Below the pieces are notes generated by a model. That model did not search any database. It saw only the letters and a program-made list of their open reading frames with translations, and was not told the origin of the DNA. Source: Methylococcaceae bacterium TMED69 (GTDB lineage: Bacteria; Pseudomonadota; Gammaproteobacteria; Ga0077536). Taken from it: DNA of 52,602 nucleotides. The position numbers were made by a program, and so were the translations under genes. Numbering within the stretch: the stretch's first letter is position 1; the number at the start of each line of letters is the position of its first letter. This document shows, piece by piece, positions 1-52,602 of the stretch. The stretch lies in contig NHDW01000006.1 of the NCBI GenBank assembly GCA_002170535.1, positions 199,983-252,584 of the forward strand, given 5' to 3'.

Positions 1-410
1 GGAGAAAACTCGACAGCTTTTCTAATAAACTCTTCGTAAATCTGCCGGCCATGGCCCTTACCTCTATTTTCTGGATTGGTAATCCAAGCATTGTCGACAG
101 AATAATACCTTGGATAAAACTTCGGGGGTTTGTCTGATAGCACTCTTTCGTACTTGCCCGTTTCCGGATTCCTCTTTATGTCATAATCCGGTTTTTGTTC
201 GGATAGGTATTTTTCTTTTGCTGCGATAAACTCGGGCATCTGCATAATTGCATCAACATCGTCTTGACATTCGGGGAAGCGGCGGTCTTGTCCACCTTGT
301 GCATAACCTACTCCGGGCATTTCAACTCGAAAGTAGTTGGAGGATCCTTTAAATGTGAAGTTTGCTCTTTCTAAAAGTATCTGTCTTATGTATTGTCGCA
401 ATTGTTTCAT
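1..410 (-). CDS. Tagged GNAT-family acetyltransferase, 3' end beyond window edge
   Basis: Own translation from ATG at 410: MKQLRQYIRQILLERANFTFKGSSNYF...NAWITNPENRGKGHGRQIYEEFIRKAVEFS; RGKGHGRQIYE resembles GNAT motif A; open to the window edge, so absent from the ORF track. Confidence 0.65.
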   Translation of the reverse strand, partial: MKQLRQYIRQILLERANFTFKGSSNYFRVEMPGVGYAQGGQDRRFPECQDDVDAIMQMPEFIAAKEKYLSEQKPDYDIKRNPETGKYERVLSDKPPKFYPRYYSVDNAWITNPENRGKGHGRQIYEEFIRKAVEFS

Positions 411-420
411 GATAAACCTA

Positions 421-942
421 TTAATAATTGGTGGAGATTTCTGGATAATCGTTGGGGTCGATATATCTCACGTTATAAACTTCGACCGCATGCGGGAAAA
501 TTAAAACTTCGAGCTCTTCTATTCCATCGCCGGAATCAAAATCAAAATATTCTACTGCATCGTAGCCGTTAGCTATGGCATAGTCGACTGCAGCCGGTTG
601 GGATCCTAGTTCGTCCCAAAGATTATTAAAAGCTTTCCCGGGGAGAATGTTTAAATCCGAAACCTGCATAACAACTAATGCACCCCCATATTCTGAACTT
701 TTTCCATTTTTGGCCCAAGCCCATATAGCGTGTTCAACAGCAATTTCTTCTTCAACAGTAAATGATATTCCTTTGTTCGACGCGTCACCGGACTTTTTGC
801 CGACCAACAAAGTATCGAAACCTCTTTCTTCTATCTGTTCTCCCGATTCTTCTGAAGTCCCATGATAAACATATTGATAACTCTGAGAATAATTTTCCTT
901 TAGGGTTCTTCTTATATATTGCCGCAAGTGTTTCATTTCCAT
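421..942 (-). CDS. Tagged ADP-ribosyltransferase-like protein
   Basis: N-terminal tag MKHLRQYIRRTLKEN; YVYHGTSEESGEQIEERGF ... NKGISFT ... ELEVLIF pattern typical of ART folds. Confidence 0.5.
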   Translation of the reverse strand: MEMKHLRQYIRRTLKENYSQSYQYVYHGTSEESGEQIEERGFDTLLVGKKSGDASNKGISFTVEEEIAVEHAIWAWAKNGKSSEYGGALVVMQVSDLNILPGKAFNNLWDELGSQPAAVDYAIANGYDAVEYFDFDSGDGIEELEVLIFPHAVEVYNVRYIDPNDYPEISTNY

Positions 943-1295
943 GGACCCGCATGTTTAGTATTAACACAGTTGATTATAGTTTCAGCTGCTGTATACTCTT
1001 TAAATATTTGGGGTTGGTATAAATCATAGTAAACATTTCTTGGTATACCGCCCGGTTTAGTGAACTTTGTCTGATCATCAAACACCAGGTTTTCCTTTTC
1101 GACCCATGCGTGATTGTAAGAATCACCGCTAAATTTGTCCGTTACTTTCCCATGAACAACTTTAAATTTCTTAAGATTATTCCTGTCGGACACTTGCGAT
1201 TTTTTTGCCATGTTAACAGCGAATGGGTAACACTGTCCGGCTGGAATAGTTTCTTCAGTCAGTAGCTGTCTTATGTATTTCCGCAAGTATTTCAT
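933..1295 (-). CDS. Tagged small protein, possible Cys/His/Asp (papain/transglutaminase/deamidase-like) hydrolase
   Basis: Tag MKYLRKYIRQLLTEE; C in GQCYPFAV, H in YNHAWVE, D in VFDDQT. Confidence 0.35.
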   Translation of the reverse strand: MKYLRKYIRQLLTEETIPAGQCYPFAVNMAKKSQVSDRNNLKKFKVVHGKVTDKFSGDSYNHAWVEKENLVFDDQTKFTKPGGIPRNVYYDLYQPQIFKEYTAAETIINCVNTKHAGPWK

Positions 1296-1999
1296 GACAT
1301 CTGACTCGCTTTATAAAGCAGATATTCTTTGCCAGTTTTTTCGTATATCTTATCCATATACATGACGAATTTATCGTATTCACTATCTGGCACTATCAAG
1401 CCTTGAATCTCCCAGTTGTCGATCAAGGCTTCGTTTCCTAATTGACCCTGCGGGTCCCAGTCTTCAGCTGACAAAACAATGTCTTGGGTGTATGCATAAC
1501 TGATACCTTTGTTCGCTCCGGATGAAGCCACTCTTTGTGGAGCCGCTGTTTTATAAGAAGGGGTATAACCGGTCTGCAGAGAATTCATGTCGTTACTCAA
1601 AAGCGTAACATGTCCTGTGATGATCAACCCATACTGTCCGAAGAATTGTGAATTGCCCGGGATTTCGCCAGGCTTGTATGCCATGGCACTTAACTCATCT
1701 CGAGGGTTTACATCTACTTTTATGACATCTGGCGCCAGCATTCCGAGCGCTCTTCTTCCGTATTCAGTCCAGTGCACATATTTTAAGCTGTCTAAATACT
1801 GTCGATCTGCGTGCGCAGCAAAAGCAATTTTCATCTTGCGGCCGGCGGCTGCCATTCTTCTATAAGCTTCGTCGTCTTCGCCTCTTTCAATAAAGTTGTG
1901 ATCGAAGTCTTGACCATATAGATCTGCAAGGAAAGCATCGCGTCTGTTATACGCTACTTCTTTTAATACAGATCGTATGTATTGTCGCAAGTGTTTCAC
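1292..1999 (-). CDS. Tagged protein of unknown function (GTG start proposed)
   Basis: Trimming the ORF to GTG at 1999 gives VKHLRQYIRSVLKEV, aligning with neighbouring tags; start overlaps the upstream stop. Confidence 0.6.
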   Translation of the reverse strand: MKHLRQYIRSVLKEVAYNRRDAFLADLYGQDFDHNFIERGEDDEAYRRMAAAGRKMKIAFAAHADRQYLDSLKYVHWTEYGRRALGMLAPDVIKVDVNPRDELSAMAYKPGEIPGNSQFFGQYGLIITGHVTLLSNDMNSLQTGYTPSYKTAAPQRVASSGANKGISYAYTQDIVLSAEDWDPQGQLGNEALIDNWEIQGLIVPDSEYDKFVMYMDKIYEKTGKEYLLYKASQMS

Positions 2000-2613
2000 T
2001 AGCTTTCCCCCCTGTTGTCCCATTTTCCAGCTGCTTTGAGAGCGTTTATTGTTGTAGGAGGTTTTGTATATCTTTTGCTCAAAGGGGAGTCTACCCAGTC
2101 TGATCCGCGGTCTCTCTCTCCGCCATACATCTGGTGGCGGCCGCCTGCCATTTCTTGGTCACAGTTATCTTCACCTTCTGGTGTAAGGTAATTAAATGGA
2201 TCATCTAACTGGTGAGCAGTAACATCTGTTCTGTTGTTAAGATAATAAGCCCAGACCCTTCTTGCATCAGAAGAAACTTCAGACCGATCGGCAATCAAGC
2301 CATTAGCGTTTTGTGTGGCCCATTCAATCGCAATATCATAAAGAAAGGGACCCCATCCTTGGTCGGCAGTAACCATAGCTATTGCCCAAGCTCCGCCGCA
2401 GTTTCCGATTTTGTCTTCATTGTCTATTTCTTCGATACTGATTGTGCCGTAAGGCTTGTGGAACCGGGTTTTGTCGAAACTGGAAGATAGGTTAATATCA
2501 GTTCTGTATCCAAATTCGTCAATCTCAACTTTTACACCTTCTGGTATGTCTTCAATTGTTTTAATCCCTTCCGTCAGAAGTATCTGTCTTATGTATTGTC
2601 GCAAGTGTTTCAT
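1999..2613 (-). CDS. Tagged protein, paralogue of the next gene
   Basis: Tag MKHLRQYIRQILLTEG; shares GNCxGAxAI, GPxxYDxAIE, VWxYYxNNRxDV, LTPExEDNCxQ with 2610-3182. Confidence 0.65.
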   Translation of the reverse strand: MKHLRQYIRQILLTEGIKTIEDIPEGVKVEIDEFGYRTDINLSSSFDKTRFHKPYGTISIEEIDNEDKIGNCGGAWAIAMVTADQGWGPFLYDIAIEWATQNANGLIADRSEVSSDARRVWAYYLNNRTDVTAHQLDDPFNYLTPEGEDNCDQEMAGGRHQMYGGERDRGSDWVDSPLSKRYTKPPTTINALKAAGKWDNRGES

Positions 2614-3182
2614 GTTAGCATTCCCCTCTTACGGAGCTCATCCATTACTGGAGTGTCTGATTTTTTATATACCTTGCTTAGGACAGATTGGTTAAAGTTT
2701 TCTTGACCTTTGTCTCTTAGAGAAGACCTTTGAACGCAGTTATCTTCTTCTTCTGGTGTCAATTGATTATCAAAGTTGTCTGTTTGTACAGTTTCGACGT
2801 CTGGCCTGTTATTATAATAATAGCTCCAAACAGCTTTTGCAGAATCACTAACAGTAAATCTATCTGGCATAAGCCCCAAACCGCCAGTCAATTCAATAGC
2901 AACATCATAAGCTAATGGACCCATACCTGTTTTAGCACTCGAGGCCGTGACTATTGCAGCAGCGCCAGCACAATTTCCGGAGCCAGCAGATGCGGAAGTT
3001 TCATAAGCGACCATGGCAACCCAATTGCGAGGTGAAATTTCAGTAGGTTCCCAAACTGTAACTCTGTCTGGCAAGATCTCTACATAGCCTTTAGCTTTTT
3101 CGAGAGCATCAATCATTGACATGATTTTCGGATTGACTGATTCTGTCAATAGCTCCCTTATGTATTCACGGAGTAATTTCAT
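2610..3182 (-). CDS. Tagged protein, paralogue of 1999-2613
   Basis: Tag MKLLREYIRELLTES; tandem paralogue motifs. Confidence 0.65.
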   Translation of the reverse strand: MKLLREYIRELLTESVNPKIMSMIDALEKAKGYVEILPDRVTVWEPTEISPRNWVAMVAYETSASAGSGNCAGAAAIVTASSAKTGMGPLAYDVAIELTGGLGLMPDRFTVSDSAKAVWSYYYNNRPDVETVQTDNFDNQLTPEEEDNCVQRSSLRDKGQENFNQSVLSKVYKKSDTPVMDELRKRGMLT

Positions 3183-3637
3183 CGTGGTTTCCTCTCCATA
3201 TACCCAAACCTACCAGGAGCAAATCCTAAGGATGAATAAAATCTTGTTAACACTTCATCGTCTGCGGTCGATATATCTCCAAAAGCATCAGGTGTCCCAC
3301 TCAGGATAACGCCGTGCTTGTCGGCAATATCTAAAACTTGTTCCATAGCTATTCGTGCATACCCTTTTTGATAACACGATTCATCCTCACGGCCGGCGGA
3401 GTCTAATGTAGCAATAAAATCCCATCTTGCTATCGGGGTGTCATCATCGCCGAAAGGTGGAACCAACGCAGGGCCAATGACAAATCTAACTTCACACCCA
3501 TCTGGAAAGGAGACCGCCAAAGCACCACCTCGGCGGGATTCGAATCTAGATTCGAGTTCATTGGTGAATAATCTACCAGCATCGGCAGCCTCTGCTAAAA
3601 GAATTTGTCTTATGTATTCGCGGAGTAAATTAGTCAT
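3179..3637 (-). CDS. Tagged GNAT-like acetyltransferase
   Basis: Tag MTNLLREYIRQILLAEA; CYQKGYARIAMEQVLDIADKHGV...FYSSLGFAPG resembles GNAT motifs. Confidence 0.55.
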   Translation of the reverse strand: MTNLLREYIRQILLAEAADAGRLFTNELESRFESRRGGALAVSFPDGCEVRFVIGPALVPPFGDDDTPIARWDFIATLDSAGREDESCYQKGYARIAMEQVLDIADKHGVILSGTPDAFGDISTADDEVLTRFYSSLGFAPGRFGYMERKPR

Positions 3638-4197
3638 TTTCTATGGAATCCTAAAATATCTAACAGTTCCTTTTTGTGTTCATCAGATATCCACCTGGGA
3701 ATCCTAACCGCGGAGAGTGCATCTGAATATTTTTTAATTTGGCGCGGAGATGGGTTGTGCGAAAGATTGTGTATTAGATCTGATATTTTGACAATTCCCG
3801 CTAAAGGATTTGACAATACACTTTGAAGATATTCGACGTACGGAACAGATTTATCATGAGTTAAAAGTTCCAATGCTCGATTTATCTGTATTAAAATTTT
3901 CCTATCGTGTATTGAATTTTGTATCATTTGAAATGCCTCATCTTGCGTGAGATTTCCAACCTTTTCTGCGTCTTCTAGCGTGTCATGCAGCAGAGCCAAC
4001 AGTTGTGCGCCCTGATTCGATGGATAATACCTTTTGGTTATATTGTAAACCTCTAGTGGGTGACTAATATATGGTGTTCCATCTCTTCTTTTCTGACCAT
4101 GGTGTACCAGATAAGCAGTCTGCTTTACATCCTCCACATCCTCTCGAGAAATGTACTCTAATAAAATATGTCTTATAAACGTTCTTATTTTTTCCAT
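3634..4197 (-). CDS. Tagged HD-domain hydrolase, SpoT/MESH1-like
   Basis: AYLVHHGQKRRDGTPYISHPLEVYNI...LLALLHDTLEDAEKVG matches the (p)ppGpp hydrolase HD signature; tag MEKIRTFIRHILLE. Confidence 0.65.
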   Translation of the reverse strand: MEKIRTFIRHILLEYISREDVEDVKQTAYLVHHGQKRRDGTPYISHPLEVYNITKRYYPSNQGAQLLALLHDTLEDAEKVGNLTQDEAFQMIQNSIHDRKILIQINRALELLTHDKSVPYVEYLQSVLSNPLAGIVKISDLIHNLSHNPSPRQIKKYSDALSAVRIPRWISDEHKKELLDILGFHRK

Positions 4198-4209
4198 TTC
4201 TGGCCACCA

Positions 4210-4947
4210 TTATCTTAGAAAATTTTCCATCGCCGGTCTTATCAATTCTATTCTCTCCTGATAATCCTCGTATGTTCCGGAATTATCTACGAATAAAAAA
4301 TTAGAACCAAACAATTCTTCATATAGTTCTTTGTTTCTGTTAACAGATTCCCAGCTTCTTGAAACTGCTTTGTCGTGCAACCTTCTTTTTCCCTTTTCTC
4401 CTCGTTGGAAGTTTCTCTCGAGAGAAATATCTTTAGGAACCGATACATAAACCATCGCGGTGTCATAACCCATTTGCAAATATACAGAGTTTAATTTTGA
4501 TATTTCTCTATAACTTCCTCCGGTTCCGTCGATAATAAAATCCTTTCCTTCTGCACTTAAATGTGCTGCTTTTTGTTTTGCTTGTTTTCTTGCAGTATTA
4601 AATAATTTTGCATTAGTAGACATTGTTGGCCTGAGCTCTGCTCTCTTTTTCTCCAGTTCTGAGACATCTAACCCTTGTTCTTTTCCTGCTTCTAATGCGG
4701 AGACTATATCAAAATATTCTTGGGTAAATGAAGCAATGTCTAAACTTATTCCTGCTTCTTTAAGAAAAGGTTCATACCAATCATCGGGATTTATTATAGA
4801 AAATTGCTCTAATAAACCTAGCTGGTTTAACACGGTAGATTTTCCGGATCCCGGGGCTCCTGCCATAAAGATCATTTTTTTACCCTGGAAAGAGTCTTTT
4901 AACTGCTCCAGTAAAATTATTCTAATATATTCTCTAAGATAGCTCAC
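4210..4947 (-). CDS. Tagged P-loop kinase / zeta-toxin-like protein (GTG start proposed)
   Basis: MIFMAGAPGSGKSTVLNQL Walker A; INPDDWYE; tag VSYLREYIRIILLEQ. Confidence 0.6.
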   Translation of the reverse strand: MSYLREYIRIILLEQLKDSFQGKKMIFMAGAPGSGKSTVLNQLGLLEQFSIINPDDWYEPFLKEAGISLDIASFTQEYFDIVSALEAGKEQGLDVSELEKKRAELRPTMSTNAKLFNTARKQAKQKAAHLSAEGKDFIIDGTGGSYREISKLNSVYLQMGYDTAMVYVSVPKDISLERNFQRGEKGKRRLHDKAVSRSWESVNRNKELYEELFGSNFLFVDNSGTYEDYQERIELIRPAMENFLR

Positions 4948-4949
4948 TA

Positions 4950-5645
4950 TTATCCACCAAAAACCATTTTTACATGTGGAACACCACCTAAAGTTCTTTC
5001 GTACCATCCATCATATTGGCCGATAAACTGAGCACGTGTCTTGGATTTTTGAGCTTCTATCGAAAGATCTTTATAAATTGGGTTTGACGGGTCTTTGAAA
5101 AATGGATGTTCACCATGCCAAATAACATTCGGCTTAGCAATGTAAGCTAGCGCGATGTCTTTATCGGTAATCGCTGGAACTTTTGCTTTCATTGCCATTG
5201 ATGCAGATCTTCCGCTCATTTCTGCCCATGCGTGTCCACTCTTTAATCTCCTAATAGTGTCTGCCTTAGAGTATTCGCTAGCAATAGCAGAACCATCAGT
5301 TGCTGAAAGAGAAAGCTTCATACTCCCAGACTTGGGCTTCATGCCTCTAACAACATCTGGCTCGGGATCCGGGTCAATGTCCCAGACATAAAATGGATCG
5401 TAATCGTTTTGAGATGGATTCATAAGGTCGTCTGGATGCCTGATATCAACATTGCCTCCTAAGTAAGCATATGACTGATCGATCAAGTTAAAGACTTCGT
5501 CTCTTAGTTCATCGTTTTCCGGATTCATTAGATCGTCATAGATCTCTAGTTCTTTGTTTTTTGAGTAACCCGGGAGCTGAGCCATTCTTTTCTCAATTAA
5601 AATCTTTCTAATTAAGTTTCTTAAATTATTTTCAGTGATAATCAT
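4950..5645 (-). CDS. Tagged protein of unknown function
   Basis: Tag MIITENNLRNLIRKILIEKR; long ORF overlapping its neighbour. Confidence 0.6.
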   Translation of the reverse strand: MIITENNLRNLIRKILIEKRMAQLPGYSKNKELEIYDDLMNPENDELRDEVFNLIDQSYAYLGGNVDIRHPDDLMNPSQNDYDPFYVWDIDPDPEPDVVRGMKPKSGSMKLSLSATDGSAIASEYSKADTIRRLKSGHAWAEMSGRSASMAMKAKVPAITDKDIALAYIAKPNVIWHGEHPFFKDPSNPIYKDLSIEAQKSKTRAQFIGQYDGWYERTLGGVPHVKMVFGG

Positions 5646-6214
5646 TTACTTTTCTCGGTAATAAAATTTATTCCATCGATTACTCCGTTTCTAGAGTACC
5701 CATTCATATACCCTTGAATTTTCATTTCCTCATCAATGAAATAAAAAGTTGGCCAGCCCTGCAAGAGCCAGCCTTTTTCAGCATCGTTGTTATCTATTAG
5801 TCCTCTGTTTGATCCTAAAACAGGTTGCTCGATAATTCCCCATTCCTCTAGCCACCATTTTATGTCTTCTTCTGTTGGAGGTAAACCCTGTTTATTTTCT
5901 ATCAAAACAGTTAAGTAAATTAGGTCTTCGTCCTCATACAGTTTTGCCAATTCCTCTACTTCTGCAGCAGCAGCTTGACAGGGTGGACACCACATAGCAG
6001 ACAAATCTAATACAATTGGTCTGCTGTAAAAGTCGTACAGGTTTGTTTCCTGTGAAAATTCATTTATCGCACTAAAATCACAGGCGTAATTTTGAATTGT
6101 GTTTTCGCAATTTTCAAAAACTGGATAGGTTTCTGTTTCAACGTAGGCGGAATCCACTGGAGACCACTTCTGAAGAAAGCAACCCAACAATAACCAAAGC
6201 ATAATCTTCTCCAA
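5642..6214 (-). CDS. Thioredoxin-like (TlpA-type) probable lipoprotein
   Basis: LWLLLGC lipobox-like N-terminus; WCPPC active site; WPTFYFIDEE. Confidence 0.65.
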   Translation of the reverse strand: MEKIMLWLLLGCFLQKWSPVDSAYVETETYPVFENCENTIQNYACDFSAINEFSQETNLYDFYSRPIVLDLSAMWCPPCQAAAAEVEELAKLYEDEDLIYLTVLIENKQGLPPTEEDIKWWLEEWGIIEQPVLGSNRGLIDNNDAEKGWLLQGWPTFYFIDEEMKIQGYMNGYSRNGVIDGINFITEKSK

Positions 6215-6269
6215 ACAGCAAGAATAATTATGCTTTTAATTAGGTTGTTCCATACTATTGTTAGCAAAA

Positions 6270-7103
6270 TTAAATCATGTTATTTTTTTTAGCTAGCCAA
6301 GTTGGAATACTGAGGCTTCCAGAGATCTTTTTAATTTGTGAAGATGGCAACCAAATCATTCTGCTATCCCAAAGAATCTGGGTACCTCCTCCCTTTACTG
6401 ACAAAACCTTAGCTCCAGAAATTGGCATCCAAGCTGTTGAATTAGGTGTTGTGTAATTTTTCTTTTTATCCACTTTAGGAAGAGTAATCCCTGTGTATCC
6501 ATCCTCCAGAATGTGCTCCAACTGTTTCCAGTGAAATGCAGCGATGTACCGAGCAAGATCTACAGTAGAATCAAAATTTTCATAGTTCTGTAGTTGTCTA
6601 TAAAACGCCTTTGTTGCTCTAGTGTGGGAAAGGCATTTTGTTTCCCATTTTTGCTCCATAGTTTTTGGGTCTTTGCCAGTTACCCACATCCAAAGTCTCC
6701 GTCCGGTTCTTGCAAAAGCAGCGGAAAACCCTGAAGAATTCTGGAGAGAAGCTTCACCGGGGATGTGTTCATCTTCTGTTTGTATGTCTCCTAAGTGAGA
6801 AATCGCAGCATTTAGAATGTCAATATTTTCTATAGCCTTGCACACATTTTCTTTCGTATGTTCTGCAAAAAAAACAGCGTTTTCAATATCTCTGTCTACT
6901 GCATTAGACGCATCAATATCAGGTTCAAAATATTCAGAATCTGAAAACACATCTTCCTCTTCGGTTAGTAAACTTTTTTCCTCCGCTGGAGACCAGCCGG
7001 CCAACATATACTCCGTTATTTTTTCTAGCGGTACGTGGATGGATTCCTGAAACTCATTGTTGTCTTTATGTTGGAAAATGGTTTTTGTCATTCTAATTTT
7101 CAT
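6270..7103 (-). CDS. Hypothetical protein
   Basis: Long ORF in operon orientation; no family recognised. Confidence 0.6.
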   Translation of the reverse strand: MKIRMTKTIFQHKDNNEFQESIHVPLEKITEYMLAGWSPAEEKSLLTEEEDVFSDSEYFEPDIDASNAVDRDIENAVFFAEHTKENVCKAIENIDILNAAISHLGDIQTEDEHIPGEASLQNSSGFSAAFARTGRRLWMWVTGKDPKTMEQKWETKCLSHTRATKAFYRQLQNYENFDSTVDLARYIAAFHWKQLEHILEDGYTGITLPKVDKKKNYTTPNSTAWMPISGAKVLSVKGGGTQILWDSRMIWLPSSQIKKISGSLSIPTWLAKKNNMI

Positions 7104-7122
7104 TTTTGTTCCGGTTGGTTGA

Positions 7123-7329
7123 TTATAATTTTTTGCTGTTTATCTTTTCGAGCCATCTTACATTTATTGGGGCCGGCTTGCTTTTGTCTGGCCAGGAAAC
7201 ATATATGACCGGTGGTGAACCGAGCCTCATTTTGTTTGGCACCGACACTACTAGCCCTGGAAGTCTACTTGCATATTCAAGTTGCGTTAATCCAAACCTT
7301 GTTACTTTTACTAAGTCACCGACTTTCAT
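7123..7329 (-). CDS. Small SH3/KOW-like beta-barrel protein
   Basis: MKVGDLVKVTRFG...GLVVSV...IYVSW. Confidence 0.5.
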   Translation of the reverse strand: MKVGDLVKVTRFGLTQLEYASRLPGLVVSVPNKMRLGSPPVIYVSWPDKSKPAPINVRWLEKINSKKL

Positions 7330-7555
7330 TTAATTCTTCCAATCTATCAAGGATCCATATGTCTGGATCTCCATCACGGGCCTTCGCAGTTCCATAAGGC
7401 ATTTCATAAGTTACAAAGGCAAAATATTCATAGAGTTTTTCATAAGCTGTAGAATCAAAAAAATCATCATCTAGATTGCCCTCAATATAATATGGCATGC
7501 TTTTAATTTCTTGGTTGTCTAAGCCTGCTTTGATATAAATTTCTTGTGTTGTCAT
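7316..7555 (-). CDS. Hypothetical protein
   Basis: ORF overlapping neighbouring genes. Confidence 0.5.
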   Translation of the reverse strand: MTTQEIYIKAGLDNQEIKSMPYYIEGNLDDDFFDSTAYEKLYEYFAFVTYEMPYGTAKARDGDPDIWILDRLEELNESR

Positions 7556-7734
7556 TTTACTACCTCAATAAGATTTTTTTGTATTGTACTTACTCTGTTT
7601 CCGTTGGGGCTCGATCTATTAAACCACATAACCTCTGCGCACTCATATTTTCCGTCAAATACACGGTAGCCTATAAAAGTACCAAGCTCGCCGGATTCTG
7701 AATTTTTGTTTCTTACCAAATCACCCGGCTTCAT
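7552..7734 (-). CDS. Small SH3/KOW-like protein
   Basis: Internal start gives MKPGDLVRNKNSESGELGTFIGYRV... Confidence 0.5.
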   Translation of the reverse strand: MKPGDLVRNKNSESGELGTFIGYRVFDGKYECAEVMWFNRSSPNGNRVSTIQKNLIEVVK

Positions 7735-7889
7735 ATGAAACCTTTCTGTGCTTGGGTTTTCTAGTATACTTTGATTTGTCTTTGTGTTTACCGCTTCCAG
7801 ATCTCTGAAATGCGTGAACCGCCAACCAATTTCTAGGTTTAGATGCTTTTGTGTTTTTTGATTTTTTCTGATTTTTAGACATGATTTCC

Positions 7890-8147
7890 CTATGCACAAA
7901 TTCCGAATTCTGTTTCCAGCTTTTCCGCCATCATTATAATAGTCGCCTCTGCCAATAGCAAGTCTAGTGCAGCGTTCTTTTTAATTTCTTCTGAGTCTGG
8001 ATCGTTTTTTTCCCGGTAATCCTCAATCTGTTTTTCGCACTCTTTTATTACATCGACTACAGACGTAGTTGCAATAAGAATGTTCGAAATTTCTACCTGG
8101 TTTTTCGATAAGACCAAATACTTTTCAAGTGGCGTTGTTGCCTGCAT
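7890..8147 (-). CDS. Hypothetical protein
   Basis: ORF followed by a divergent intergenic region. Confidence 0.5.
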   Translation of the reverse strand: MQATTPLEKYLVLSKNQVEISNILIATTSVVDVIKECEKQIEDYREKNDPDSEEIKKNAALDLLLAEATIIMMAEKLETEFGICA

Positions 8148-8302
8148 GTTTGCTCCATGTTTATTATTATATAATAATTTAACCCATTAGTTTGTTTTTT
8201 ACACCGTTTTTTAGCTTTAAATTTTATAAAAAATGTCACTGTATAATTTGAACAACTTCGAATTTTTTAATATAATAGAAATACATGACAAAAGGAGTTA
8301 AC

Positions 8303-9235
8303 ATGTCAATCACAACAAAACAAATCGACAAGGAAGAGCTTAAGCGCTACCGAGAAGATTTTAACCGAACACATCTTTCAGTGGAGACAGCTATGCAGCG
8401 AGTACAATTACACAGGGATTATATTGCCCATGCAGCCCGATATTCTCATGTCGTAGGTAAGCATTTACTTTCGACTAAAACAAGAAAACTCAACGGAGGT
8501 AATGGACCCTCTGTTCTAGACGTTGGCTGTGGACCTGAACTTCAATTACTTAATTCTATGCATTGTAACAGAGTTAAGTGCAACGAATATATTGGACTTG
8601 AAGCTGCTGATAAATTTAAAACTCGAGGAACTGAACGGTTGGAAAACACTGTCTTATCCGGTAAATCTAATTCTCTTAAAAACGTTTCTCTTCATGCTCG
8701 AGCGGACTTTCTTACTCACGATTTTGGTGAAGACAAAACTTTCGACACCATTGTTTGTCTTGAAGTAATTGAACATGTCCAACCATACCAAGCTAATCAT
8801 TTTCTTCGCAGAGCAAGAACACTAATGCATGAGGATTCTGTTTTTTGGGTTTCAACTCCTTGCTATGATGAGAAGACAGGCGCTGCTGATAATCACCCTA
8901 ATGAAATGACGTATGAGGCTCTAGGTGCTCTCATGGAAGATTTAGGATATGAGATTGAAGAGGTTTATGGAACTTTTGCATCGCAAAAAGACTATAAGCA
9001 CCTAATTGGAAATGTCATCCCTAAGGACTTCTTCGATAAGCTTAGCGCATACTATGACACCACGTTGGTGTCCAACATGCTAGCCCCTGTTGTTGGTGCT
9101 GAGAACAGTCGTAACGCGTTGTGGAAACTTAGAAAGACTCAATCTGATGATTACACGCGCAGGTTCGATGGTCTGCCGTTCATTGAGGGCCCATGGAGTA
9201 ACAACGAAAACTGGAAAGAGCTGATGGGACGATAA
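8303..9235 (+). CDS. Class I SAM-dependent methyltransferase
   Basis: VLDVGCGPELQLLN, FDTIVCLEVIEHV; AAAGGAG RBS before ATG at 8303. Confidence 0.75.
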   Translation: MSITTKQIDKEELKRYREDFNRTHLSVETAMQRVQLHRDYIAHAARYSHVVGKHLLSTKTRKLNGGNGPSVLDVGCGPELQLLNSMHCNRVKCNEYIGLEAADKFKTRGTERLENTVLSGKSNSLKNVSLHARADFLTHDFGEDKTFDTIVCLEVIEHVQPYQANHFLRRARTLMHEDSVFWVSTPCYDEKTGAADNHPNEMTYEALGALMEDLGYEIEEVYGTFASQKDYKHLIGNVIPKDFFDKLSAYYDTTLVSNMLAPVVGAENSRNALWKLRKTQSDDYTRRFDGLPFIEGPWSNNENWKELMGR

Positions 9236-9256
9236 CCATCGTTATAGTATAAAATG

Positions 9257-9283
9257 AAACCCTCGCATGCGAGGGTTTTTTAT
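9257..9283. terminator. Bidirectional rho-independent terminator
   Basis: aaaCCCTCGCATGCGAGGGtttttt between convergent genes. Confidence 0.85.
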
Positions 9284-9792
9284 TTAATTTTATACTTTCC
9301 TAAATAAGGTGCCCACTGAGGATGTATTACCTCTTTTCCTAGAGTGTAAAACATGTATGGAGACGGCCTTGATGGAATACTCAAAGGAATCATATCGGCC
9401 TCTCTAGGAAGTTTATTTCCTTTTTTTTGATTACACTTCTTGCAACATGTAACAATATTTTCCCAACTTTTGGGGCCGCCTTTGCTCCTTGGTGTTACGT
9501 GGTCCATTGTTAATTCTTCGCTTGGGAACACCTTGGAACAATACTGGCATGTGTTTTTGTCTCTCCAAAAAACATTTTTTCTATTACAGGTCAAAGTAAT
9601 TTTTGGTATTTTAACGTAACGATTTAAAGAAATAACACAAGGCAATGGAAACCTGTCGTGTGTTGAATAAAGAAACTCTCCAGGGTAAGATTCAACTAGA
9701 TTTGCTCTTTTCATGTAAATCATTCCAAAAGCATCATAAGAATCGATTATCTGTACTGGCCTAAAAGAACTGTCAAGTTTTAAAGTTTTCAT
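9280..9792 (-). CDS. HNH endonuclease
   Basis: CQYCSKVFPSEELTMDHVTPRSKGGPKSWENIVTCCKKCNQKKGN. Confidence 0.85.
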   Translation of the reverse strand: MKTLKLDSSFRPVQIIDSYDAFGMIYMKRANLVESYPGEFLYSTHDRFPLPCVISLNRYVKIPKITLTCNRKNVFWRDKNTCQYCSKVFPSEELTMDHVTPRSKGGPKSWENIVTCCKKCNQKKGNKLPREADMIPLSIPSRPSPYMFYTLGKEVIHPQWAPYLGKYKIK

Positions 9793-9826
9793 TATATTAA
9801 TAACTATTATTTATTATATAAATTTC

Positions 9827-9901
9827 TGGCAGGGGCACAGGGAATCGAACCCTGAATGGCGGAACCAAAATCCGCAGTGTTGCCAATTACACTATGCCCC
9901 A
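9827..9901 (-). tRNA. tRNA-Gln (TTG)
   Basis: TGGGGCAT...GCGGATTTTGGTTCCGC...GGTTCGATTCC...; encoded CCA. Confidence 0.85.
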
Positions 9902-9927
9902 TCAACTGAAAACATAAAATAGGTTGT

Positions 9928-9979
9928 TTTATGGCCTGTGTTTGTAGCTGTTTTTACTTTTACAAACACAGGCCATAAA
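9928..9979. repeat. 19-bp perfect inverted repeat, 14-nt loop
   Basis: TTTATGGCCTGTGTTTGTA / TACAAACACAGGCCATAAA. Confidence 0.9.
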
Positions 9980-10147
9980 TCATTTACCTTGTCCCCTATA
10001 CTTCTTTCTATATAGTTTAGAAGGTCTGGATCCATTTTTGCCTCCACCCTTGGAACCATAAATAGTTCTAGAGCTTAGTCCCTGCCTTGTCTTCTTTGGG
10101 CCGTTCTGGTTTCTCTTGTTTGAGTTGTTTACTCTTGCTTTAGCCAT
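9980..10147 (-). CDS. 55-aa highly basic protein
   Basis: Own translation: MAKARVNNSNKRNQNGPKKTRQGLSSRTIYGSKGGGKNGSRPSKLYRKKYRGQGK; GGAGG RBS upstream; below the ORF-track length cutoff. Confidence 0.7.
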   Translation of the reverse strand: MAKARVNNSNKRNQNGPKKTRQGLSSRTIYGSKGGGKNGSRPSKLYRKKYRGQGK

Positions 10148-10187
10148 GATTATTACCTCCTTTTTAAATTAACAATCACACACTAAG

Positions 10188-10281
10188 TGGCTGGAGAGGA
10201 AGGATTCGAACCTCCAAGTTATAACGTTGTTATAACACCGTCGAGACAGGACGGCGCGTCTGCCAATTTCGCCACTCCCCA
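10188..10281 (-). tRNA. Type-II (long variable arm) tRNA, anticodon read as GTC
   Basis: Cloverleaf with U1-A72, G73-CCA, anticodon arm CCGTC-CTGTCTC-GACGG, variable arm GTTATAAC-AAC-GTTATAAC. Confidence 0.7.
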
Positions 10282-10284
10282 AAA

Positions 10285-10361
10285 TGGCTGCCCCTCGCGG
10301 ACTCGAACCGCGGACTCGCTGATTAACAGTCAGCTGCTCTAACCAACTGAGCTAAGGGGCA
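10285..10361 (-). tRNA. tRNA-Asn (GTT)
   Basis: TGCCCCT/AGGGGCA acceptor, CTGACTGTTAATCAG anticodon arm, CCA encoded. Confidence 0.9.
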
Positions 10362-10375
10362 ATTCTTTTTCTATG

Positions 10376-10453
10376 GTTGGCCCGGTGGGAATTGAACCCA
10401 CGACACATGGTATATAAGACCACTGCTCTTACCCCTGAGCTACGGGCCGGCAA
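10376..10453 (-). tRNA. tRNA-Ile (TAT)
   Basis: GTGGT-CTTATAT-ACCAT anticodon arm; GTGGGTTCAATTCCCAC T-arm; CCA encoded. Confidence 0.8.
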
Positions 10454-10459
10454 TAATAT

Positions 10460-10816
10460 TTAGAGATTAAGATTTTGCCATTCGCCTTTCCAATTGGTGT
10501 ACCTAACTTTTTTAATACCAGCGTCCTTTATCGCTTGCATACAGATACAACATGGTTTAGCCATTGTGATTTCATGATTGCATTTCGAAAAACGCATTAC
10601 TTCCAATTCATCACCTGGTTTTGCAAACCTGAGAACATTCATTTCTGCATGCATATGAGATGCCCAAGTCCCATCAGCATATTGCCTTTTAAAGCGCGGG
10701 TGGGTCTTGTTTGTGTTTTCACCAATCTTAACAACCTTGCCGTTTCGACGAAGAATAGCAGCAAGATGATAAGTCCTTCCGTTGTTAATGGCTAGATTTT
10801 TAGCCTTGTAATACAC
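10460..10816 (-). CDS. Cytidine/dCMP deaminase-like zinc protein
   Basis: HAEMNVLRFA and KPCCICMQAI zinc motifs. Confidence 0.65.
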   Translation of the reverse strand: MYYKAKNLAINNGRTYHLAAILRRNGKVVKIGENTNKTHPRFKRQYADGTWASHMHAEMNVLRFAKPGDELEVMRFSKCNHEITMAKPCCICMQAIKDAGIKKVRYTNWKGEWQNLNL

Positions 10817-10901
10817 CTTTCATGTCAACTCCTTAGCTTGATCACTATATTATTATACTTGAGGAGGACCAAATTTACAACGATTTTTTATTTTTAATTT
10901 A

Positions 10902-11183
10902 TTATTTTAGATATTTCTCTATGGCAGAATTTATACCAGGAGACTCCTTAGCATAAACGATTCCTTCTTGATCGTCTAGCCAGACTAAATTTTCGTCGAT
11001 CATTTCATCAATGATATCAAAACCTGTTTTCCCGAAAAGATGGTTAATTTCGTCTAAATCGACTCCACCCGGACGTTCTGACAAATCTAAAATTTGTTGA
11101 TACGGTGCAATGTGGTTTTCTGAAATTATTCTTGAGTATTCCTCTCTAATAATTCTTTTAAGTTGTCTTTTTGTAATTTTCAT
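10902..11183 (-). CDS. Class-B tagged small protein
   Basis: MKITKRQLKRIIREEYSRIISEN... Confidence 0.65.
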   Translation of the reverse strand: MKITKRQLKRIIREEYSRIISENHIAPYQQILDLSERPGGVDLDEINHLFGKTGFDIIDEMIDENLVWLDDQEGIVYAKESPGINSAIEKYLK

Positions 11184-11184
11184 T

Positions 11185-11298
11185 TTAACCCTGCCTTTGA
11201 TTGTGTTTCGGGTTTTCGCAAATGATGCGGACCACGCCCTTACGCTTTATTGTTTTGCATTTACTACATATCTTTTTTACTGATGATCTTTTTTTCAT
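11185..11298 (-). CDS. rpmJ: 50S ribosomal protein bL36
   Basis: Internal start of the 11185-11418 [40 protein letters not shown], canonical L36 with C-x2-C...C...H. Confidence 0.93.
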
Positions 11299-11308
11299 CT
11301 TATCAACC

Positions 11309-11563
11309 TTAGCTGCCAGACATATATTCTGATTTAATGTTTTCCAGCATCCTACGAACTGCGGCATATACTTCTGCATTATCGTGCCAATTAGAATCAA
11401 GCTGATAGAGCATGCCATTTAACTCTTCTGCCATTCTATAACCGAAACTATCTAATCCATCTTGTATACGGTAGGGAACCTGACTAGATGGAAGTCCTTC
11501 GTTTATTATTTTAGATTTTTCTTCTCTAATGATTTTTCGTAGTTCGCGCTTTGAAATTTTCAT
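11309..11563 (-). CDS. Class-B tagged small protein
   Basis: [23 protein letters not shown]. Confidence 0.65.
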
Positions 11564-11570
11564 ATTATGT

Positions 11571-11837
11571 TTACCTTCTGTAGGCTGGTCGGTCCGGATC
11601 GAAGTCATCGTCCATGGTCTGGTTTAAGCCTTCAACGGCCTGATCAAGAATATGATTGACGCTGTTTCGCACAATCTGTGCAGCCTGCTCAGGATCTAAG
11701 TTCATTCCAGGCAAGTCAAGCGTGTCTTCAAGAGTGGCGATAACTGCGCTTTCCAGTCTGTCTGCAACGTTTTCTCTTAATAGACGAGCTCTTTCCTCTT
11801 TGATTATTCTCTTTAATTGTCTTTTTGTAATTTTCAT
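11571..11837 (-). CDS. Class-B tagged small protein
   Basis: MKITKRQLKRIIKEERARLLRENV. Confidence 0.65.
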   Translation of the reverse strand: MKITKRQLKRIIKEERARLLRENVADRLESAVIATLEDTLDLPGMNLDPEQAAQIVRNSVNHILDQAVEGLNQTMDDDFDPDRPAYRR

Positions 11838-11858
11838 GATAGTGCCCTTTTTGAAAGA

Positions 11859-12146
11859 TTAACTGATTTTAGCCATGGCTTCTGCGATTGCTTTTTCTAA
11901 TCCTTCACGCTTCAGAGTATATTGAGCTTTTTCAATAATGAAATGAATCAGATCGCGGTGTTGTTCGCCAGACATACTCATAATCTTGTTTTCGATCGAT
12001 CGATCGTCACGCTTTCTTTTGCCAAAAACATTATCAGCGCCGGGTCCGGTCATTCGAACACCGCCTACGTAGTGATCGTCTGCCTGGTCAAAAGACATCG
12101 CAGCTTCTCTAATGATTTTTCTTAGTTGTCTTTTTGTAATTTTCAT
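11859..12146 (-). CDS. Class-B tagged small protein
   Basis: Internal start gives MKITKRQLRKIIREAAMS. Confidence 0.65.
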   Translation of the reverse strand: MKITKRQLRKIIREAAMSFDQADDHYVGGVRMTGPGADNVFGKRKRDDRSIENKIMSMSGEQHRDLIHFIIEKAQYTLKREGLEKAIAEAMAKIS

Positions 12147-12147
12147 T

Positions 12148-12504
12148 TTATCCTCCGTACAACAAATCGATTGCATCTTGTGATAGATTTTGCATCAGCT
12201 TCATCATAAGACCTGGATCATATCGATTCGGATTGTATTGCTGTTCATACATTTGAATCGCCATGAAGTCTTCTTCGTCGACTTGACCGGTTTCAAAAGC
12301 AGCTTCACCGAGTGTTTGCATCCAGTGATTGATGATGCGGTCACCGTCACCGGCCTCGAAAGCACCTTGCGCAATGTCCATAAGATCGGTTGCACCGCTG
12401 GGCATGTTCCCTTCCATTTCGTCATACCCTAGTCGACCTTCGCGAAGGATTCTTGAGTACTCTTCTCTGATTATTCTTTTTAATTGTCTTTTTGATATTT
12501 TCAT
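12148..12504 (-). CDS. Class-B tagged small protein
   Basis: MKISKRQLKRIIREEYSRILREG. Confidence 0.65.
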   Translation of the reverse strand: MKISKRQLKRIIREEYSRILREGRLGYDEMEGNMPSGATDLMDIAQGAFEAGDGDRIINHWMQTLGEAAFETGQVDEEDFMAIQMYEQQYNPNRYDPGLMMKLMQNLSQDAIDLLYGG

Positions 12505-12526
12505 TTTATTTTCCTTTAAAATTGAT

Positions 12527-12964
12527 TTATTTTCTTCTATTTAGCCTTAGTCGGCGGCTTCTACGAATTGCTTCTGCTTGAATTTGCTTAAGTGGCTCCG
12601 GTAACATTGCTTCGTGGCCGGCATCATGATCTGTTGATTCAGAAACAACTTGAACTTGTGCTTCCAACATCTCTTGCAGCGCTTGTGCCTGGGTTGCAAC
12701 AGCCTGAAGTACTGGTGCTTGAGCAGCGACTTCCTGAACACAGTCGACACAAAGTGTTGCGGCAGAGTTTAACGATTCAACAACCATCTGAAGTCCTGAA
12801 AGGGCTCCTTGCATTTCTGTAACTAACTCGGCCTCTGGTGCTTCACTCTCTGATAGGGCTGGGAGTGCCTGCGAAACTGCTTCGTGCCCTAAGTCTGCTG
12901 TTAAGCCCATTGCTCCGCATTCTTCTGCAATGATTCTCTTAAGTCGTCTTTTTGAAATCTTCAT
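12527..12964 (-). CDS. Class-B tagged protein with basic C-terminus
   Basis: MKISKRRLKRIIAEECG ... RRSRRLRLNRRK. Confidence 0.65.
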   Translation of the reverse strand: MKISKRRLKRIIAEECGAMGLTADLGHEAVSQALPALSESEAPEAELVTEMQGALSGLQMVVESLNSAATLCVDCVQEVAAQAPVLQAVATQAQALQEMLEAQVQVVSESTDHDAGHEAMLPEPLKQIQAEAIRRSRRLRLNRRK

Positions 12965-12999
12965 TTAATTTCTCCTTTAAAAACTTGGTAAAATGTTTA

Positions 13000-13593
13000 T
13001 TAGCGACTATAGTCGCCGTTATGTAATTGTGTTTCTACGGTTTCGATTGCTTTCTTAATTGCATCTTCGATAAGGCCTTCGAGATCCATTGTTGCCCTAT
13101 AGGCTTCTTCATGCCATGATTTAATGGAACCGCCAATGCTGGTTATCATTCCAGGATCTTCTTCAACTAGTTCAATCATCATTTCGTTAAATTCTTGCGC
13201 AACATCCACTGCAGCAGTGCTGATCATTTGTTCTAAATTCATCATGTCGGTGACTGATTCTTTTAGTTGTGCTTCTTTTAATCCTGGAGAACGAATATCA
13301 TAGGCGCCAGCTTTAAATTGTTCTCTCCAGTGATCGACTATTGCTTGCAATTCTTCTTCCAGTATCGGTGTTCCAAAAGATTTAAGCAATAAGGTTAATC
13401 CTTCTTCTTCAGTACCGTAGGTGTCATCGATCATAAAACTATCCATAATAATGTTTGCAGCCCTGTTGTAATCTTGCCGCTCCATCGCCTCTATTGCTAA
13501 ATCAGCGAACCTTCTTCCTCTGTTCGGTCCGACGGCAATTCCTTGGATGTTTTCTCTAACAATTTTTCTAATTCTATCTTTTGTGGATCTCAT
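13000..13593 (-). CDS. Class-B-like tagged protein
   Basis: Internal start gives MRSTKDRIRKIVRENIQG. Confidence 0.6.
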   Translation of the reverse strand: MRSTKDRIRKIVRENIQGIAVGPNRGRRFADLAIEAMERQDYNRAANIIMDSFMIDDTYGTEEEGLTLLLKSFGTPILEEELQAIVDHWREQFKAGAYDIRSPGLKEAQLKESVTDMMNLEQMISTAAVDVAQEFNEMMIELVEEDPGMITSIGGSIKSWHEEAYRATMDLEGLIEDAIKKAIETVETQLHNGDYSR

Positions 13594-13641
13594 TTTATTT
13601 TTCTCCTGATGGATTGTGGGCGCAGACCAAATATCCCACAC

Positions 13642-13881
13642 TTAAACATATATTGTGATGTGTCCAGTATTAAATATGTCTAAGGAAGGCATTTTCTCTA
13701 TAGAATATCTGCTTAATGTTTCTAGAACTATATTTTCCATTTTGTAAGATTTACCAGTGATAATTATGGCCGGGCCGGAATACTTTCTATTTTCGTATAA
13801 AAACCTGTCAATTAACACTGGAACGTTTTCGTGTTTTATTCCGTGGAGATCTAGGGTTGGTTTTTCTCTTTTTCTTCCCAC
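13642..13881 (-). CDS. Smr-like domain protein
   Basis: LDLHGIKHENVPVLIDRFLYEN...IITGKSYKM. Confidence 0.5.
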   Translation of the reverse strand: MGRKREKPTLDLHGIKHENVPVLIDRFLYENRKYSGPAIIITGKSYKMENIVLETLSRYSIEKMPSLDIFNTGHITIYV

Positions 13882-14170
13882 GTCGCTTCCTTTTTCTTGT
13901 TTTAAAGTTAGATATATCTGGAGAAGCTGAAGTTATTAATTTTCTTTTGTCTGAATGTGTTAATTTTTTTACAACCGATTCCTCTGAAAGTGCTACTCCT
14001 CTGCTCTCGCCTACTTCATAATAGCCAAGAAGCTTCACAGGCCTGCGAGCTCGAGTGTACTTGGCTCCAGAAGCAGTGTTGTTATGCTCATAGACGCGTC
14101 TCTGCACATCTTTAGTGATACCGGTATATAGAGTGTTGTCTTTGCATTCAACTATGTATAGATACCAGAT
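13808..14170 (-). CDS. GIY-YIG nuclease-like protein; start codon unclear
   Basis: Frame extended upstream: (I)WYLYIVECKDNTLYTGITKDVQRRVYEHNNTASGAKYTRARRPVKLL... Confidence 0.65.
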   Translation of the reverse strand: MWYLYIVECKDNTLYTGITKDVQRRVYEHNNTASGAKYTRARRPVKLLGYYEVGESRGVALSEESVVKKLTHSDKRKLITSASPDISNFKTRKRKRRGKKKRKTNPRSPRNKTRKRSSVN

Positions 14171-14249
14171 ATTTGACTCCTTAGACGGATTCCTTATTGA
14201 TAAAAATTCTAGATAAATAAATGTATTGTACTGTGTCTTATTTTACATT

Positions 14250-14711
14250 TTATTTTAAAATTTTCATCATATTGTTTGCAATCTCATCCTCGATAGATTC
14301 TGTTAGAGATACATGGCCGTCTGCCAATCGTTTCAGCTTGTAATCCATATACTCGAAAGCGGATCGGAGTCTGTCCTCAGCTGTCGTAATTTTGTCCTGA
14401 ACCCAGCCTGGAAGGTCATCACCATCGTGAAGCCTATCATGAAGTGACTGCGACCATTTTCCCATTCTATGAAGTTTGGCCTTGGCCATTCTTCCCTCGT
14501 GAGAATCTGATTTTACTTTTCCATAATCAAACATTCTTCCATCGTCACTAGTATGTTCTTTAGGATATGTGTTTTTTTCTGATTGGCAAACTTCAGAAAT
14601 ATTTTGCTCTGAATTATCAGTTGCCCAATCAACCCATTGATCCATGGATTTTCCGTAGCTTCCTCTGTCGAAAACAGAGTGTGATTTTTCTTCTTTGTTT
14701 TTTGGTTTCAT
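14250..14711 (-). CDS. Hypothetical protein
   Basis: 153-aa ORF in operon orientation. Confidence 0.55.
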   Translation of the reverse strand: MKPKNKEEKSHSVFDRGSYGKSMDQWVDWATDNSEQNISEVCQSEKNTYPKEHTSDDGRMFDYGKVKSDSHEGRMAKAKLHRMGKWSQSLHDRLHDGDDLPGWVQDKITTAEDRLRSAFEYMDYKLKRLADGHVSLTESIEDEIANNMMKILK

Positions 14712-14722
14712 TTTATTTCTCT

Positions 14723-16096
14723 TTACGGCCTATATAGAATTTTTCTAGATCCTTGTGTAATACCAGGAAGCGATAATCTTCCTTCTAGGATCTCCTTTTC
14801 GAATTCTTTCTTTGGAACTACAAAACAAGTGTTTCCAGTAACAAAGATGAACCCTTCTAAATTTGATTTTGCAACATATTCTTTCATAAATGTAATTGGC
14901 ATCTCTGGATCTGCAGTGGCCGGATCTACAGAAAGCAAAGATGAAATTTCTTCAGCAACATCACCATAATTTCCAGTGAAGACTGGGTTAGATAATATTC
15001 TAGAAACTTGACACCCCAATACACTACCGATGGCTTCATCTAGGTTTTTTGAGTCGCCTAATGAGGCAACCAATTCTCCGAATGCTGTTTCGGTAATTTC
15101 TAGCGGTTTTGTCTGTCCAGAGTTTTCTGGATCTGGAATCTGTATTGTTACTGTATTTCTTGGATCTCCACAGTAAAGACCAGCATTAAAAAGCAAGGAA
15201 GAAAATCTTAGGACAGCCTCCTTAAATAGATTTATCATGCCTGCTGAGATTTCTCCGGAGTTTATTGCGCCAATGACACTATAGGATCCACCCTTTTTAA
15301 GTTTTGCAGCGTCTTCTTGAGGATCGAATAACCGTTGTGATTTTTGATAATCCTTTTTGTATTTTGCCGACTCAGATCCGAACCTTGATACAGAGACTTT
15401 TTTGCCATCGCGTTCAAGTTCCTCTCCAAATTCGATGGAGCTTCGATCGGTAAACATTTTTAATACTTTTTCTGCTTCCTTTTTAAGATCTGTTTCGCCC
15501 TCATCTGTTTTTACTTTTTTCCCTTCGCCTTTTTCAATTATTAGCTGCAGAGATTTAATAATCTGCTCTAGTATCGGTTTTACCTTACTCGTATTTTTTA
15601 AAGTCAGAGTATATCCAGATGTTCCCAGTCTTGCCGAGGAAGCGGATTTACCATCAGATAGCTCTGGGTCACCACCAATCATATCTTTGATTTCCCATCT
15701 GAGATCTTGGGTGGTAGCCGGCATTCCTAAGTCAAATGGCACAGCATCTCCCTGCACTTGAGAACCACAAGCAAACGCAGTTATGTATTCAGCGTTTTTT
15801 GCTCCCCTATCGATGATGCTTGGTAAATTATATTTTTTTCCTGACTTATCTCCTTTGAAAGAAAGGCTTACACTTTCAAAGGCAATGCTCTGTACTCCCC
15901 CGTCGGCTAGATCTGACCAAACAATTGGAACATCAACACTGGCCAGTTTTCCGCTTCCTGGCAAATCAGATATTGCCAAAGCATCATCCTTAGATGCCTT
16001 TTCTAAAGAAGCTTGATAAATCTGAAGATCTTCTTCTTCCGTAATTTTCTTTTCAAAAAGTAGTTTTTTCAGATTGTATTTGTTTTTAAAATTCAT
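14723..16096 (-). CDS. Hypothetical, possible virion-associated protein
   Basis: 457-aa ORF; N-terminus MNFKNKYNLKKLLFEKKITEEED loosely tag-like. Confidence 0.6.
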   Translation of the reverse strand: MNFKNKYNLKKLLFEKKITEEEDLQIYQASLEKASKDDALAISDLPGSGKLASVDVPIVWSDLADGGVQSIAFESVSLSFKGDKSGKKYNLPSIIDRGAKNAEYITAFACGSQVQGDAVPFDLGMPATTQDLRWEIKDMIGGDPELSDGKSASSARLGTSGYTLTLKNTSKVKPILEQIIKSLQLIIEKGEGKKVKTDEGETDLKKEAEKVLKMFTDRSSIEFGEELERDGKKVSVSRFGSESAKYKKDYQKSQRLFDPQEDAAKLKKGGSYSVIGAINSGEISAGMINLFKEAVLRFSSLLFNAGLYCGDPRNTVTIQIPDPENSGQTKPLEITETAFGELVASLGDSKNLDEAIGSVLGCQVSRILSNPVFTGNYGDVAEEISSLLSVDPATADPEMPITFMKEYVAKSNLEGFIFVTGNTCFVVPKKEFEKEILEGRLSLPGITQGSRKILYRP

Positions 16097-16322
16097 AATA
16101 ACTCTCTAGAGGCCAAATCATGGATCCAGGAATCTCTAAAAGTTTACCGTTGACAAAGACAATCCAATCCTCACCAGAAATTCCAAACCCATATTTACAC
16201 TGTATAATTATGCCAATGGGCTTGTTTGTTCTGTCAATATCTGTAGCAGCTCTTACTTGTACTAAATCACCGCTTGATAAAATCACGCTTTGTCTAATCT
16301 CATGGCCATCGTATGTGTACAT
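16086..16322 (-). CDS. Small SH3/KOW-like protein
   Basis: LSSGDLVQVRAATDIDRTNKPIGIIIQCKYG...WIVFVNGKLLEIPGSMIWPL. Confidence 0.5.
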   Translation of the reverse strand: MYTYDGHEIRQSVILSSGDLVQVRAATDIDRTNKPIGIIIQCKYGFGISGEDWIVFVNGKLLEIPGSMIWPLESYYEF

Positions 16323-16498
16323 TCCTGAATCAATCCCTCGGATAATATTATATACTTCGATGGAGATTTGTTTTGAATTATTATTCCTATTTTCCAAAGA
16401 TCTCCTGCGTTTTTTGGCTTCATTATCAACGCAATAGATTTTTTGGTCCAATATATTAAGTCACCTATTTCGTATCGTTCATACCTCTTTTTATCCAT
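16283..16498 (-). CDS. Small SH3/KOW-like protein
   Basis: YEIGDLIYWTKKS...KIGIIIQNKS. Confidence 0.45.
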   Translation of the reverse strand: MDKKRYERYEIGDLIYWTKKSIALIMKPKNAGDLWKIGIIIQNKSPSKYIILSEGLIQECTHTMAMRLDKA

Positions 16499-16713
16499 GT
16501 CCCCTCCTTGTCTAGCAGTGGGGTTATGCACTGAACATGAAGTGACAACAATAGATCTTCAAATAGTACATCCCACCAAGCGCCTTTAAATTCAGAATTT
16601 TTGCTTTCTTGGACGATTATTCCGTAGCTACATTTGGGCTGGGATCCATCTTTACGTTTTTTCATTGGCGGAACTGCGACTAAGTCACCCTCCCTTGGGA
16701 ACCATCTAGACAT
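16465..16713 (-). CDS. Small SH3/KOW-like protein
   Basis: REGDLVAVPPMKK...YGIIVQESKN...WWDVLFEDLLLSL. Confidence 0.45.
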   Translation of the reverse strand: MSRWFPREGDLVAVPPMKKRKDGSQPKCSYGIIVQESKNSEFKGAWWDVLFEDLLLSLHVQCITPLLDKEGTWIKRGMNDTK

Positions 16714-16919
16714 AATAAGTGTTTGTTGTACCATTTGAGTTGTTTGAGATGCGACGCATCGACTTCAACTAACCTTCCATGTAACAAAACTTTCCAAGAA
16801 ATCATAACACTTTCATCCAAATCAATTTTTTCGACTTGTATTACTAAACCAAATCCTGCATTTATTTGATGCAAAAAAATTCCGTCTCTAACCCAAACTA
16901 ATTCCCCAACTACAAACAC
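16680..16919 (-). CDS. Small SH3/KOW-like protein
   Basis: VVGELVWVRDGIF...GFGLVIQVEKI...WKVLLHGRLVEV. Confidence 0.5.
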   Translation of the reverse strand: MFVVGELVWVRDGIFLHQINAGFGLVIQVEKIDLDESVMISWKVLLHGRLVEVDASHLKQLKWYNKHLLCLDGSQGRVT

Positions 16920-16935
16920 TTCTCTGCTCGAACAT

Positions 16936-17136
16936 TTATAACAACGTAAATGATTCTCTAATCAACAGAACTTCAGAGCCGTCTATGAGCGCCTTGTAGA
17001 TACAAGGATCATTTTTACTCTTTTCCCAAACTGGCTTAAACTGAAAATCTACTGAAACTATTACCCCAACGCTTCCATTTAAAAGCTTGATCAGTTGACC
17101 TGGCTTTAAAATTTTATACACATTTTCTATGGGCAT
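16936..17136 (-). CDS. Small SH3/KOW-like protein
   Basis: LKPGQLIKLLNGSVGVIVSVDF...YKALIDGSEVLL. Confidence 0.5.
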   Translation of the reverse strand: MPIENVYKILKPGQLIKLLNGSVGVIVSVDFQFKPVWEKSKNDPCIYKALIDGSEVLLIRESFTLL

Positions 17137-17179
17137 AATAATATTTATACCTACAAAACAAAAACTAGAGGTCTTAGTT

Positions 17180-17419
17180 ATGAAACTTTCGAAAAGAGAA
17201 ATGAAATTAATAGAAGAAGCATTGTCCGCTATAGAGAAAGAGAATATAGAAAATGATTACTACGACGCAGAGGATCAAGATTTAACTGAAGAAAAACAAG
17301 AGCTCATTAAAGAAATCGAAAATAAAAACAAATTTCAAAAAAATAAAAAACGAGCCAACAGGTTTAATTCTGAAGCTCGTCTTGCTTTTCGTCAGTGGCG
17401 TAAAATGAGTGGGTTTTAA
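17180..17419 (+). CDS. Small charged protein
   Basis: MKLSKREMKLIEEALSAIEKE...; isolated plus-strand gene. Confidence 0.55.
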   Translation: MKLSKREMKLIEEALSAIEKENIENDYYDAEDQDLTEEKQELIKEIENKNKFQKNKKRANRFNSEARLAFRQWRKMSGF

Positions 17420-18039
17420 AAAAGCCCTTTAAAAATACCTTTAAGAGTTGAACCGGCTTTTTTCATTGCTGATTTAAATTCGCCTTCCTGTTCTGGATAA
17501 TCAATGTCTGTGAAATCTGCTTGAGAATCGGCGTTCACGACTGTTTCATCAAAATCTCCTCTTTGCTTTAGGAACTCTTCAAACACGGAATTAACGTCAC
17601 CTTCTTCTTGTCCTATCGATCCGGATTTTCCTTCGAGCCAAGTAGGAAACCATTTAATAAATTCAGATTCTAGTTTATCATCAACCAACTCTTTGTATCC
17701 GTCATCGATGTGGAATATACCTAGAAGTTGATTTTTTTCTGCCGAAGCATCATCAGCATTCCTTGCTGCCTTTGAGGCGTCCATGGCATCCTTGACTTGT
17801 CCGCCTAATTTAACTCCATCTGCAAAAAGCTTTACCCCTGGTAAATATTCTAAAACATTTTTGATGACTTTTCCAGTTGCTTCGCCTCTTTGTTCGATGT
17901 CTTTTAGCTCTTCTGCCTTGACGGCTAGAGCCAAAATTTCTTTCATTTCTTCCCATGTTTGGACTTTTCTTTCTAATAGTAAAGAATTTATTTTGGTTTC
18001 TAAAATAAATTTTGCCCATTCTTTTTTAGCAGAATACAT
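17416..18039 (-). CDS. Hypothetical protein with tag-like N-terminus
   Basis: MYSAKKEWAKFILETKINSLLLERK. Confidence 0.55.
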   Translation of the reverse strand: MYSAKKEWAKFILETKINSLLLERKVQTWEEMKEILALAVKAEELKDIEQRGEATGKVIKNVLEYLPGVKLFADGVKLGGQVKDAMDASKAARNADDASAEKNQLLGIFHIDDGYKELVDDKLESEFIKWFPTWLEGKSGSIGQEEGDVNSVFEEFLKQRGDFDETVVNADSQADFTDIDYPEQEGEFKSAMKKAGSTLKGIFKGLF

Positions 18040-18049
18040 CTTTGCACCT

Positions 18050-18244
18050 TTATTCGACACGCATTACATCACCGATATTTTCTTCGGTTTTTGAACCATC
18101 GTTCCACTCGATAAGTATGCGCCAACTATTTGTAGCACTACCTCCAGTGAAATAAGTTGTTGTTTTAATTGGAATAAGATTGATTACCTTTCCTTCTTTG
18201 CCAATGTTGTGAAATAAACTTACTTTGTCTCCAACTTTAATCAT
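18050..18244 (-). CDS. Small SH3/KOW-like protein
   Basis: MIKVGDKVSLFHNIGKEGKVINLIP...WRILIEWNDG. Confidence 0.5.
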   Translation of the reverse strand: MIKVGDKVSLFHNIGKEGKVINLIPIKTTTYFTGGSATNSWRILIEWNDGSKTEENIGDVMRVE

Positions 18245-18254
18245 TTTTTCTCCT

Positions 18255-18638
18255 TTAAATTAAATCATCAGTGTTAAACGGCTTTATGACGCCTGTTTCC
18301 ATTGCAACTTCGAACATATCTGTTAATGCCATGGCAAAACTTTGAGGACATCCTACTCCGATTTGACGCATTAAAGGTCTTAATGCTTGCAAAATTTCGT
18401 GTGGATTATCACAGAACACCTGAGCTGACTTTGAATAGCTTTCTGGACATATAGCAGAATCTTGATTATTCATTTCTAATACCTGCCTTTTTATATCAAA
18501 CGATTCTTCTGGAGTGTAAATATCTTTTCCATAAACTGAGTATGACTCGTCTTCGCAACCGCATTCGCTAAGCATTTGCTTACGCTGTTCTCTCCACCAA
18601 TCATGAACATCTTTTCTAGACCATTTGTTTTGCTTCAT
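18255..18638 (-). CDS. Hypothetical protein
   Basis: 127-aa ORF. Confidence 0.5.
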   Translation of the reverse strand: MKQNKWSRKDVHDWWREQRKQMLSECGCEDESYSVYGKDIYTPEESFDIKRQVLEMNNQDSAICPESYSKSAQVFCDNPHEILQALRPLMRQIGVGCPQSFAMALTDMFEVAMETGVIKPFNTDDLI

Positions 18639-18703
18639 GAATATTCTCCGTTGTACTATATTTCTTAATGATGTCTATGTTAACTTTGTAAGCTATAAAA
18701 TCT

Positions 18704-19720
18704 CTAGTCCATCATTCCCAAAACTTCTAGGCCGTTCGTTACGGCTATATTAATTAGTTCGTCTTCGTTATAAATTCTGCAAGAATCAATTAAAAGTCTT
18801 AATTCGTTTATCATGTCTCCGTTGCAGAACGGCTTGTATATGTCACATATATTATCTGAGCCGATTGCAACTCTCAGTCCTCTTTCTAGCAATTCATCGA
18901 CGGGAGTAATTGAGTTGTGTATGGGAGATAAAACTTCAGAACGCCTATGGTCTATCCAGGCTGATGGGCAACAGATGAAAGTAAGATCTGCGTCGACACA
19001 CATTTTATACAATTCTTCTCTGTATTTTTTTGGATGGCAAGCAATACTAATTCCATGAACTGCAGTCACCCTACTTTCTAATCCATGTTCAATCGTCTTT
19101 CTAGCCAAGAGTTCTGTTTCTTTTTCTGTTGGGCGATTGTTTTGGTCGACATGTACGTGAACTCTTTTTCCTGTTTGCTTAGCCCAGTTAAGCACGACGT
19201 CTAAGTGCTCAGATTCTCTTCCTTCGTCTGCCGCAGGCAGCGAGCCAATAATATCAACTGTGTCTAATACATCCTCTATAAGGATTCTAGGAGCTTTATT
19301 TAATACTCCTTTTAGAGTTTGGCTCGCGATTATTAGCTTTATTTCCTGTTGGTCAAATTCATCCTTTGCAAAGGAGGCCCCTGTCAAAGCAGTATAATCT
19401 GCGATAGGGTCTATATCAATAAAGCTACAAATATATCTTGTGTTATAAAACTTCTGCATCATCAATGCGTCTGTAATTCTTTCCTTATAATCCCAAACAC
19501 TGGATGTTCTTTTTATTTTATCTACATAGGTCCATTTTTCTTGTAGTCCTAACGATGAGTCTTTTAGAGAATCTGGAGTAATTGTGTTTGCTCTGTCTAA
19601 ATGTGCATGAGCATTAACAAATCCATCCATAAGCATAATTCTGTTTATTGTGGACTGCAGAGGATTATAATATTTCACATGTATTCCTAGTCGTAATAAT
19701 CTTCGTTCATTTTGCTCCAT
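18704..19720 (-). CDS. Amidohydrolase, cytosine-deaminase-like
   Basis: GFVNAHAHLDRA, RVHVHVDQNN, VHGIS, GSDNICD; true start may be an internal ATG near 19636. Confidence 0.7.
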   Translation of the reverse strand: MEQNERRLLRLGIHVKYYNPLQSTINRIMLMDGFVNAHAHLDRANTITPDSLKDSSLGLQEKWTYVDKIKRTSSVWDYKERITDALMMQKFYNTRYICSFIDIDPIADYTALTGASFAKDEFDQQEIKLIIASQTLKGVLNKAPRILIEDVLDTVDIIGSLPAADEGRESEHLDVVLNWAKQTGKRVHVHVDQNNRPTEKETELLARKTIEHGLESRVTAVHGISIACHPKKYREELYKMCVDADLTFICCPSAWIDHRRSEVLSPIHNSITPVDELLERGLRVAIGSDNICDIYKPFCNGDMINELRLLIDSCRIYNEDELINIAVTNGLEVLGMMD

Positions 19721-19878
19721 CTACAATAGATCCAGCTACCAATAAATAAACATGAAGCGAGGAAACACCAAAAATAAATTCCTGGAAAATCCCAATTCAT
19801 CCAACTGGTAACAAGATAGCCAATTGCTAAACCAGAAATAAATTTTTTATCCTTAATGAAACCAGTAAGCTTTTGCAT
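19687..19878 (-). CDS. Small membrane protein
   Basis: Hydrophobic segments ISGLAIGYLVTSW...FWCFLASCLFIGSWIY. Confidence 0.5.
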   Translation of the reverse strand: MQKLTGFIKDKKFISGLAIGYLVTSWMNWDFPGIYFWCFLASCLFIGSWIYCRWSKMNEDYYD

Positions 19879-19919
19879 TATTCGTACTTCTCTTAAAATT
19901 TTTAAACTTATTTAAAATA

Positions 19920-20336
19920 TTATACCTTTCTTTGGCTGTTTTTTTCAATTATAATTAAGCTATTCAAATCATACGATTTTTGATCACCTTGAACCATCAC
20001 TTTGCCAGAAGGAAGCTTTCCAGGAGTATGTTTTATAGCTATCAAAATCCCTATTTCTTTTACTGGTTCTGACCTGTAGTTGTGGGTATACGACATCACC
20101 AAGTCTCCGATCTCTGGCGGCTCTCTATAAATTTCTGGCGACGTCGTTAACGGATCCAATCTAATGCACGACCTTTTTGAAACCCTGATATGGGAATTCC
20201 AAAATCCTGTCTCCGGCTGAACAATTAGGTCATTCAGGGCAACCTCTATAACTGTTCCGATACCAAATTCATATATAGTGCCTGCTTTGTCTCTTGTTGA
20301 TCCAACAATACAGATTACATCGTTTTTTTTAAACAT
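19920..20336 (-). CDS. Protein with two SH3/KOW-like segments
   Basis: FKKNDVICIVGS...GIGTVIEV and PPEIGDLVMSY...EIGILIAIK. Confidence 0.45.
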   Translation of the reverse strand: MFKKNDVICIVGSTRDKAGTIYEFGIGTVIEVALNDLIVQPETGFWNSHIRVSKRSCIRLDPLTTSPEIYREPPEIGDLVMSYTHNYRSEPVKEIGILIAIKHTPGKLPSGKVMVQGDQKSYDLNSLIIIEKNSQRKV

Positions 20337-20366
20337 TCACAAATAAATATGTTTATAAAATAAAAA

Positions 20367-20386
20367 AGGGTCGGAAAACCGACCCT
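20367..20386. terminator. Strong terminator
   Basis: AGGGTCGG-AAAA-CCGACCCT with T/A runs on both sides. Confidence 0.85.
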
Positions 20387-21060
20387 AAAAAACGGAAAAA
20401 AAAGCTTCAGCATGTCTCGCTTTTCTTCTCGTGACCACCAATCTCACTTGTTTAGAGACTGTCCCCATTCTTGGGTTAGGAGTACACACACCGGAAAGTA
20501 AATCCGTTCACGAGCTTTCTCCCTGTTCTTATCGTTTTAAGGATACGGAACAGCACGCTTTACTATCGCCATAACATTCTGTGCGCCATTGAGTAAGCTG
20601 TACACTTCTCCTCTAAGTTGCACGTCACCTTTTCTATCTTTGGGAGATAGTCTGGATGACCCCTTTCGGGACGACGGTCCTGTTTCCATTTCCATCAGAG
20701 AGACTTCTGTCACCGACAGTTAGATTCTAAAGGTTTTTACCCCTTTTTCCCAAAACTTGTTTTAGTCTTAGTTTTGCCCTTGTCCCGTTTCCGCGATGAA
20801 TCTACAAATCCGCGGATTTCCTTGGCAGTATTTCTCTAGTGGAATAGAGACTCACGCCTTAGATCACTGAGTGATTTCGAACGTTCCACCGTCCTTAACT
20901 CACTCCCTCTCTTAGTAGGGCGGCATATCGTAAGAACGATACTTTCCCCATCGAGGTTTTCTCTATCATTTCACCCGAAGGCTCGATGCTCAGGAACCAG
21001 TAACTTTACCTGAGTTTTTTGACCCGAGAACATGGGTCAAATCAAATTTTCAAAGAACAT
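20367..21060 (-). ncRNA. Candidate large structured noncoding RNA
   Basis: No ORF in the track; many hairpins (20661-20670, 20707-20719, 20926-20941, 20949-20988, 20989-21014, 21018-21041); terminator at the 3' end; tRNA-Thr upstream. Confidence 0.65.
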
Positions 21061-21123
21061 TTTTGTATCTGAATAATAATATTAATTTTGAATTACTTGT
21101 ATAATTTTTTTTAATATTATTTA

Positions 21124-21199
21124 TGGAGCCATTGAGAGGACTCGAACCTCCGACCGGCTGATTACAAATCAGCTGCTCTACCAACTGAGCTACAATGGC
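21124..21199 (-). tRNA. tRNA-Thr (TGT)
   Basis: GCCATTG/CAATGGC acceptor; GATTTGTAATC anticodon arm; CCA encoded. Confidence 0.9.
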
Positions 21200-21202
21200 A
21201 AA

Positions 21203-21643
21203 TTAATCCACCTTGATTACCTCAACCGAAAAGTTCAGGTTTTTTCCTGCCAACCTGTGGTTAAAATCCATAACAACCTCATTTTCTCTGTCTTCCTTAA
21301 TTTGCGCCCAGAAATCCTGTTGTGTAGCTCCGTCCTTTCCCCTTACAAATCCGCCGATTGTAAACTCAAATCCCTCTGGAAATTGGGACTTAGGAACTAC
21401 TCTAATTGCTTCATTGTTATATGGCCCATATGCTTTTTCTGGAGGAATGTTAATGTTTGAAGTTTCACCAACCTCTAACCCCACAACTCCTTCGTCAAAG
21501 CCCTTAATAACAGACCCTGTTCCAACAACAAAGGAAAAAGGTTCTCCTCTGTCTCTAGAATTATCAAATTCTGTTCCATCATCTAGTGTTCCAACGTAGT
21601 GGACAAAAACGGTGTTACCATTTTCTACTTTAGTATTGCTCAT
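21203..21643 (-). CDS. FKBP-type peptidyl-prolyl isomerase (SlyD-like)
   Basis: VFVHYVGTLDDGTEFDNSRDRGEPFSFVVGTGSVIKGFDEGVVGLEVGE. Confidence 0.85.
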   Translation of the reverse strand: MSNTKVENGNTVFVHYVGTLDDGTEFDNSRDRGEPFSFVVGTGSVIKGFDEGVVGLEVGETSNINIPPEKAYGPYNNEAIRVVPKSQFPEGFEFTIGGFVRGKDGATQQDFWAQIKEDRENEVVMDFNHRLAGKNLNFSVEVIKVD

Positions 21644-21701
21644 TTTTTCTCCTTTGGCAATTTTTTTTAAAATTCTCAAAAATATTATATCTCAAATATG
21701 G

Positions 21702-22145
21702 CTATGTTATTCCAAAGCCATCATCATCCCAGGTTATTCCAGATTCTCCGCCGCCATGTACTAATCCTGATGCCGGTTTGATTGAAAATTCATCTCCACC
21801 GTGCCAAAGCGAAACAAACCCGATCGTTGTCAAAATAGCTCTAGAAAAAACCAATTTTTCCTCACCATCTAAATTATCAACTTCTGAAAAAATACGAAAT
21901 TCTATTAGTCCCTTTCTTACTAATATTAAACCTATAGGCTCTGAAGAATTAAAAGTTTCTATTAATATTCCATCTATGTCGCCAACTGCGTTGATTTCTA
22001 AGGGATGGTTGTTTAAAAAATTTACTAATTCTGAACAAAAATCTTCTCTTTCTTGGTCTTCGATTATTTCTGTTTTAATACCATTAAGGATTGCGTTTAT
22101 TAAATACGCCTTGACTTTTGGGTCATTTAGTTGAGATGAACTCAT
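21702..22145 (-). CDS. Hypothetical protein
   Basis: ORF with ATG overlapping the upstream gene. Confidence 0.5.
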   Translation of the reverse strand: MSSSQLNDPKVKAYLINAILNGIKTEIIEDQEREDFCSELVNFLNNHPLEINAVGDIDGILIETFNSSEPIGLILVRKGLIEFRIFSEVDNLDGEEKLVFSRAILTTIGFVSLWHGGDEFSIKPASGLVHGGGESGITWDDDGFGIT

Positions 22146-22872
22146 TACACTTCTCTGGAGCCGATGTTTTATTACTTTTATTATAACCAATAGGTTTTCT
22201 TTGTTCAATCTCGTTTAAATAATTTTTTAATCTTACCTGCGAGCCGTCTATCAAAACATATGTGGCGTGCTCAACCCAGTCTCCAGTGTTGACGTATGTT
22301 CTTATCCTTTCGTTTTCATCAATCCAGATTAAAGCCTCTGGAGAATGTGTGTGACCCATGATAAAAACATCTTTGTCTCCATTGTGTCTCATTATATCTC
22401 TAATGTGTTTAATTCTTTTTTTTCTTGTCTTAAAGAAATCTATAAAAGCATTAGTGTTCCAATTAAGAGCTCTTTCAAACCAATCGCCAATCAGAGCCAC
22501 TATTTTCATCGTAAATCTTTTTTGTAAAAATCCTCCTTCGTATTGGTCTCCATGTTCGACGGCAAAAGTTCTTCCGTTTTCTTCAAATTCATATCTTTTT
22601 GTAAATTTTATATTTCCAATAGAGGCATCAACCCAAGCTTCAAAGGCTCTGTCATGATTTCCTACAACATAAATAATTGGTTTATCAATGATTTGTAATA
22701 CAGAAAGTATTTTTTTAGTATCCTCTGTAAACCTAGGAACTTTAAGAAATTCTATTATATCGCCGGCCAAGATAAGCTCGTCGAAATCCTTTTCCGTTAA
22801 AAGAGATATTAACATATCTTCTCGGGAGAAAGTAGAACCTAAATGTAAATCAGAAATTATTAATCTTTTCAT
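22123..22872 (-). CDS. Calcineurin-like metallophosphoesterase (LpxH-like fold)
   Basis: ISDLHLGS, LAGDIIEF, VVGNHD, MGHTHSPE. Confidence 0.8.
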   Translation of the reverse strand: MKRLIISDLHLGSTFSREDMLISLLTEKDFDELILAGDIIEFLKVPRFTEDTKKILSVLQIIDKPIIYVVGNHDRAFEAWVDASIGNIKFTKRYEFEENGRTFAVEHGDQYEGGFLQKRFTMKIVALIGDWFERALNWNTNAFIDFFKTRKKRIKHIRDIMRHNGDKDVFIMGHTHSPEALIWIDENERIRTYVNTGDWVEHATYVLIDGSQVRLKNYLNEIEQRKPIGYNKSNKTSAPEKCNEFISTK

Positions 22873-23561
22873 ACCAATTCTTTTAATTGCATCAATGATG
22901 AGTCGACAGCAACAGAGCTAGACTCTGGAAAATGCCTAATCCCTATACCTCCTGTGCTTTCGAACATAGAGATATATTTCGCTCTGTCATCTATTAATAC
23001 GCATCTATTATCAGGGAATTGAGGAGGAACTGAACCTTTATCCTTTCTTATAATAACTCTCTCTGAGGGAATTGAGGTGTTTTCTTTGATCCAGTCGTAT
23101 TTTGCTCTAATGCTTTCTTGGTCTACTGGAGCCGACAATATATAGATGTTTTCAAACCCAACTACAGATGCCACCCCTTCTATTAGGGAATCCGCTCCCT
23201 GTGCCTTTGGCAAATTAAACCAATGATCGTAATTTTGAACTACCGGTAAAAATTGATACCTCTTTATTAGCAGTTCCCAATTTGTCATTTCCTCCTTAGC
23301 GTCTTTTTTTATCATCAATTCAGCCATGAAGTTTTTTGTAATTGGAAACACTCTGTCAGAACCTTTGTATTCCTTAACCTTTTTAAGTTTTTTGGCTCTA
23401 GAATTTCTGTATTCAATGTCACCAGAAATATCCCTGTTTAGAGCGTTTACTAATCCTTCTGAAAAATCAACTAAAACTCCGTCCATATCTAAAAAAACCA
23501 AAGTTTTGACCTCGCTTCCCTGGTCCATGTAGTTTCTCCATGATTCCATCAATTGCTTCAT
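22869..23561 (-). CDS. HAD-superfamily phosphatase / 5'-nucleotidase-like, class-C-like tag
   Basis: MKQLMESWRNYMDQ then LVFLDMDGVLVDFSEGL; VLIDDRAKY. Confidence 0.65.
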   Translation of the reverse strand: MKQLMESWRNYMDQGSEVKTLVFLDMDGVLVDFSEGLVNALNRDISGDIEYRNSRAKKLKKVKEYKGSDRVFPITKNFMAELMIKKDAKEEMTNWELLIKRYQFLPVVQNYDHWFNLPKAQGADSLIEGVASVVGFENIYILSAPVDQESIRAKYDWIKENTSIPSERVIIRKDKGSVPPQFPDNRCVLIDDRAKYISMFESTGGIGIRHFPESSSVAVDSSLMQLKELV

Positions 23562-24253
23562 TTATTAAGTCCTGCCAGTCTGTTCCATCTTTCCATAATC
23601 GGATTACCCTGACTATTTGGAATAATAACAGCCCACTTAGGATTATCTACACCGCCCCAAGCTGTGGCCTTTGGTACCTGTTCACTCGGAAACGAAATGC
23701 CTCCAACCTCAGACAGTGCAAACCCGCCGGGAAAAGCGGTTGCAAGAGCATAAAGGTTCCCAGCTTCTTTTGCTGCAGACAACTCTTCATTGTTATCTAC
23801 AAACTCATTCTGCTCCGGAGAAGATCTGGTAGGATCATAAGGAAAAACCAAAACAGTTGTTTCATCTGTTTGAAAATCCTCAACGGATTGAGTTGTGTGG
23901 ACCTCTGCAATAGGAACCGGCACCATTTTTTTCTGAGCTGGATCGAAATCTTCCTTTGTTCCTGGCTTAACAGTTGCATCTGCAAACTGCATTGCAACAT
24001 CAAACGGCGCCACTAGCAAATAACCCCCGCCTGGAAAATTAGCAGGAATTCCACCGCCTCCTTCTGGAATGTCAGCACTGACAAGAAAATCATTAATCAT
24101 ACTGGGAGTAATCCCTCCAGAAAACACAGATCCCTTTCCTGGGCTTCCGTGAGTACCAATGTGATCATATACCATTTTGCTTGAAACTACAATTTTTCCA
24201 TCTTCACGATGAATGGTTGTAAAATTTCCACGGTTTCTAATGTGATTGCTCAT
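23558..24253 (-). CDS. Hypothetical protein with C-terminal ERWNRLAGLNK tag
   Basis: C-terminal motif shared with the ParB-like gene at 51874. Confidence 0.6.
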   Translation of the reverse strand: MSNHIRNRGNFTTIHREDGKIVVSSKMVYDHIGTHGSPGKGSVFSGGITPSMINDFLVSADIPEGGGGIPANFPGGGYLLVAPFDVAMQFADATVKPGTKEDFDPAQKKMVPVPIAEVHTTQSVEDFQTDETTVLVFPYDPTRSSPEQNEFVDNNEELSAAKEAGNLYALATAFPGGFALSEVGGISFPSEQVPKATAWGGVDNPKWAVIIPNSQGNPIMERWNRLAGLNK

Positions 24254-24840
24254 AGGTTTATCTCCTTTCCACCCCGGATGTTGGCTATTGAGTCTCCGGG
24301 ATTACCTGTTAAGTTTGTTAGCGAAATATGAAAAATTCTTCCGGATTCTCTAGGTTCTAATTCTGAGGCCGCTGATACATCTTTTTTGTCTAGACCCGTC
24401 ATTTCATAGAGGTTCGATAAAAATTTATTCATATCTCCTGAATTGACTATTTTTATGTAGGTAGAAATTTTCTCTCCTTCAGATTTAATTCCTAATTCTC
24501 CAAACTCCAAAAATGGAGGAAATAAAGATTTTGATTTTTCAGACTTAAAAAATTTCTTAAGTGCTTTATCTCCCCTCAGGGGAATACCCTTGGAATCGAA
24601 TAAAGATTTTGAATAAATCATTTTTGGAATTGATTGATGAAGAAGAGTTACGTGAAGATTTCTTACTGGCTTCTGACCCGGATAGATCGACACAATTTTT
24701 TCTTGTAGCTCTCTTAGGAAATCATTATCAGATGGTTTAATTTGAATAATACCCGTAAATTTTCTCGGAAGCTCTGAACTAGTTAAAAGAAAAGATCCTT
24801 CGCTCAGAAAACTTTTCCATGTTCCAATGAGGTCCTGCAT
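24250..24840 (-). CDS. Class-C tagged 2H phosphoesterase-like protein
   Basis: Tag MQDLIGTWKSFLSEGS; paired LHVTLLHQ and FHISLTNL motifs. Confidence 0.55.
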   Translation of the reverse strand: MQDLIGTWKSFLSEGSFLLTSSELPRKFTGIIQIKPSDNDFLRELQEKIVSIYPGQKPVRNLHVTLLHQSIPKMIYSKSLFDSKGIPLRGDKALKKFFKSEKSKSLFPPFLEFGELGIKSEGEKISTYIKIVNSGDMNKFLSNLYEMTGLDKKDVSAASELEPRESGRIFHISLTNLTGNPGDSIANIRGGKEINL

Positions 24841-24927
24841 TGTTTCTCCTGTTTTTGGAATATATAATAATTTATCCCGATAAACAATGTCCTACACAAA
24901 TTTTAATAATTTTATTGTTTTTTTAAT

Positions 24928-25014
24928 TGGTACCTGAGGCGGGACTTGAACCCGCATGATCATTCGATCGAGAGATTTTAAGTCTCTTGTGTCTACCAAT
25001 TCCACCACTCAGGC
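24928..25014 (-). tRNA. tRNA-Leu (TAA)
   Basis: GCCTGAG...GAGACTTAAAATCTC...long variable arm; CCA encoded. Confidence 0.9.
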
Positions 25015-25027
25015 GAACATCTATATT

Positions 25028-25198
25028 TTACACGTCTTCGGAGGTTTGTTCAAACTCTGACGCTAATTCTTTAATAATAGTTGATGCCTCGGTGGTGAAC
25101 ATATCTGGCCAGAAGGCATGCAGAAATACACACAGAGCCGCCTTCTGTATCTTATAGTAGTAGGTCATGGCTTGCATGAAGTGTTGCGTATATGACAT
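25028..25198 (-). CDS. Small hypothetical protein
   Basis: MSYTQHFMQAMTYYYKIQKAAL...; longer ORF start runs through an upstream terminator. Confidence 0.5.
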   Translation of the reverse strand: MSYTQHFMQAMTYYYKIQKAALCVFLHAFWPDMFTTEASTIIKELASEFEQTSEDV

Positions 25199-25254
25199 GC
25201 TTGTGGACTTTAAATGTTTGAACATACTTTTAAATATACTGTCACAAAAGAAAA

Positions 25255-25280
25255 AACCCATGTTAATAATAACATGGGTT
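25255..25280 (-). terminator. Rho-independent terminator
   Basis: AACCCATGTTA-TTAT-TAACATGGGTT followed by TTTTCTTTT on minus strand. Confidence 0.7.
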
Positions 25281-25427
25281 GAAAACACTGGGAGGGGGTA
25301 AACGTGTTTTTTAGTTTTGAATCTATGTGATTCACTTATTTATTTTATAATCAATAATTCGTAGCTTAGTGTATCAAGAACTTATTATTTGTTAAAAAAT
25401 AATTTAATGGGAGGGGTTACTAATCTT

Positions 25428-25727
25428 TTATTCTGCTTCGTTTTCATTTGAATTGCTATTTTCGTTGACGTTCACCTGGTTTGCTTTTTCTGTATTTTTT
25501 TCCGCGGTGTTCAATTCTGTATTTGTGTTTTCTGTCTGTACATTCTTGTTTGCTACCTGTGTAGTCTGGGTAGCTTGAGTATTATCAGCATCAGTTGTTG
25601 CGGTTGTTTCCGCAGTTTGTTCGGTACTGACTACCTCTGTATTTTCCTGAGTTTCAACGGTTGTTTCCGTTGTTTCGTTTTCTGTGTTTGAGCATGCTAC
25701 CATTGCCACTAAGATCATCATTCGCAT
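25428..25727 (-). CDS. Low-complexity Thr/Glu/Asn-rich probable lipoprotein
   Basis: MRMMILVAMVAC lipobox-like start then TTETTVETQENTEV... Confidence 0.55.
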   Translation of the reverse strand: MRMMILVAMVACSNTENETTETTVETQENTEVVSTEQTAETTATTDADNTQATQTTQVANKNVQTENTNTELNTAEKNTEKANQVNVNENSNSNENEAE

Positions 25728-25785
25728 TTGCGTTCTCCTTTTGTTTTGATCGTTAATTATATAGTTTATTAGATAAAATCCGTTT

Positions 25786-26688
25786 TTATTCTAAATGTGC
25801 GGTTCCTACGACTTCCCATATCATATGGGATTGAAACCATCCGTTAAAGTTTATTGCCTCTCTATAATCTGTTTTGTGTCTAATTAAATGTACCGCTGCT
25901 AGCGACCACGATGGATAACTTTGAAAATATGTTCCTGGAAAATTCATGTATCCTACGTCGTTTGCCATGCAAGAAACAGCTCCATAATACTGGGTACCAT
26001 CTGGTGAATATACTGCAACAATGATTTCGAACTGTGAATTTGGAACAACTGGAGCCCATGTAAAATATGTGTTTGATTTACTTATCGTGGCATCAAACGC
26101 ATAGCTTGGATCAACCCACAACATAGTGTAAGGCTCTATACTATCAAACCCTTCAATTGTTGTAAATGCGTTTTCAATATTACCGTGCTCCGTAACAACA
26201 GAATAATTAGAATTTCTAATATACTGATATTCTAGCAGGTTAACATTGGTCCATTGTCCTAATCCAGAGGGTGAAAGCAAAATATCGTTAAAATAAGCCG
26301 GCTGAGTGGATGTCAAAGGTTGAGAACTAACATGGGTGTTATAGATATTTGTTGTACAAGAATCAACAGGTGTAAGATATTCAAGATAATTTCCACTAGT
26401 TGGTTGATGTAGCTTAAGCTCTGCGGAAATATCAAATTCTCCCGCCTCGCCTACACATGCTGGGCATGCTATCTGCCTAAAATGAATTTCGCCAAAACCA
26501 ATTGTTAGGTTAGAAATTTCAGTGTCTGGCTCTTCAACATTACTCTCCGTGTCTGCCGCATCACCGGTGTGGTTTTGATCTGTTGCCGTCGCAGTCTCAT
26601 CACTTTCTTCTTGATCGTCTACTCTTTTCATGATCGATACATCTGATGAGCACGAAAATAATAAAGATAGAATTATTGTTCTGATCAT
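25786..26688 (-). CDS. Probable lipoprotein
   Basis: MIRTIILSLLFSCSSD lipobox; acidic linker; 300 aa. Confidence 0.6.
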   Translation of the reverse strand: MIRTIILSLLFSCSSDVSIMKRVDDQEESDETATATDQNHTGDAADTESNVEEPDTEISNLTIGFGEIHFRQIACPACVGEAGEFDISAELKLHQPTSGNYLEYLTPVDSCTTNIYNTHVSSQPLTSTQPAYFNDILLSPSGLGQWTNVNLLEYQYIRNSNYSVVTEHGNIENAFTTIEGFDSIEPYTMLWVDPSYAFDATISKSNTYFTWAPVVPNSQFEIIVAVYSPDGTQYYGAVSCMANDVGYMNFPGTYFQSYPSWSLAAVHLIRHKTDYREAINFNGWFQSHMIWEVVGTAHLE

Positions 26689-26703
26689 TTTTTCTCCAGT
26701 AAG

Positions 26704-26780
<77 letters not shown>

Positions 26781-26793
26781 GTAACCAACATCC

Positions 26794-26952
26794 TTATTTT
26801 ACACTAAAATAGTTCTTTGTACAAATTACGCAAAATGCCGTGCATATTATTCCAAATACCCAGCTTCCATTAGTAAAGCTATTGATTGCAAAAAAGGCGT
26901 TTATAAACGCGCAAAACAAAGTAAAATTTGGGGATGATAAAAAACCGGTCAT
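26794..26952 (-). CDS. 52-aa small membrane protein
   Basis: Own translation MTGFLSSPNFTLFCAFINAFFAINSFTNGSWVFGIICTAFCVICTKNYFSVK; AAGGAGAA RBS. Confidence 0.5.
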   Translation of the reverse strand: MTGFLSSPNFTLFCAFINAFFAINSFTNGSWVFGIICTAFCVICTKNYFSVK

Positions 26953-26966
26953 TGTCTTCTCCTTGA

Positions 26967-27227
26967 CTAATATCTTTTGTTTTTATATTGATTAGGCTGT
27001 ATAACATCTTCTCTTTTAGGAAATTTGTCGCCTAATCTTGGACTAAGATCCTTGCTTTTTGGCTCTATCTCTTTTTTGATCTCTTCCGTTATCTTTCTGT
27101 AAGTAAACATTCCACCTTTCACTACTGCAAAAGCAGCAAGATATATCATAAAGAACAGAAGACATGTTAGAAATATAACTAACACGACCGGTATAATTGG
27201 TTCCCACATATTAATATCTGTATTCAT
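26967..27227 (-). CDS. Small membrane protein
   Basis: [34 protein letters not shown]. Confidence 0.55.
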
Positions 27228-28515
27228 CTGACTTATACGGTCCGAAAATAGGAACATTAATGTATTCTGCTTGGTGAGGCTTTAATGTTTCTAATTTTGC
27301 GTTTATATGATTTAAGTGAAGAGCTGCCACTTCTTCATCCAATGTTTTTGGCAAGACGTAAACCTTGTTTTCGTAATTTTTTGAATTGTGAAACATTTCA
27401 ATTTGGGCCAAAACTTGATTTGTAAAAGAGCAGGACATTACAAAGCTTGGATGACCTGTTGCGCATCCTAAGTTCACTAGTCTTCCTTCTGCTAATAAAA
27501 TTATGTTTTTTCCGGCTACCTCATAGCAGTCGACTTGAGGCTTAATATTTGTTTTTTCGCAATGCGCGTCCAGCCAGGCAACATCAATCTCGTTATCAAA
27601 GTGTCCGATGTTACAAACAATAGTGTTGTCATTCATTTCGCAAAAATGTTCATCTCTGACCACGTCTCGATTTCCTGTAGCTGTTACCACAATGTTTGCT
27701 TCTTTAATTGCGTCTGTCATTCTCATAACCTGAAAGCCATCCATGGCAGCCTGTAGGGCGCAGATCGGATCAATCTCTGTTACAATAACTCTACAACCGG
27801 CTGAAGCAAGCGATGCTGCAGAACCTTTTCCAACATCTCCATATCCTGCAACGACAGCAACCTTACCAGCCATCATGATATCTGTTGCTCTACGAATGGC
27901 ATCTACACAAGATTCCTTGCAGCCATACTTGTTGTCAAATTTTGATTTTGTGACAGAATCATTAACGTTTATTGCGGGAAAAGGAAGAATTTTATCACTC
28001 TCAAATTCTCTTAACCTTAATACTCCAGTCGTAGTCTCTTCTGTTACGCCAATAATATCTCCGCAAATTTCTGGATATTTCTCGATAAGGTGCTTTGTTA
28101 AATCCCCACCATCATCTAATATCATGTTTGGACTAGTCCAATTACCTTCGTGGTTATCAAACTTAATAACTTCGTCTAGGCACCGTTCATAATCATCCTC
28201 TGACATTCCTTTCCAAGCAAAAACAGGAATGTGCTTATTTGCTGTATATGCCGCAGCATGATCTTGGGTTGAAAATATATTGCATGTCATCCAGCGGACA
28301 TCTGCTCCAAGTTCAACAAGGGTGTCAATTAAAACTGCGGTTTGAATTGTCATATGTAAGCAGCCGGCGATCTTTGCACCTTTTAAAGGTTTATCAGCAC
28401 CATATTTCTCTTTTAGAGCTATTAAACCAGGCATTTCAGATTCTGCTAACAAAACTTCTTTTGCTCCCCATTCTGATAGTTTTATATCTTTAATTTTGTA
28501 GTCTTTAAAATCCAT
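27211..28515 (-). CDS. ahcY: S-adenosylhomocysteine hydrolase
   Basis: [34 protein letters not shown], full length 434 aa. Confidence 0.95.
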
Positions 28516-28518
28516 TTT

Positions 28519-31500
28519 TTACTCCTGTTCTAAATGGCTTCTGTATTTTTTAAAAAGTTCATTTCTTTTCTGTAGATCATCTAAATATTCTTTTGGAAGC
28601 TTGGTGATGCCAAAATATTTAGATTCAGAGCTTGCAAAATACCATCCACATATTGCTGCTTTTGGTATCATTGTTAAACCATCTGTTAGTTTAACTTCGT
28701 TTTTTATTCCAAGCCAATCTACAATTTTAATTTTTTGAGTGTGATCCGGGCAAGCTGGGTATCCAGGAGCAGGACGGATTCCTTTGTAAGATTCTGATAT
28801 TAAATCTTTGTTATCAAAGTGTTCCTCGCTTTCAATATATTTCCAGTGTTTTATTCGGACTTGTTGGTGCAACCACTCTGCTGTTGCCTCGGCAAACCTG
28901 TCACCAAGAGATTGAACCATAATGTTTCTATAATCATCTTGCTCGTTTTTGAATTCTTTCGCTTTTTCATCTATTCCGTTTACCCAAATTGCAAATGTTC
29001 CAAGCCAATCTTCTTCGTGTAAAAAATCACTCAAGCTCATATTTTTTGTAGACGATTTTTTTTGCGGCTGGCGTAAAAAATTGAATGTTTTTTCTTTGCC
29101 CTCCCTGTAAACGGTTACGTCCTCGTTGTTCTTCTTACATCTATCAATTGAAAATGAATACGAAATTGAAACTGTTTTCGACAGTTCGTCAATCATTCTA
29201 TTCGCGTCTTCTAATAAGTTTATTCCAACTTCCTCAGAAAGCTGCTTTGGCTTTAGTCCCCAAGTCATTGCAAACGGAACCCAGTCAATATAATCTCTTA
29301 TTTCTTCGATGCTGGCCACGTCACGGTTTATTCCAGTGGATGCTGGTTTGACAGCTTCAGACTCTAGGCGATACCGATTACCGCGAGAAATCTCTAAAGG
29401 AAAGTATTTTCTATTATTAGGCTTTCTTGAATTTCTAATCTTTTCATACTTCTTTATGATTTCTTTAAAAGCTTCGTCGTTTGTGAGAACATTATTTACT
29501 TCAGATACTGCAACGCTAGCGTTTCTAATATACACAGTGTTCTTGTATTTCGGAGCAATCCTTGTAGCAGTATGGACCTTTGATGTCGTTGCTCCGCCTA
29601 TCAATAAAGGAACTGGATAGTTTTCTTTTTCGAGCGCTGCTGCAACTTTTACCATTTCGTCTAGACTAGGAGTAATAAGCCCACTTAACCCGATCGCATC
29701 AACTTTATGACTTATTGCCTCTTCGATTATTTTTTCTGTTGGTACCATAACTCCTAAATCTATAACTTCATATCCGTTGCACTGAAGAACAACACCAACA
29801 ATATTCTTTCCAATATCGTGGACATCCCCTTTTACAGTAGCCATTAATATTTTCCCTCGAGACGCTGACCCTCCATCTTTTTCCATATATGGCTCTAACC
29901 AAGCTACGGCTTTTTTCATAACTCGGGCTGATTTAACTACCTGAGGCAGAAACATTTTTCCAGACCCAAAAAGATCTCCAACTATGTTCATGCCGTCCAT
30001 TAGCGGACCTTCAACTATCTCTATGGCATTAGGATTTTTATTGTAACACTCCTCAACATCTTCTAAAATATATCTGTCAATTCCATTTACCAGAGCGTGT
30101 TCTATTCTTTTCGCGGGTGATTCTGCTCTCCACTCTTCGTTTGTTTTCCTTTCTCCAGATTTTTTACCACTGGTTTCTTGTGCTAATTCTAGCAAGAGTG
30201 AGCTTGCGTCTGGGTTTTTGTTTAGGATTGCATCCTCTACTATTTTTCTGTGTCCCTTGTCAATGCTTTCGTATATTGTTAATTGCCCCGCATTGACTAT
30301 TGCCATATCAAGACCAGCTTTCACGGCATGATACAAGAAAACAGAGTGCATTATTTCCCTTACATAAGGATTTCCTCTAAAAGAGAAAGATAGGTTGGAC
30401 AAACCTCCTGACACTTTGGCTCCTGGAAGTTGTTTCTTTATCCACTCTGTTGCGTTAATAAAGTCTACAGCATAATTGTCGTGTTCTGATATTCCTGTTG
30501 CAATTGCAAATATATTTGGATCAAATATAATGTCGCTTGGAGCAATTCCGTTTTCTACCAATAGCCAATACGCTCTAGAGCATATCTCTTTTTTTCTTTC
30601 GAGGCTGTCCGCTTGCCCACTTTCATCAAAAGCCATTACTACAAAAGCGTGGCCGCATGAGACGATTTCTTTTGCCTGTTCTAGAAAACTTTGTTCTCCC
30701 TCTTTTAAAGAAATTGAATTTACAATTCCCCTCCCCTGGAGCCATCTCATGCATGTTCTTAAAATATCCCATTTAGAAGAATCTACCATAATTGGAACAC
30801 GAGATATCTCTGGTTCAGATGCTATTAATTTTATAAAGTTTAGCATCTCCTCCTTTGAATCAAGAAGTCCGTCATCCATGTTGATGTCTATTATTTGCGC
30901 GCCATTGGCTATCTGTCTTTTCGCTATCTGCAAGGCATCGTCATACCTTTTTTCCTTGATACATTTTCTAAACCTTGATGAGCCAGTAACATTTGTTCTT
31001 TCGCCAATGTTGATGAAATTTTTTCCATCGCAGGAATATTCCTCTAAACCAGATAGCTTTAAGGTTTTTTCAAAAGGAACGCGAGTTGATTTTGGCTGCA
31101 TCTTTTTTACTGTCTTTGCAATTTTCGAAATGTGTTCAGGAGTAGTTCCACAGCAGCCTCCAATAATGTTTAAACCACTGTTTTTAGCCATTTTCCTAAT
31201 CATAGCCGCCATTTCATCGGGAGACTGGTCGTATTCTCCTAGCTCATTGGGCAAACCAGCGTTTGGATGTGCTGAAATGGCACATGAGCTTACTTCTGAT
31301 AACCTGGAGACATATGGTGCCATCTGTTCTGTACCTAGAGCGCAATTTAGACCAACCGACACTGGGTTTGCATGTTTGACGGATTGCCAAAATGCCTCTA
31401 CAGTCTGACCAGAAAGCGTCCTTCCAGATGCATCAACTATGGTTCCTGAAATCATAAGAGGAATTGTTTTTGAAATACTTCTAACTGCTTCAATTGCGGC

Positions 31501-32013
31501 TTTTGCGTTCAGAGTATCAAATATTGTTTCAATCATTATTAGGTCACAACCACCCTTTATTAGGTTTTCAGCTGCGGCTCTATAGCTTTTAAAAAGACCA
31601 TTATATGTAATATTTCTAAAAGCGGGATCCAGCACATCTGGAGACATTGACAGGGTCCTTGATGTCGGCCCTAGTACTCCTGCAACCAACGCATCGTATT
31701 TGTTAGCAATAGTTCTTGCCAACTTTGCGGCTTTGTAATTAAGCAAATCTATTGCTTCGTTACTTAGGTCATAATCTTCTGCAGAAACATAATTCGCGTT
31801 AAAAGTATTTGTTTCAATGATATCTGCACCAGCTTTTAAATAGTCCTCGTGAATAGACTTTATTACCTCTGGGCAAGTCAAACAAAGTATATCATTGAAT
31901 CCCTCACAGTTTTTTTCCTCGTACGAGAAAAAGGACGGATCAACTTTTCTCTTTTGTATCTCCGTTCCCATTGCTCCATCGAGTATGTAAATCTTTTTAT
32001 TAAAATCTACCAT
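28519..32013 (-). CDS. metH: Cobalamin-dependent methionine synthase
   Basis: [55 protein letters not shown]; start trimmed to MVDFNKK. Confidence 0.95.
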
Positions 32014-32459
32014 TCTTCTTTTTGACCAACCCAATCTTGAAACTTGTCTTCTCCACCCCTTATTCCCCAGTCTGAGTCGACAGTAAGCTTTGATGATATT
32101 CCACCTCTCGGGTTGCATACTATTACCAGCCTGAGTCGAGTCGGTTCGTATGCGCTCATCATGTCATCGTAAATCACGTTAATGATTCTTTCGTATGAAT
32201 AAATCTGTGACCTAAAGGCAAAGAAGTATTCTTTGAGAGATTTAAGCTCAATAACTTTGTCACCTGGATAAAACGTGATATACAACTGTGCAAAATCTGG
32301 CTGGGCCCTAACCCCTTCAAAAGTAAGTTCCGGAACCTTCATTTTTATTTCATAGGCTTCCCTAGAAGGATTTGGAATTGATTTAAGAATGTGCCTATTT
32401 TTTTGCCAATTTCTTTTCCGTCTATTTCTGCCAATTGGAGGCGTTGTTTCTTCGCTCAT
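32007..32459 (-). CDS. QueF-like (T-fold) protein
   Basis: [32 protein letters not shown]...NPRGGIS; the usual CPVTG Cys is replaced. Confidence 0.7.
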
Positions 32460-32460
32460 T

Positions 32461-33444
32461 TTAACCCCATGTTTGGTTAGTGCCCATGTGACCCCAAGCG
32501 GCGGTCTGTAAGTATTTAGGCTTTTTTAAGTCTAGATGATTAATGATTCCCTGAGGGCTTAGATCATAATCTGTTACGGGAAACTCTTCCCCGTTAACTA
32601 TCATTGTTGCTTCTACCGGTTGGTCATGTCCAATGGCGTACGCAAGATAAACATATACTTGGTTTCCTTCAGGTCTACGATTTAGAGTCTGCAATTTATC
32701 TACGGCAATTCGTCTAGCCATGTAAGCTGCTGATCGATCAACCTTTGTAGGATCCTTACCACTAAATGCTCCTCCCCCTACTGGAATTGCTGGTCCGTAA
32801 TTGTCGATTACGATCTTTCTGCCAGTTAATCCGGCGTCGGCGTCGAATCCTCCAAGATTCCAATCGCCTGCGGGGTTAGCAAAAATCTTTGTTTCCGATG
32901 TATCAAAACTAACGGTGCGGAGCCAACCCTTTATGTATCCTTCCAAGTCTTTTGTTTTTGCCATTTGGAAACTAGCAACCACTGAATCGATTTTATTTCC
33001 GCATAGTGTTACCTGTGTTTTTCCGTCGAAGGGATAAACCTTATAAAGCTGCTTACAAAGCTGGCGCGCTAAATAAAGTTCGTTTGGCACCATCTCTGGA
33101 TTGTCATCGCATGCATATCCGACCATGATTCCTTGATCTCCTGCGCCGCCTGTATCAACTCCTTGAGAGATAAAGTTACTCTGTTTTACAACGTTAACAT
33201 TAACCTTGACAGGTTTTCCATAGGTCTCTCTTACTATTTGCTCTATTGGCAAATCAGCATTAGTAGTTATTTCCCCAGTTACGTTTATTTCTCCGTGACC
33301 TCCCATGGTTTCTACTGCAACCCTAGAGTCGGGATCAAAACCCAAACAGTGGTCAAGTATCGCATCCGAAATAGTGTCACAAATTTTATCCGGATGTTTG
33401 GGAGTTACACATTCTGCAGTTTTGTATTTTCTACTTATCATCAT
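32461..33444 (-). CDS. metK: S-adenosylmethionine synthetase
   Basis: TAECVTPKHPDKICDTISDAILD; GAGDQGIMVGYA; GGGAFSGKDPTKVDRSAAY. Confidence 0.95.
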   Translation of the reverse strand: MMISRKYKTAECVTPKHPDKICDTISDAILDHCLGFDPDSRVAVETMGGHGEINVTGEITTNADLPIEQIVRETYGKPVKVNVNVVKQSNFISQGVDTGGAGDQGIMVGYACDDNPEMVPNELYLARQLCKQLYKVYPFDGKTQVTLCGNKIDSVVASFQMAKTKDLEGYIKGWLRTVSFDTSETKIFANPAGDWNLGGFDADAGLTGRKIVIDNYGPAIPVGGGAFSGKDPTKVDRSAAYMARRIAVDKLQTLNRRPEGNQVYVYLAYAIGHDQPVEATMIVNGEEFPVTDYDLSPQGIINHLDLKKPKYLQTAAWGHMGTNQTWG

Positions 33445-33533
33445 TAATAATTTCCCCATCCGCAGTCACAAGGGTCACATTCGCAAGCCTCGCACGGCTG
33501 GAATAGTTTTTTAATATAGTTTATAATTCTCAT
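33444..33533 (-). CDS. 29-aa Cys-rich microprotein
   Basis: Own translation MRIINYIKKLFQPCEACECDPCDCGWGNY; TAATG overlap with metK. Confidence 0.55.
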   Translation of the reverse strand: MRIINYIKKLFQPCEACECDPCDCGWGNY

Positions 33534-33919
33534 ATTCCGAGATCCTCCATCATTTCATATAAACATTTTACACAATAAAGTTGAGATGAACAAGTGTTAT
33601 TTAACATAATATTTTTAAACACGAACCTGCTTTCGCAAGCAGTGCATGTTACATGACTAAAACTTTCTTGTTTCGACAAAATTTTTACAGCATCTAAATC
33701 AGATGATTTTTGTAATTCGTATCCTGGTTTCATGCTTGATTTAATTTTCGACAAATGGCCAGATAGGTTTTTTCGCCATTTAATACTAGAATGGTCTGTG
33801 TCCATGCTTTCTGGACCCCAGACCTTGGTAATAATTTTTCTCACTGAAACCCAATCGTTTGTTTCGGTTAGAATGTCAAATATTTGCTTTGTTTTACCAG
33901 TTAGCATTTTTTTCTCCAT
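33530..33919 (-). CDS. Putative zinc-binding protein
   Basis: CTACESRF...LYCVKC. Confidence 0.5.
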   Translation of the reverse strand: MEKKMLTGKTKQIFDILTETNDWVSVRKIITKVWGPESMDTDHSSIKWRKNLSGHLSKIKSSMKPGYELQKSSDLDAVKILSKQESFSHVTCTACESRFVFKNIMLNNTCSSQLYCVKCLYEMMEDLGI

Positions 33920-34026
33920 GTGCTATAAACATATGAAATTATACTAACTTGTAAGCTTTTTTATAAAGATTTCCCGCAATTCCCTCGCACTTATGGCCCG
34001 CGCACCGCCCGCTGTTCATGAAATCT

Positions 34027-34704
34027 TTATTTTTTGCTTGTTTTTATAGATATGTCATATTCTTCTATTTCTTTTATTTTTCCACTACCGTGACAAGAAA
34101 AGCAAATTTTAGATATATGTTTTCCCCTACCCATGCACTGCGAACAGGTTGCAGAAGTTTTAACCATCATCGGGCCGTTCCTTACGAGTTTGTTTACTTT
34201 TCCAGTCCCAAAGCAATCAACACATGTTTTGACTATTTCGCCGCCCCTTCCATCACAAACTTTACAATTTCTCTGAACCCTTACTTTTACGGAAGTCTTT
34301 TTTCCTCCAGAGAACAACTCGTCTATGGACAAACTTAAGTTTATGGTTTTGTTCTTTCTCTCTGGCTTTCTTTCCTCGTGAATTTTAGAAGCCTGATCTC
34401 TCCAACTCGGTTCGAAAGGGTTAAATCCAGCGTTTCTGAAAAGGTCTTCGAAGGATTCGTAAGAATTTAAATTGCCGCCGTAACCCTGAGCGTCGTATTC
34501 ATGACGCTTTTCGGGGTCGCTGAGAACGCTGTAAGCTTCACTCACCTCCTTAAAACGCTCAGCGGCATCCTCGTTATCTGGATTACGATCTGGGTGATAT
34601 TTTTTAGCTAATTCTCGATAAGCATGCTTGATCGATTTATTATCAGAATTTTTATTAACACCCAAGATTGCATAAAAATCTTTCAAAACTCCTCCGAAGA
34701 CCAA
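34027..34704 (-). CDS. DnaJ-like co-chaperone truncated after Zn domain
   Basis: J-domain with [54 protein letters not shown]. Confidence 0.85.
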
Positions 34705-34718
34705 GTATAATTATGGCG

Positions 34719-35423
34719 CTACTGGATGTAGTTTTTCACTTTATAATCTTTGTACCATACATTTACGTTGAAAGCTATAGAAATTCTAGACTCTTCTGAC
34801 ACAAAAGATGTCACTGAGTGATTCATGTCTTGTGGAAACAATAACAGTCCTCCAGGCTGTGGATTGACCTGGACAGTCTGGGCGAGTCTAAAATTATTGT
34901 GGTCGTTTTGCCGCTGTGTTCCATACACAAAATTTATTTTTCCGGAATCCGCTTTACCTTCACGTATTTCCTTTGGTATCGAAACGTAAAAAACTCCAGA
35001 CAATCCCGCCATTGATTCGTTGTTATGGCAATGTAGTGGATTGTAATCTCCCGGGAGCTGTTCATTAATCCACATATCATTTATTTTGCATACAAAATTA
35101 CTAGTGGGGATTTTTGAATTTATGCATTTTTCGTTAAAATATTCCACATAAGAATAAGAAATTTTTTCGATTGTGTCGAAAAATTCTTCCCAATGAGGAA
35201 GCATTCTGGATGTTTTAAGGTTAACCTTTGTTTGTGAGCCGAAATTAAAAACCCCTGCTAATTGTTCGGAATGATCTTTTTTTGCTGGGTCGTTTAGCAT
35301 TTGTTTTGTACTAATTTTCAGAGATTTTGTCAAATTATCACTTAAATTGACTGCAAAAATAAACTGGTTGCCTAATCTTGTTATTCCTATTCCTGCTTCC
35401 TTGAGGCTTTCCTCTATGGTCAT
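34719..35423 (-). CDS. Putative 2OG-Fe(II) oxygenase-like
   Basis: NPLHCHNNESMAGLSGVFYVSIP...GGLLLFPQDMNHSVTSF...RISIAFNV. Confidence 0.65.
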   Translation of the reverse strand: MTIEESLKEAGIGITRLGNQFIFAVNLSDNLTKSLKISTKQMLNDPAKKDHSEQLAGVFNFGSQTKVNLKTSRMLPHWEEFFDTIEKISYSYVEYFNEKCINSKIPTSNFVCKINDMWINEQLPGDYNPLHCHNNESMAGLSGVFYVSIPKEIREGKADSGKINFVYGTQRQNDHNNFRLAQTVQVNPQPGGLLLFPQDMNHSVTSFVSEESRISIAFNVNVWYKDYKVKNYIQ

Positions 35424-35629
35424 TATAATTTCTCCAAATTTTCTTTTAAAATTTCTTTATATATTTTGCCGTTAACTAAAACGTCGTAAACTAGTGAAAT
35501 CTGTCTTATGTTTTTAGAAAAACTAAGACTACATTCGTAAGGGCCCTTTACAATTATTCCCTTTTCTCCCGATGGGTTTGTTTTTTCTAATTTTAAATTA
35601 GATACTTTAACTAAGTCACCAATTTTCAT
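35423..35629 (-). CDS. Small SH3/KOW-like protein
   Basis: MKIGDLVKVSNL...EKGIIVKGP...VYDVLVNGKIYK. Confidence 0.5.
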   Translation of the reverse strand: MKIGDLVKVSNLKLEKTNPSGEKGIIVKGPYECSLSFSKNIRQISLVYDVLVNGKIYKEILKENLEKL

Positions 35630-35898
35630 TCGTACCATGCCCAAGGTTCTACGTCGTTTGAAATTAATTCTCTTATACTTCCGTCGTCACATAGTATAGA
35701 GAAGAAGATTGCATTGTAATTGACCGAAATTGTTTGTTTAATTTCTATCAACGTTCCATATCCTCCGTTTACAACTATACCGTCAGAACTGTATTCGTAC
35801 CAATGAACCCTATCGTTAGGTCTAAATATATTGTTTTTATGGTATGAAGACTTATATTCCTTTAGTGTTTTTTTCTTCTCATCCAATTTCTTTTTCAT
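35626..35898 (-). CDS. Small SH3/KOW-like protein
   Basis: FRPNDRVHWYEYSSDGIVVNGGYGTLIEIK. Confidence 0.45.
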   Translation of the reverse strand: MKKKLDEKKKTLKEYKSSYHKNNIFRPNDRVHWYEYSSDGIVVNGGYGTLIEIKQTISVNYNAIFFSILCDDGSIRELISNDVEPWAWYE

Positions 35899-36514
35899 TG
35901 AAAGCCATCATGTTCAGTGTCAAAAATTCAAGTTGAGTCTGAAGACCTTCAATGCTCTCGTTTAATTCTTTGATTCTTTTTCGGTTTTTTTCTATATGCG
36001 ATCGTACTTTTAAAACACAGTCATTCATCGCTTCCGTAAAAATTTCCTGTTCTCCGTCCCAAACCGGTGTTGAGCCTCCTCTAACTTGAAGACTTTCTAT
36101 TGGAACTATCGGAGAATACATCATGTGTGCCATCTGTTCAGCGCCACTTTGATTGGATGCCAGAATCCATCCAATGTTCTCCCATCTAGACTGTACTTCC
36201 CAGAGGTAGTTACATAGGCCGGCATTTTTAAAATTTCTGATTATGTATAATAGGTTTTCTGACAACCGGTTTGATCGATACGTCAAAGACTGTCGGTTGC
36301 CCTGTTTCCACATATGTTTATTCTTAAACTGAAACTCTTCTACGACTCCGCGTGTATCATACCACCGATTTGGGTACCTTTTATCTGTTCGTTCACCAAC
36401 TATACATGCTGCTTCATAGTATTTTTTATACTCACTGACGTCTGTAAAGTCAGGGGTTATATATCTTTTTTTTATTAAGGGACTGATTACTTCCCAAAGT
36501 TCTTCGTTATTCAT
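35879..36514 (-). CDS. Hypothetical protein
   Basis: MNNEELWEVISPLIKKRY... Confidence 0.55.
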   Translation of the reverse strand: MNNEELWEVISPLIKKRYITPDFTDVSEYKKYYEAACIVGERTDKRYPNRWYDTRGVVEEFQFKNKHMWKQGNRQSLTYRSNRLSENLLYIIRNFKNAGLCNYLWEVQSRWENIGWILASNQSGAEQMAHMMYSPIVPIESLQVRGGSTPVWDGEQEIFTEAMNDCVLKVRSHIEKNRKRIKELNESIEGLQTQLEFLTLNMMAFNEKEIG

Positions 36515-36516
36515 TT

Positions 36517-37311
36517 TTACCTCTTTGAAATTCTTGAGCAAGGATATGTTTTACAATCACCGTCGACAAGAACGTCGAAGGCAATTGACCCACTGTGGAT
36601 CATTGGTTTGGAACAGATGATGCCAAAATGCTTTTGGGTTACCCACGTTCCTTGTTCGTTTTGACCGGAAATAGTTAGAAAACATTTTTCACCTAGAGAA
36701 AATCTAGGACTTTCAATTTTCTTTAGTTTTCCTCTAACTGCATATCTTGCGCTTTCCCAAATTTTTTCAGATATATGAGGCAAACTTCCGTTACAATATT
36801 CTCCCAGCATTGACATTGCTCGAGCGCCGGCAGAATGCGTTGTCCAATACATACTGTTGTAGCAATTTCTAAGCTCGAGAACCAAAGCCATTTTTTTTCT
36901 AGTGTTTTCGCATGGTACCCATGGGCCGGTCAATTCAACCTCTCTGGCTTCAGCCATTAGTTTTTCAGCGAAAGCCTTTTGTTTTACAGATAAGCTCCAG
37001 CCCTTCCTGGTTTTAAAGGCGAAGTCTCTCAGCGCATGCTTGGTAGATGGGTTAATCAAAAACTCTGCTAGCCGATCCATTTCGTCTGCTTCCGGATTCG
37101 AAGGGACTTTCTTTACTCCCTCTAGAACCAAAGCGTCTATTTTGGCTCGCATGCGCTTTGTCAAAGCCTTTTTTCTTCCAAGTCGATCGAGCATTGCAGT
37201 ACAAAAATCATAGTCCCAATTGTAAAGCCTTTTAGCAGATGGGTCTTGATCGTATTCTTCGATCATCTTTTTCAATTCAAACATTCTTTGAGCAGCAGAT
37301 TTTCTAGCCAT
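36517..37311 (-). CDS. Hypothetical protein with C-terminal SH3/KOW-like segment
   Basis: FSLGEKCFLTISG...HFGIICSKP...FDVLVDGDCKTYP. Confidence 0.55.
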   Translation of the reverse strand: MARKSAAQRMFELKKMIEEYDQDPSAKRLYNWDYDFCTAMLDRLGRKKALTKRMRAKIDALVLEGVKKVPSNPEADEMDRLAEFLINPSTKHALRDFAFKTRKGWSLSVKQKAFAEKLMAEAREVELTGPWVPCENTRKKMALVLELRNCYNSMYWTTHSAGARAMSMLGEYCNGSLPHISEKIWESARYAVRGKLKKIESPRFSLGEKCFLTISGQNEQGTWVTQKHFGIICSKPMIHSGSIAFDVLVDGDCKTYPCSRISKR

Positions 37312-37346
37312 TGTTCACCATGGTTGTTATTAATTACATAATTAAT

Positions 37347-37661
37347 TTAACCTATTGATTTGATTTCTGCACAGATTTTTTGATATTTTTTAATGTTTTC
37401 CATCATTTCTGGAATGACTTTATCTAGACCTTTTGGAGTTAGAATCCATTTACCTCTTTTTGGACTCTGCCAATATTTATTTGGGTATCCTCGATGGTTT
37501 TTTCTGCCGTAAAAATAACTTACAGCCCAACCTCGCTCAGAAAACCCATCTAAATTTCCGTGTTTGCTTAAATACAAAGCTCGACGGATATCTGCCCCAC
37601 AACAACCTGGAAAACAAAAAATATAAGTCGCAATAAAATTAATATTATTTGTTTTTTTCAT
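37347..37661 (-). CDS. Hypothetical protein
   Basis: MKKTNNINFIATYIFCFPGCCGADIRRALYLSKHG. Confidence 0.5.
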   Translation of the reverse strand: MKKTNNINFIATYIFCFPGCCGADIRRALYLSKHGNLDGFSERGWAVSYFYGRKNHRGYPNKYWQSPKRGKWILTPKGLDKVIPEMMENIKKYQKICAEIKSIG

Positions 37662-38568
37662 GCAGCCCTCTGTATCTAAGAACCGCCAGTTCTTTGGCTT
37701 TTGCTTCGATGACAACATCGATATCTAGACCGTGAGGATTAATGTAACCAGAAACATATTTTGAATGTGCACGGAAAACCGCTTTTGGGTTGTCAACCTG
37801 AGCCGTCTCGGAGTAGTGTGTGCACGGTTTGTGCCCTGCCCACGTTGAAGCAGCTAGATGAAGCGCCGTTTTTTCATCATCCTGACCAGGATGACACTGG
37901 TGATGATGATAATCGAACACAATAGGAATTCCGGAGCGTGAGTAAAATAGCTCATATAATTCTCTAGTTGAATAAAGGTTTGGACGATCATCGTTCTCCA
38001 GTGTAAGACGAGAAAGAACGGCGTTAGAAAGCCTAGAAGAGTTACTAAGCCAACGATCAGCAGCAGCCTGTTTGTCACCGTAAGCACCTCCTACATGAAT
38101 GTTGATCTTGGCCATTGGAGACCTAGGTTGGTGCATATAGTCCATAATCTTACCGTGTATTTCCAATTCGTGTAACGATTTTTCAACAACGCTTTGGTTT
38201 TTTGCGGCCAGCACTGTAAAAGCGCCGGGGTGAAACGACAGCCGAATGTCGTTTTCAATAGCAAACTTGCCGCACTGGTCTAGCAGAGACTTGCATGCAT
38301 TCCAGTTAGGTAGATCTTCTAACCTGTACTCTGAACACCATGGAGCCATAGAGGATGACATTCTGTATACAGATATATTGTTTTTGACATTCCATGGAAG
38401 AATGCGCCTAACTGCTAGTAAGTTTTGTTCGAATAGCTCGCCGACGTGCGGCAAACCTTTTTTGAGAAAAGTTGCTTTTCGGCAAGTTCTGCCGACAATT
38501 GCTTTTTCTGTTTCTGCTAGTGTCATGTTGATACACGCGTAGCCAAGATTAGTGGATCCTGTTTTCAT
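37645..38568 (-). CDS. UV damage endonuclease UvdE-like
   Basis: MKTGSTNLGYACINMTL...FHPGAFTVLA...INIHVGGAYGDK...LTLENDD...VFDYHHHQCHPG. Confidence 0.88.
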   Translation of the reverse strand: MKTGSTNLGYACINMTLAETEKAIVGRTCRKATFLKKGLPHVGELFEQNLLAVRRILPWNVKNNISVYRMSSSMAPWCSEYRLEDLPNWNACKSLLDQCGKFAIENDIRLSFHPGAFTVLAAKNQSVVEKSLHELEIHGKIMDYMHQPRSPMAKINIHVGGAYGDKQAAADRWLSNSSRLSNAVLSRLTLENDDRPNLYSTRELYELFYSRSGIPIVFDYHHHQCHPGQDDEKTALHLAASTWAGHKPCTHYSETAQVDNPKAVFRAHSKYVSGYINPHGLDIDVVIEAKAKELAVLRYRGLHEKNK

Positions 38569-38662
38569 TAATACTCCTGAGGTTGTATACTTATTATATA
38601 GAAATATTCTATATTTTATAATATAATTTATAAGTTGTTTAGCTACACAGGTTTTGATAAAA

Positions 38663-38911
38663 ATGCCATACAAACAAAAAGGCTCAAAAAAATGCACGCA
38701 ATCTGATGGTACTAAAGGTTCATACAAGACCGTCAAAAAGGACGGAACCACGCGTTGTTATAAATCAAAAAAACAATACGATGCCGCAATGGCATGGGCT
38801 CACGAGTCAGAAGACAAATCAGATGAACAGACTGATAAATTCATCGCTTTACTCGAAGAGATAAATCTACGAGTTTTTATTAGAAACATTTTAAGAATCG
38901 AGAAAAGTTAA
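38663..38911 (+). CDS. Small basic protein with C-terminal tag-like helix
   Basis: MPYKQKGSKKCTQSDG...ends LRVFIRNILRIEKS. Confidence 0.6.
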   Translation: MPYKQKGSKKCTQSDGTKGSYKTVKKDGTTRCYKSKKQYDAAMAWAHESEDKSDEQTDKFIALLEEINLRVFIRNILRIEKS

Positions 38912-39264
38912 TGATTTATTTCTTATTTGTCTTTTTATTTTCCTGCGTTAAATCGACCCACGTCGAACATATAGAACGGGCTAGGAAATCATTTGAAGCT
39001 AGCAGTTGTTTGGATAGTTTAAAAAAAAATATACTTGATTCAGATTGTACACAAATGTATTATTCTGTTGTTAACGAATTCAATATTGTCATAAGATGCC
39101 ATAAGGATGACAAGGATAGAGGGAAATTTTGGGATAATTATTTTTTTATGATTTCACCATCATATTTAGAGTATGATGTTTCAGAACAAATTTTGGTGGC
39201 AAAACACACTATATGCTTAGATAACCAAACCAGAATACAAGCTTTTCCTCCGGAGGAAAAATAA
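38911..39264 (+). CDS. Probable lipoprotein
   Basis: MIYFLFVFLFSC lipobox-like. Confidence 0.5.
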   Translation: MIYFLFVFLFSCVKSTHVEHIERARKSFEASSCLDSLKKNILDSDCTQMYYSVVNEFNIVIRCHKDDKDRGKFWDNYFFMISPSYLEYDVSEQILVAKHTICLDNQTRIQAFPPEEK

Positions 39265-39267
39265 ACT

Positions 39268-39615
39268 ATGAATATCACAAAATCACAGATTAGAAGAATT
39301 ATTAGAGAGGTCGTCGAGGAAGAAGAAATTAATCCTTACGGTACCGGAAACTATTCCTATTACGACGAAGACGAAAACGAAGATATAATAGGCCATACGT
39401 GACTGAAGCATGGTAAGGTTCAGGATGAATCTTTAAGAGAAGCTTTAGGAATCAAAGGAAACCCTATAGGGAAGATTGTCCATCACGATCTAGAGCCCAA
39501 TGGTACCATCAATTATTACAATATTAAAATAGGGTCAAAAATCTACAAAAGTATCCCATCTAGAATGATAGAAGCTACCGACGTAAAGGAACACAGTCAT
39601 CCTCCTACGTCATAA
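39268..39615 (+). pseudogene. Class-B tagged reading frame with in-frame TGA at 39400-39402
   Basis: MNITKSQIRRIIREVVEEEE...IIGHT*LKHGKVQDESLREALG...EHSHPPTS-TAA. Confidence 0.6.
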
Positions 39616-39618
39616 GAA

Positions 39619-40644
39619 TTAACCTTCTTTCCACTTGAACGTTCTTATTTTTATTCTGGGCTGATATCCGGAAGGAGTTTTATCAACAACCCCTTTGTAT
39701 ATGCATTCACCAGGAAACAAATAGAAAAGAAACTCTTTTTTCGGTAGGTTCATTGTAACCTGTGAAGTCGTTCTAAGATTGCCTGTCCGTCTTAACGTGT
39801 TGTTATTGGAATCAATTGAATGTTTTCTAGAAAGCATTGCTCGAGCTACATTAGAATAATCATCAATTCCTGACAAGCACTTTTCAGCCGTTGATTTTCT
39901 GATAACACTAGATTCATAATCTATCGGTTTGTATTCTTTATTGTATCCAGCATCAGAATATGTGTGGCCGTGATTTGTTCGAACATCCCAACCAGTGGTT
40001 GGATCCAGTTTCTCTACAACCGCAGGATGAGAACTGGTGCACTCTATAGAGTATAAATCTTTTGGGCAACCAACAAACGTGTGGCCTTCTACACCCGGGG
40101 CTTTGCCATTGATAATTTTTAATGCTGATTCTGAGGTTTTTTCTTCTAGGGCTTTTTTTATTATTTCGCCATAAGAGCTTTGGGTGCCGGCTTGTTCTGG
40201 ATTTTCGTCTTCATAAACCATTAAGGTAGAATTTAAAATCCCAACACCGTGACTGTTCATTCCCTCTAAAAAACCCGTTTTTGAATCAACCATATAAACT
40301 AGTTCGGTGTTATCTGGGGTCAGCTCCCTAACTATTTTTATTATCGGTCTATAATTTCTGTCACGAGTTTTTGATAGTACGTGTTGGTTGCCAGTTTGCC
40401 CGGCCACAACTATGCATTCATTCATTAGATTATTTTTGTATGTGCCTAAAATAATCTCTTGGATTGTCCGCCTCAATAGAGACTCCTCTATTAGCCCCAT
40501 ATCCATTAGATAGTCATATATGATGTCTGATACATGTTTGTCTCCAGACCACCCTCTAGATGGTCCTGAGGGCCATCCACCATGTGATGTGGATCGGTCT
40601 AGCATAAGGTTTGACTTGTTTGCCTTAGGCATTGCTGTTCTCAA
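39619..40644 (-). CDS. Ntn-hydrolase-like (C45 acyltransferase-like) protein with internal tag-like helix
   Basis: ECIVVAGQTGNQHVLSKTRDRNY...GFLEGMNSHGVGILNSTL; upstream LLRRTIQEIIL. Confidence 0.45.
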   Translation of the reverse strand: MRTAMPKANKSNLMLDRSTSHGGWPSGPSRGWSGDKHVSDIIYDYLMDMGLIEESLLRRTIQEIILGTYKNNLMNECIVVAGQTGNQHVLSKTRDRNYRPIIKIVRELTPDNTELVYMVDSKTGFLEGMNSHGVGILNSTLMVYEDENPEQAGTQSSYGEIIKKALEEKTSESALKIINGKAPGVEGHTFVGCPKDLYSIECTSSHPAVVEKLDPTTGWDVRTNHGHTYSDAGYNKEYKPIDYESSVIRKSTAEKCLSGIDDYSNVARAMLSRKHSIDSNNNTLRRTGNLRTTSQVTMNLPKKEFLFYLFPGECIYKGVVDKTPSGYQPRIKIRTFKWKEG

Positions 40645-41188
40645 GAATATATTTTACAATTTGTCTTAAAATATTATCTTTTCTTTTTGCTTCAACAAGA
40701 ACACAGACAGAAGAATAAGATATGTTTTTATTGTTCTCTTCATTGAATGTATCAACAACTTCTTCTAACATTTTAATGTTTTTATTGCAGTCTTCGTAAA
40801 CGACTACTCTTCCATATTGTTTTTGATACAGTTTTCGGATCAACCATCTAGCTTTACCTTCCGATCCGGAAGTTGGAACTATTTTAGGGGGTTGGATTCC
40901 AAATTTCTTTAAAAACCTCCTCACAGGAGGAGCCGATGATCTTGCTGTTACAATAAAGACGTTTTCTCTTCCCTCAGACTCCATAGCAGAAACCATGTCC
41001 TCTACCGTGGAATCGATTAGAGATCCTTCGGGCACTGATTCAAATTCCGAGAAATCTATTTTGTCACCTGGAGCTGATCTGTATTTTGCAAATTCTCTAG
41101 ATGTTAGCCTTAAATTATCGTTGACGACGACATGTGAATCTGTTAATGCCAGCGTGTCATCAAAATCAAATATATAAAGAGTTTTCAC
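40625..41188 (-). CDS. HAD-superfamily hydrolase with C-terminal tag-like helix
   Basis: LYIFDFDDTLALTDSHV...FIVTARS...VVVYEDC; ends ILRQIVKYILENSNA. Confidence 0.7.
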   Translation of the reverse strand: MKTLYIFDFDDTLALTDSHVVVNDNLRLTSREFAKYRSAPGDKIDFSEFESVPEGSLIDSTVEDMVSAMESEGRENVFIVTARSSAPPVRRFLKKFGIQPPKIVPTSGSEGKARWLIRKLYQKQYGRVVVYEDCNKNIKMLEEVVDTFNEENNKNISYSSVCVLVEAKRKDNILRQIVKYILENSNA

Positions 41189-41197
41189 ATAATCCTC

Positions 41198-41536
41198 CTA
41201 TGGAAGATGAATATACCCAAAAGGATCATCCTCCACCTCTCGAGGATAATAAATATATTCCACTACGTTTCCATCTGGGTCCTTACAATATAAATATGCG
41301 CTTCCATCTCTATGATACTTGATTTTTCCTTCTGGAAAATCTTTTAGGGAGCTTACCTCGATTGCAACATGGTTTGGATGCTGATTAGGCAACGTTAATG
41401 CTAGTTTTGTATTTTCGCACTTAAGCATTGCCCATGTTTCGTCGATGTATTCTATTGTAAATCCAAAATTATTTTTATACCATTCTGAAGATGTTTTAAT
41501 GTTACTTACATTAATCGCGATATGGTCTATTTTCAT
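41198..41536 (-). CDS. Glyoxalase/VOC-family protein
   Basis: IDHIAINVSNIKTSSEWYKNNFGF...YLYCKDPDGNVVEY. Confidence 0.8.
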   Translation of the reverse strand: MKIDHIAINVSNIKTSSEWYKNNFGFTIEYIDETWAMLKCENTKLALTLPNQHPNHVAIEVSSLKDFPEGKIKYHRDGSAYLYCKDPDGNVVEYIYYPREVEDDPFGYIHLP

Positions 41537-42062
41537 TTTTCCTCTTTTGTGTTATTGACAAAATTTTGTTTTTAATTATTACATGTTTAATAATTTCTTT
41601 TTTTTGGCCCTTGTATTTTTTTCTAGTTCCAAAAACATAGTCAAACCAAGGTCTTCTGACGCCCCAATTTGCATTTTGGTTGGGAGCCAAATGATGGTCG
41701 TAATGCCATGGGCAATAATTTCTTGCCCAAGATAAATCAGAGTGTGCCTTTCTGTGAATCCAGTAGTATTCAAGAGAACAAATTATCAATGCTGCATAAG
41801 CATAAGGATATATAAGAACCACTGGTAAATGGATAACGCCTAAAAGCAAAAGACCTTTTATTTCTGGATCTCCTCTAAGCGATTTGGGTTCTAAATATTT
41901 TGGGTCTATCATCATATATTTTCTAGATACTTTATGGTGCTCAGCAAAATGAGTTTTAAACCATTTTTTTCTTTTAGGGTTGTGCAACAAGTATCTATGT
42001 AAAATGTACTCAAGTAGGTGTGAATATAAAAATGCCAATATTATCTGTAGTATAACTTCCAT
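41511..42062 (-). CDS. Fatty-acid hydroxylase / sterol desaturase-like membrane protein
   Basis: HRYLLH, HFAEHH, HRKAH, WHYDHH histidine boxes with hydrophobic segments. Confidence 0.8.
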   Translation of the reverse strand: MEVILQIILAFLYSHLLEYILHRYLLHNPKRKKWFKTHFAEHHKVSRKYMMIDPKYLEPKSLRGDPEIKGLLLLGVIHLPVVLIYPYAYAALIICSLEYYWIHRKAHSDLSWARNYCPWHYDHHLAPNQNANWGVRRPWFDYVFGTRKKYKGQKKEIIKHVIIKNKILSITQKRKNENRPYRD

Positions 42063-42070
42063 GAAAAAAA

Positions 42071-42100
42071 CCCTCCTACTAATAAATAGGAGGGTGTTTT
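42071..42100. terminator. Rho-independent terminator
   Basis: CCCTCCTA...TAGGAGGG flanked by A7 and T runs. Confidence 0.75.
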
Positions 42101-42351
42101 TATTTTTCGTTCAATAAAATACAAAGTTTTTCTAAATTATTTATTCTGTCAGCTAGTTCGGTCAAAAGCACGTCTGTTGATATATCAAAAATAGCCGACT
42201 CTCCTTCGGCTCTAGAAACTAAGTCTGCAGCAATATCATCTGTCGTTAAAGTCATTGCAGATATTAATTCATCAGAATCAAATCTTATTGGAATTGACTC
42301 TTCTTTCTTTTTTTTCGGTAAATAATCTAATAAATTAATAATTTCTGCCAT
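42100..42351 (-). CDS. Hypothetical protein
   Basis: 83-aa ORF. Confidence 0.5.
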   Translation of the reverse strand: MAEIINLLDYLPKKKKEESIPIRFDSDELISAMTLTTDDIAADLVSRAEGESAIFDISTDVLLTELADRINNLEKLCILLNEK

Positions 42352-42354
42352 ATC

Positions 42355-42591
42355 TCATGTCCTGTCATCAAGGTCAATAATATCTAAATGAGCTATAATT
42401 CTTGGTAGGCTCCACCCATCTTCCTTTAGTGTTTGAGCTATTTCCTCTAATGATTCTGAAGTCAGATACTCCGGCCTGGTAGAAAGTCTTTTAATAACCT
42501 CTTCCAATTGTAACATCTGCTCTCTTTTAGAAAGCTGCTCATACCTTCTTTCAAGGTATCGGATTACTCTTATTGTTTCTGGGTCTTTCAT
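42355..42591 (-). CDS. Hypothetical protein
   Basis: 78-aa ORF. Confidence 0.5.
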   Translation of the reverse strand: MKDPETIRVIRYLERRYEQLSKREQMLQLEEVIKRLSTRPEYLTSESLEEIAQTLKEDGWSLPRIIAHLDIIDLDDRT

Positions 42592-42820
42592 TTTTTGGTT
42601 CCGGGTGGGAAATCATTACGTTTAACTGTTCCTCTAGTTGTTCGTAAATCATTTTCGCTAACATAATCTCTTCTTCGTTTTCTGTTTCCTCTAGAAGTTT
42701 TTCTATATCTTCCATTTCTTTTAAAATTTGCTGAAATGCATATGATCTTGCTAATCCATAGGCAAATGATGCCGCAAATTTTTCAGCTTTTGCAAATGGG
42801 CCAACCTGTATGTTTAGCAT
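42551..42820 (-). CDS. Hypothetical protein
   Basis: 89-aa ORF. Confidence 0.5.
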   Translation of the reverse strand: MLNIQVGPFAKAEKFAASFAYGLARSYAFQQILKEMEDIEKLLEETENEEEIMLAKMIYEQLEEQLNVMISHPEPKNERPRNNKSNPIP

Positions 42821-42856
42821 GTTTTTTCTCCAAATTCCAGTTCTATATAATTCTAA

Positions 42857-43423
42857 TTATCTTTTAAAAGATTTGCGTAACTCCCTTTGTTTCTTTTTTC
42901 TTATTTTTTGGTACTTCTTAATAAGTAAACTAGCAGACATTCTGTTCATTCTTTTGTTGAATGTATATCCATCCAGATGATCGCATTCATGTTGAATTGC
43001 TCCTGCCATTGGCCAGCCAACCTCAAACATCTTTTTTTCACCCTTTTCGTTTTGGTAGTTTACCAAAACATAGCTGCTCCGCTGAACCAGACCCGAGACA
43101 TCTGGAATTGACAAACACGATTCTCGCCACTTGGCCGGGTCACCTGAGGATTCTACTTCGGGATTAATTAAAACTAAAAAGTCACTTTTATAATCGTTTG
43201 CTTCAAAAGCTTCTTCTTCTACCTGAAATAGTCTAGGCTTAATAACAACAACTTGTTTTAAAACCCCGATTTGGTTTGCAGCAAGGCCTGCGCCGTTTGA
43301 AACATTACAAGTATCTATCAGGTCTTTAATTAAATTTTGTGTCTCTTCTCCAAAATCTTCCACCCTTTTTGCCTTTTTAAAAAGCTTTTCGTTGGGCCAC
43401 TCAAGAATCTTTCTATATGCCAT
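42857..43423 (-). CDS. def: Peptide deformylase
   Basis: GAGLAANQIGV, ESCLSIP, QHECDHLDG. Confidence 0.92.
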   Translation of the reverse strand: MAYRKILEWPNEKLFKKAKRVEDFGEETQNLIKDLIDTCNVSNGAGLAANQIGVLKQVVVIKPRLFQVEEEAFEANDYKSDFLVLINPEVESSGDPAKWRESCLSIPDVSGLVQRSSYVLVNYQNEKGEKKMFEVGWPMAGAIQHECDHLDGYTFNKRMNRMSASLLIKKYQKIRKKKQRELRKSFKR

Positions 43424-43434
43424 TTTTTTATCCT

Positions 43435-43581
43435 TTATTTATTGTTCATTTTATAGCCTAGAAAACAAAGAGATCCACAAGCAAGTGTATACAACACTGC
43501 ATAAAAATCTCCAACGAACAACCAAGCCTGAAGCAAAAATATGTTCACGAAAACACCAGACAGGTAAACGTATTTCATCAT
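43435..43581 (-). CDS. 48-aa small membrane protein
   Basis: Own translation MMKYVYLSGVFVNIFLLQAWLFVGDFYAVLYTLACGSLCFLGYKMNNK. Confidence 0.5.
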   Translation of the reverse strand: MMKYVYLSGVFVNIFLLQAWLFVGDFYAVLYTLACGSLCFLGYKMNNK

Positions 43582-43862
43582 TTTTTAGTTGCGGCTTTTT
43601 TTCTATATGTTCTTTTTTTTGCCGGAGCGCTCTTTGAAGGAGGAGTGGTTTTTTTACTTGTCCTACTTCTAGGTTTTGGTTTGTTTTCCGCTGGTGGAAA
43701 AGCCACCACGCGAGCTTTATTGTAATCTGATTCTTCTGGCGGTTGTACCCTCATCAGATTACACCATTCTACCAATTTTTCGTATTTATCAAAATTCTTA
43801 ACTTTTATTAAGTTATCTAAATTTATATTTCTTCTCTTAGAAAAAAAATTCCATGCGACCAT
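43578..43862 (-). CDS. Hypothetical protein with histone-H1-like basic tail
   Basis: Tail KPRSRTSKKTTPPSKSAPAKKRTYRKKAATKK. Confidence 0.55.
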   Translation of the reverse strand: MVAWNFFSKRRNINLDNLIKVKNFDKYEKLVEWCNLMRVQPPEESDYNKARVVAFPPAENKPKPRSRTSKKTTPPSKSAPAKKRTYRKKAATKK

Positions 43863-43864
43863 TT

Positions 43865-44164
43865 TTAAACCTCCGGGGCATTTAATAAATCAATCATTTC
43901 TTTTCTTTGTGTTTCAATGATTTTCATTACTATTTTTGTTTTAGTCTTATCTAGAACTTTTCCCAATTCAGACTCAACTAAAATAAATATGTCTTTATAT
44001 GATTTTGCATCAAATTGAAGGTCTTGTAAAATTTGACAAGCCTGGTCAAGGGACGAGGACAATTCGTCCTCGTCCCAATTGCAGGCTTCAAGCAATTCGG
44101 TCTGACACGAAAGTGCCATGAGATTGTTTCTGATTAAATCAAATATCGACGTTACTTTTTGCAT
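43865..44164 (-). CDS. Hypothetical protein
   Basis: 99-aa ORF. Confidence 0.5.
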   Translation of the reverse strand: MQKVTSIFDLIRNNLMALSCQTELLEACNWDEDELSSSLDQACQILQDLQFDAKSYKDIFILVESELGKVLDKTKTKIVMKIIETQRKEMIDLLNAPEV

Positions 44165-44414
44165 CTTGCATCAAGTCCGCGATGGCAGTTTGAAAACGAG
44201 CGTTAGCTGCGATTTCTTCGGCGGGTCGACCGGTGATCGCCTCCATTGGTTTTGCTAGTTTTACCATTGCTCGCATGAAATAATTTCTTGCAGATGCATG
44301 GTTCATCTTGTGGCCCTGAGCGGTCATGATTTCAGAGATCTCTCTGTAACCTTTGCCGTTCAGCCCTACGGTTGCATATCCGTTTTCGTGTTTCATTCCT
44401 TTTGGCATACTCAT
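44139..44414 (-). CDS. HTH protein resembling sigma region 4.2
   Basis: YREISEIMTAQGHKMNHASARNYFMRAMVKLAKPM. Confidence 0.5.
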   Translation of the reverse strand: MSMPKGMKHENGYATVGLNGKGYREISEIMTAQGHKMNHASARNYFMRAMVKLAKPMEAITGRPAEEIAANARFQTAIADLMQDAKSNVDI

Positions 44415-44428
44415 GTTTTCTCCGTGGT

Positions 44429-45148
44429 TTAAGATACTTTGTATTGTGGGTTGTTGTCGTCTTCTGTGATACCAAAACGCAATCGAAGAACCTGTTCTTC
44501 CTGAGGCTTTAGTGAACTAAATGCCTCTCTGATCAAGCTCATCATTTTTTTTGCGTCGATTTCCATGTCGATGTTTGGAGAATCTTCATCTTCGATCATA
44601 TCAGCGTAGGTTCGACCTCCTTCAACACCTCCAACTGGAGAGTCAATATTGATAGGCCACTGCATTCCTGTTCTTAGATCTTCGACTTGAGATTCTTTGA
44701 TCCCCAAATAATCTGCCACTTCTGAATTTGATGGCATCTCATTGAATTCCTCTTCATACTCTTTACGGAAATTGTTTATTTTCCAAATCATATGCCGAGA
44801 TCCAGCTGGAAATTTAATATGACCTTGAATCGCCAGGTACCGCCGAATAGACTGTCGAATCCACCAGCACGCGTATGTTGAAAACCTAAACCCCTTCTTG
44901 TGATCGAATCGGTCGACGGCCTTGATCAATCCAATGTTTGCCTCTTGGATGATATCCTCCATAGGAAAACCAGTCTGCTTGTACTTATTTGCAATGGAAA
45001 GTGCTAGCCGTAGATTGCTTGAAATCATAAGATCCCTAGCTTGGTTGTCCCCTTTTTCAATTTTTTGAGCAAGTGTTTTTTCTTGCTGTTTTGTCAAAAG
45101 CTTGAAGCTTCCGACGTCGCCATAATATGCTTTTAGCGTTTCTGACAT
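44429..45148 (-). CDS. Sigma-70 family factor lacking region 4.2
   Basis: DLMISSNLRLALSIANKYKQTGFPMEDIIQEANIGLIKAVDRFDHKKGFRFSTYACWWIRQSIRR; ends LRLRFGITEDDNNPQYKVS. Confidence 0.88.
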   Translation of the reverse strand: MSETLKAYYGDVGSFKLLTKQQEKTLAQKIEKGDNQARDLMISSNLRLALSIANKYKQTGFPMEDIIQEANIGLIKAVDRFDHKKGFRFSTYACWWIRQSIRRYLAIQGHIKFPAGSRHMIWKINNFRKEYEEEFNEMPSNSEVADYLGIKESQVEDLRTGMQWPINIDSPVGGVEGGRTYADMIEDEDSPNIDMEIDAKKMMSLIREAFSSLKPQEEQVLRLRFGITEDDNNPQYKVS

Positions 45149-45243
45149 ATGTACTCCCGTTTTTGTTGGTGATGATAAGATTACTATTACTATAGTAATT
45201 TAATCACATAAAGGGGATGTTACACCCTTTTTTAGTAAAAAAA

Positions 45244-45429
45244 TTATTTATTTTTTGCTCCTTGCATAAGCTGAATGTGAAGCTGAGTATAGCAAATATC
45301 AACTTGGATTTTCTTTACCAAATCCCTTTTCTTTTTCTTCTTTGCTTCCCTAAGCTGACCAAACAGCTTCCTTTCCTTGTTTTTTAGTTCAAATAGATCG
45401 TACAGTGGATTAGACTTTCGTTTTTCCAT
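45244..45429 (-). CDS. Small basic protein
   Basis: 61-aa ORF. Confidence 0.45.
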   Translation of the reverse strand: MEKRKSNPLYDLFELKNKERKLFGQLREAKKKKKRDLVKKIQVDICYTQLHIQLMQGAKNK

Positions 45430-45444
45430 TTTAAAATTTGACCC

Positions 45445-47064
45445 CTATTCATATAAGTCAGTTTCATGTTTTGTGTTATCTTCTATTGAGTGCATTGCGC
45501 ATGCAACAGACAAAAGATTGTCTGCAGCGGATGTGGCGTGCTTTAAAGCAGAAACCACAACAAGTGTCGGATCAATTACTCCTTGATCAAAAAGATTGAC
45601 CCAAACGTTTTTTCTTGCATCAAAACCCTTAGGGCTTTTGCAAGACAAAGTTTTTTCAACAATAATGTCAGGAACTTCACCAGCATTTTTTGAAATTTGC
45701 CTGATTGGCTCCTCACAAGCTTTTTTTACTATGTTAAATCCTATTAATTCATCTCCCGTTAATTTTGCTTTTATTGACTTTGAAACTCTTAGCAATGCAG
45801 AACCGCCACCGTCTAGTATTCCGGAATTAACTGCTGCTCTAGTAGCATAAAGAGCATCTTCCACTCTGTCTTTTCTTTCTCTTAATTCTGCCTCTGTGGA
45901 TCCTCCCACTCTTAAAACTGCTACACCACCTGACAACCTTGACAGCCTGCGGCGGTGCATTGCTTCCTCATCTGTTGTCATTACAGAATTTTCTAAATTT
46001 GACTTTATTTCTTTGCAGTGTTTCTTGAGCTCACTTTTTTCTACATTTGATCCAACAATTATTGTTTCATTCCTACTAATAATTATTTTTTCACACTTTC
46101 CTAAATCATCTATTTGTATGGTTGTCAAATCAGAACTATTTGAAGGTGTTATAACTTTTGTTCCAAGAAGTTTTGCCAAATCATCCATTGCATAAATCCT
46201 TCCCTGTCCAAACTCTGGAGCTCGGATTACACATATATTAAGAATACCTTTTTGACTATTTGCTGTACAGGCATTAAGTGCCTCTCCGTCGACATCCTCT
46301 GCAATAATTAAAAATGGCCTATTTGCTTGGTGTACTTTTTCCAAAATTGGAATCAGATCCTTAATTGTAGAAAAACTTCTATTTGCTAATAATACAACAG
46401 GTTTTGCCATTATACAAGAATTTCTGGATTTATCATTGATGAAATATGGAGATAAAAATCCTCTGTTAATTCTTGTCCCTTCTACTTTGAGAAGAGATGT
46501 TTTAAAACCTTTTGCCTCTTCTACGGTAATAGTTCCATCTCGGCCAACTGCTTCCATTGCCTCGCAAATAAGTTTTCCAATTTCGGATTCGCCATTAGCA
46601 CTAATAGTTCCAACTTGAATAATCTCCTCATTGGATTTTACCTCTTTTGATCGCTGATACAGCCCATCAATTATTAAACCAGAAGCGTGCTTTATACCGT
46701 TTCTCACTTTTACTGGATTATTGCCGGCATTAATTGCACGGAGACCATGGGAAAATATAGAGTGAGCCAAAACAGTAGCTGTTGTAGTTCCATCTCCTGC
46801 TATGTCAGCAGCGCCTTGGGCTGCTTCCTTTACTAATTGAACACCCAAATTTTCCATTTTGTCTGGAAGGTTTACCGCTTTTGCCACGGTAACTCCATCT
46901 TTTGTTAGAATAGGTACCTGACCAGGCCTTTCAATAACAACATTAAGTCCTCCAGGACCCATTGTGACACTAACAGCCTGACTCAGCTGCCTCACTCCCT
47001 TTAGTAAGACCTCTCTGGCTTCCTGATCAAATACAAGATTTTTAGGTTTTATATTAAAATCCAT
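45445..47064 (-). CDS. groEL: Cpn60 chaperonin (GroEL family)
   Basis: VTMGPGGLNVVIE, KDGVTVAKAV, AGDGTTTATVLA, 539 aa; no GGM tail. Confidence 0.93.
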   Translation of the reverse strand: MDFNIKPKNLVFDQEAREVLLKGVRQLSQAVSVTMGPGGLNVVIERPGQVPILTKDGVTVAKAVNLPDKMENLGVQLVKEAAQGAADIAGDGTTTATVLAHSIFSHGLRAINAGNNPVKVRNGIKHASGLIIDGLYQRSKEVKSNEEIIQVGTISANGESEIGKLICEAMEAVGRDGTITVEEAKGFKTSLLKVEGTRINRGFLSPYFINDKSRNSCIMAKPVVLLANRSFSTIKDLIPILEKVHQANRPFLIIAEDVDGEALNACTANSQKGILNICVIRAPEFGQGRIYAMDDLAKLLGTKVITPSNSSDLTTIQIDDLGKCEKIIISRNETIIVGSNVEKSELKKHCKEIKSNLENSVMTTDEEAMHRRRLSRLSGGVAVLRVGGSTEAELRERKDRVEDALYATRAAVNSGILDGGGSALLRVSKSIKAKLTGDELIGFNIVKKACEEPIRQISKNAGEVPDIIVEKTLSCKSPKGFDARKNVWVNLFDQGVIDPTLVVVSALKHATSAADNLLSVACAMHSIEDNTKHETDLYE

Positions 47065-47072
47065 TTATATTC

Positions 47073-47267
47073 TTAGCCTTTTAAGATTTTCTTCTGTGTA
47101 CTTTCCTTTAGGAGATCAGCAGATTTTCCAATAATCCTTCTTTCCTGAGTGATGACATTCTTGGCTAGAAGAATATCTCCTTCTAGAATAGCAATTTCGT
47201 TTTCTGAAATTACTCCTTCGGTTCGAAGGGACTGTAATTGTGCTGCCGTTGCTACTTGTTCTGACAT
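47073..47267 (-). CDS. Hypothetical protein
   Basis: 64-aa ORF. Confidence 0.5.
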   Translation of the reverse strand: MSEQVATAAQLQSLRTEGVISENEIAILEGDILLAKNVITQERRIIGKSADLLKESTQKKILKG

Positions 47268-47276
47268 TTTTTTCTC

Positions 47277-47723
47277 CTAAAAATTTGGCATTTTAATTCT
47301 GGCTTTTGTGCCATTTTCTAATTCTACGTAATGATAATCTTCTTCATCTGAGATATTGTTATCTACTGTTGAAACCTTTTCGGTCCTGTTTTGCTCTTTT
47401 GTTTTAGGTGGGATTTCTTCTTTATCTTCAGGCCAGCATTTATTTATCAGCATCTCTGCTTTATCAACCATGTTCTGTATTGCATTCTTTGCCGAGTCTA
47501 ACATAAAATTTTGAGCTTGTTCAGCCGAATCAAATATCTCGCCATCGATTGTTTCAATAGAAACAATTTGTGAAGTTCTTTTTGTGCCGGCAGACTGAAG
47601 CCTATAAGTAGTTTCGGTCCCAGAAAGAGATTTTTTTATAACCTCTTCTACAACCCTATATACTCTTAATCCAGGTCGTTCAGTTCCAACAACCCAAAGG
47701 ATATTTCCAACATCATACTTCAC
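47277..47723 (-). CDS. Hypothetical protein, N-terminal barrel-like segment
   Basis: YDVGNILWVVGTERPGLRVYRVVEEV. Confidence 0.5.
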   Translation of the reverse strand: MKYDVGNILWVVGTERPGLRVYRVVEEVIKKSLSGTETTYRLQSAGTKRTSQIVSIETIDGEIFDSAEQAQNFMLDSAKNAIQNMVDKAEMLINKCWPEDKEEIPPKTKEQNRTEKVSTVDNNISDEEDYHYVELENGTKARIKMPNF

Positions 47724-47726
47724 GTT

Positions 47727-47927
47727 TTATTCCTGGCTCGCAGCTTGATCTCTAATTTGTTTTTCTAAATCGCTAGAGTCTACTAAAACCTCTGTCCCGT
47801 TCTGTTGCTTATAAACGGTTATGTTAATTTTTTGTAAGGCGTCCCGTAATTTAGACTGGTCTCTCCAACCAGAGTATACTTCGTATGTTTTTATTAGCTT
47901 TTCAATCAGCGTATCGTGAAATTTCAT
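47727..47927 (-). CDS. Hypothetical protein
   Basis: 66-aa ORF. Confidence 0.45.
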   Translation of the reverse strand: MKFHDTLIEKLIKTYEVYSGWRDQSKLRDALQKINITVYKQQNGTEVLVDSSDLEKQIRDQAASQE

Positions 47928-47997
47928 TTTTAATCCTTAATCAAATAAAACGTTTTAATCATATCTTTATTATATTATTGTTTTTATAAATTTACAT

Positions 47998-48366
47998 TTA
48001 TTTTTTAGTAGAAATAGTATTTGCCATTTCTTTAGATTTTTCTTTTCCTCTTTCTCTAGCTTCCTGCAACGAAAGCAGACCAAGGCAATCTCTTATTTTG
48101 TCAAACGTTTCTGGGTCTAATCCCTCTTGCAGATATTTCATACATGCATATTGAAATAGCTCCATTTCAACAATCGGCTGTTCGTTTCCTTCCTGGTCTG
48201 GCTCAAATTCTCCCGTCTCTTGCGATCCGAAAAAAAACAAAAGGTTTGGCATTTCCTTGTCTTTTGGAACAGCAATAAATGGTAATCCACCCGTTAGTGA
48301 ATCTTGCTCATATTCTTCGTAACAAATTTCTGGAACCCATTTTCTTTTATCGTTTGGTTGCATCAT
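47998..48366 (-). CDS. Hypothetical protein
   Basis: 122-aa ORF. Confidence 0.5.
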   Translation of the reverse strand: MMQPNDKRKWVPEICYEEYEQDSLTGGLPFIAVPKDKEMPNLLFFFGSQETGEFEPDQEGNEQPIVEMELFQYACMKYLQEGLDPETFDKIRDCLGLLSLQEARERGKEKSKEMANTISTKK

Positions 48367-48388
48367 TATCTCCTATAAAACATTACCA

Positions 48389-49675
48389 TTATTGTACTAA
48401 TGATCTAATATCTGTTAATGCTTTATCTAGTTTTTCCATTGAATTGTTTATCAATTGAGCATGCTCCAAACCAATATCAGTTGTCATCAACATTTTCATC
48501 TCATCTGGACCATAATCTTCTGTAATAAATTCTTTTACCGTTTCATAGGAAGATTCAACTGAATCTGCAGCCACTTTTATCATGTCTTTTCTCGAGACTT
48601 TCCAAAGTGTTTCTTTTATTTTTTGGTCAAGCAATTCTGGATCATCTGTCTTAATTCCTTCTTTTTCAGCTTGCTTTTTAAAATCCTTCAATTTCTTTTC
48701 GTCATTTTTAATTTCCTCTACAGATTTTTCTAGATCTTCAACTAGTGATGAAACGTCAATTTTGTTGATTCCTGGATCTTTAATCTCCGACATTTTTTGA
48801 ACAAATTCTTCGGGGCTGGCGGTGGTAAGAATCGCTGAAGAGAATTTGTAAGACGTTAACATCGGATCCATGATTTTACTAATTGCATCCTTTTTCAATT
48901 CTAGAACTTTTGATCCTATTTTTTCAATCTCGAGATAAACACCGGCATTTTCTAATTCGCTAAGTGCATCTTGGATTATGTCCTCATCTGTTCTTTTAGG
49001 GTTTTCATCTTTTTGATTTTCTTCATCTCCCTCATACAGACTTCTTACTTTTGATTCTCCGAAAACTAGACCGATTGGGTTTATAAATGCTTTCTGAACG
49101 AGTTCAAAAGTTTTTGTCATAACTCCTCTCTGGTCTTCTATTGCTCCCGACTGTTTGTCTAGTTTATAATCATCAAACCAAACATCTCCTCCGGTCACTG
49201 CCTTTACTGCTCCTCCTACAATTGGAAGTTCTTGTAGCCCAGAAGATTCTAGGAACCCTTTAAACTCATCTGACCCAAGACCTCTAGCACCTTCAAAGGC
49301 ATATGCCGATAGAACCGCCCCGGGAGCAAATGCTAGCATTCCGGCTTTTACTGGTCCTAAATTTTCTTCTAATGGCGCCAGTGCTTGGTTGATCTTAGTC
49401 TGCGTTCTCGCCTGATCTCTTTCATATTCTCTAAAAATTCTAGAATATTCAGATTTTGTTTTAAAGGGGGTAAATGGAAAATTTATTGTTATCCAAAGCA
49501 CCGCGGCTCTGGAAACTTTTTCAACTGATCCCTTAACGACCTTTGCAAAATTAGAAAACCCTTTTTCTACTTCGCCCCAAAAAACCTGAAATAAACCATT
49601 GTAGGTGTTATCTTCCATTAAAAGTTTTTTGCTGTTTTCTAAAATTAGTTTTTTCTGCTTATTTATTGTTGACAT
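48389..49675 (-). CDS. Hypothetical, possible internal virion protein with tag-like N-terminus
   Basis: MSTINKQKKLILENSKKLLMEDNTYNG; Gly/Ala-rich mid-region. Confidence 0.55.
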   Translation of the reverse strand: MSTINKQKKLILENSKKLLMEDNTYNGLFQVFWGEVEKGFSNFAKVVKGSVEKVSRAAVLWITINFPFTPFKTKSEYSRIFREYERDQARTQTKINQALAPLEENLGPVKAGMLAFAPGAVLSAYAFEGARGLGSDEFKGFLESSGLQELPIVGGAVKAVTGGDVWFDDYKLDKQSGAIEDQRGVMTKTFELVQKAFINPIGLVFGESKVRSLYEGDEENQKDENPKRTDEDIIQDALSELENAGVYLEIEKIGSKVLELKKDAISKIMDPMLTSYKFSSAILTTASPEEFVQKMSEIKDPGINKIDVSSLVEDLEKSVEEIKNDEKKLKDFKKQAEKEGIKTDDPELLDQKIKETLWKVSRKDMIKVAADSVESSYETVKEFITEDYGPDEMKMLMTTDIGLEHAQLINNSMEKLDKALTDIRSLVQ

Positions 49676-49752
49676 GTTTTCTCCAAATCTGTGTAGAAAC
49701 CTCTTAGACTAATTATATTATTAATGTACATTTACATTAAGGAGTTTGAATT

Positions 49753-50277
49753 ATGATTATAGGATTAATCCCCGGGGCGATGAAGCCTTATCATGCTGGG
49801 CATCATTACCTAGTATTAAAAGCAATCCAAGAATGCGACCATGTAATTATTTTTACTTCCGCAAAGGACAGAAAAGGAATATCTGGCGCCAACATGCTTC
49901 AGGTCTGGAAAGAATTAATTATTCCTAATATACAAGCTGAAGTTCGTTTTGTCAACTCTCCAGTTAGGGCCGTTTGGGAATTTCTTCAGAATCCATCTGA
50001 TACTGATGGGCATAAAATTAGAATATATGGAGGAACTGAAGACTTGGCTCGTTTTTCACCTGACAATCTTTCTAGATGGGCGAAAGGAGTAAACGTTACT
50101 AATGTGGCTCAAGAGGAAGCAGGCAAATATCTTAGAGGAGTTGGTCCATCTCCCATGGCAAAAGGAGAGTGGGTACGTAAGTCAATAGAGAACAGAGACT
50201 TTGCCTCCTTTAAAGATTATCTTCCGATGTTTTTAAAACCCTTTGCAAAAAGGTATTTAAATATTCTTGTGGCTTAA
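49753..50277 (+). CDS. Nucleotidyltransferase-fold (NMNAT/cytidylyltransferase-like) protein
   Basis: GLIPGAMKPYHAGHHYLV; IYGGTED. Confidence 0.6.
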   Translation: MIIGLIPGAMKPYHAGHHYLVLKAIQECDHVIIFTSAKDRKGISGANMLQVWKELIIPNIQAEVRFVNSPVRAVWEFLQNPSDTDGHKIRIYGGTEDLARFSPDNLSRWAKGVNVTNVAQEEAGKYLRGVGPSPMAKGEWVRKSIENRDFASFKDYLPMFLKPFAKRYLNILVA

Positions 50278-50556
50278 ATTGTTTTCGAAAACGTTTTCCG
50301 GATCTTTTTTCCAGCCATTAATTTCGCAAAAAACAACCCAAGCCTCTTCCGGGGCACCCAAAACATAATAGTGAGTTCCGGAAGACGTTATAAAACTTCT
50401 TCCATCGGAAGAAATTATTTCAGATGTTATTATATACGAATTTTTTTTAAATCTAGGATCGTTGCTGACGAATCCTGCTAGTCTCAATTTAGATTTCTTA
50501 TCGACAACAAATTTTTCATCACTGTCGACAAGAGACCAATGGGTCAATTCAGTCAC
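50257..50556 (-). CDS. Hypothetical protein
   Basis: 99-aa ORF. Confidence 0.45.
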   Translation of the reverse strand: MTELTHWSLVDSDEKFVVDKKSKLRLAGFVSNDPRFKKNSYIITSEIISSDGRSFITSSGTHYYVLGAPEEAWVVFCEINGWKKDPENVFENNLSHKNI

Positions 50557-50586
50557 ATATTTTCTCCGAGAAGTTACAATAAATAA

Positions 50587-51810
50587 TTATCCCGGTAATT
50601 GAATACCCAACGAATATCTTACAGCTCCGCAAATTCTGTTCATGAACGGGAAGGAGCCGGTAAGTTTATATTTGTTTCCATCCATCGTAAACACTATTCC
50701 TTCCATCATGGGAATTTTGTTGCCCAACCTTTCAAATTTATCTAGATTTGCTTCCAGCTCCTCAAGTATTTCTGGGTTTGTTTCTGCATGTATTTTTGCT
50801 TGTTCTACATTGAAATCGATTTGCCGTTTAATTCTTTGGGTCTGTGCTTCAGAATCCTCGATGAGATTACTTTTTACTCCGTAAATTACAGTAGATCCAA
50901 AATCAGCAAACAAAGATGCCAATTCTCCTTTGCATTCTCCCCAATATCCTTGTCGGTGTTTAGACAAAGCGATCCTGTTAAATCTATCCATTGGAGCCCA
51001 TTCTGGTAGTTCTTTTTTTATAAACCTAATATTGTTAGAAACACCATACCAAACATTTTCTACAACGGCTTTTGCCTCTACTCTTTTTAACCATTGAGAC
51101 AACTCTTTTTTTGTTATTTCTGCATAGTAGTCTCTTAGAGTAGTTTCTGGCCTTAGTTTCCAAAAGCCCATAATTGAATGTAGTCTTGAAAGTGTTCTTT
51201 CGATATTACGAGAATTTCTTGAGTACGTAACTGGCAGCCTGTGGTGTGTGTTCCACCGCCATGGTTGTGACATTTCGGTTTTAATAAAATTTTGCCACGG
51301 CGACGAGAAATCTTCCAAAACAGAAACTGGAGATTTTGTAACCGGATCATACTCTACTAGGTCGTGATATACCAGGCTATCCTTGTCGTATTTAAAGCAC
51401 TGTGGATTTTCAGCTGAAACAACTTCGGTATTAACCCATTTAGTAAGGTTCCTTGAAAATGGCCAAAACATCGCCGGCCCTTCACGCCTATTGTGTAGAA
51501 TACGCGCTCTATTATTTATTTCCTGCATGCCGGAAACAAACTGAGGGGAACCAGGGTGGTTTTGCATTCTTTTCATAAATTCAACCGGAGATAATCCACC
51601 TGATTTCATTTGTGTCATATTTAAAGCAAATCTGGGATATCCATCAATCCCTATTGTCCAATGAAGGTTTACTCCGTCGACTTTTTCAATCGCTTCAATA
51701 TCTGCATTTCCAACTTTGCAAATCAAATTTGCTAAGTCATCAAAGGTTAAATCAAAATTATCATAGGGGTGAAGCATGTGTTTTCCGCAGCCGCCCATAG
51801 GTGCCTCCAA
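50587..51810 (-). CDS. Nucleic-acid ligase / nucleotidyltransferase-like protein
   Basis: EAIEKVDGVNL (KxDG), MEGIVFTMDGNKYKLTGSF (motif IV/V-like). Confidence 0.6.
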   Translation of the reverse strand: MEAPMGGCGKHMLHPYDNFDLTFDDLANLICKVGNADIEAIEKVDGVNLHWTIGIDGYPRFALNMTQMKSGGLSPVEFMKRMQNHPGSPQFVSGMQEINNRARILHNRREGPAMFWPFSRNLTKWVNTEVVSAENPQCFKYDKDSLVYHDLVEYDPVTKSPVSVLEDFSSPWQNFIKTEMSQPWRWNTHHRLPVTYSRNSRNIERTLSRLHSIMGFWKLRPETTLRDYYAEITKKELSQWLKRVEAKAVVENVWYGVSNNIRFIKKELPEWAPMDRFNRIALSKHRQGYWGECKGELASLFADFGSTVIYGVKSNLIEDSEAQTQRIKRQIDFNVEQAKIHAETNPEILEELEANLDKFERLGNKIPMMEGIVFTMDGNKYKLTGSFPFMNRICGAVRYSLGIQLPG

Positions 51811-51819
51811 ATTAGAAAA

Positions 51820-51846
51820 GGTTACATATATAATGTAACCCTTTTT
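51820..51846. terminator. Rho-independent terminator
   Basis: AAAAGGTTACAT-ATATA-ATGTAACCCTTTTT. Confidence 0.65.
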
Positions 51847-51873
51847 ATTGGTATCTACACAGATTTTGATTAA

Positions 51874-52602
51874 TTAATCTTTCAAAACACCCGCAAGCTT
51901 ATTCCATCTTTCAAGAACAAGATCACCACTTTGCCATGCTGCCTCAGTTTTGGCGTCTGCATATGGCTCGTTTAAATCTACTTGTCCTGATCGTAGTAGC
52001 TCGATTGCTTGATCTAAGTGTCCCTTGCCCTTGCTTATAACAGGCATGTCTGGTCGTGCAGGGAAACCATCAGGAACCGCTAGAGTAAGTTGCGATACGT
52101 TATCGGCCATTTTTTTAGCAGCGGCTGCTACGGCACCTTCTCCGTCTTCGCCAGAGAATTCTTTACAAGCTTCAAGAACAACCGGTGCTTCTAGACCTTT
52201 CCATTTACCTTTACCTGGAACTTCTGCTCCGCTAGCAGCAAACTCTTCTAATACTGCAAGTATTCCAGCCTCGTTGAACTGTTCAAATCCTCCACTTCCG
52301 GGTTTTCCTTGGGTGATACCAAGGTTAACAGTGATCATATTTAGTGCCGCAATCATTTGCTTGGCAGGAAACTCAACAATAAATCCACCGACGTCAGAAG
52401 ATGGATCAACCATGCCTGAAGCGATCCAGCGGTGGTGGCCGTCCATAATATGGTTGTCGCTAGTAATAATTGCTCCTAAATCTCCTCCTGGTCCTTCTGC
52501 GAATGGCTTTAATTTTTTAATTGCAGCCAGAGCGAAACAAACAGCTTTATGAATATTCATGGAGGACTGAGATGGTTTAAGCTGGGATACCGGAAGCGAA
52601 TC
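51874..52602 (-). CDS. ParB/Srx-like protein, 5' end beyond window edge; C-terminal ERWNKLAG tag
   Basis: Frame open to edge: DSLPVSQLKPSQSSMNIHK...IITSDNHIMDGHHRWIASGM...LVLERWNKLAGVLKD. Confidence 0.75.
   Translation of the reverse strand, partial: DSLPVSQLKPSQSSMNIHKAVCFALAAIKKLKPFAEGPGGDLGAIITSDNHIMDGHHRWIASGMVDPSSDVGGFIVEFPAKQMIAALNMITVNLGITQGKPGSGGFEQFNEAGILAVLEEFAASGAEVPGKGKWKGLEAPVVLEACKEFSGEDGEGAVAAAAKKMADNVSQLTLAVPDGFPARPDMPVISKGKGHLDQAIELLRSGQVDLNEPYADAKTEAAWQSGDLVLERWNKLAGVLKD

Follow-up and report, generated by a model that had tools for sequence, protein, structure and literature searches.

The locus described here raises the question of why a small predicted hydrolase should begin with a short peptide tag, and whether the two together could form a cargo that a phage delivers to its host. 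The window analyzed, a stretch of 52,602 nucleotides, corresponds to bases 199,983–252,584 of C5, a contig of 305,838 bp assigned to a 1.97-Mb bacterial bin. An earlier note had placed an open reading frame (ORF) with the HD signature LLHDTLEDA behind a class-A tag at 3634–4197, and this assignment is exact: the ORF lies on the minus strand, starts with an ATG at 4197 and encodes 187 aa. Its translation contains both HD-region motifs, HHGQKRRDGTPYISHPLEV and LLHDTLEDA, and starts with the tag MEKIRTFIRHILLE, followed by YISREDVEDVKQTAYLVHHGQKRRDGTPYISHPLEV...LLHDTLEDA...VKISDLIHNL. The gene of a tagged kinase ends 12 bp upstream of it, and the gene encoding the MTNLLREYIRQILLAE protein overlaps it by 4 nt downstream, a spacing as in an operon (Table 1).

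Table 1. Features of the tagged gene row, in window coordinates unless marked C5
Feature	Position	Strand	Basis
Predicted tagged small alarmone hydrolase (SAH), 187 aa	3634..4197	-	ORF; HD/RSH matches; AlphaFold; Foldseek to SAHs
N-terminal tag MEKIRTFIRHILLE, 14 residues	4156..4197	-	Sequence; array-wide motif; homolog tags
(L/I)xE in SAH tag, L12-L13-E14, predicted cut after E14	within 4156..4197	-	gp21 motif L/I-X-E (PMC9026906)
HD catalytic core: H32, R37/R38, H46, H71-D72, E75-D76, K137, D140, H143-N144	3760..4110	-	26-sequence alignment
Tagged P-loop kinase (AAA_33/Zeta-like), tag ...SYLREYIRIILLE	4210..5007	-	Domain match
Tagged protein MIITENNLRNLIRKILIE	4950..5645	-	ORF
Tagged protein MTNLLREYIRQILLAE, GNAT-like by eye	3179..3637	-	ORF; weak phrog_14082 match
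Tagged protein MKLLREYIRELLTE	2610..3182	-	ORF; tag motif
Tagged protein MKHLRQYIRQILLTE	1999..2613	-	ORF; tag motif
Tagged protein VKHLRQYIRSVLKE	1292..2023	-	ORF; tag motif
Tagged protein MKYLRKYIRQLLTE	933..1295	-	ORF; tag motif
Tagged protein MKHLRQYIRRTLKE, ADP-ribosyltransferase-like body by eye only	421..942	-	ORF; tag motif
Tagged GNAT-like protein MKQLRQYIRQILLE, cut by window start	1..410 (C5:199928-200392)	-	ORF on contig

The ORF barely passes the Pfam HD profile (PF01966; 22.8 bits against a cut-off of 22) and falls under that of HD_4 (PF13328; 20.6 bits, cut-off 27.2), while PHROG_990, annotated as 'metal-dependent phosphohydrolase', matches at 2e-26. A PDB sequence search returned only RSH or small alarmone hydrolase (SAH) chains. 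The AlphaFold model, built on 26 homologs, has a mean pLDDT of 92.7, and its top 25 Foldseek matches are all RSH/SAH proteins, led by the (p)ppApp hydrolase 7SMG and followed by Pseudomonas aeruginosa SAH, Thermus Rel and RelH. Other kinds of HD enzyme (dNTPase, YpgQ-like) were rejected, as they rank far below RSH in the fold search. In an alignment of 26 sequences, comprising the query and homologs 35–65% identical to it, H32, Q35, R37, R38, H46, H71, D72, E75, D76, K137, D140, H143 and N144 are invariant in 26/26. The metal-binding residues of the HD domain (H46, H71, D72 and D140), the ED dyad (E75/D76), the basic pair (R37/R38) and the HN motif (H143/N144) are thus all retained. Matches are confined to the HD/RSH-hydrolase region, with no synthetase or TGS/ACT domain, indicating that the ORF consists of the hydrolase domain alone. 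From sequence and model together, we conclude that the product is by family a small alarmone hydrolase, and hence a predicted enzyme.

These results bear out the proposal of an alarmone-hydrolase-type HD enzyme, and the loss of catalytic residues that could have spoken against it was sought in the alignment and found at no position. The earlier label 'SpoT/MESH1-like' stands with respect to the RSH/SAH family; its MESH1 part does not. In the structure prediction, 7SMG and then bacterial SAHs are closer in fold than animal MESH1, and SpoT/Rel chains rank above MESH1 by sequence, so the protein, as far as alignment and model indicate, is better described as an SAH. Like the known SAHs 7SMG (from B. 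caccae), 6YVC (P. aeruginosa), 7QOC (C. glutamicum RelH) and 3NR1 (human MESH1), it is a stand-alone HD domain (approximately 150–180 aa in these enzymes), and it shares with them all RSH hydrolase motifs and the fold (TM 0.57–0.73 for the bacterial ones). It differs in its low identity to characterized enzymes (approximately 16–25%), in an apparently removable, putative capsid tag, and in its position within an array of candidate cargo genes of a jumbo phage.

Because of this low identity, the substrate is not predictable; candidates could include (p)ppGpp, (p)ppApp, pyrophosphorylated tRNA or NADPH. The HD domain might then have a different 3'-phosphorylated nucleotide as its substrate (NADPH, CoA or a defense signal, for example), with delivery by the tag still holding. 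Mesh1 and a Xanthomonas SAH hydrolyze NADPH and SAH promiscuity is documented (PMC9765508), MESH1 is reported to be a CoA phosphatase (PMC13221220), and the distance from characterized enzymes leaves room for such a shift. We nevertheless regard it as unlikely, given that no residue of the full RSH motif set varies and that a (p)ppApp hydrolase is the closest match in fold.

Contig C5 also carries genes for gp23, a capsid protein (2.9e-62), and for a prohead protease of the gp21/S77 type (3.4e-26), and is, judged by its sequence, a T4-like jumbo phage of approximately 280 kb. This size follows from the contig ends, since 25,658 bp are shared between C5:1–25658 and C5:280181–305838 at 99.8% identity; this reflects either a genome with circular permutation or terminal redundancy, or an assembly overlap. 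A bin-mate of C5 is bacterial, as its bL19 protein indicates, and an archaeal bin was ruled out on this basis. No alarmone synthetase was detected in the bin, yet one is present in 28/30 relatives; an RSH-less lineage was therefore rejected, the absence probably reflecting incompleteness. T4 late-promoter octamers are not enriched anywhere in C5. Inspection by eye also revealed a row of genes for S-adenosylhomocysteine hydrolase, methionine synthase MetH and SAM synthetase (window 27211–33459, minus strand), resembling a nearly full methyl cycle in a phage, as well as GroEL, DnaJ, an FKBP-type isomerase, peptide deformylase and a sigma-70-like factor (window 45445–47064, 34027–34704, 21203–21679, 42857–43423 and 44429–45148).

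The tag of the hydrolase belongs to a class-A array of 16 contiguous genes whose products start with MKxLRxYIRxxLxE (C5:194,148–204,989), spanning the window up to 5007 and a further 5.8 kb upstream. A second class, absent from the earlier note, occupies the adjoining approximately 10 kb upstream of the window (C5:183,751–194,061), where 19 detected short genes lie in tandem with class-B N-termini of the form MKIT(K/R)xQLRxIIxE (MKITKRQLRRIIKEE-type). Within their first 60 aa, 15/391 predicted C5 ORFs contain LRxYIRxxLxE, the core of the class-A motif, compared with 0/1817 internal 60-aa blocks, so the class-A tag is not a product of chance. The tags measure 14–16 aa, and at least 30 other C5 genes carry one on differing bodies. 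These bodies are unrelated and comprise a PAP2 phosphatase, the P-loop kinase, the SAH and many uncharacterized proteins; a Pfam search with the MKHLRQYIRRTLKE protein gave no match. Inspection showed that 15/16 tags of class A and 19/19 of class B retain (L/I)xE, the tag of the PAP2-type phosphatase (C5:195658–196209) being the sole class-A exception.

Further tag-like peptides were observed in the window and elsewhere. A third, T4-CTS-like class is represented by the N-termini MKQLMESWRNYMDQG (22869–23561, minus strand) and MQDLIGTWKSFLSEG (24250–24840, minus strand), and also occurs on the hydrolase homologs L202 and L209 (ITDNWQKYLRE). The C-terminal peptides MERWNRLAGLNK (23558–24253, minus strand) and LERWNKLAGVLKD (51874–52560, minus strand) resemble each other and look like C-terminal versions of this W-containing class. 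The class-B tag is widespread, with many viral contigs among the matches listed in the scan.

Repeated gene starts could also arise if the tags acted mainly at the DNA level, as homologous 5' ends for recombination or cassette exchange with no role in the protein. Codons in the tags are indeed identical somewhat more often (0.57–0.60) than predicted from codon usage (0.41–0.42). Nevertheless, at positions with the same residue, approximately 40% of codon pairs are synonymous but not identical, which implies selection on the peptide and not on DNA alone; together with the existence of C-terminal tags and of several sequence classes, this renders the DNA-level explanation very improbable.

The relatives of the hydrolase indicate how the tag behaves in other phages. 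Single-sequence searches yielded two loci in one case and none in the other, and a tag-blind search with an alignment of the HD catalytic core found relatives that they had missed, giving 28 distinct viral homologs above 130 bits. Inspection revealed an N-terminal tag in 19 of them, a C-terminal tag only in seven, and no clear tag in two (L203 and L194). A strict tag motif, written as a regular expression, matched 17/28 homologs against 0.66 expected by shuffling, and it matched 0/27 more distant viral SAHs and 1/61 bacterial SAHs, the distant bacterial controls coming from a second search of genome contigs after a first had found nothing. Neighboring ORFs were tagged in 30/411 cases in the family compared with 0/367 and 0/707 in the controls. 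Of the two nearest homologs, L003/L192 has a class-A tag and the same kinase–hydrolase order, and L002/L181 has a class-B tag and different neighbors, with VxE in place of (L/I)xE in the N-terminal tag of L181. The enzyme tree requires at least six changes of tag class, and the fully supported clade of the query mixes classes A and B. The tag, which the earlier note had introduced, is thus real, recurrent and modular, and it occurs in phages that encode a T4-type protease predicted to remove it. As read from these sequences, it is a movable module, found on at least 30 other genes of this phage; among the hydrolase relatives, both its class and the terminus that it occupies vary.

Several homologous loci show additional features. 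In L086:11417–13276 and L199:3320–5179, a single long ORF encodes three units of tag plus body, the SAH being the central one, possibly a polyprotein cut at internal tags; by eye, a look-alike of the body of the MIITENNLRNLIRKILIE protein follows the hydrolase in these fused ORFs. LxE precedes the C-terminal tags, but relatives that lack a C-terminal tag have it too, and it was therefore dropped as proof of cleavage. Two further peptides that resemble T4-type targeting sequences, MKTYSEFSGELEES and MDSFRDFVFES, belong to ORFs in the vicinity of a hydrolase with 35% identity in L020 (Nitratidesulfovibrio phage SRB7757). Homologs of the neighboring kinase in cultured marine T4-like phages begin with MKTFAELQEG (Methylophilales phage Melnitz) and MIPFILKEG (Pelagibacter phage HTVC008M); by eye, both starts resemble targeting peptides of the T4 type, with (L/I)xE at the end.

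Whether the tag relates to the capsid at all was weighed against its physical character. The tags are basic amphipathic helices of a generic type, and AlphaFold runs the SAH tag as a helix on into the body. These properties would suit a localization or oligomerization helix directed to a phage compartment, a membrane or the ribosome, in which case the SAH would be an ordinary cytoplasmic phage enzyme. Such a helix would not readily account for (L/I)xE in nearly all tags or for tags at either end. Moreover, S77 and gp23 are both encoded in 15/16 family contigs of at least 100 kb, a count that does not represent 15 independent events because the phages and their gp23 and protease genes are related, and untagged SAHs occur in other phages. 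We therefore judge a role unconnected with the capsid to be rather improbable.

A connection with head assembly is also suggested by the head cluster of C5, where tag-like segments are present in one scaffold-like ORF and in two small neighbors of gp21; these ORFs contain 3.4–4.4 (L/I)xE per 100 aa, about three times the genome-wide 1.27. That these core-like ORFs have the same motif would also fit a tag serving only to bring proteins to the prohead core or assembly site, with the hydrolase acting late in the infected cell and not reaching the next host. Degradation without delivery is the fate of gp22, gp67 and gp68 in the T4 core (PMC9958956). Destroying core proteins, however, makes little sense for more than 30 genes, several of which have folded enzyme bodies, and T4 internal proteins and Alt, with their short removable N-terminal peptides, remain in the virion (PMC9958956; PMC9026906). 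A tag limited to morphogenesis consequently seems improbable to us.

We instead consider it probable that the SAH is made by a T4-like jumbo phage, packaged into the head by means of its tag, cleaved free and ejected against an alarmone or toxSAS response. In T4, a CTS of 10–19 residues brings internal proteins into the prohead core and the mature proteins enter the host (PMC9958956; PMC9026906), the CTS being removed by gp21 at L/I-X-E (PMC9026906). Among these proteins, IPI, which blocks a restriction enzyme, and Alt, which modifies RNA polymerase (PMC9958956; PMC9026906), set precedents for a counter-defense protein and an enzyme as cargo. By analogy, the 14-residue basic amphipathic tag would draw the SAH into the prohead core, and the phage gp21-type protease, encoded alongside the cleavage motif, would cut after E14 and free it. 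Like IPI and Alt, the SAH may then be ejected along with the DNA. Its HD site, whose residues are in place, could take the 3'-pyrophosphate off an alarmone or a toxSAS-modified substrate, e.g. tRNA, and this action would come before the host slows its growth or aborts the infection. Host defenses of the alarmone type are represented by CapRel, which is triggered by a capsid protein (PMC9712102), and the SAH of phage SSU5 strips the toxSAS modification from tRNA (PMC11559606). Given the T4 parts list, such defenses and tRNA repair by a phage SAH, a packaged antidote is the most economical reading.

The resemblance to T4 IPI, IPII, IPIII and Alt thus comprises a short N-terminal peptide, (L/I)xE at its end, a gp21-type protease and gp23 in the genome. 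The tag sequence appears to differ from the T4 CTS, and the system differs from that of T4 in dozens of tandem tagged genes of several classes, in tags at the C-terminus and in a cargo that includes an alarmone hydrolase. The identical N-termini on the diverged head proteins gp53 and gp54 of the phiKZ-like phage SPN3US, processed by a gp21 homolog, offer a further parallel; they differ in belonging to another phage group, in their AXE/SXE sites and long propeptides, and in having no alarmone hydrolase (PMC5694885). PaSpo SAH of the Salmonella phage SSU5 is likewise phage-encoded and undoes toxSAS tRNA pyrophosphorylation, and the available portion of its description reports no capsid tag (PMC11559606).

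SAHs are annotated in other phages as well (PMC12846349), and jumbo-phage alarmone hydrolases had already been proposed as a counter-defense by Iyer et al. (PMC7824862). The HD-alarmone phosphodiesterases of that 2021 study and PHROG_990 are the same kind of enzyme, predicted to counter nucleotide-based defense, and the text consulted makes no link to capsid-targeting tags or arrays (PMC7824862). In the open literature, with subscription papers and preprints mostly outside it, we found no paper connecting alarmone hydrolases with capsid-targeting tags. Within the literature searched, a putative capsid tag on an alarmone hydrolase, movable between its ends, therefore appears to be new.

More tentatively, and with somewhat less than even confidence, we envisage a clade of T4-like jumbo phages with a modular virion delivery system, in which interchangeable N- and C-terminal capsid-targeting tags of several classes, removed by the gp21-type protease, would mark dozens of tandem cargoes, an anti-alarmone enzyme being widely kept among them to disarm the host before phage expression. 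If true, the packaging of internal proteins known from T4 would have expanded into a wide-ranging means of delivery, and alarmone or toxSAS signaling in environmental bacteria would be important enough for phages to pre-load an antidote. The tag with its (L/I)xE would then be a readable code that predicts virion cargo among the uncharacterized proteins of jumbo phages, and the tagged genes would furnish a testable list of candidate counter-defense proteins. The cultured relatives Melnitz and HTVC008M offer a way to test the packaging idea.

Follow-up and report, generated by a model that had tools for sequence, protein, structure and literature searches.

Type-II tRNA-like RNAs with a CUGUCYC anticodon loop form a large and apparently undescribed family in many bacteria and phages. 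Judged by their sequences, members retain the features used for charging with aspartate, have exchanged the end pair of tRNA-Asp for that of tRNA-Asn, and appear to have given up features required for decoding. One member lies on the reverse strand of the window, the 52,602-nucleotide stretch of DNA analysed here. Our preferred reading, to which we assign a likelihood somewhat below even, is that it is a phage-borne, shortened copy of an RNA built for charging and not for codon reading, on which Asp would be loaded and then amidated to Asn.

ARAGORN calls window positions 10188–10281 (−) as tRNA-Asp(gtc), and the Rfam tRNA model matches 10191–10281 with 40.7 bits, above its gathering score of 29. 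The 91-nt body (10191–10281), which is also recognised by the two family models R1 and R2, forms a complete type-II cloverleaf with 7/7 acceptor, 5/5 anticodon stem and 5/5 T stem pairs. The strand reads UGGGGAG UG GCG AAAUUGGCAGA CGC G CCGUC CUGUCUC GACGG U and continues as GUUAUAAC AAC GUUAUAAC UU GGAGG UUCGAAU CCUUC CUCUCCA G CCA. All of its parts lie on the reverse strand. The acceptor stem is made of UGGGGAG (10275–10281), in which U1 pairs with A72 and G2 with C71, and of CUCUCCA, which is followed by the discriminator G73 (10191–10198); the CCA 3′ end is encoded (10188–10190). The D arm, GCG-AAAUUGGCAGA-CGC (10256–10272), is Leu-like, contains the family signature GGCAGAC and has G10 within its stem. 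The anticodon loop, CUGUCUC (10243–10249), holds U33, the GUC triplet (10247–10245), U37 (10244) and C38 (10243), whilst the variable arm (10218–10236) is an 8-bp hairpin, GUUAUAAC-AAC-GUUAUAAC, without the AUAAA/CUAA domain of the cellular copies. The type-I cloverleaf with a short variable loop, a trait of ordinary tRNA-Asp, is not found in the window RNA. An earlier note on this DNA had described a type-II tRNA with a GUC loop, U37 and an 8-bp variable arm, and every detail holds by sequence, ARAGORN and Rfam; the G2-C71, G10, C38 and G73 that it listed are likewise present.

The window RNA is part of a tRNA cluster on the same strand, called by ARAGORN, which comprises a tRNA-Asn(GUU) 3 nt upstream (10285–10361), likewise with U1-A72 and G73, a tRNA-Ile(UAU) (10374–10449) and a tRNA-Gln(UUG) (9827–9901). 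Between the window RNA and tRNA-Gln there is a small, very basic ORF of 54 aa (9986–10147, −; MAKARVNNSNKRNQ...), with a clear Shine-Dalgarno site. The window belongs to a 305,838-base contig within a 1.97-Mb MAG. The tail sheath, portal, helicase and tail fibre proteins of this contig of about 306 kb, its dense one-sided coding, and GroEL relatives in large viral contigs identify it as a phage binned with the bacterial MAG, whose ordinary tRNA-Asp sits on another contig. Shine-Dalgarno sites are found at 29% in this phage compared with 7% in shuffles, and Bacteroidota promoters are not in excess in it; a host outside the Bacteroidota is therefore probable. The two ends of the contig carry similar large ORFs (1080 aa), which suggests terminal redundancy or duplicated genes. 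Elsewhere in the window, an S-adenosylhomocysteine hydrolase (27211–28515) adjoins a B12-dependent methionine synthase (28519–32118), both with strong Pfam matches, a methionine-cycle pair (27211–32118) which seems unusual in a phage; a phage-encoded UvdE-type UV endonuclease is found at 37645–38751.

The first search pattern, a Leu-like D arm combined with a CUGUC loop, returned 7, then 18, viral stretches together with several Bacteroidota chromosomes, and a relaxed pattern returned 84 viral stretches; some of the viral contigs in these counts may be misclassified fragments. U1-A72 and G73, although not part of the search pattern, occur in all true members. Fifteen diverse members share this cloverleaf; in their alignment 96.9% of cells are paired, and both sides have changed in 26 of 29 pairs, a covariation that was reached by 0 of 500 shuffles. 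The window copy scores 92.1 bits with model R1. With R2, which was built without the window copy and without its nearest relative, that of phage L081, it scores 90.5 bits (E ~4e-22) compared with at most 64.8 bits for any ordinary tRNA tested; the runner-up scores in the family models belong to tRNA-Leu. Of the matches in the 81 sources searched after the relaxed pattern, 79 reached at least 80 bits.

Genome surveys were made with R1, a model trained on the family itself, and each order sampled was that of the named locus taken as centre. At E≤1e-17, 134 of 194 genomes (~70%) in the order to which a Cytophagales genome belongs had copies, as did 27 of 296 genomes in the phylum sample; at E≤1e-15, copies were present in 16 of 196 genomes from the order of a Cryomorphaceae genome and in 38 of 99 from the order of another Bacteroidota MAG. 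The copies are frequently in tandem, up to six, and one member lies within a public 636-kb uncultured phage record. The 200 genomes searched from the phylum of the window's own MAG gave no match except the window contig. Direct blastn of the window tRNA gave no match in isolated phages or in plasmids, and detection of the family required pattern and covariance searches; the long forms are often missed by ARAGORN. No Rfam family other than tRNA matched at its gathering score, and a long cellular copy, compared with Rfam at E≤10, gave nothing above chance level. We found no description of the family in Rfam or in the open-access literature, and an earlier account elsewhere is possible. The conserved RNA of most sampled Cytophagales, and of many viral contigs, thus seems to have gone unannotated so far.

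Amongst the features required for decoding are a purine at position 37, which the family has given up, and U33, which it has given up in part. Of 120 unique family copies, 118 have a pyrimidine at position 37 (108 U, 10 C) and 2 have A; U33 is kept in 107, and the 13 that have lost it are cellular. The end of the acceptor and much of the loop are by comparison almost fixed, with U1-A72 and G73 in 120/120 each, and G2-C71, U35, C36 and C38 in 119/120 each; G34 is present in 96 copies and missing in 24. The 61 unique viral sequences, window copy included, have U33 in 61/61 and G34 in 60/61. The window copy carries the whole signature set of the family (U1-A72, G73, U35-C36, pyrimidine 37, C38 and GGCAGAC), together with an encoded CCA, which is absent from most family copies. 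Bacterial Asp identity resides in G73, G34, U35, C36 and C38, with a minor contribution from G2-C71; G1-C72 is strictly conserved in bacterial tRNA-Asp, whilst the amidotransferase can act on Asp-tRNA-Asn owing to U1-A72, which is a GatCAB determinant (PMC9976931). The proposal that the RNA is identity-switched is a fair one, as U35, C36, C38, G73 and G2-C71 are each kept in at least 119 of the 120 copies. The pair U1-A72, which was absent from that proposal, departs from bacterial tRNA-Asp and matches recognition of tRNA-Asn by GatCAB.

In the variable arm, an AUAAA/CUAA internal-loop domain is present in 106 of 107 cellular copies; it is optional in viral members and does not define them, since 7 of the 13 viral copies in that set are without it. 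In the window copy, in L081 and in a few more, the arm is only a plain hairpin, whilst many viral and some cellular copies have a longer arm with a near-invariant cap, GGGUWGACCAC. For 26 sequences, RNAalifold folds the arm into three predicted helices, most of whose pairs show compensatory changes. The variable-arm domain showed no conserved reading frame.

The best matches to the 5′ half are all tRNA-Leu, in agreement with the Leu-like body described earlier, and tRNA-Leu (also type II) shares the D arm and general fold. It has A73 as its discriminator, whereas the family has G73, and differs further in the loop, acceptor end and variable arm; the nearest ordinary tRNAs mostly carry the usual GGUAGAC where the family has GGCAGAC. 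With bacterial tRNA-Asp(GUC) the family shares U35, C36, C38, G73, G2-C71 and mostly G34, which the window copy has, but it is type II, has U1-A72 and not G1-C72, has a pyrimidine at position 37, and is extra to the ordinary tRNA-Asp. U1-A72 and G73 recur in tRNA-dependent Asn synthesis, in which AspRS and GatCAB act on tRNA-Asn, and GatB was found in 20 of 20 genomes; the family differs in its Asp (GUC) and not Asn (GUU) loop, its broken decoding rules, its long variable arm, and in being separate from the decoding tRNA. tmRNA likewise combines tRNA-like ends with an added domain, but the family keeps an anticodon arm and has the added domain in the variable arm. The Bacillus cereus tRNA-Other, a pseudo-tRNA, is also a tRNA-like RNA outside translation, although it is a single-lineage element inside a larger regulatory RNA, and is likened here by its description (PMC3399842). 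The allo-tRNAs and SelC-like tRNAs are natural type-II tRNAs with odd anticodons, though with 8/4 or 9/3 acceptor/T arms compared with 7/5 in the family (PMC7609411).

A Bacteroidota-type promoter (TAnnTTTG) lies upstream of 30 of 86 distinct copies, compared with 2.5 expected. An AsnC/Lrp homologue is present at 43 of 71 cellular loci, always divergent and 123–328 bp upstream; the other 28 are without an AsnC neighbour, and none of the viral loci has an AsnC/Lrp homologue. This AsnC-type gene, a regulator of the asparagine-sensing kind, is the only recurrent neighbour that we found. It scores 159 bits with AsnC, 90 with LrpA and 50 with Lrp; for both neighbour proteins tested, AsnC is clearly the better match, ahead of LrpA and Lrp, though it stays below the NCBIfam cut-off, and the closest solved structure is that of AsnC (PDB 2cg4). 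In E. coli, asnC is divergent from the asparagine synthetase gene asnA with approximately 150 bp between them, a divergent geometry shared by the AsnC-type gene and the family RNA.

An ordinary tRNA-Asp is present in all 20 family-bearing genomes checked, and in one phage alongside the family RNA; GatB, which is common in bacteria generally, was also found in each of the 20 genomes checked. In one RNA-bearing genome, read over its whole length, AsnB gave no match at E≤1, AsnA matched only at E=0.043, and no AsnB-like motif pair was found in any frame, whilst AsnRS and AspRS are present and there is no convincing GlnRS. This MAG has 17 of 20 tRNA isotypes, and GuaA was not recovered in full from it; as it is incomplete, the absence of AsnA and AsnB is suggestive only. 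Non-discriminating AspRS enzymes have a His at a position where the one AspRS that we read has Leu; if this distinction holds, that enzyme would charge tRNA-Asn poorly, and a separate carrier would make sense on those grounds. According to a published survey (PMC4206432), the genera in which AsnRS, GlnRS and GatCAB occur without an asparagine synthetase include Bacteroidetes.

The divergent AsnC-type neighbour, arranged as in E. coli asnC/asnA, the invariant U1-A72 and G73, the broken decoding rules and the coexistence with an ordinary tRNA-Asp lead us to favour a carrier for the conversion of Asp to Asn, of which we infer the charging, amidation and release steps. AspRS would load Asp by way of U35, C36, C38, G73, G2-C71 and usually G34, and GatCAB would amidate the RNA-bound Asp to Asn owing to U1-A72. 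A non-purine at position 37, and sometimes a lost U33, would keep this Asn off Asp codons, and the Asn would then be set free from the RNA. In cells, the position next to asnC that asparagine synthetase A (asnA) occupies in E. coli would be filled by the RNA. In the phage, where tRNA-Asn is its neighbour, the RNA would furnish or divert Asn while infection proceeds, giving the host this function or competing for it. The general form of this proposal, that in Bacteroidota and phages a dedicated non-decoding tRNA serves as the carrier for conversion of Asp to Asn and replaces asparagine synthetase A in an AsnC-controlled locus, with trimmed phage copies controlling asparagine supply during infection, is put forward more tentatively, as a possibility that may well prove wrong. 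A tRNA-Asn adjoins the family RNA in two phages, the window phage and L081, which fits the carrier but proves nothing. If the proposal is true, synthesis of an amino acid takes place on an RNA that is dedicated to it and kept out of translation, the source of Asn in bacteria with AsnRS but without AsnA or AsnB is explained, and phage tRNA genes have, beyond codon supply and evasion of defences, a part in metabolism.

Several observations weigh against the carrier. G34, a strong Asp determinant, is missing in a fifth of the copies (24/120), and no copy has G1-C72, which reportedly aids AspRS in positioning the 3′ end; AspRS is a class II enzyme and could be impeded by the long variable arm. We know of no release step for Asn. 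GatB in 20/20 genomes is by itself weak evidence, GatB being common, the absence of AsnA and AsnB comes from one incomplete MAG, 28 of 71 loci lack AsnC, and Bacteroidota do not seem to be hosts of the window phage.

A regulatory tRNA-like RNA under AsnC control, for which aminoacylation would not be needed, and in which the C-N-N-U-C-Y-C loop or the variable arm would bind an mRNA or protein, is in our judgement unlikely. It would account for the AsnC linkage of the cellular loci, for a large covarying variable-arm domain with its near-invariant cap, and for the variation of position 34, and sometimes 33, whilst UCYC is fixed; however, a 7-bp acceptor with invariant U1-A72 and G73 would then be superfluous, and the window copy has dropped the variable-arm domain, kept the tRNA parts and encodes CCA. 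We consider it improbable that the RNA is an ordinary decoding tRNA-Asp for phage codon supply with an incidental long variable arm. The GUC anticodon, Asp determinants, encoded CCA, position in a phage tRNA cluster, and retention of U33 and G34 in viral copies are as expected of such a tRNA, but the near-universal pyrimidine 37, the loss of U33 in 13 cellular copies, U1-A72 in place of G1-C72, and the ordinary tRNA-Asp already present in 20/20 cellular genomes and one phage are not.

Donation of Asp to a non-ribosomal reaction by an Asp-tRNA-dependent ligase or transferase, without amidation, would also explain why charging features are kept and decoding features lost. We regard it as very improbable, as it leaves the invariance of U1-A72 unexplained and no ligase or transferase recurs beside the RNA, where the only recurrent neighbour is of AsnC type. 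Slightly less probable still is a phage decoy, or a stand-in for tRNAs that anticodon nucleases or comparable defences attack. The location in a phage tRNA cluster agrees with it, and phage tRNAs can counter tRNA-targeting defences (PMC10264068, PMC11555353); a loop decoy, though, would not require a conserved U1-A72 and acceptor, and the decoy suggested in the earlier note, taken as phage-specific, finds no support in a family that is mainly chromosomal in Bacteroidota and widespread there, with its own promoters, an AsnC-type neighbour and no link to nucleases or defence seen. The Leu-like D arm might speak for a tRNA-Leu or tRNA-Ser that has become a pseudogene or contains a sequencing error, the latter being the outcome named beforehand as refuting. 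Both are excluded with near certainty by the recurrence of the same loop, U1-A72 and G73 in more than 100 independent copies with covarying helices.

Near-matches in T5-like, Stenotrophomonas, Mycobacterium and Vibrio phages proved to be tRNA-Leu-like RNAs in which the family loop is absent, and were set aside. Two unannotated stretches with large inserts came up in the searches. One, in Vibrio phage 2.275.O (L296:1498-1631), is a 134-nt tRNA-like RNA close to a YqeY-like gene; the other, in the T5-like phage EscoHU1 (L301:1819-1950), is tRNA-Leu-like and has its insert within the anticodon region. A viral contig carries a type-II Ser-like tRNA with an Asn anticodon, GUU (L118:884-968). The L081 phage has a type-II tRNA-Ile(UAU) with a long variable arm (L105:2182-2276) and a tmRNA gene overlapping a permuted-tmRNA match (L081:3960-4367).

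Follow-up and report, generated by a model that had tools for sequence, protein, structure and literature searches.

Comparative sequence evidence for a family of large structured phage RNAs distinct from GOLLD and ROOL

To our knowledge, few natural RNAs as large and complex as the one considered here exist outside ribosomes and introns, and no function has, so far as we are aware, been assigned to the phage RNAs GOLLD and ROOL. The first of these (RF02032) is a large, ornate phage RNA of more than 800 nt that is often found near tRNAs and is conserved in a 3' domain but variable in its 5' region; the second (RF03087) is an RNA of approximately 0.55-0.6 kb, carried by phages and prophages near tRNAs, that contains several pseudoknots. 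Both assemble into RNA-only nanocages (PMC12286853), and investigators have further reported that GOLLD pulls down ribosomes and that one GOLLD representative, env-38, lies downstream of tRNA-Met (PMC12286853). Studies of other phages led to the description of an ncRNA of approximately 800 nt that is the most abundant transcript of ICP1 (PMC7567579), and of large, abundant, ORF-free lncRNA transcripts in phage K (PMC9241854), both of which have been likened to GOLLD and ROOL (PMC7567579, PMC9241854).

The RNA examined here resembles those of ICP1 and phage K in being large, ORF-free and derived from a phage, and it meets the description of GOLLD as phage-encoded near tRNAs. It lies in a stretch of 52,602 nucleotides (referred to throughout, at its full length, as the window) that corresponds to positions 199983-252584 of a 305,838-base contig, C5. 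That contig encodes a terminase large subunit (identified by a Pfam match), together with portal, capsid and tail sheath genes (read from their translations), tRNAs, GroEL and tmRNA genes, and its terminase relatives reside on IMG/VR contigs of up to 289 kb. Because its two ends share a 25.7-kb overlap (60 mismatches), leaving a unit of 280,180 bases, C5 represents a complete or near-complete genome of a T4-like jumbo phage. The contig had been binned into a bacterial assembly (G000) in which no 16S gene could be detected, and its host assignment is doubtful for that reason.

Between a tRNA-Thr(UGU) gene (21124-21199, minus strand; ARAGORN and Rfam) and a gene encoding 138 amino acids (19920-20336, minus), approximately 790 bases contain no ORF longer than 58 amino acids on either strand, which is the longest ORF-free gap both of the contig (306 kb) and in comparison with every related phage stretch that was scanned. 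The RNA within that gap has a G+C content of 0.447, against 0.382 overall. A sequence-only reading of this DNA had called attention to the missing ORFs, to the adjoining tRNA-Thr and to a strong minus-strand terminator at the 3' end of the RNA, and each of those features is real: the terminator is an intrinsic one, formed by a stem-loop at 20386-20367 (AGGGTCGG-TTTT-CCGACCCT-TTTTTATTTT; minus) whose T-run extends to approximately 20357. The RNA itself, as delimited by alignment and covariation, occupies 20395-21062 on the minus strand, the strand of all of its elements described below; its outermost conserved helices (P1, starting at 21038, and P23, ending at 20401) bound a conserved body at 21038-20401, and a 5' element extends this to 21058.

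Relatives of this RNA were not readily found with single sequences. A blastn search of phages and plasmids returned nothing, an exact 20-mer from the RNA had no match, neighbouring genes and proteins used as queries against viral contigs uncovered no RNA-bearing relatives, and a covariance model built from the one sequence (R1) found only itself. None of the 43 viral and 29 cellular loci reached through relatives of TerL and of a nearby amidohydrolase contains the RNA; the large ORF-poor gaps in those relatives proved for the most part to be tmRNA genes or runs of short, overlapping ORFs. One related phage contig harbors a separate ORF-poor stretch of 797 nt with several hairpins (L145:14636-15432), for which neither an Rfam match nor similarity to the present family was found.

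A 17-base pattern taken from the RNA (GGGAGAAAGCTCGTGAA) identified 16 viral contigs, seven of which contain the RNA; these first seven homologues are 71-78% identical to it, with nhmmer E values of 1e-30 to 1e-119. Two relaxed degenerate patterns drawn from the growing alignment added more, for a total of 27 IMG/VR phage contigs of 15-317 kb bearing homologues of 57-76% identity, all of them uncultivated. Since the patterns were taken from conserved core motifs, more distant members will have been missed. None of 50,697 records in a phage collection contained the RNA, and a model of the family (R2), when applied to 369 genomes of the class to which the window is assigned, recovered only the window's own copy; four further hits of 20-21 bits were taken as chance. 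The final alignment (A6) comprises 26 sequences, corresponding to the copy in the window and 25 homologues.

Folding of the single sequence provides only moderate evidence for structure, because the minimum free energy of the minus strand (-217, versus -191 +/- 6.9 for 150 dinucleotide shuffles) corresponds to a z score of just -3.8, and that of the plus strand to -3.0. The case for a conserved fold is carried by the alignment. An initial RNAalifold consensus of 20 sequences displayed two-sided changes in 94 of 139 pairs, and the final structure, built by hand from covariation across all pairs of columns and from a stem search, comprises 181 pairs in 37 helices, eight of which are pseudoknots or kissing loops. 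Over the 26 sequences (60% mean identity; 19 effective sequences at 85%), 96.3% of cells are canonical and 125 of the 181 pairs change on both sides; the number of cells changed on both sides is 717, versus 192 in shuffled alignments and 69-121 when partners are slid by one to three columns. A tree-aware count was added because such shuffles ignore relatedness. On a maximum-likelihood tree, both partners changed with pairing retained on 232 branches, against a mean of 9.6 and a maximum of 21 in 200 replicates in which the partner was swapped for a column with equally many changes; for the pseudoknot pairs alone, the count was 25, against a mean of 0.7 and a maximum of 4. The structure was further examined with held-out sequence, consisting of missing parts of three homologues that the alignment underlying the structure did not contain. 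Canonical pairing was found at 64 of 66 positions in L226, 117 of 119 in L227 and 49 of 52 in L228 (that is, 94-98%), versus 35-56% in slid controls.

The resulting structure begins with the P1 hairpin (21021-21038; TTTGACCC/GGGTCAAA), the loop of which pairs with GAGAA to form PK1 (21030-21026 with 20963-20959; compensatory change in two columns), and continues with the P2 hairpin (20989-21014; CTCAGG/CCTGAG), in which all six pairs change on both sides. An arm composed of P4, P5 and P6 (20906-20956) contains the 5' strand of PK8 (20925-20922 with 20778-20775, placed by the alignment structure). It is followed by the P7-P8 hairpin (20869-20905; paired in 99% of cells for P7 and 97% for P8), from which the loop GTGGAA contacts the loop TTCCAC of the P9a/b/c hairpin (20819-20863; P9c is 100% paired, with compensatory change in six of six pairs). 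This kissing interaction between P8 and P9c, PK2 (20889-20884 with 20844-20839), has undergone four independent double changes, and reads GTGACA/TGTCAC in L205. The loop TAGATTC of the P10 hairpin (20790-20816) forms the seven base pairs of PK3 with the strand preceding P12 (20804-20798 with 20727-20721; 100% paired, five independent double changes), and TTTGGGA pairs with the P15b loop TCCCAAA in PK4 (20754-20748 with 20645-20639; 98.8% paired, four independent double changes).

The P12 domain (20562-20720) consists of P12a and P12b closing P13, the GAAA hairpin P14, P15 and P16, and is tied to the following region by PK5 (TCTCT with GGAGA; 20703-20699 with 20522-20518), which is 99% paired, with one compensatory column and two independent double changes. 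The most conserved core (20523-20558) comprises P17 and P18, both of which covary, and PK7 (CTGTTC with GAACAG; 20553-20548 with 20528-20523). Seven of the eight long-range or kissing interactions are supported by covariation; the exception is PK7, the most conserved of the helices, which remains unproven by that measure because it is invariant in all sequences (and 100% pairable). Toward the 3' end, the P19 arm (P19-P22; 20428-20514) displays 98% pairing in P19 with four compensatory pairs, and PK6 joins the flank of P20 to the 3' hairpin (20489-20484 with 20415-20410; six independent double changes), so that PK6 and the P23 3' hairpin together span 20401-20489. Three unpaired stretches, UAGAGAAAAC, GAUUCAUCG and AAGAACAGGGAGRAA, are invariant.

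Two other pairings were considered and set aside: a long-range helix in the minimum-free-energy structure (ACGGGACA/TGTTCCGT), the strands of which do not covary and in which TGTTC instead pairs with GAACA in PK7, and an RNAalifold pairing of a P1 strand with columns 321-323, which is an artefact of nested folding. The sequence-only reading had listed six hairpins, four of which are conserved among homologues (P1 and P2, as well as TATCGT/ACGATA and CCC-GAAA-GGG, which correspond to P6 and P14). The strands of the remaining two, CATCGAG/CTCGATG and CTGTC-GGT-GACAG, have other partners in the conserved structure (in P3/P4 and in P12a and P12b, respectively); these two hairpins represent alternative pairings.

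Searches with models of described RNAs did not place this structure in any of them. No family in Rfam 15 reached threshold over the RNA in the window or in any homologue, and no sub-threshold GOLLD or ROOL match was found for the copy in the window; scans at gathering thresholds and at E<=10, covering the region and its homologues, likewise gave no match to OLE, raiA, HEARO, RNase P, tmRNA or group I/II introns. The GOLLD model (gathering threshold 150 bits) found nothing in the phage's own genome at E<=10, and only two chance-level hits, of 7.5 and 4.8 bits, across 47 related records; this negative result rests on Rfam's model alone, without a positive control. The ROOL model (threshold 99.1 bits) had no match over the RNA in C5 and the same 47 records, and scored 130.4 bits on the ROOL gene of pMP118 as a positive control. 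Model R2 had no convincing match in the genome of ICP1 or phage K, and a 14.6-bit hit in ICP1 was rejected as a family member, as it falls inside an endonuclease gene.

That the RNA might be a far-diverged GOLLD or ROOL, drifted beyond the reach of the Rfam models, is suggested by its size class, its phage genomes and its tRNA neighbours (PMC12286853). Such an origin is nevertheless very improbable: no match to either model was found in this phage, the 47 records gave only chance-level hits at E up to 10, and no Rfam family match recurred over the RNA in eight homologous loci at the same limit, although a true ROOL yields 130 bits. The family, at approximately 670 nt, aligns and covaries over its full length, 5' helices included, in contrast to the variable 5' half of GOLLD, and differs from ROOL in its conserved motifs. 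It also possesses a boxA-like 5' element (described below) that sets it apart from GOLLD and for which no counterpart was found upstream of the pMP118 ROOL gene. The likeness to both in size, phage genome and tRNA neighbour holds as analogy and does not indicate membership.

Because of the covariation, the held-out pairing and the absence of a GOLLD or ROOL score, the RNA is assigned to a new family of large, ornate phage RNAs; on this comparative evidence, it is a real, conserved structured RNA and not a member of either known family. The sequence-only reading had offered a GOLLD- or ROOL-type RNA or a new class, and had named comparison with those two models and covariation among homologues as checks, and a match to an intron or RNase P as a refutation. 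The new class is supported by compensatory change across 26 sequences, membership in GOLLD or ROOL found no model match over the RNA in this phage or the 47 related records, and neither an intron nor RNase P was matched in the Rfam 15 scans of the region and its homologues.

Immediately 5' of P1 lies a sequence, GTTCTTTGAAAA (21047-21058), that resembles boxA, an element whose role has been described previously (PMC4807359). The motif TCTTTNA(A/C)A or a near variant precedes P1 in all 25 copies with a complete 5' end, in the forms GTTCTTTGAAAA, GTTCTTTAACA, GATCTTTAACA or close variants thereof; the element is variant in L220 and L226, and in L206 the sequence GCTCTTTCATA is found further upstream. 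In the E. coli rrnB leader used for comparison (TGCTCTTTAACA), L236:217-231 reads TGCTCTTTAACAATT, the boxA of that leader. The likeness lies in a TCTTT(A/G)A(A/C)A core placed immediately ahead of an RNA that is long, structured and untranslated, while the difference lies in the phage origin of the present RNA, for which no boxB or boxC has been demonstrated. In the absence of binding data, the conserved element is read, from its sequence, as a boxA antitermination element, a reading that would suit this RNA because it is long and untranslated. Short stem-loops directly 5' of the element in L203, L182, L184, L204 and L205 (for example TGAAAG-GAAA-CTTTCA) recall, by resemblance alone, the boxB-boxA layout of nut and rrn. 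Between the tRNA and the RNA, a possible sigma70-like promoter (TATACA-N16-TATTAT; 21076-21103, minus) is a consensus match only, and does not exceed matches in shuffles of the same AT-rich stretch.

The presence of a boxA-like element in every 5'-complete copy, the tRNA linkage, the occurrence of tmRNA in the same phages and the ribosome pull-down reported for GOLLD (PMC12286853) raise the possibility that the RNA enters the route of rRNA biogenesis (via S10, NusB and SuhB) and binds or stores ribosomal subunits or tRNAs. This remains possible but unlikely, as Rfam recognises no rRNA-like helices and antitermination alone can account for boxA. A new ribozyme, such as a processing or modifying enzyme active in infection, is similarly unlikely: the density of pseudoknots and the invariant unpaired stretches do resemble those of large catalytic RNAs, but neither a splice-site nor a cleavage context is present, the flanking genes vary on both sides, and no catalytic RNA family is matched.

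The surroundings of the RNA differ from phage to phage. A same-strand tRNA lies within approximately 90 nt upstream in seven of 25 loci, and represents four isotypes: Thr in the window, Asn in L192, Ser in L208, L211, L212 and L225, and Lys in L213, where the RNA starts at the 3' end of the tRNA. Upstream of tRNA-Thr in the window is an FKBP-type peptidyl-prolyl isomerase gene (21203-21679, minus; Pfam PF00254, 1.3e-25). Such a gene is also near the RNA in L208, L212, L225, L192, L226 and L233, for a total of seven loci with differing local gene order, and this recurrence deserves attention because FKBP relatives of the window protein were found in only 24 phage records; whether it reflects function or shared synteny is open. 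Downstream, the 3' hairpin is followed by a terminator or T-run in most copies (equivalent hairpins being found in L182, L184, L190, L192, L206 and L216), and genes beyond it vary while RNA and terminator stay.

The RNA occurs in jumbo or large T4-like phages. Seven carriers whose terminase could be detected belong to the broad clade of the window phage, with TerL identities of 47-68%. The three closest relatives of the window phage (TerL 81-87%) lack the RNA, so it is dispensable for this type of phage, and its presence in more distant carriers but not in the nearest relatives marks it as an accessory gene that has repeatedly been acquired or lost. In the nearest relative, G057, the tRNA-Thr and the gene encoding 138 amino acids lie 28 bp apart with no RNA between them, an insertion-like arrangement that might point to a mobile intron-like element or else a cis-acting leader. 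Either is scarcely credible, given that the RNA has its own terminator, that downstream genes differ between phages, that tRNA and flanking gene are intact, and that neither an ORF nor an intron match was found.

The favored interpretation, considered probable, is that the window encodes a member of a phage RNA family not previously described, whose RNAs are large (approximately 640-690 nt), trans-acting and multi-pseudoknotted. The RNA would fairly probably be made during infection as an independent, abundant transcript, its boxA element recruiting host Nus factors (NusB-S10); the putative NusB-S10 target would be GUUCUUUGAAAA, for which there are no binding data, and bound Nus factors would spare polymerase from Rho-dependent termination while it transcribes the long untranslated RNA, in the manner of rRNA synthesis. 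The RNA is inferred, with high confidence, to be a rigid tertiary scaffold acting in trans. Self-assembly in the manner of GOLLD and ROOL, into a homo-oligomeric RNA particle that might shelter or organise something in infection, is a tentative inference held with less than even confidence, and the analogy in size and neighbourhood lends it weak support because GOLLD and ROOL are different folds. A bolder proposal, for which the case falls a little short of even, is that this RNA represents one more independent class of giant phage RNAs, with a fold that resembles none described so far and a new function (an RNA cage, a ribosome store or catalysis), and that phages invented large RNA particles or ribozymes repeatedly, relying on host rRNA-style boxA antitermination to produce them. 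A further, unrelated family provides a direct test of whether large phage RNAs share a job (such as assembly or ribosome handling) or evolved separately; this one, which combines a covariation-proven secondary structure (pseudoknots included) with a boxA-like signal and a defined transcription unit, is an immediate target for cryo-EM.

Several additional features of this phage were noted. Window positions 27211-33459 encode a methionine/SAM cycle set (S-adenosylhomocysteinase, a cobalamin-type methionine synthase of 1199 amino acids and S-adenosylmethionine synthetase, as read from translations), only part of which is shared by relatives. A tmRNA gene is present at C5:151716-152106 (minus; L009:11716-12106), with the tag ANNNYHYESARLAA; many relatives of this phage likewise encode a tmRNA, which is also found in L108, L109, L110, L112, L132, L134-L136, L141, L146, L213, L226, L232 and L234, and such phage genes often adjoin an amidohydrolase gene or tRNAs. 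Finally, approximately 16 adjoining and otherwise dissimilar ORFs (window 421-5645; C5:194148-205627) share an N-terminal motif similar to MKHLRQYIRQILLxE, which resembles a shared tag for targeting or packaging diverse proteins.

Follow-up and report, generated by a model that had tools for sequence, protein, structure and literature searches.

QueF enzymes use NADPH to reduce the exocyclic carbon on C7 of the 7-deazaguanine preQ0. The closest described relative of the protein considered here is the unimodular QueF of B. subtilis (PDB 4F8B/4FGC; TIGR03139), in which functions have been assigned to Cys55, Glu97 and the QueF motif (PMC5372742). The family treated here, which we call QueFL, shares with that enzyme a T-fold, a similar length, the motif E(S/L)KSxKxY, the equivalents of Glu97 and of the QPDF Asp62, and the PRGG sequence. 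However, QueFL lacks Cys55-Pro56 and His96/Cys99, has acquired invariant residues of its own, is linked to metH instead of que genes and forms a separate clade. The archaeal QueF-L (archaeosine synthase, PDB 5JYX) is likewise a T-fold (rmsd 2.0), but at about 11% identity; it forms a thioimide, as the title of the 5JYX entry states, whereas QueFL, without that Cys, has retained the NADPH motif. Members of the QueF superfamily are also borne by the phages Dp-1 and HVTV and by Nanhaivirus phages, but these proteins keep the Cys loop, are encoded beside or near queC, queD, folE or TGT genes and fall outside the QueFL clade. dPreQ1 has been found in the DNA of Dp-1 and HVTV-1 (PMC6884629).

The enzymes whose reaction we predict for QueFL are built quite differently. 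MetF (MTHFR; PF02219), a (beta-alpha)8 barrel whose ping-pong mechanism involves FAD (PMC11094777), would share with QueFL both its reaction and its niche as a partner of metH, but the two are unrelated in fold and sequence. The flavin-independent mycobacterial MTHFR, Mfr, transfers hydride directly from NAD(P)H (PMC11094777), and the same direct transfer to a 5-iminium is predicted for QueFL; Mfr, on the other hand, is a (beta-alpha)8 barrel that to date has been identified in mycobacteria alone, while QueFL is a T-fold of about 150 aa. Our literature searches returned nothing relevant on a known QueF-type or alternative MetF, and the literature searched made no mention of QueF together with methyltetrahydrofolate.

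The gene lies in a stretch of 52,602 nucleotides (the window), which corresponds to positions 199983–252584 of contig C5 (305,838 bp) in the metagenome-assembled genome (MAG) of Methylococcaceae bacterium TMED69. The end of C5 repeats its start over 25.66 kb, with 60 differing positions, and C5 thus represents the whole genome, circularly permuted and about 280,180 bp long, of a giant marine phage that was binned with bacterial contigs. In the window, queFL occupies 32007–32459 on the minus strand, has an ATG start and encodes 150 aa. Upstream, on the same strand, is metK (32461–33459), encoding a short, phage-type S-adenosylmethionine synthetase of 332 aa with three Pfam MetK domains (phrog_1569), which scores 245.6 bits against TIGR01034, below the cut-off of 309.4. 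Downstream are metH (28519–32013, minus strand), encoding a cobalamin-dependent methionine synthase of 1164 aa (TIGR02082, 1395 bits, cut-off 1011; the mechanical ORF begins further upstream, at 32118), and ahcY (27211–28515, minus strand), encoding an S-adenosylhomocysteine hydrolase of 434 aa (TIGR00936, 599 bits, cut-off 498). The genes are tightly spaced: metK ends at 32461, 1 nt upstream of queFL; the first 7 nt of metH overlap the 3' end of queFL; and only 3 nt lie between metH and ahcY. An earlier reading made from the sequence only had placed the gene in a SAM operon, and this location is borne out.

The bacterial MAG, at about 2 Mb, thus either contains a jumbo phage as a contaminant or is paired with one. 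Its contig C1 encodes a canonical QueF with the sequence CLCPATGQPDF, which falls outside the QueFL clade, and the derivation of queFL from the host queF was rejected for that reason. The host MAG also encodes its own QueC, TGT and MetF, while FolA was not found in it; in the phage, no MetF was found.

The phage carries a varied complement of other genes. Proteins encoded between about 10 and 50 kb of the window include a chaperonin Cpn60, a peptide deformylase, a sigma-70-like factor, an FKBP and a fatty-acid hydroxylase, and a UvdE endonuclease is encoded at 37645–38751 (minus strand). A tmRNA with the tag peptide ANNNYHYESARLAA is found at about 151716–152106 of C5 on the minus strand (L026:11716-12106). 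The region from about 101 to 168 kb of C5 encodes three kinds of protein that are known as a set from the chromosomes of bacteria (SpoVR, PrkA kinase and DUF444), as well as adenylosuccinate synthetase and IMPDH-family proteins. Further folate and pterin genes, for ThyX, a ThyA-family protein and a pterin-4a-carbinolamine dehydratase, lie at about 250–280 kb of C5, along with those for SOD and a glutamine-synthetase-family protein.

The queFL product is a genuine QueF homologue, by its matches to Pfam QueF (E 6.9e-21, 74.7 bits, cut-off 27.3), to TIGR03139 ("preQ(1) synthase"; 90.8 bits, cut-off 86.9) and to the sequences of PDB 4fgc and 4f8b (E about 1e-15). No other Pfam family, MetF (PF02219) included, matched at E ≤ 1. 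The sequence-only reading had also called the catalytic Cys missing, correctly: in the canonical T-S-L-C-P-x-T-G-Q-P-D-F stretch, the protein is shorter by one residue and has EGVRAQPDF opposite CPxTGQPDF, with no Cys at the thioimide position. Its only Cys, C115, is located before NPRGG and is invariant among close phage relatives, but is Phe in several members of the group L068–L082 and in L155 and L160, and is thus not a relocated catalytic nucleophile. Another candidate was found among the first 15 viral relatives, two of which (L004 and L015) have the loop EGCRGQPDF, with a Cys two residues closer to QPDF than Cys55; it is private to these two contigs, and none of the others among the 15 whose loop was read has a loop Cys.

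When 47 QueFL sequences, drawn from phages and from bacteria of several phyla, are set against 11 canonical unimodular QueFs, it becomes clear what has been kept and what has been replaced. Both groups have the NADPH motif residues E71, K73, S74, K76 and Y78 (the motif, E(S/L)K(S/A)hK(L/Y)(Y/F/W) in QueF, reads ELKSLKEY here, the position after the second K not being restricted to L or Y in QueFL), as well as Q53-P54-D55-F56, E90 and R118-G119-G120. E90 corresponds to Glu97 of the B. subtilis enzyme, the substrate anchor, and D55 to Asp62. The Ser-x-Cys-Pro of QueF, however, has become Phe-x-gap-Gly, His96 has become Tyr, and the position of the thioimide Cys55 is a gap or Gly across all 47 aligned sequences. 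Residues that are newly invariant in QueFL are E37, R91, R108, R110, D128-S129-D130-W131, G135-G136 and W143. An AlphaFold model of the protein (mean pLDDT 83) is a T-fold, and its best VIA fold match is 4F8B/4FGC (Z 16.9), followed by QueF-L (Z 14.5), GTP cyclohydrolase I and dihydroneopterin aldolase, as judged from a monomer model of an enzyme type whose active site is intersubunit. GTP cyclohydrolase I (FolE) and dihydroneopterin aldolase (FolB) are pterin-pathway T-folds; matches to them are expected of any T-fold and show no function.

QueFL is not a phage-specific oddity, a notion that was rejected when 85,000 species genomes were scanned and at least 525 confirmed bacterial relatives came to light, in addition to close relatives in about 34 viral contigs. 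The best 80 of these bacterial relatives, at 59–66% identity, were kept; the organisms that encode the relatives are Bacteroidota, Syntrophorhabdus and other Delta groups, Nitrospirota, Pseudomonadales and Halanaerobiales. The Cys at the catalytic position is missing in every relative that was read. In the phylogeny, QueFL separates from canonical QueFs with support of 99/97, long branches being a caveat; it is a monophyletic, strongly conserved family shared by many phages and by bacteria of several phyla. Its members score 82–96 bits against TIGR03139, the NCBI QueF-II model, straddling the cut-off of 86.9 (a canonical QueF scores 154), and part of the family is therefore likely to have been named preQ(1) synthase automatically. 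A separate protein of about 210–240 aa gives a weak match to the QueF profile (59 positions, 22–25 bits; L018, G030, G034, G046, G053) and is probably another T-fold protein, GTP cyclohydrolase I.

The neighborhoods of queFL vary, but return to the same area of metabolism. Of the 80 bacterial loci that were kept, 15 have queFL between the halves of a split metH or beside metH, as do the Crocinitomix-family loci that were fetched. One half binds homocysteine while the other holds the folate, B12 and activation portions; queFL lies between these halves, or beside one of them, in 14 of the 80 loci, from Crocinitomix (Crocinitomicaceae), Marinoscillum, Cyclobacteriaceae and Flammeovirgaceae. In addition, in Halanaerobiales (Bacillota), queFL follows by 6 bp the gene for an 813-aa MetH-like protein with homocysteine-methyltransferase, methyl-THF-binding and cobalamin domains, and MetF was not found in these organisms. 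About 22 Chitinophagaceae-type loci have queFL adjoining a cystathionine-synthase-type PLP gene and/or homoserine dehydrogenase, 9 Delta-type loci have it directly after thyX, and in Marinoscillum metF, metH and queFL share one operon. Phages show metK-queFL-metH(-ahcY) (the window, L001, L003), queFL-ferredoxin-ahcY (L005, L013) and queFL with ahcY and a divergent metK (L070, L072, L073); other phage neighbors are exonuclease, ferredoxin and glycosyltransferase genes. Given this variety in bacteria and phages, the link to methyl metabolism recurs across several independent arrangements. A gene for a 4Fe-4S ferredoxin of 77–88 aa directly follows queFL in six viral contigs (L002, L004, L005, L012, L013, L015), and this protein may be a redox partner of QueFL.

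What does QueFL do? In our judgment it is probably a flavin-free, NADPH-dependent 5,10-methylene-THF reductase that would supply 5-methyl-THF to MetH. The homology, the loss of Cys, the retention of the other motifs, the operon contexts, the statistics of MetF displacement and the absence of preQ0 genes were observed directly; which substrate is bound, what reaction is catalyzed and what the individual residues do are predictions from sequence, context and co-occurrence. The invariant residues for NADPH and for the pterin or purine edge support this prediction, as do the recurrent metH and methionine operons in unrelated lineages. By overlay of the pyrimidine rings, C7 of preQ0 would coincide with N5 of the pterin, and the nitrile carbon with the methylene carbon on N5. 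The known methylene-pterin reductases act via a 5-iminium cation (PMC11094777). In the proposed mechanism, the T-fold pocket would grip the 2-amino-4-oxo-pyrimidine edge of the pterin via the invariant E90, D55 or another acid would protonate N10 and thereby let the methylene group open into the N5=CH2+ iminium, and NADPH, bound by the ELKSLKxY and RGG motifs that QueFL has kept, would donate a hydride to the iminium carbon. The family-specific R91, R108 and R110 could hold the glutamyl tail. Since reduction of an iminium needs no covalent thioimide, the Cys would be dispensable, while the Glu, the Asp and the NADPH site would stay. In the phage, QueFL, MetH, MetK and AhcY together would make a complete methyl cycle during infection.

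If QueFL makes methyl-THF, it could displace MetF, and co-occurrence points in this direction. MetF (PF02219) is missing in 12 of 40 QueFL genomes: in 6 of the 8 with a metH-flanked QueFL versus 6 of the 32 others (p 0.005). In a Bacteroidota-wide sample QueFL was present in just 2 of 296 genomes, too rare for a phylum-wide test, and the test was therefore done at the family level, on 150 genomes of the Crocinitomix family, of which 15 have QueFL, 22 lack MetF and 12 lack MetH. MetF is missing in 12 of the 15 genomes with QueFL versus 10 of the 135 without it, and all 15 keep MetH. When only genomes with MetH are counted, the figures are 12 of 15 versus 4 of 123 (Fisher p 1.2e-11), a p-value that overstates the number of independent MetF losses, since the genomes are related within the family. 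Several of the 12 genomes with QueFL and no MetF are MAGs; however, one is nearly a single contig of 4.37 Mb and another is the isolate Crocinitomix algicola, so that incompleteness is not the general cause of the absence. QueFL without MetF is seen separately in Crocinitomicaceae, Flammeovirgaceae/Cyclobacteriaceae and Halanaerobiales, and the same pattern occurs in a Flavobacteriales group in which queFL lies beside a riboflavin-synthase-like gene. The loss of MetF with retention of MetH where QueFL is present supports displacement. On the other hand, the coexistence of MetF in the remaining 28 of the 40 genomes, the metF in the Marinoscillum operon and the host MAG's own MetF all count against a methylene-THF reductase.

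The alternatives to a methylene-THF reductase share parts of this evidence, the leading ones being an accessory role with MetH and a role like that of dihydrofolate reductase (DHFR). QueFL might serve another MetH-coupled step, as a pterin-binding accessory or as a reductant that keeps MetH active. Reactivation of MetH uses low-potential electrons, and the ferredoxin gene that follows queFL in several phages would fit such a role, as would the repeated proximity to metH in spite of a coexisting MetF, even within one operon in Marinoscillum. We nevertheless regard this as unlikely, for it does not account for the specific loss of MetF in genomes that have QueFL and retain MetH, and many queFL genes are away from metH, in thyX, methionine-pathway or glycosyltransferase contexts.

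A DHFR-like enzyme, reducing a ring C=N of dihydrofolate or a dihydropterin in place of FolA in organisms with ThyX, would account for the 9 loci in which thyX adjoins queFL, and would be served by the same NADPH and pterin-edge residues. Neither the host MAG nor any of the 7 Delta/Syntrophorhabdus-type QueFL genomes that were searched yielded a FolA; these Delta genomes, which have MetF and queFL beside thyX, fit a DHFR-like role and count against a methylene-THF reductase. However, organisms with ThyX often lack FolA anyway, and the metH context would have no explanation. Of the 15 Crocinitomix-family genomes with QueFL, most of which lack MetF, 14 have FolA; this argues against a DHFR role there, and replacement of FolA as the general function of QueFL is not supported in Crocinitomicaceae. 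Overall, we consider a DHFR-like role quite improbable.

A preQ0-binding or preQ0-reducing protein, acting in 7-deazaguanine modification of phage DNA or host tRNA, is the function that overall similarity to QueF would suggest, with TIGR03139 scores around the cut-off and both the Glu97 equivalent and the NADPH motif kept. The sequence-only reading had raised the DNA variant and proposed a search for the corresponding genes elsewhere. Neither the phage contig nor any of 15 related viral records gave a match to QueC or TGT above the family cut-off, where absence means no match at that threshold in the assembly searched, most IMG/VR viral records being fragments, and where that of DpdA is judged solely by the Pfam TGT model. 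The 7-deazaguanine DNA modification was consequently dropped; the known phage QueFs, moreover, keep the Cys and adjoin folE, queC or TGT. Among bacteria, QueC is absent in 35 of 47 QueFL genomes, which supports a substrate other than preQ0, and five genomes with QueC have a separate bimodular QueF. Five Delta genomes, on the other hand, have QueC and QueFL as their sole QueF relative, a finding that is against, or unexplained by, a methylene-THF reductase, and the host MAG has QueC and TGT. A role in preQ0 metabolism is nonetheless very unlikely: the Cys that is needed for the QueF thioimide, and is used in QueF-L, is gone family-wide, and queFL lies away from queuosine genes. Least of all is QueFL a decayed, non-enzymatic QueF or a passive hitch-hiker, which the loss of a catalytic residue might suggest but which has almost no probability in view of the tight operons, the 37 invariant positions among 47 sequences and the strong purifying selection on queFL (pN 0.06–0.15, pS 0.84–0.97 with saturated synonymous sites, pN/pS about 0.06–0.17).

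The proposal of a repurposed T-fold enzyme, which the sequence-only reading had put forward, is thus well supported by a monophyletic, conserved and Cys-free family tied to methionine and SAM genes. For the predicted methyl-folate-making reductase, QueFL is a concrete and easily tested candidate. On balance, we lean toward a still wider view, in which QueFL would be a fourth type of methylene-tetrahydropterin reductase, unrelated to the others by descent: a flavin-free, NADPH-dependent T-fold, derived from QueF by loss of the thioimide Cys, that has displaced MetF in several lineages and gives jumbo phages a self-contained methyl cycle with MetH, MetK and AhcY. If true, this would be the first such reductase type on a T-fold, and a nitrile reductase would have turned into a folate reductase through the loss of its covalent nucleophile. 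It would also mean that the QueF-II annotation captures a different enzyme, which should serve as a warning, and that jumbo phages reprogram one-carbon and SAM metabolism.
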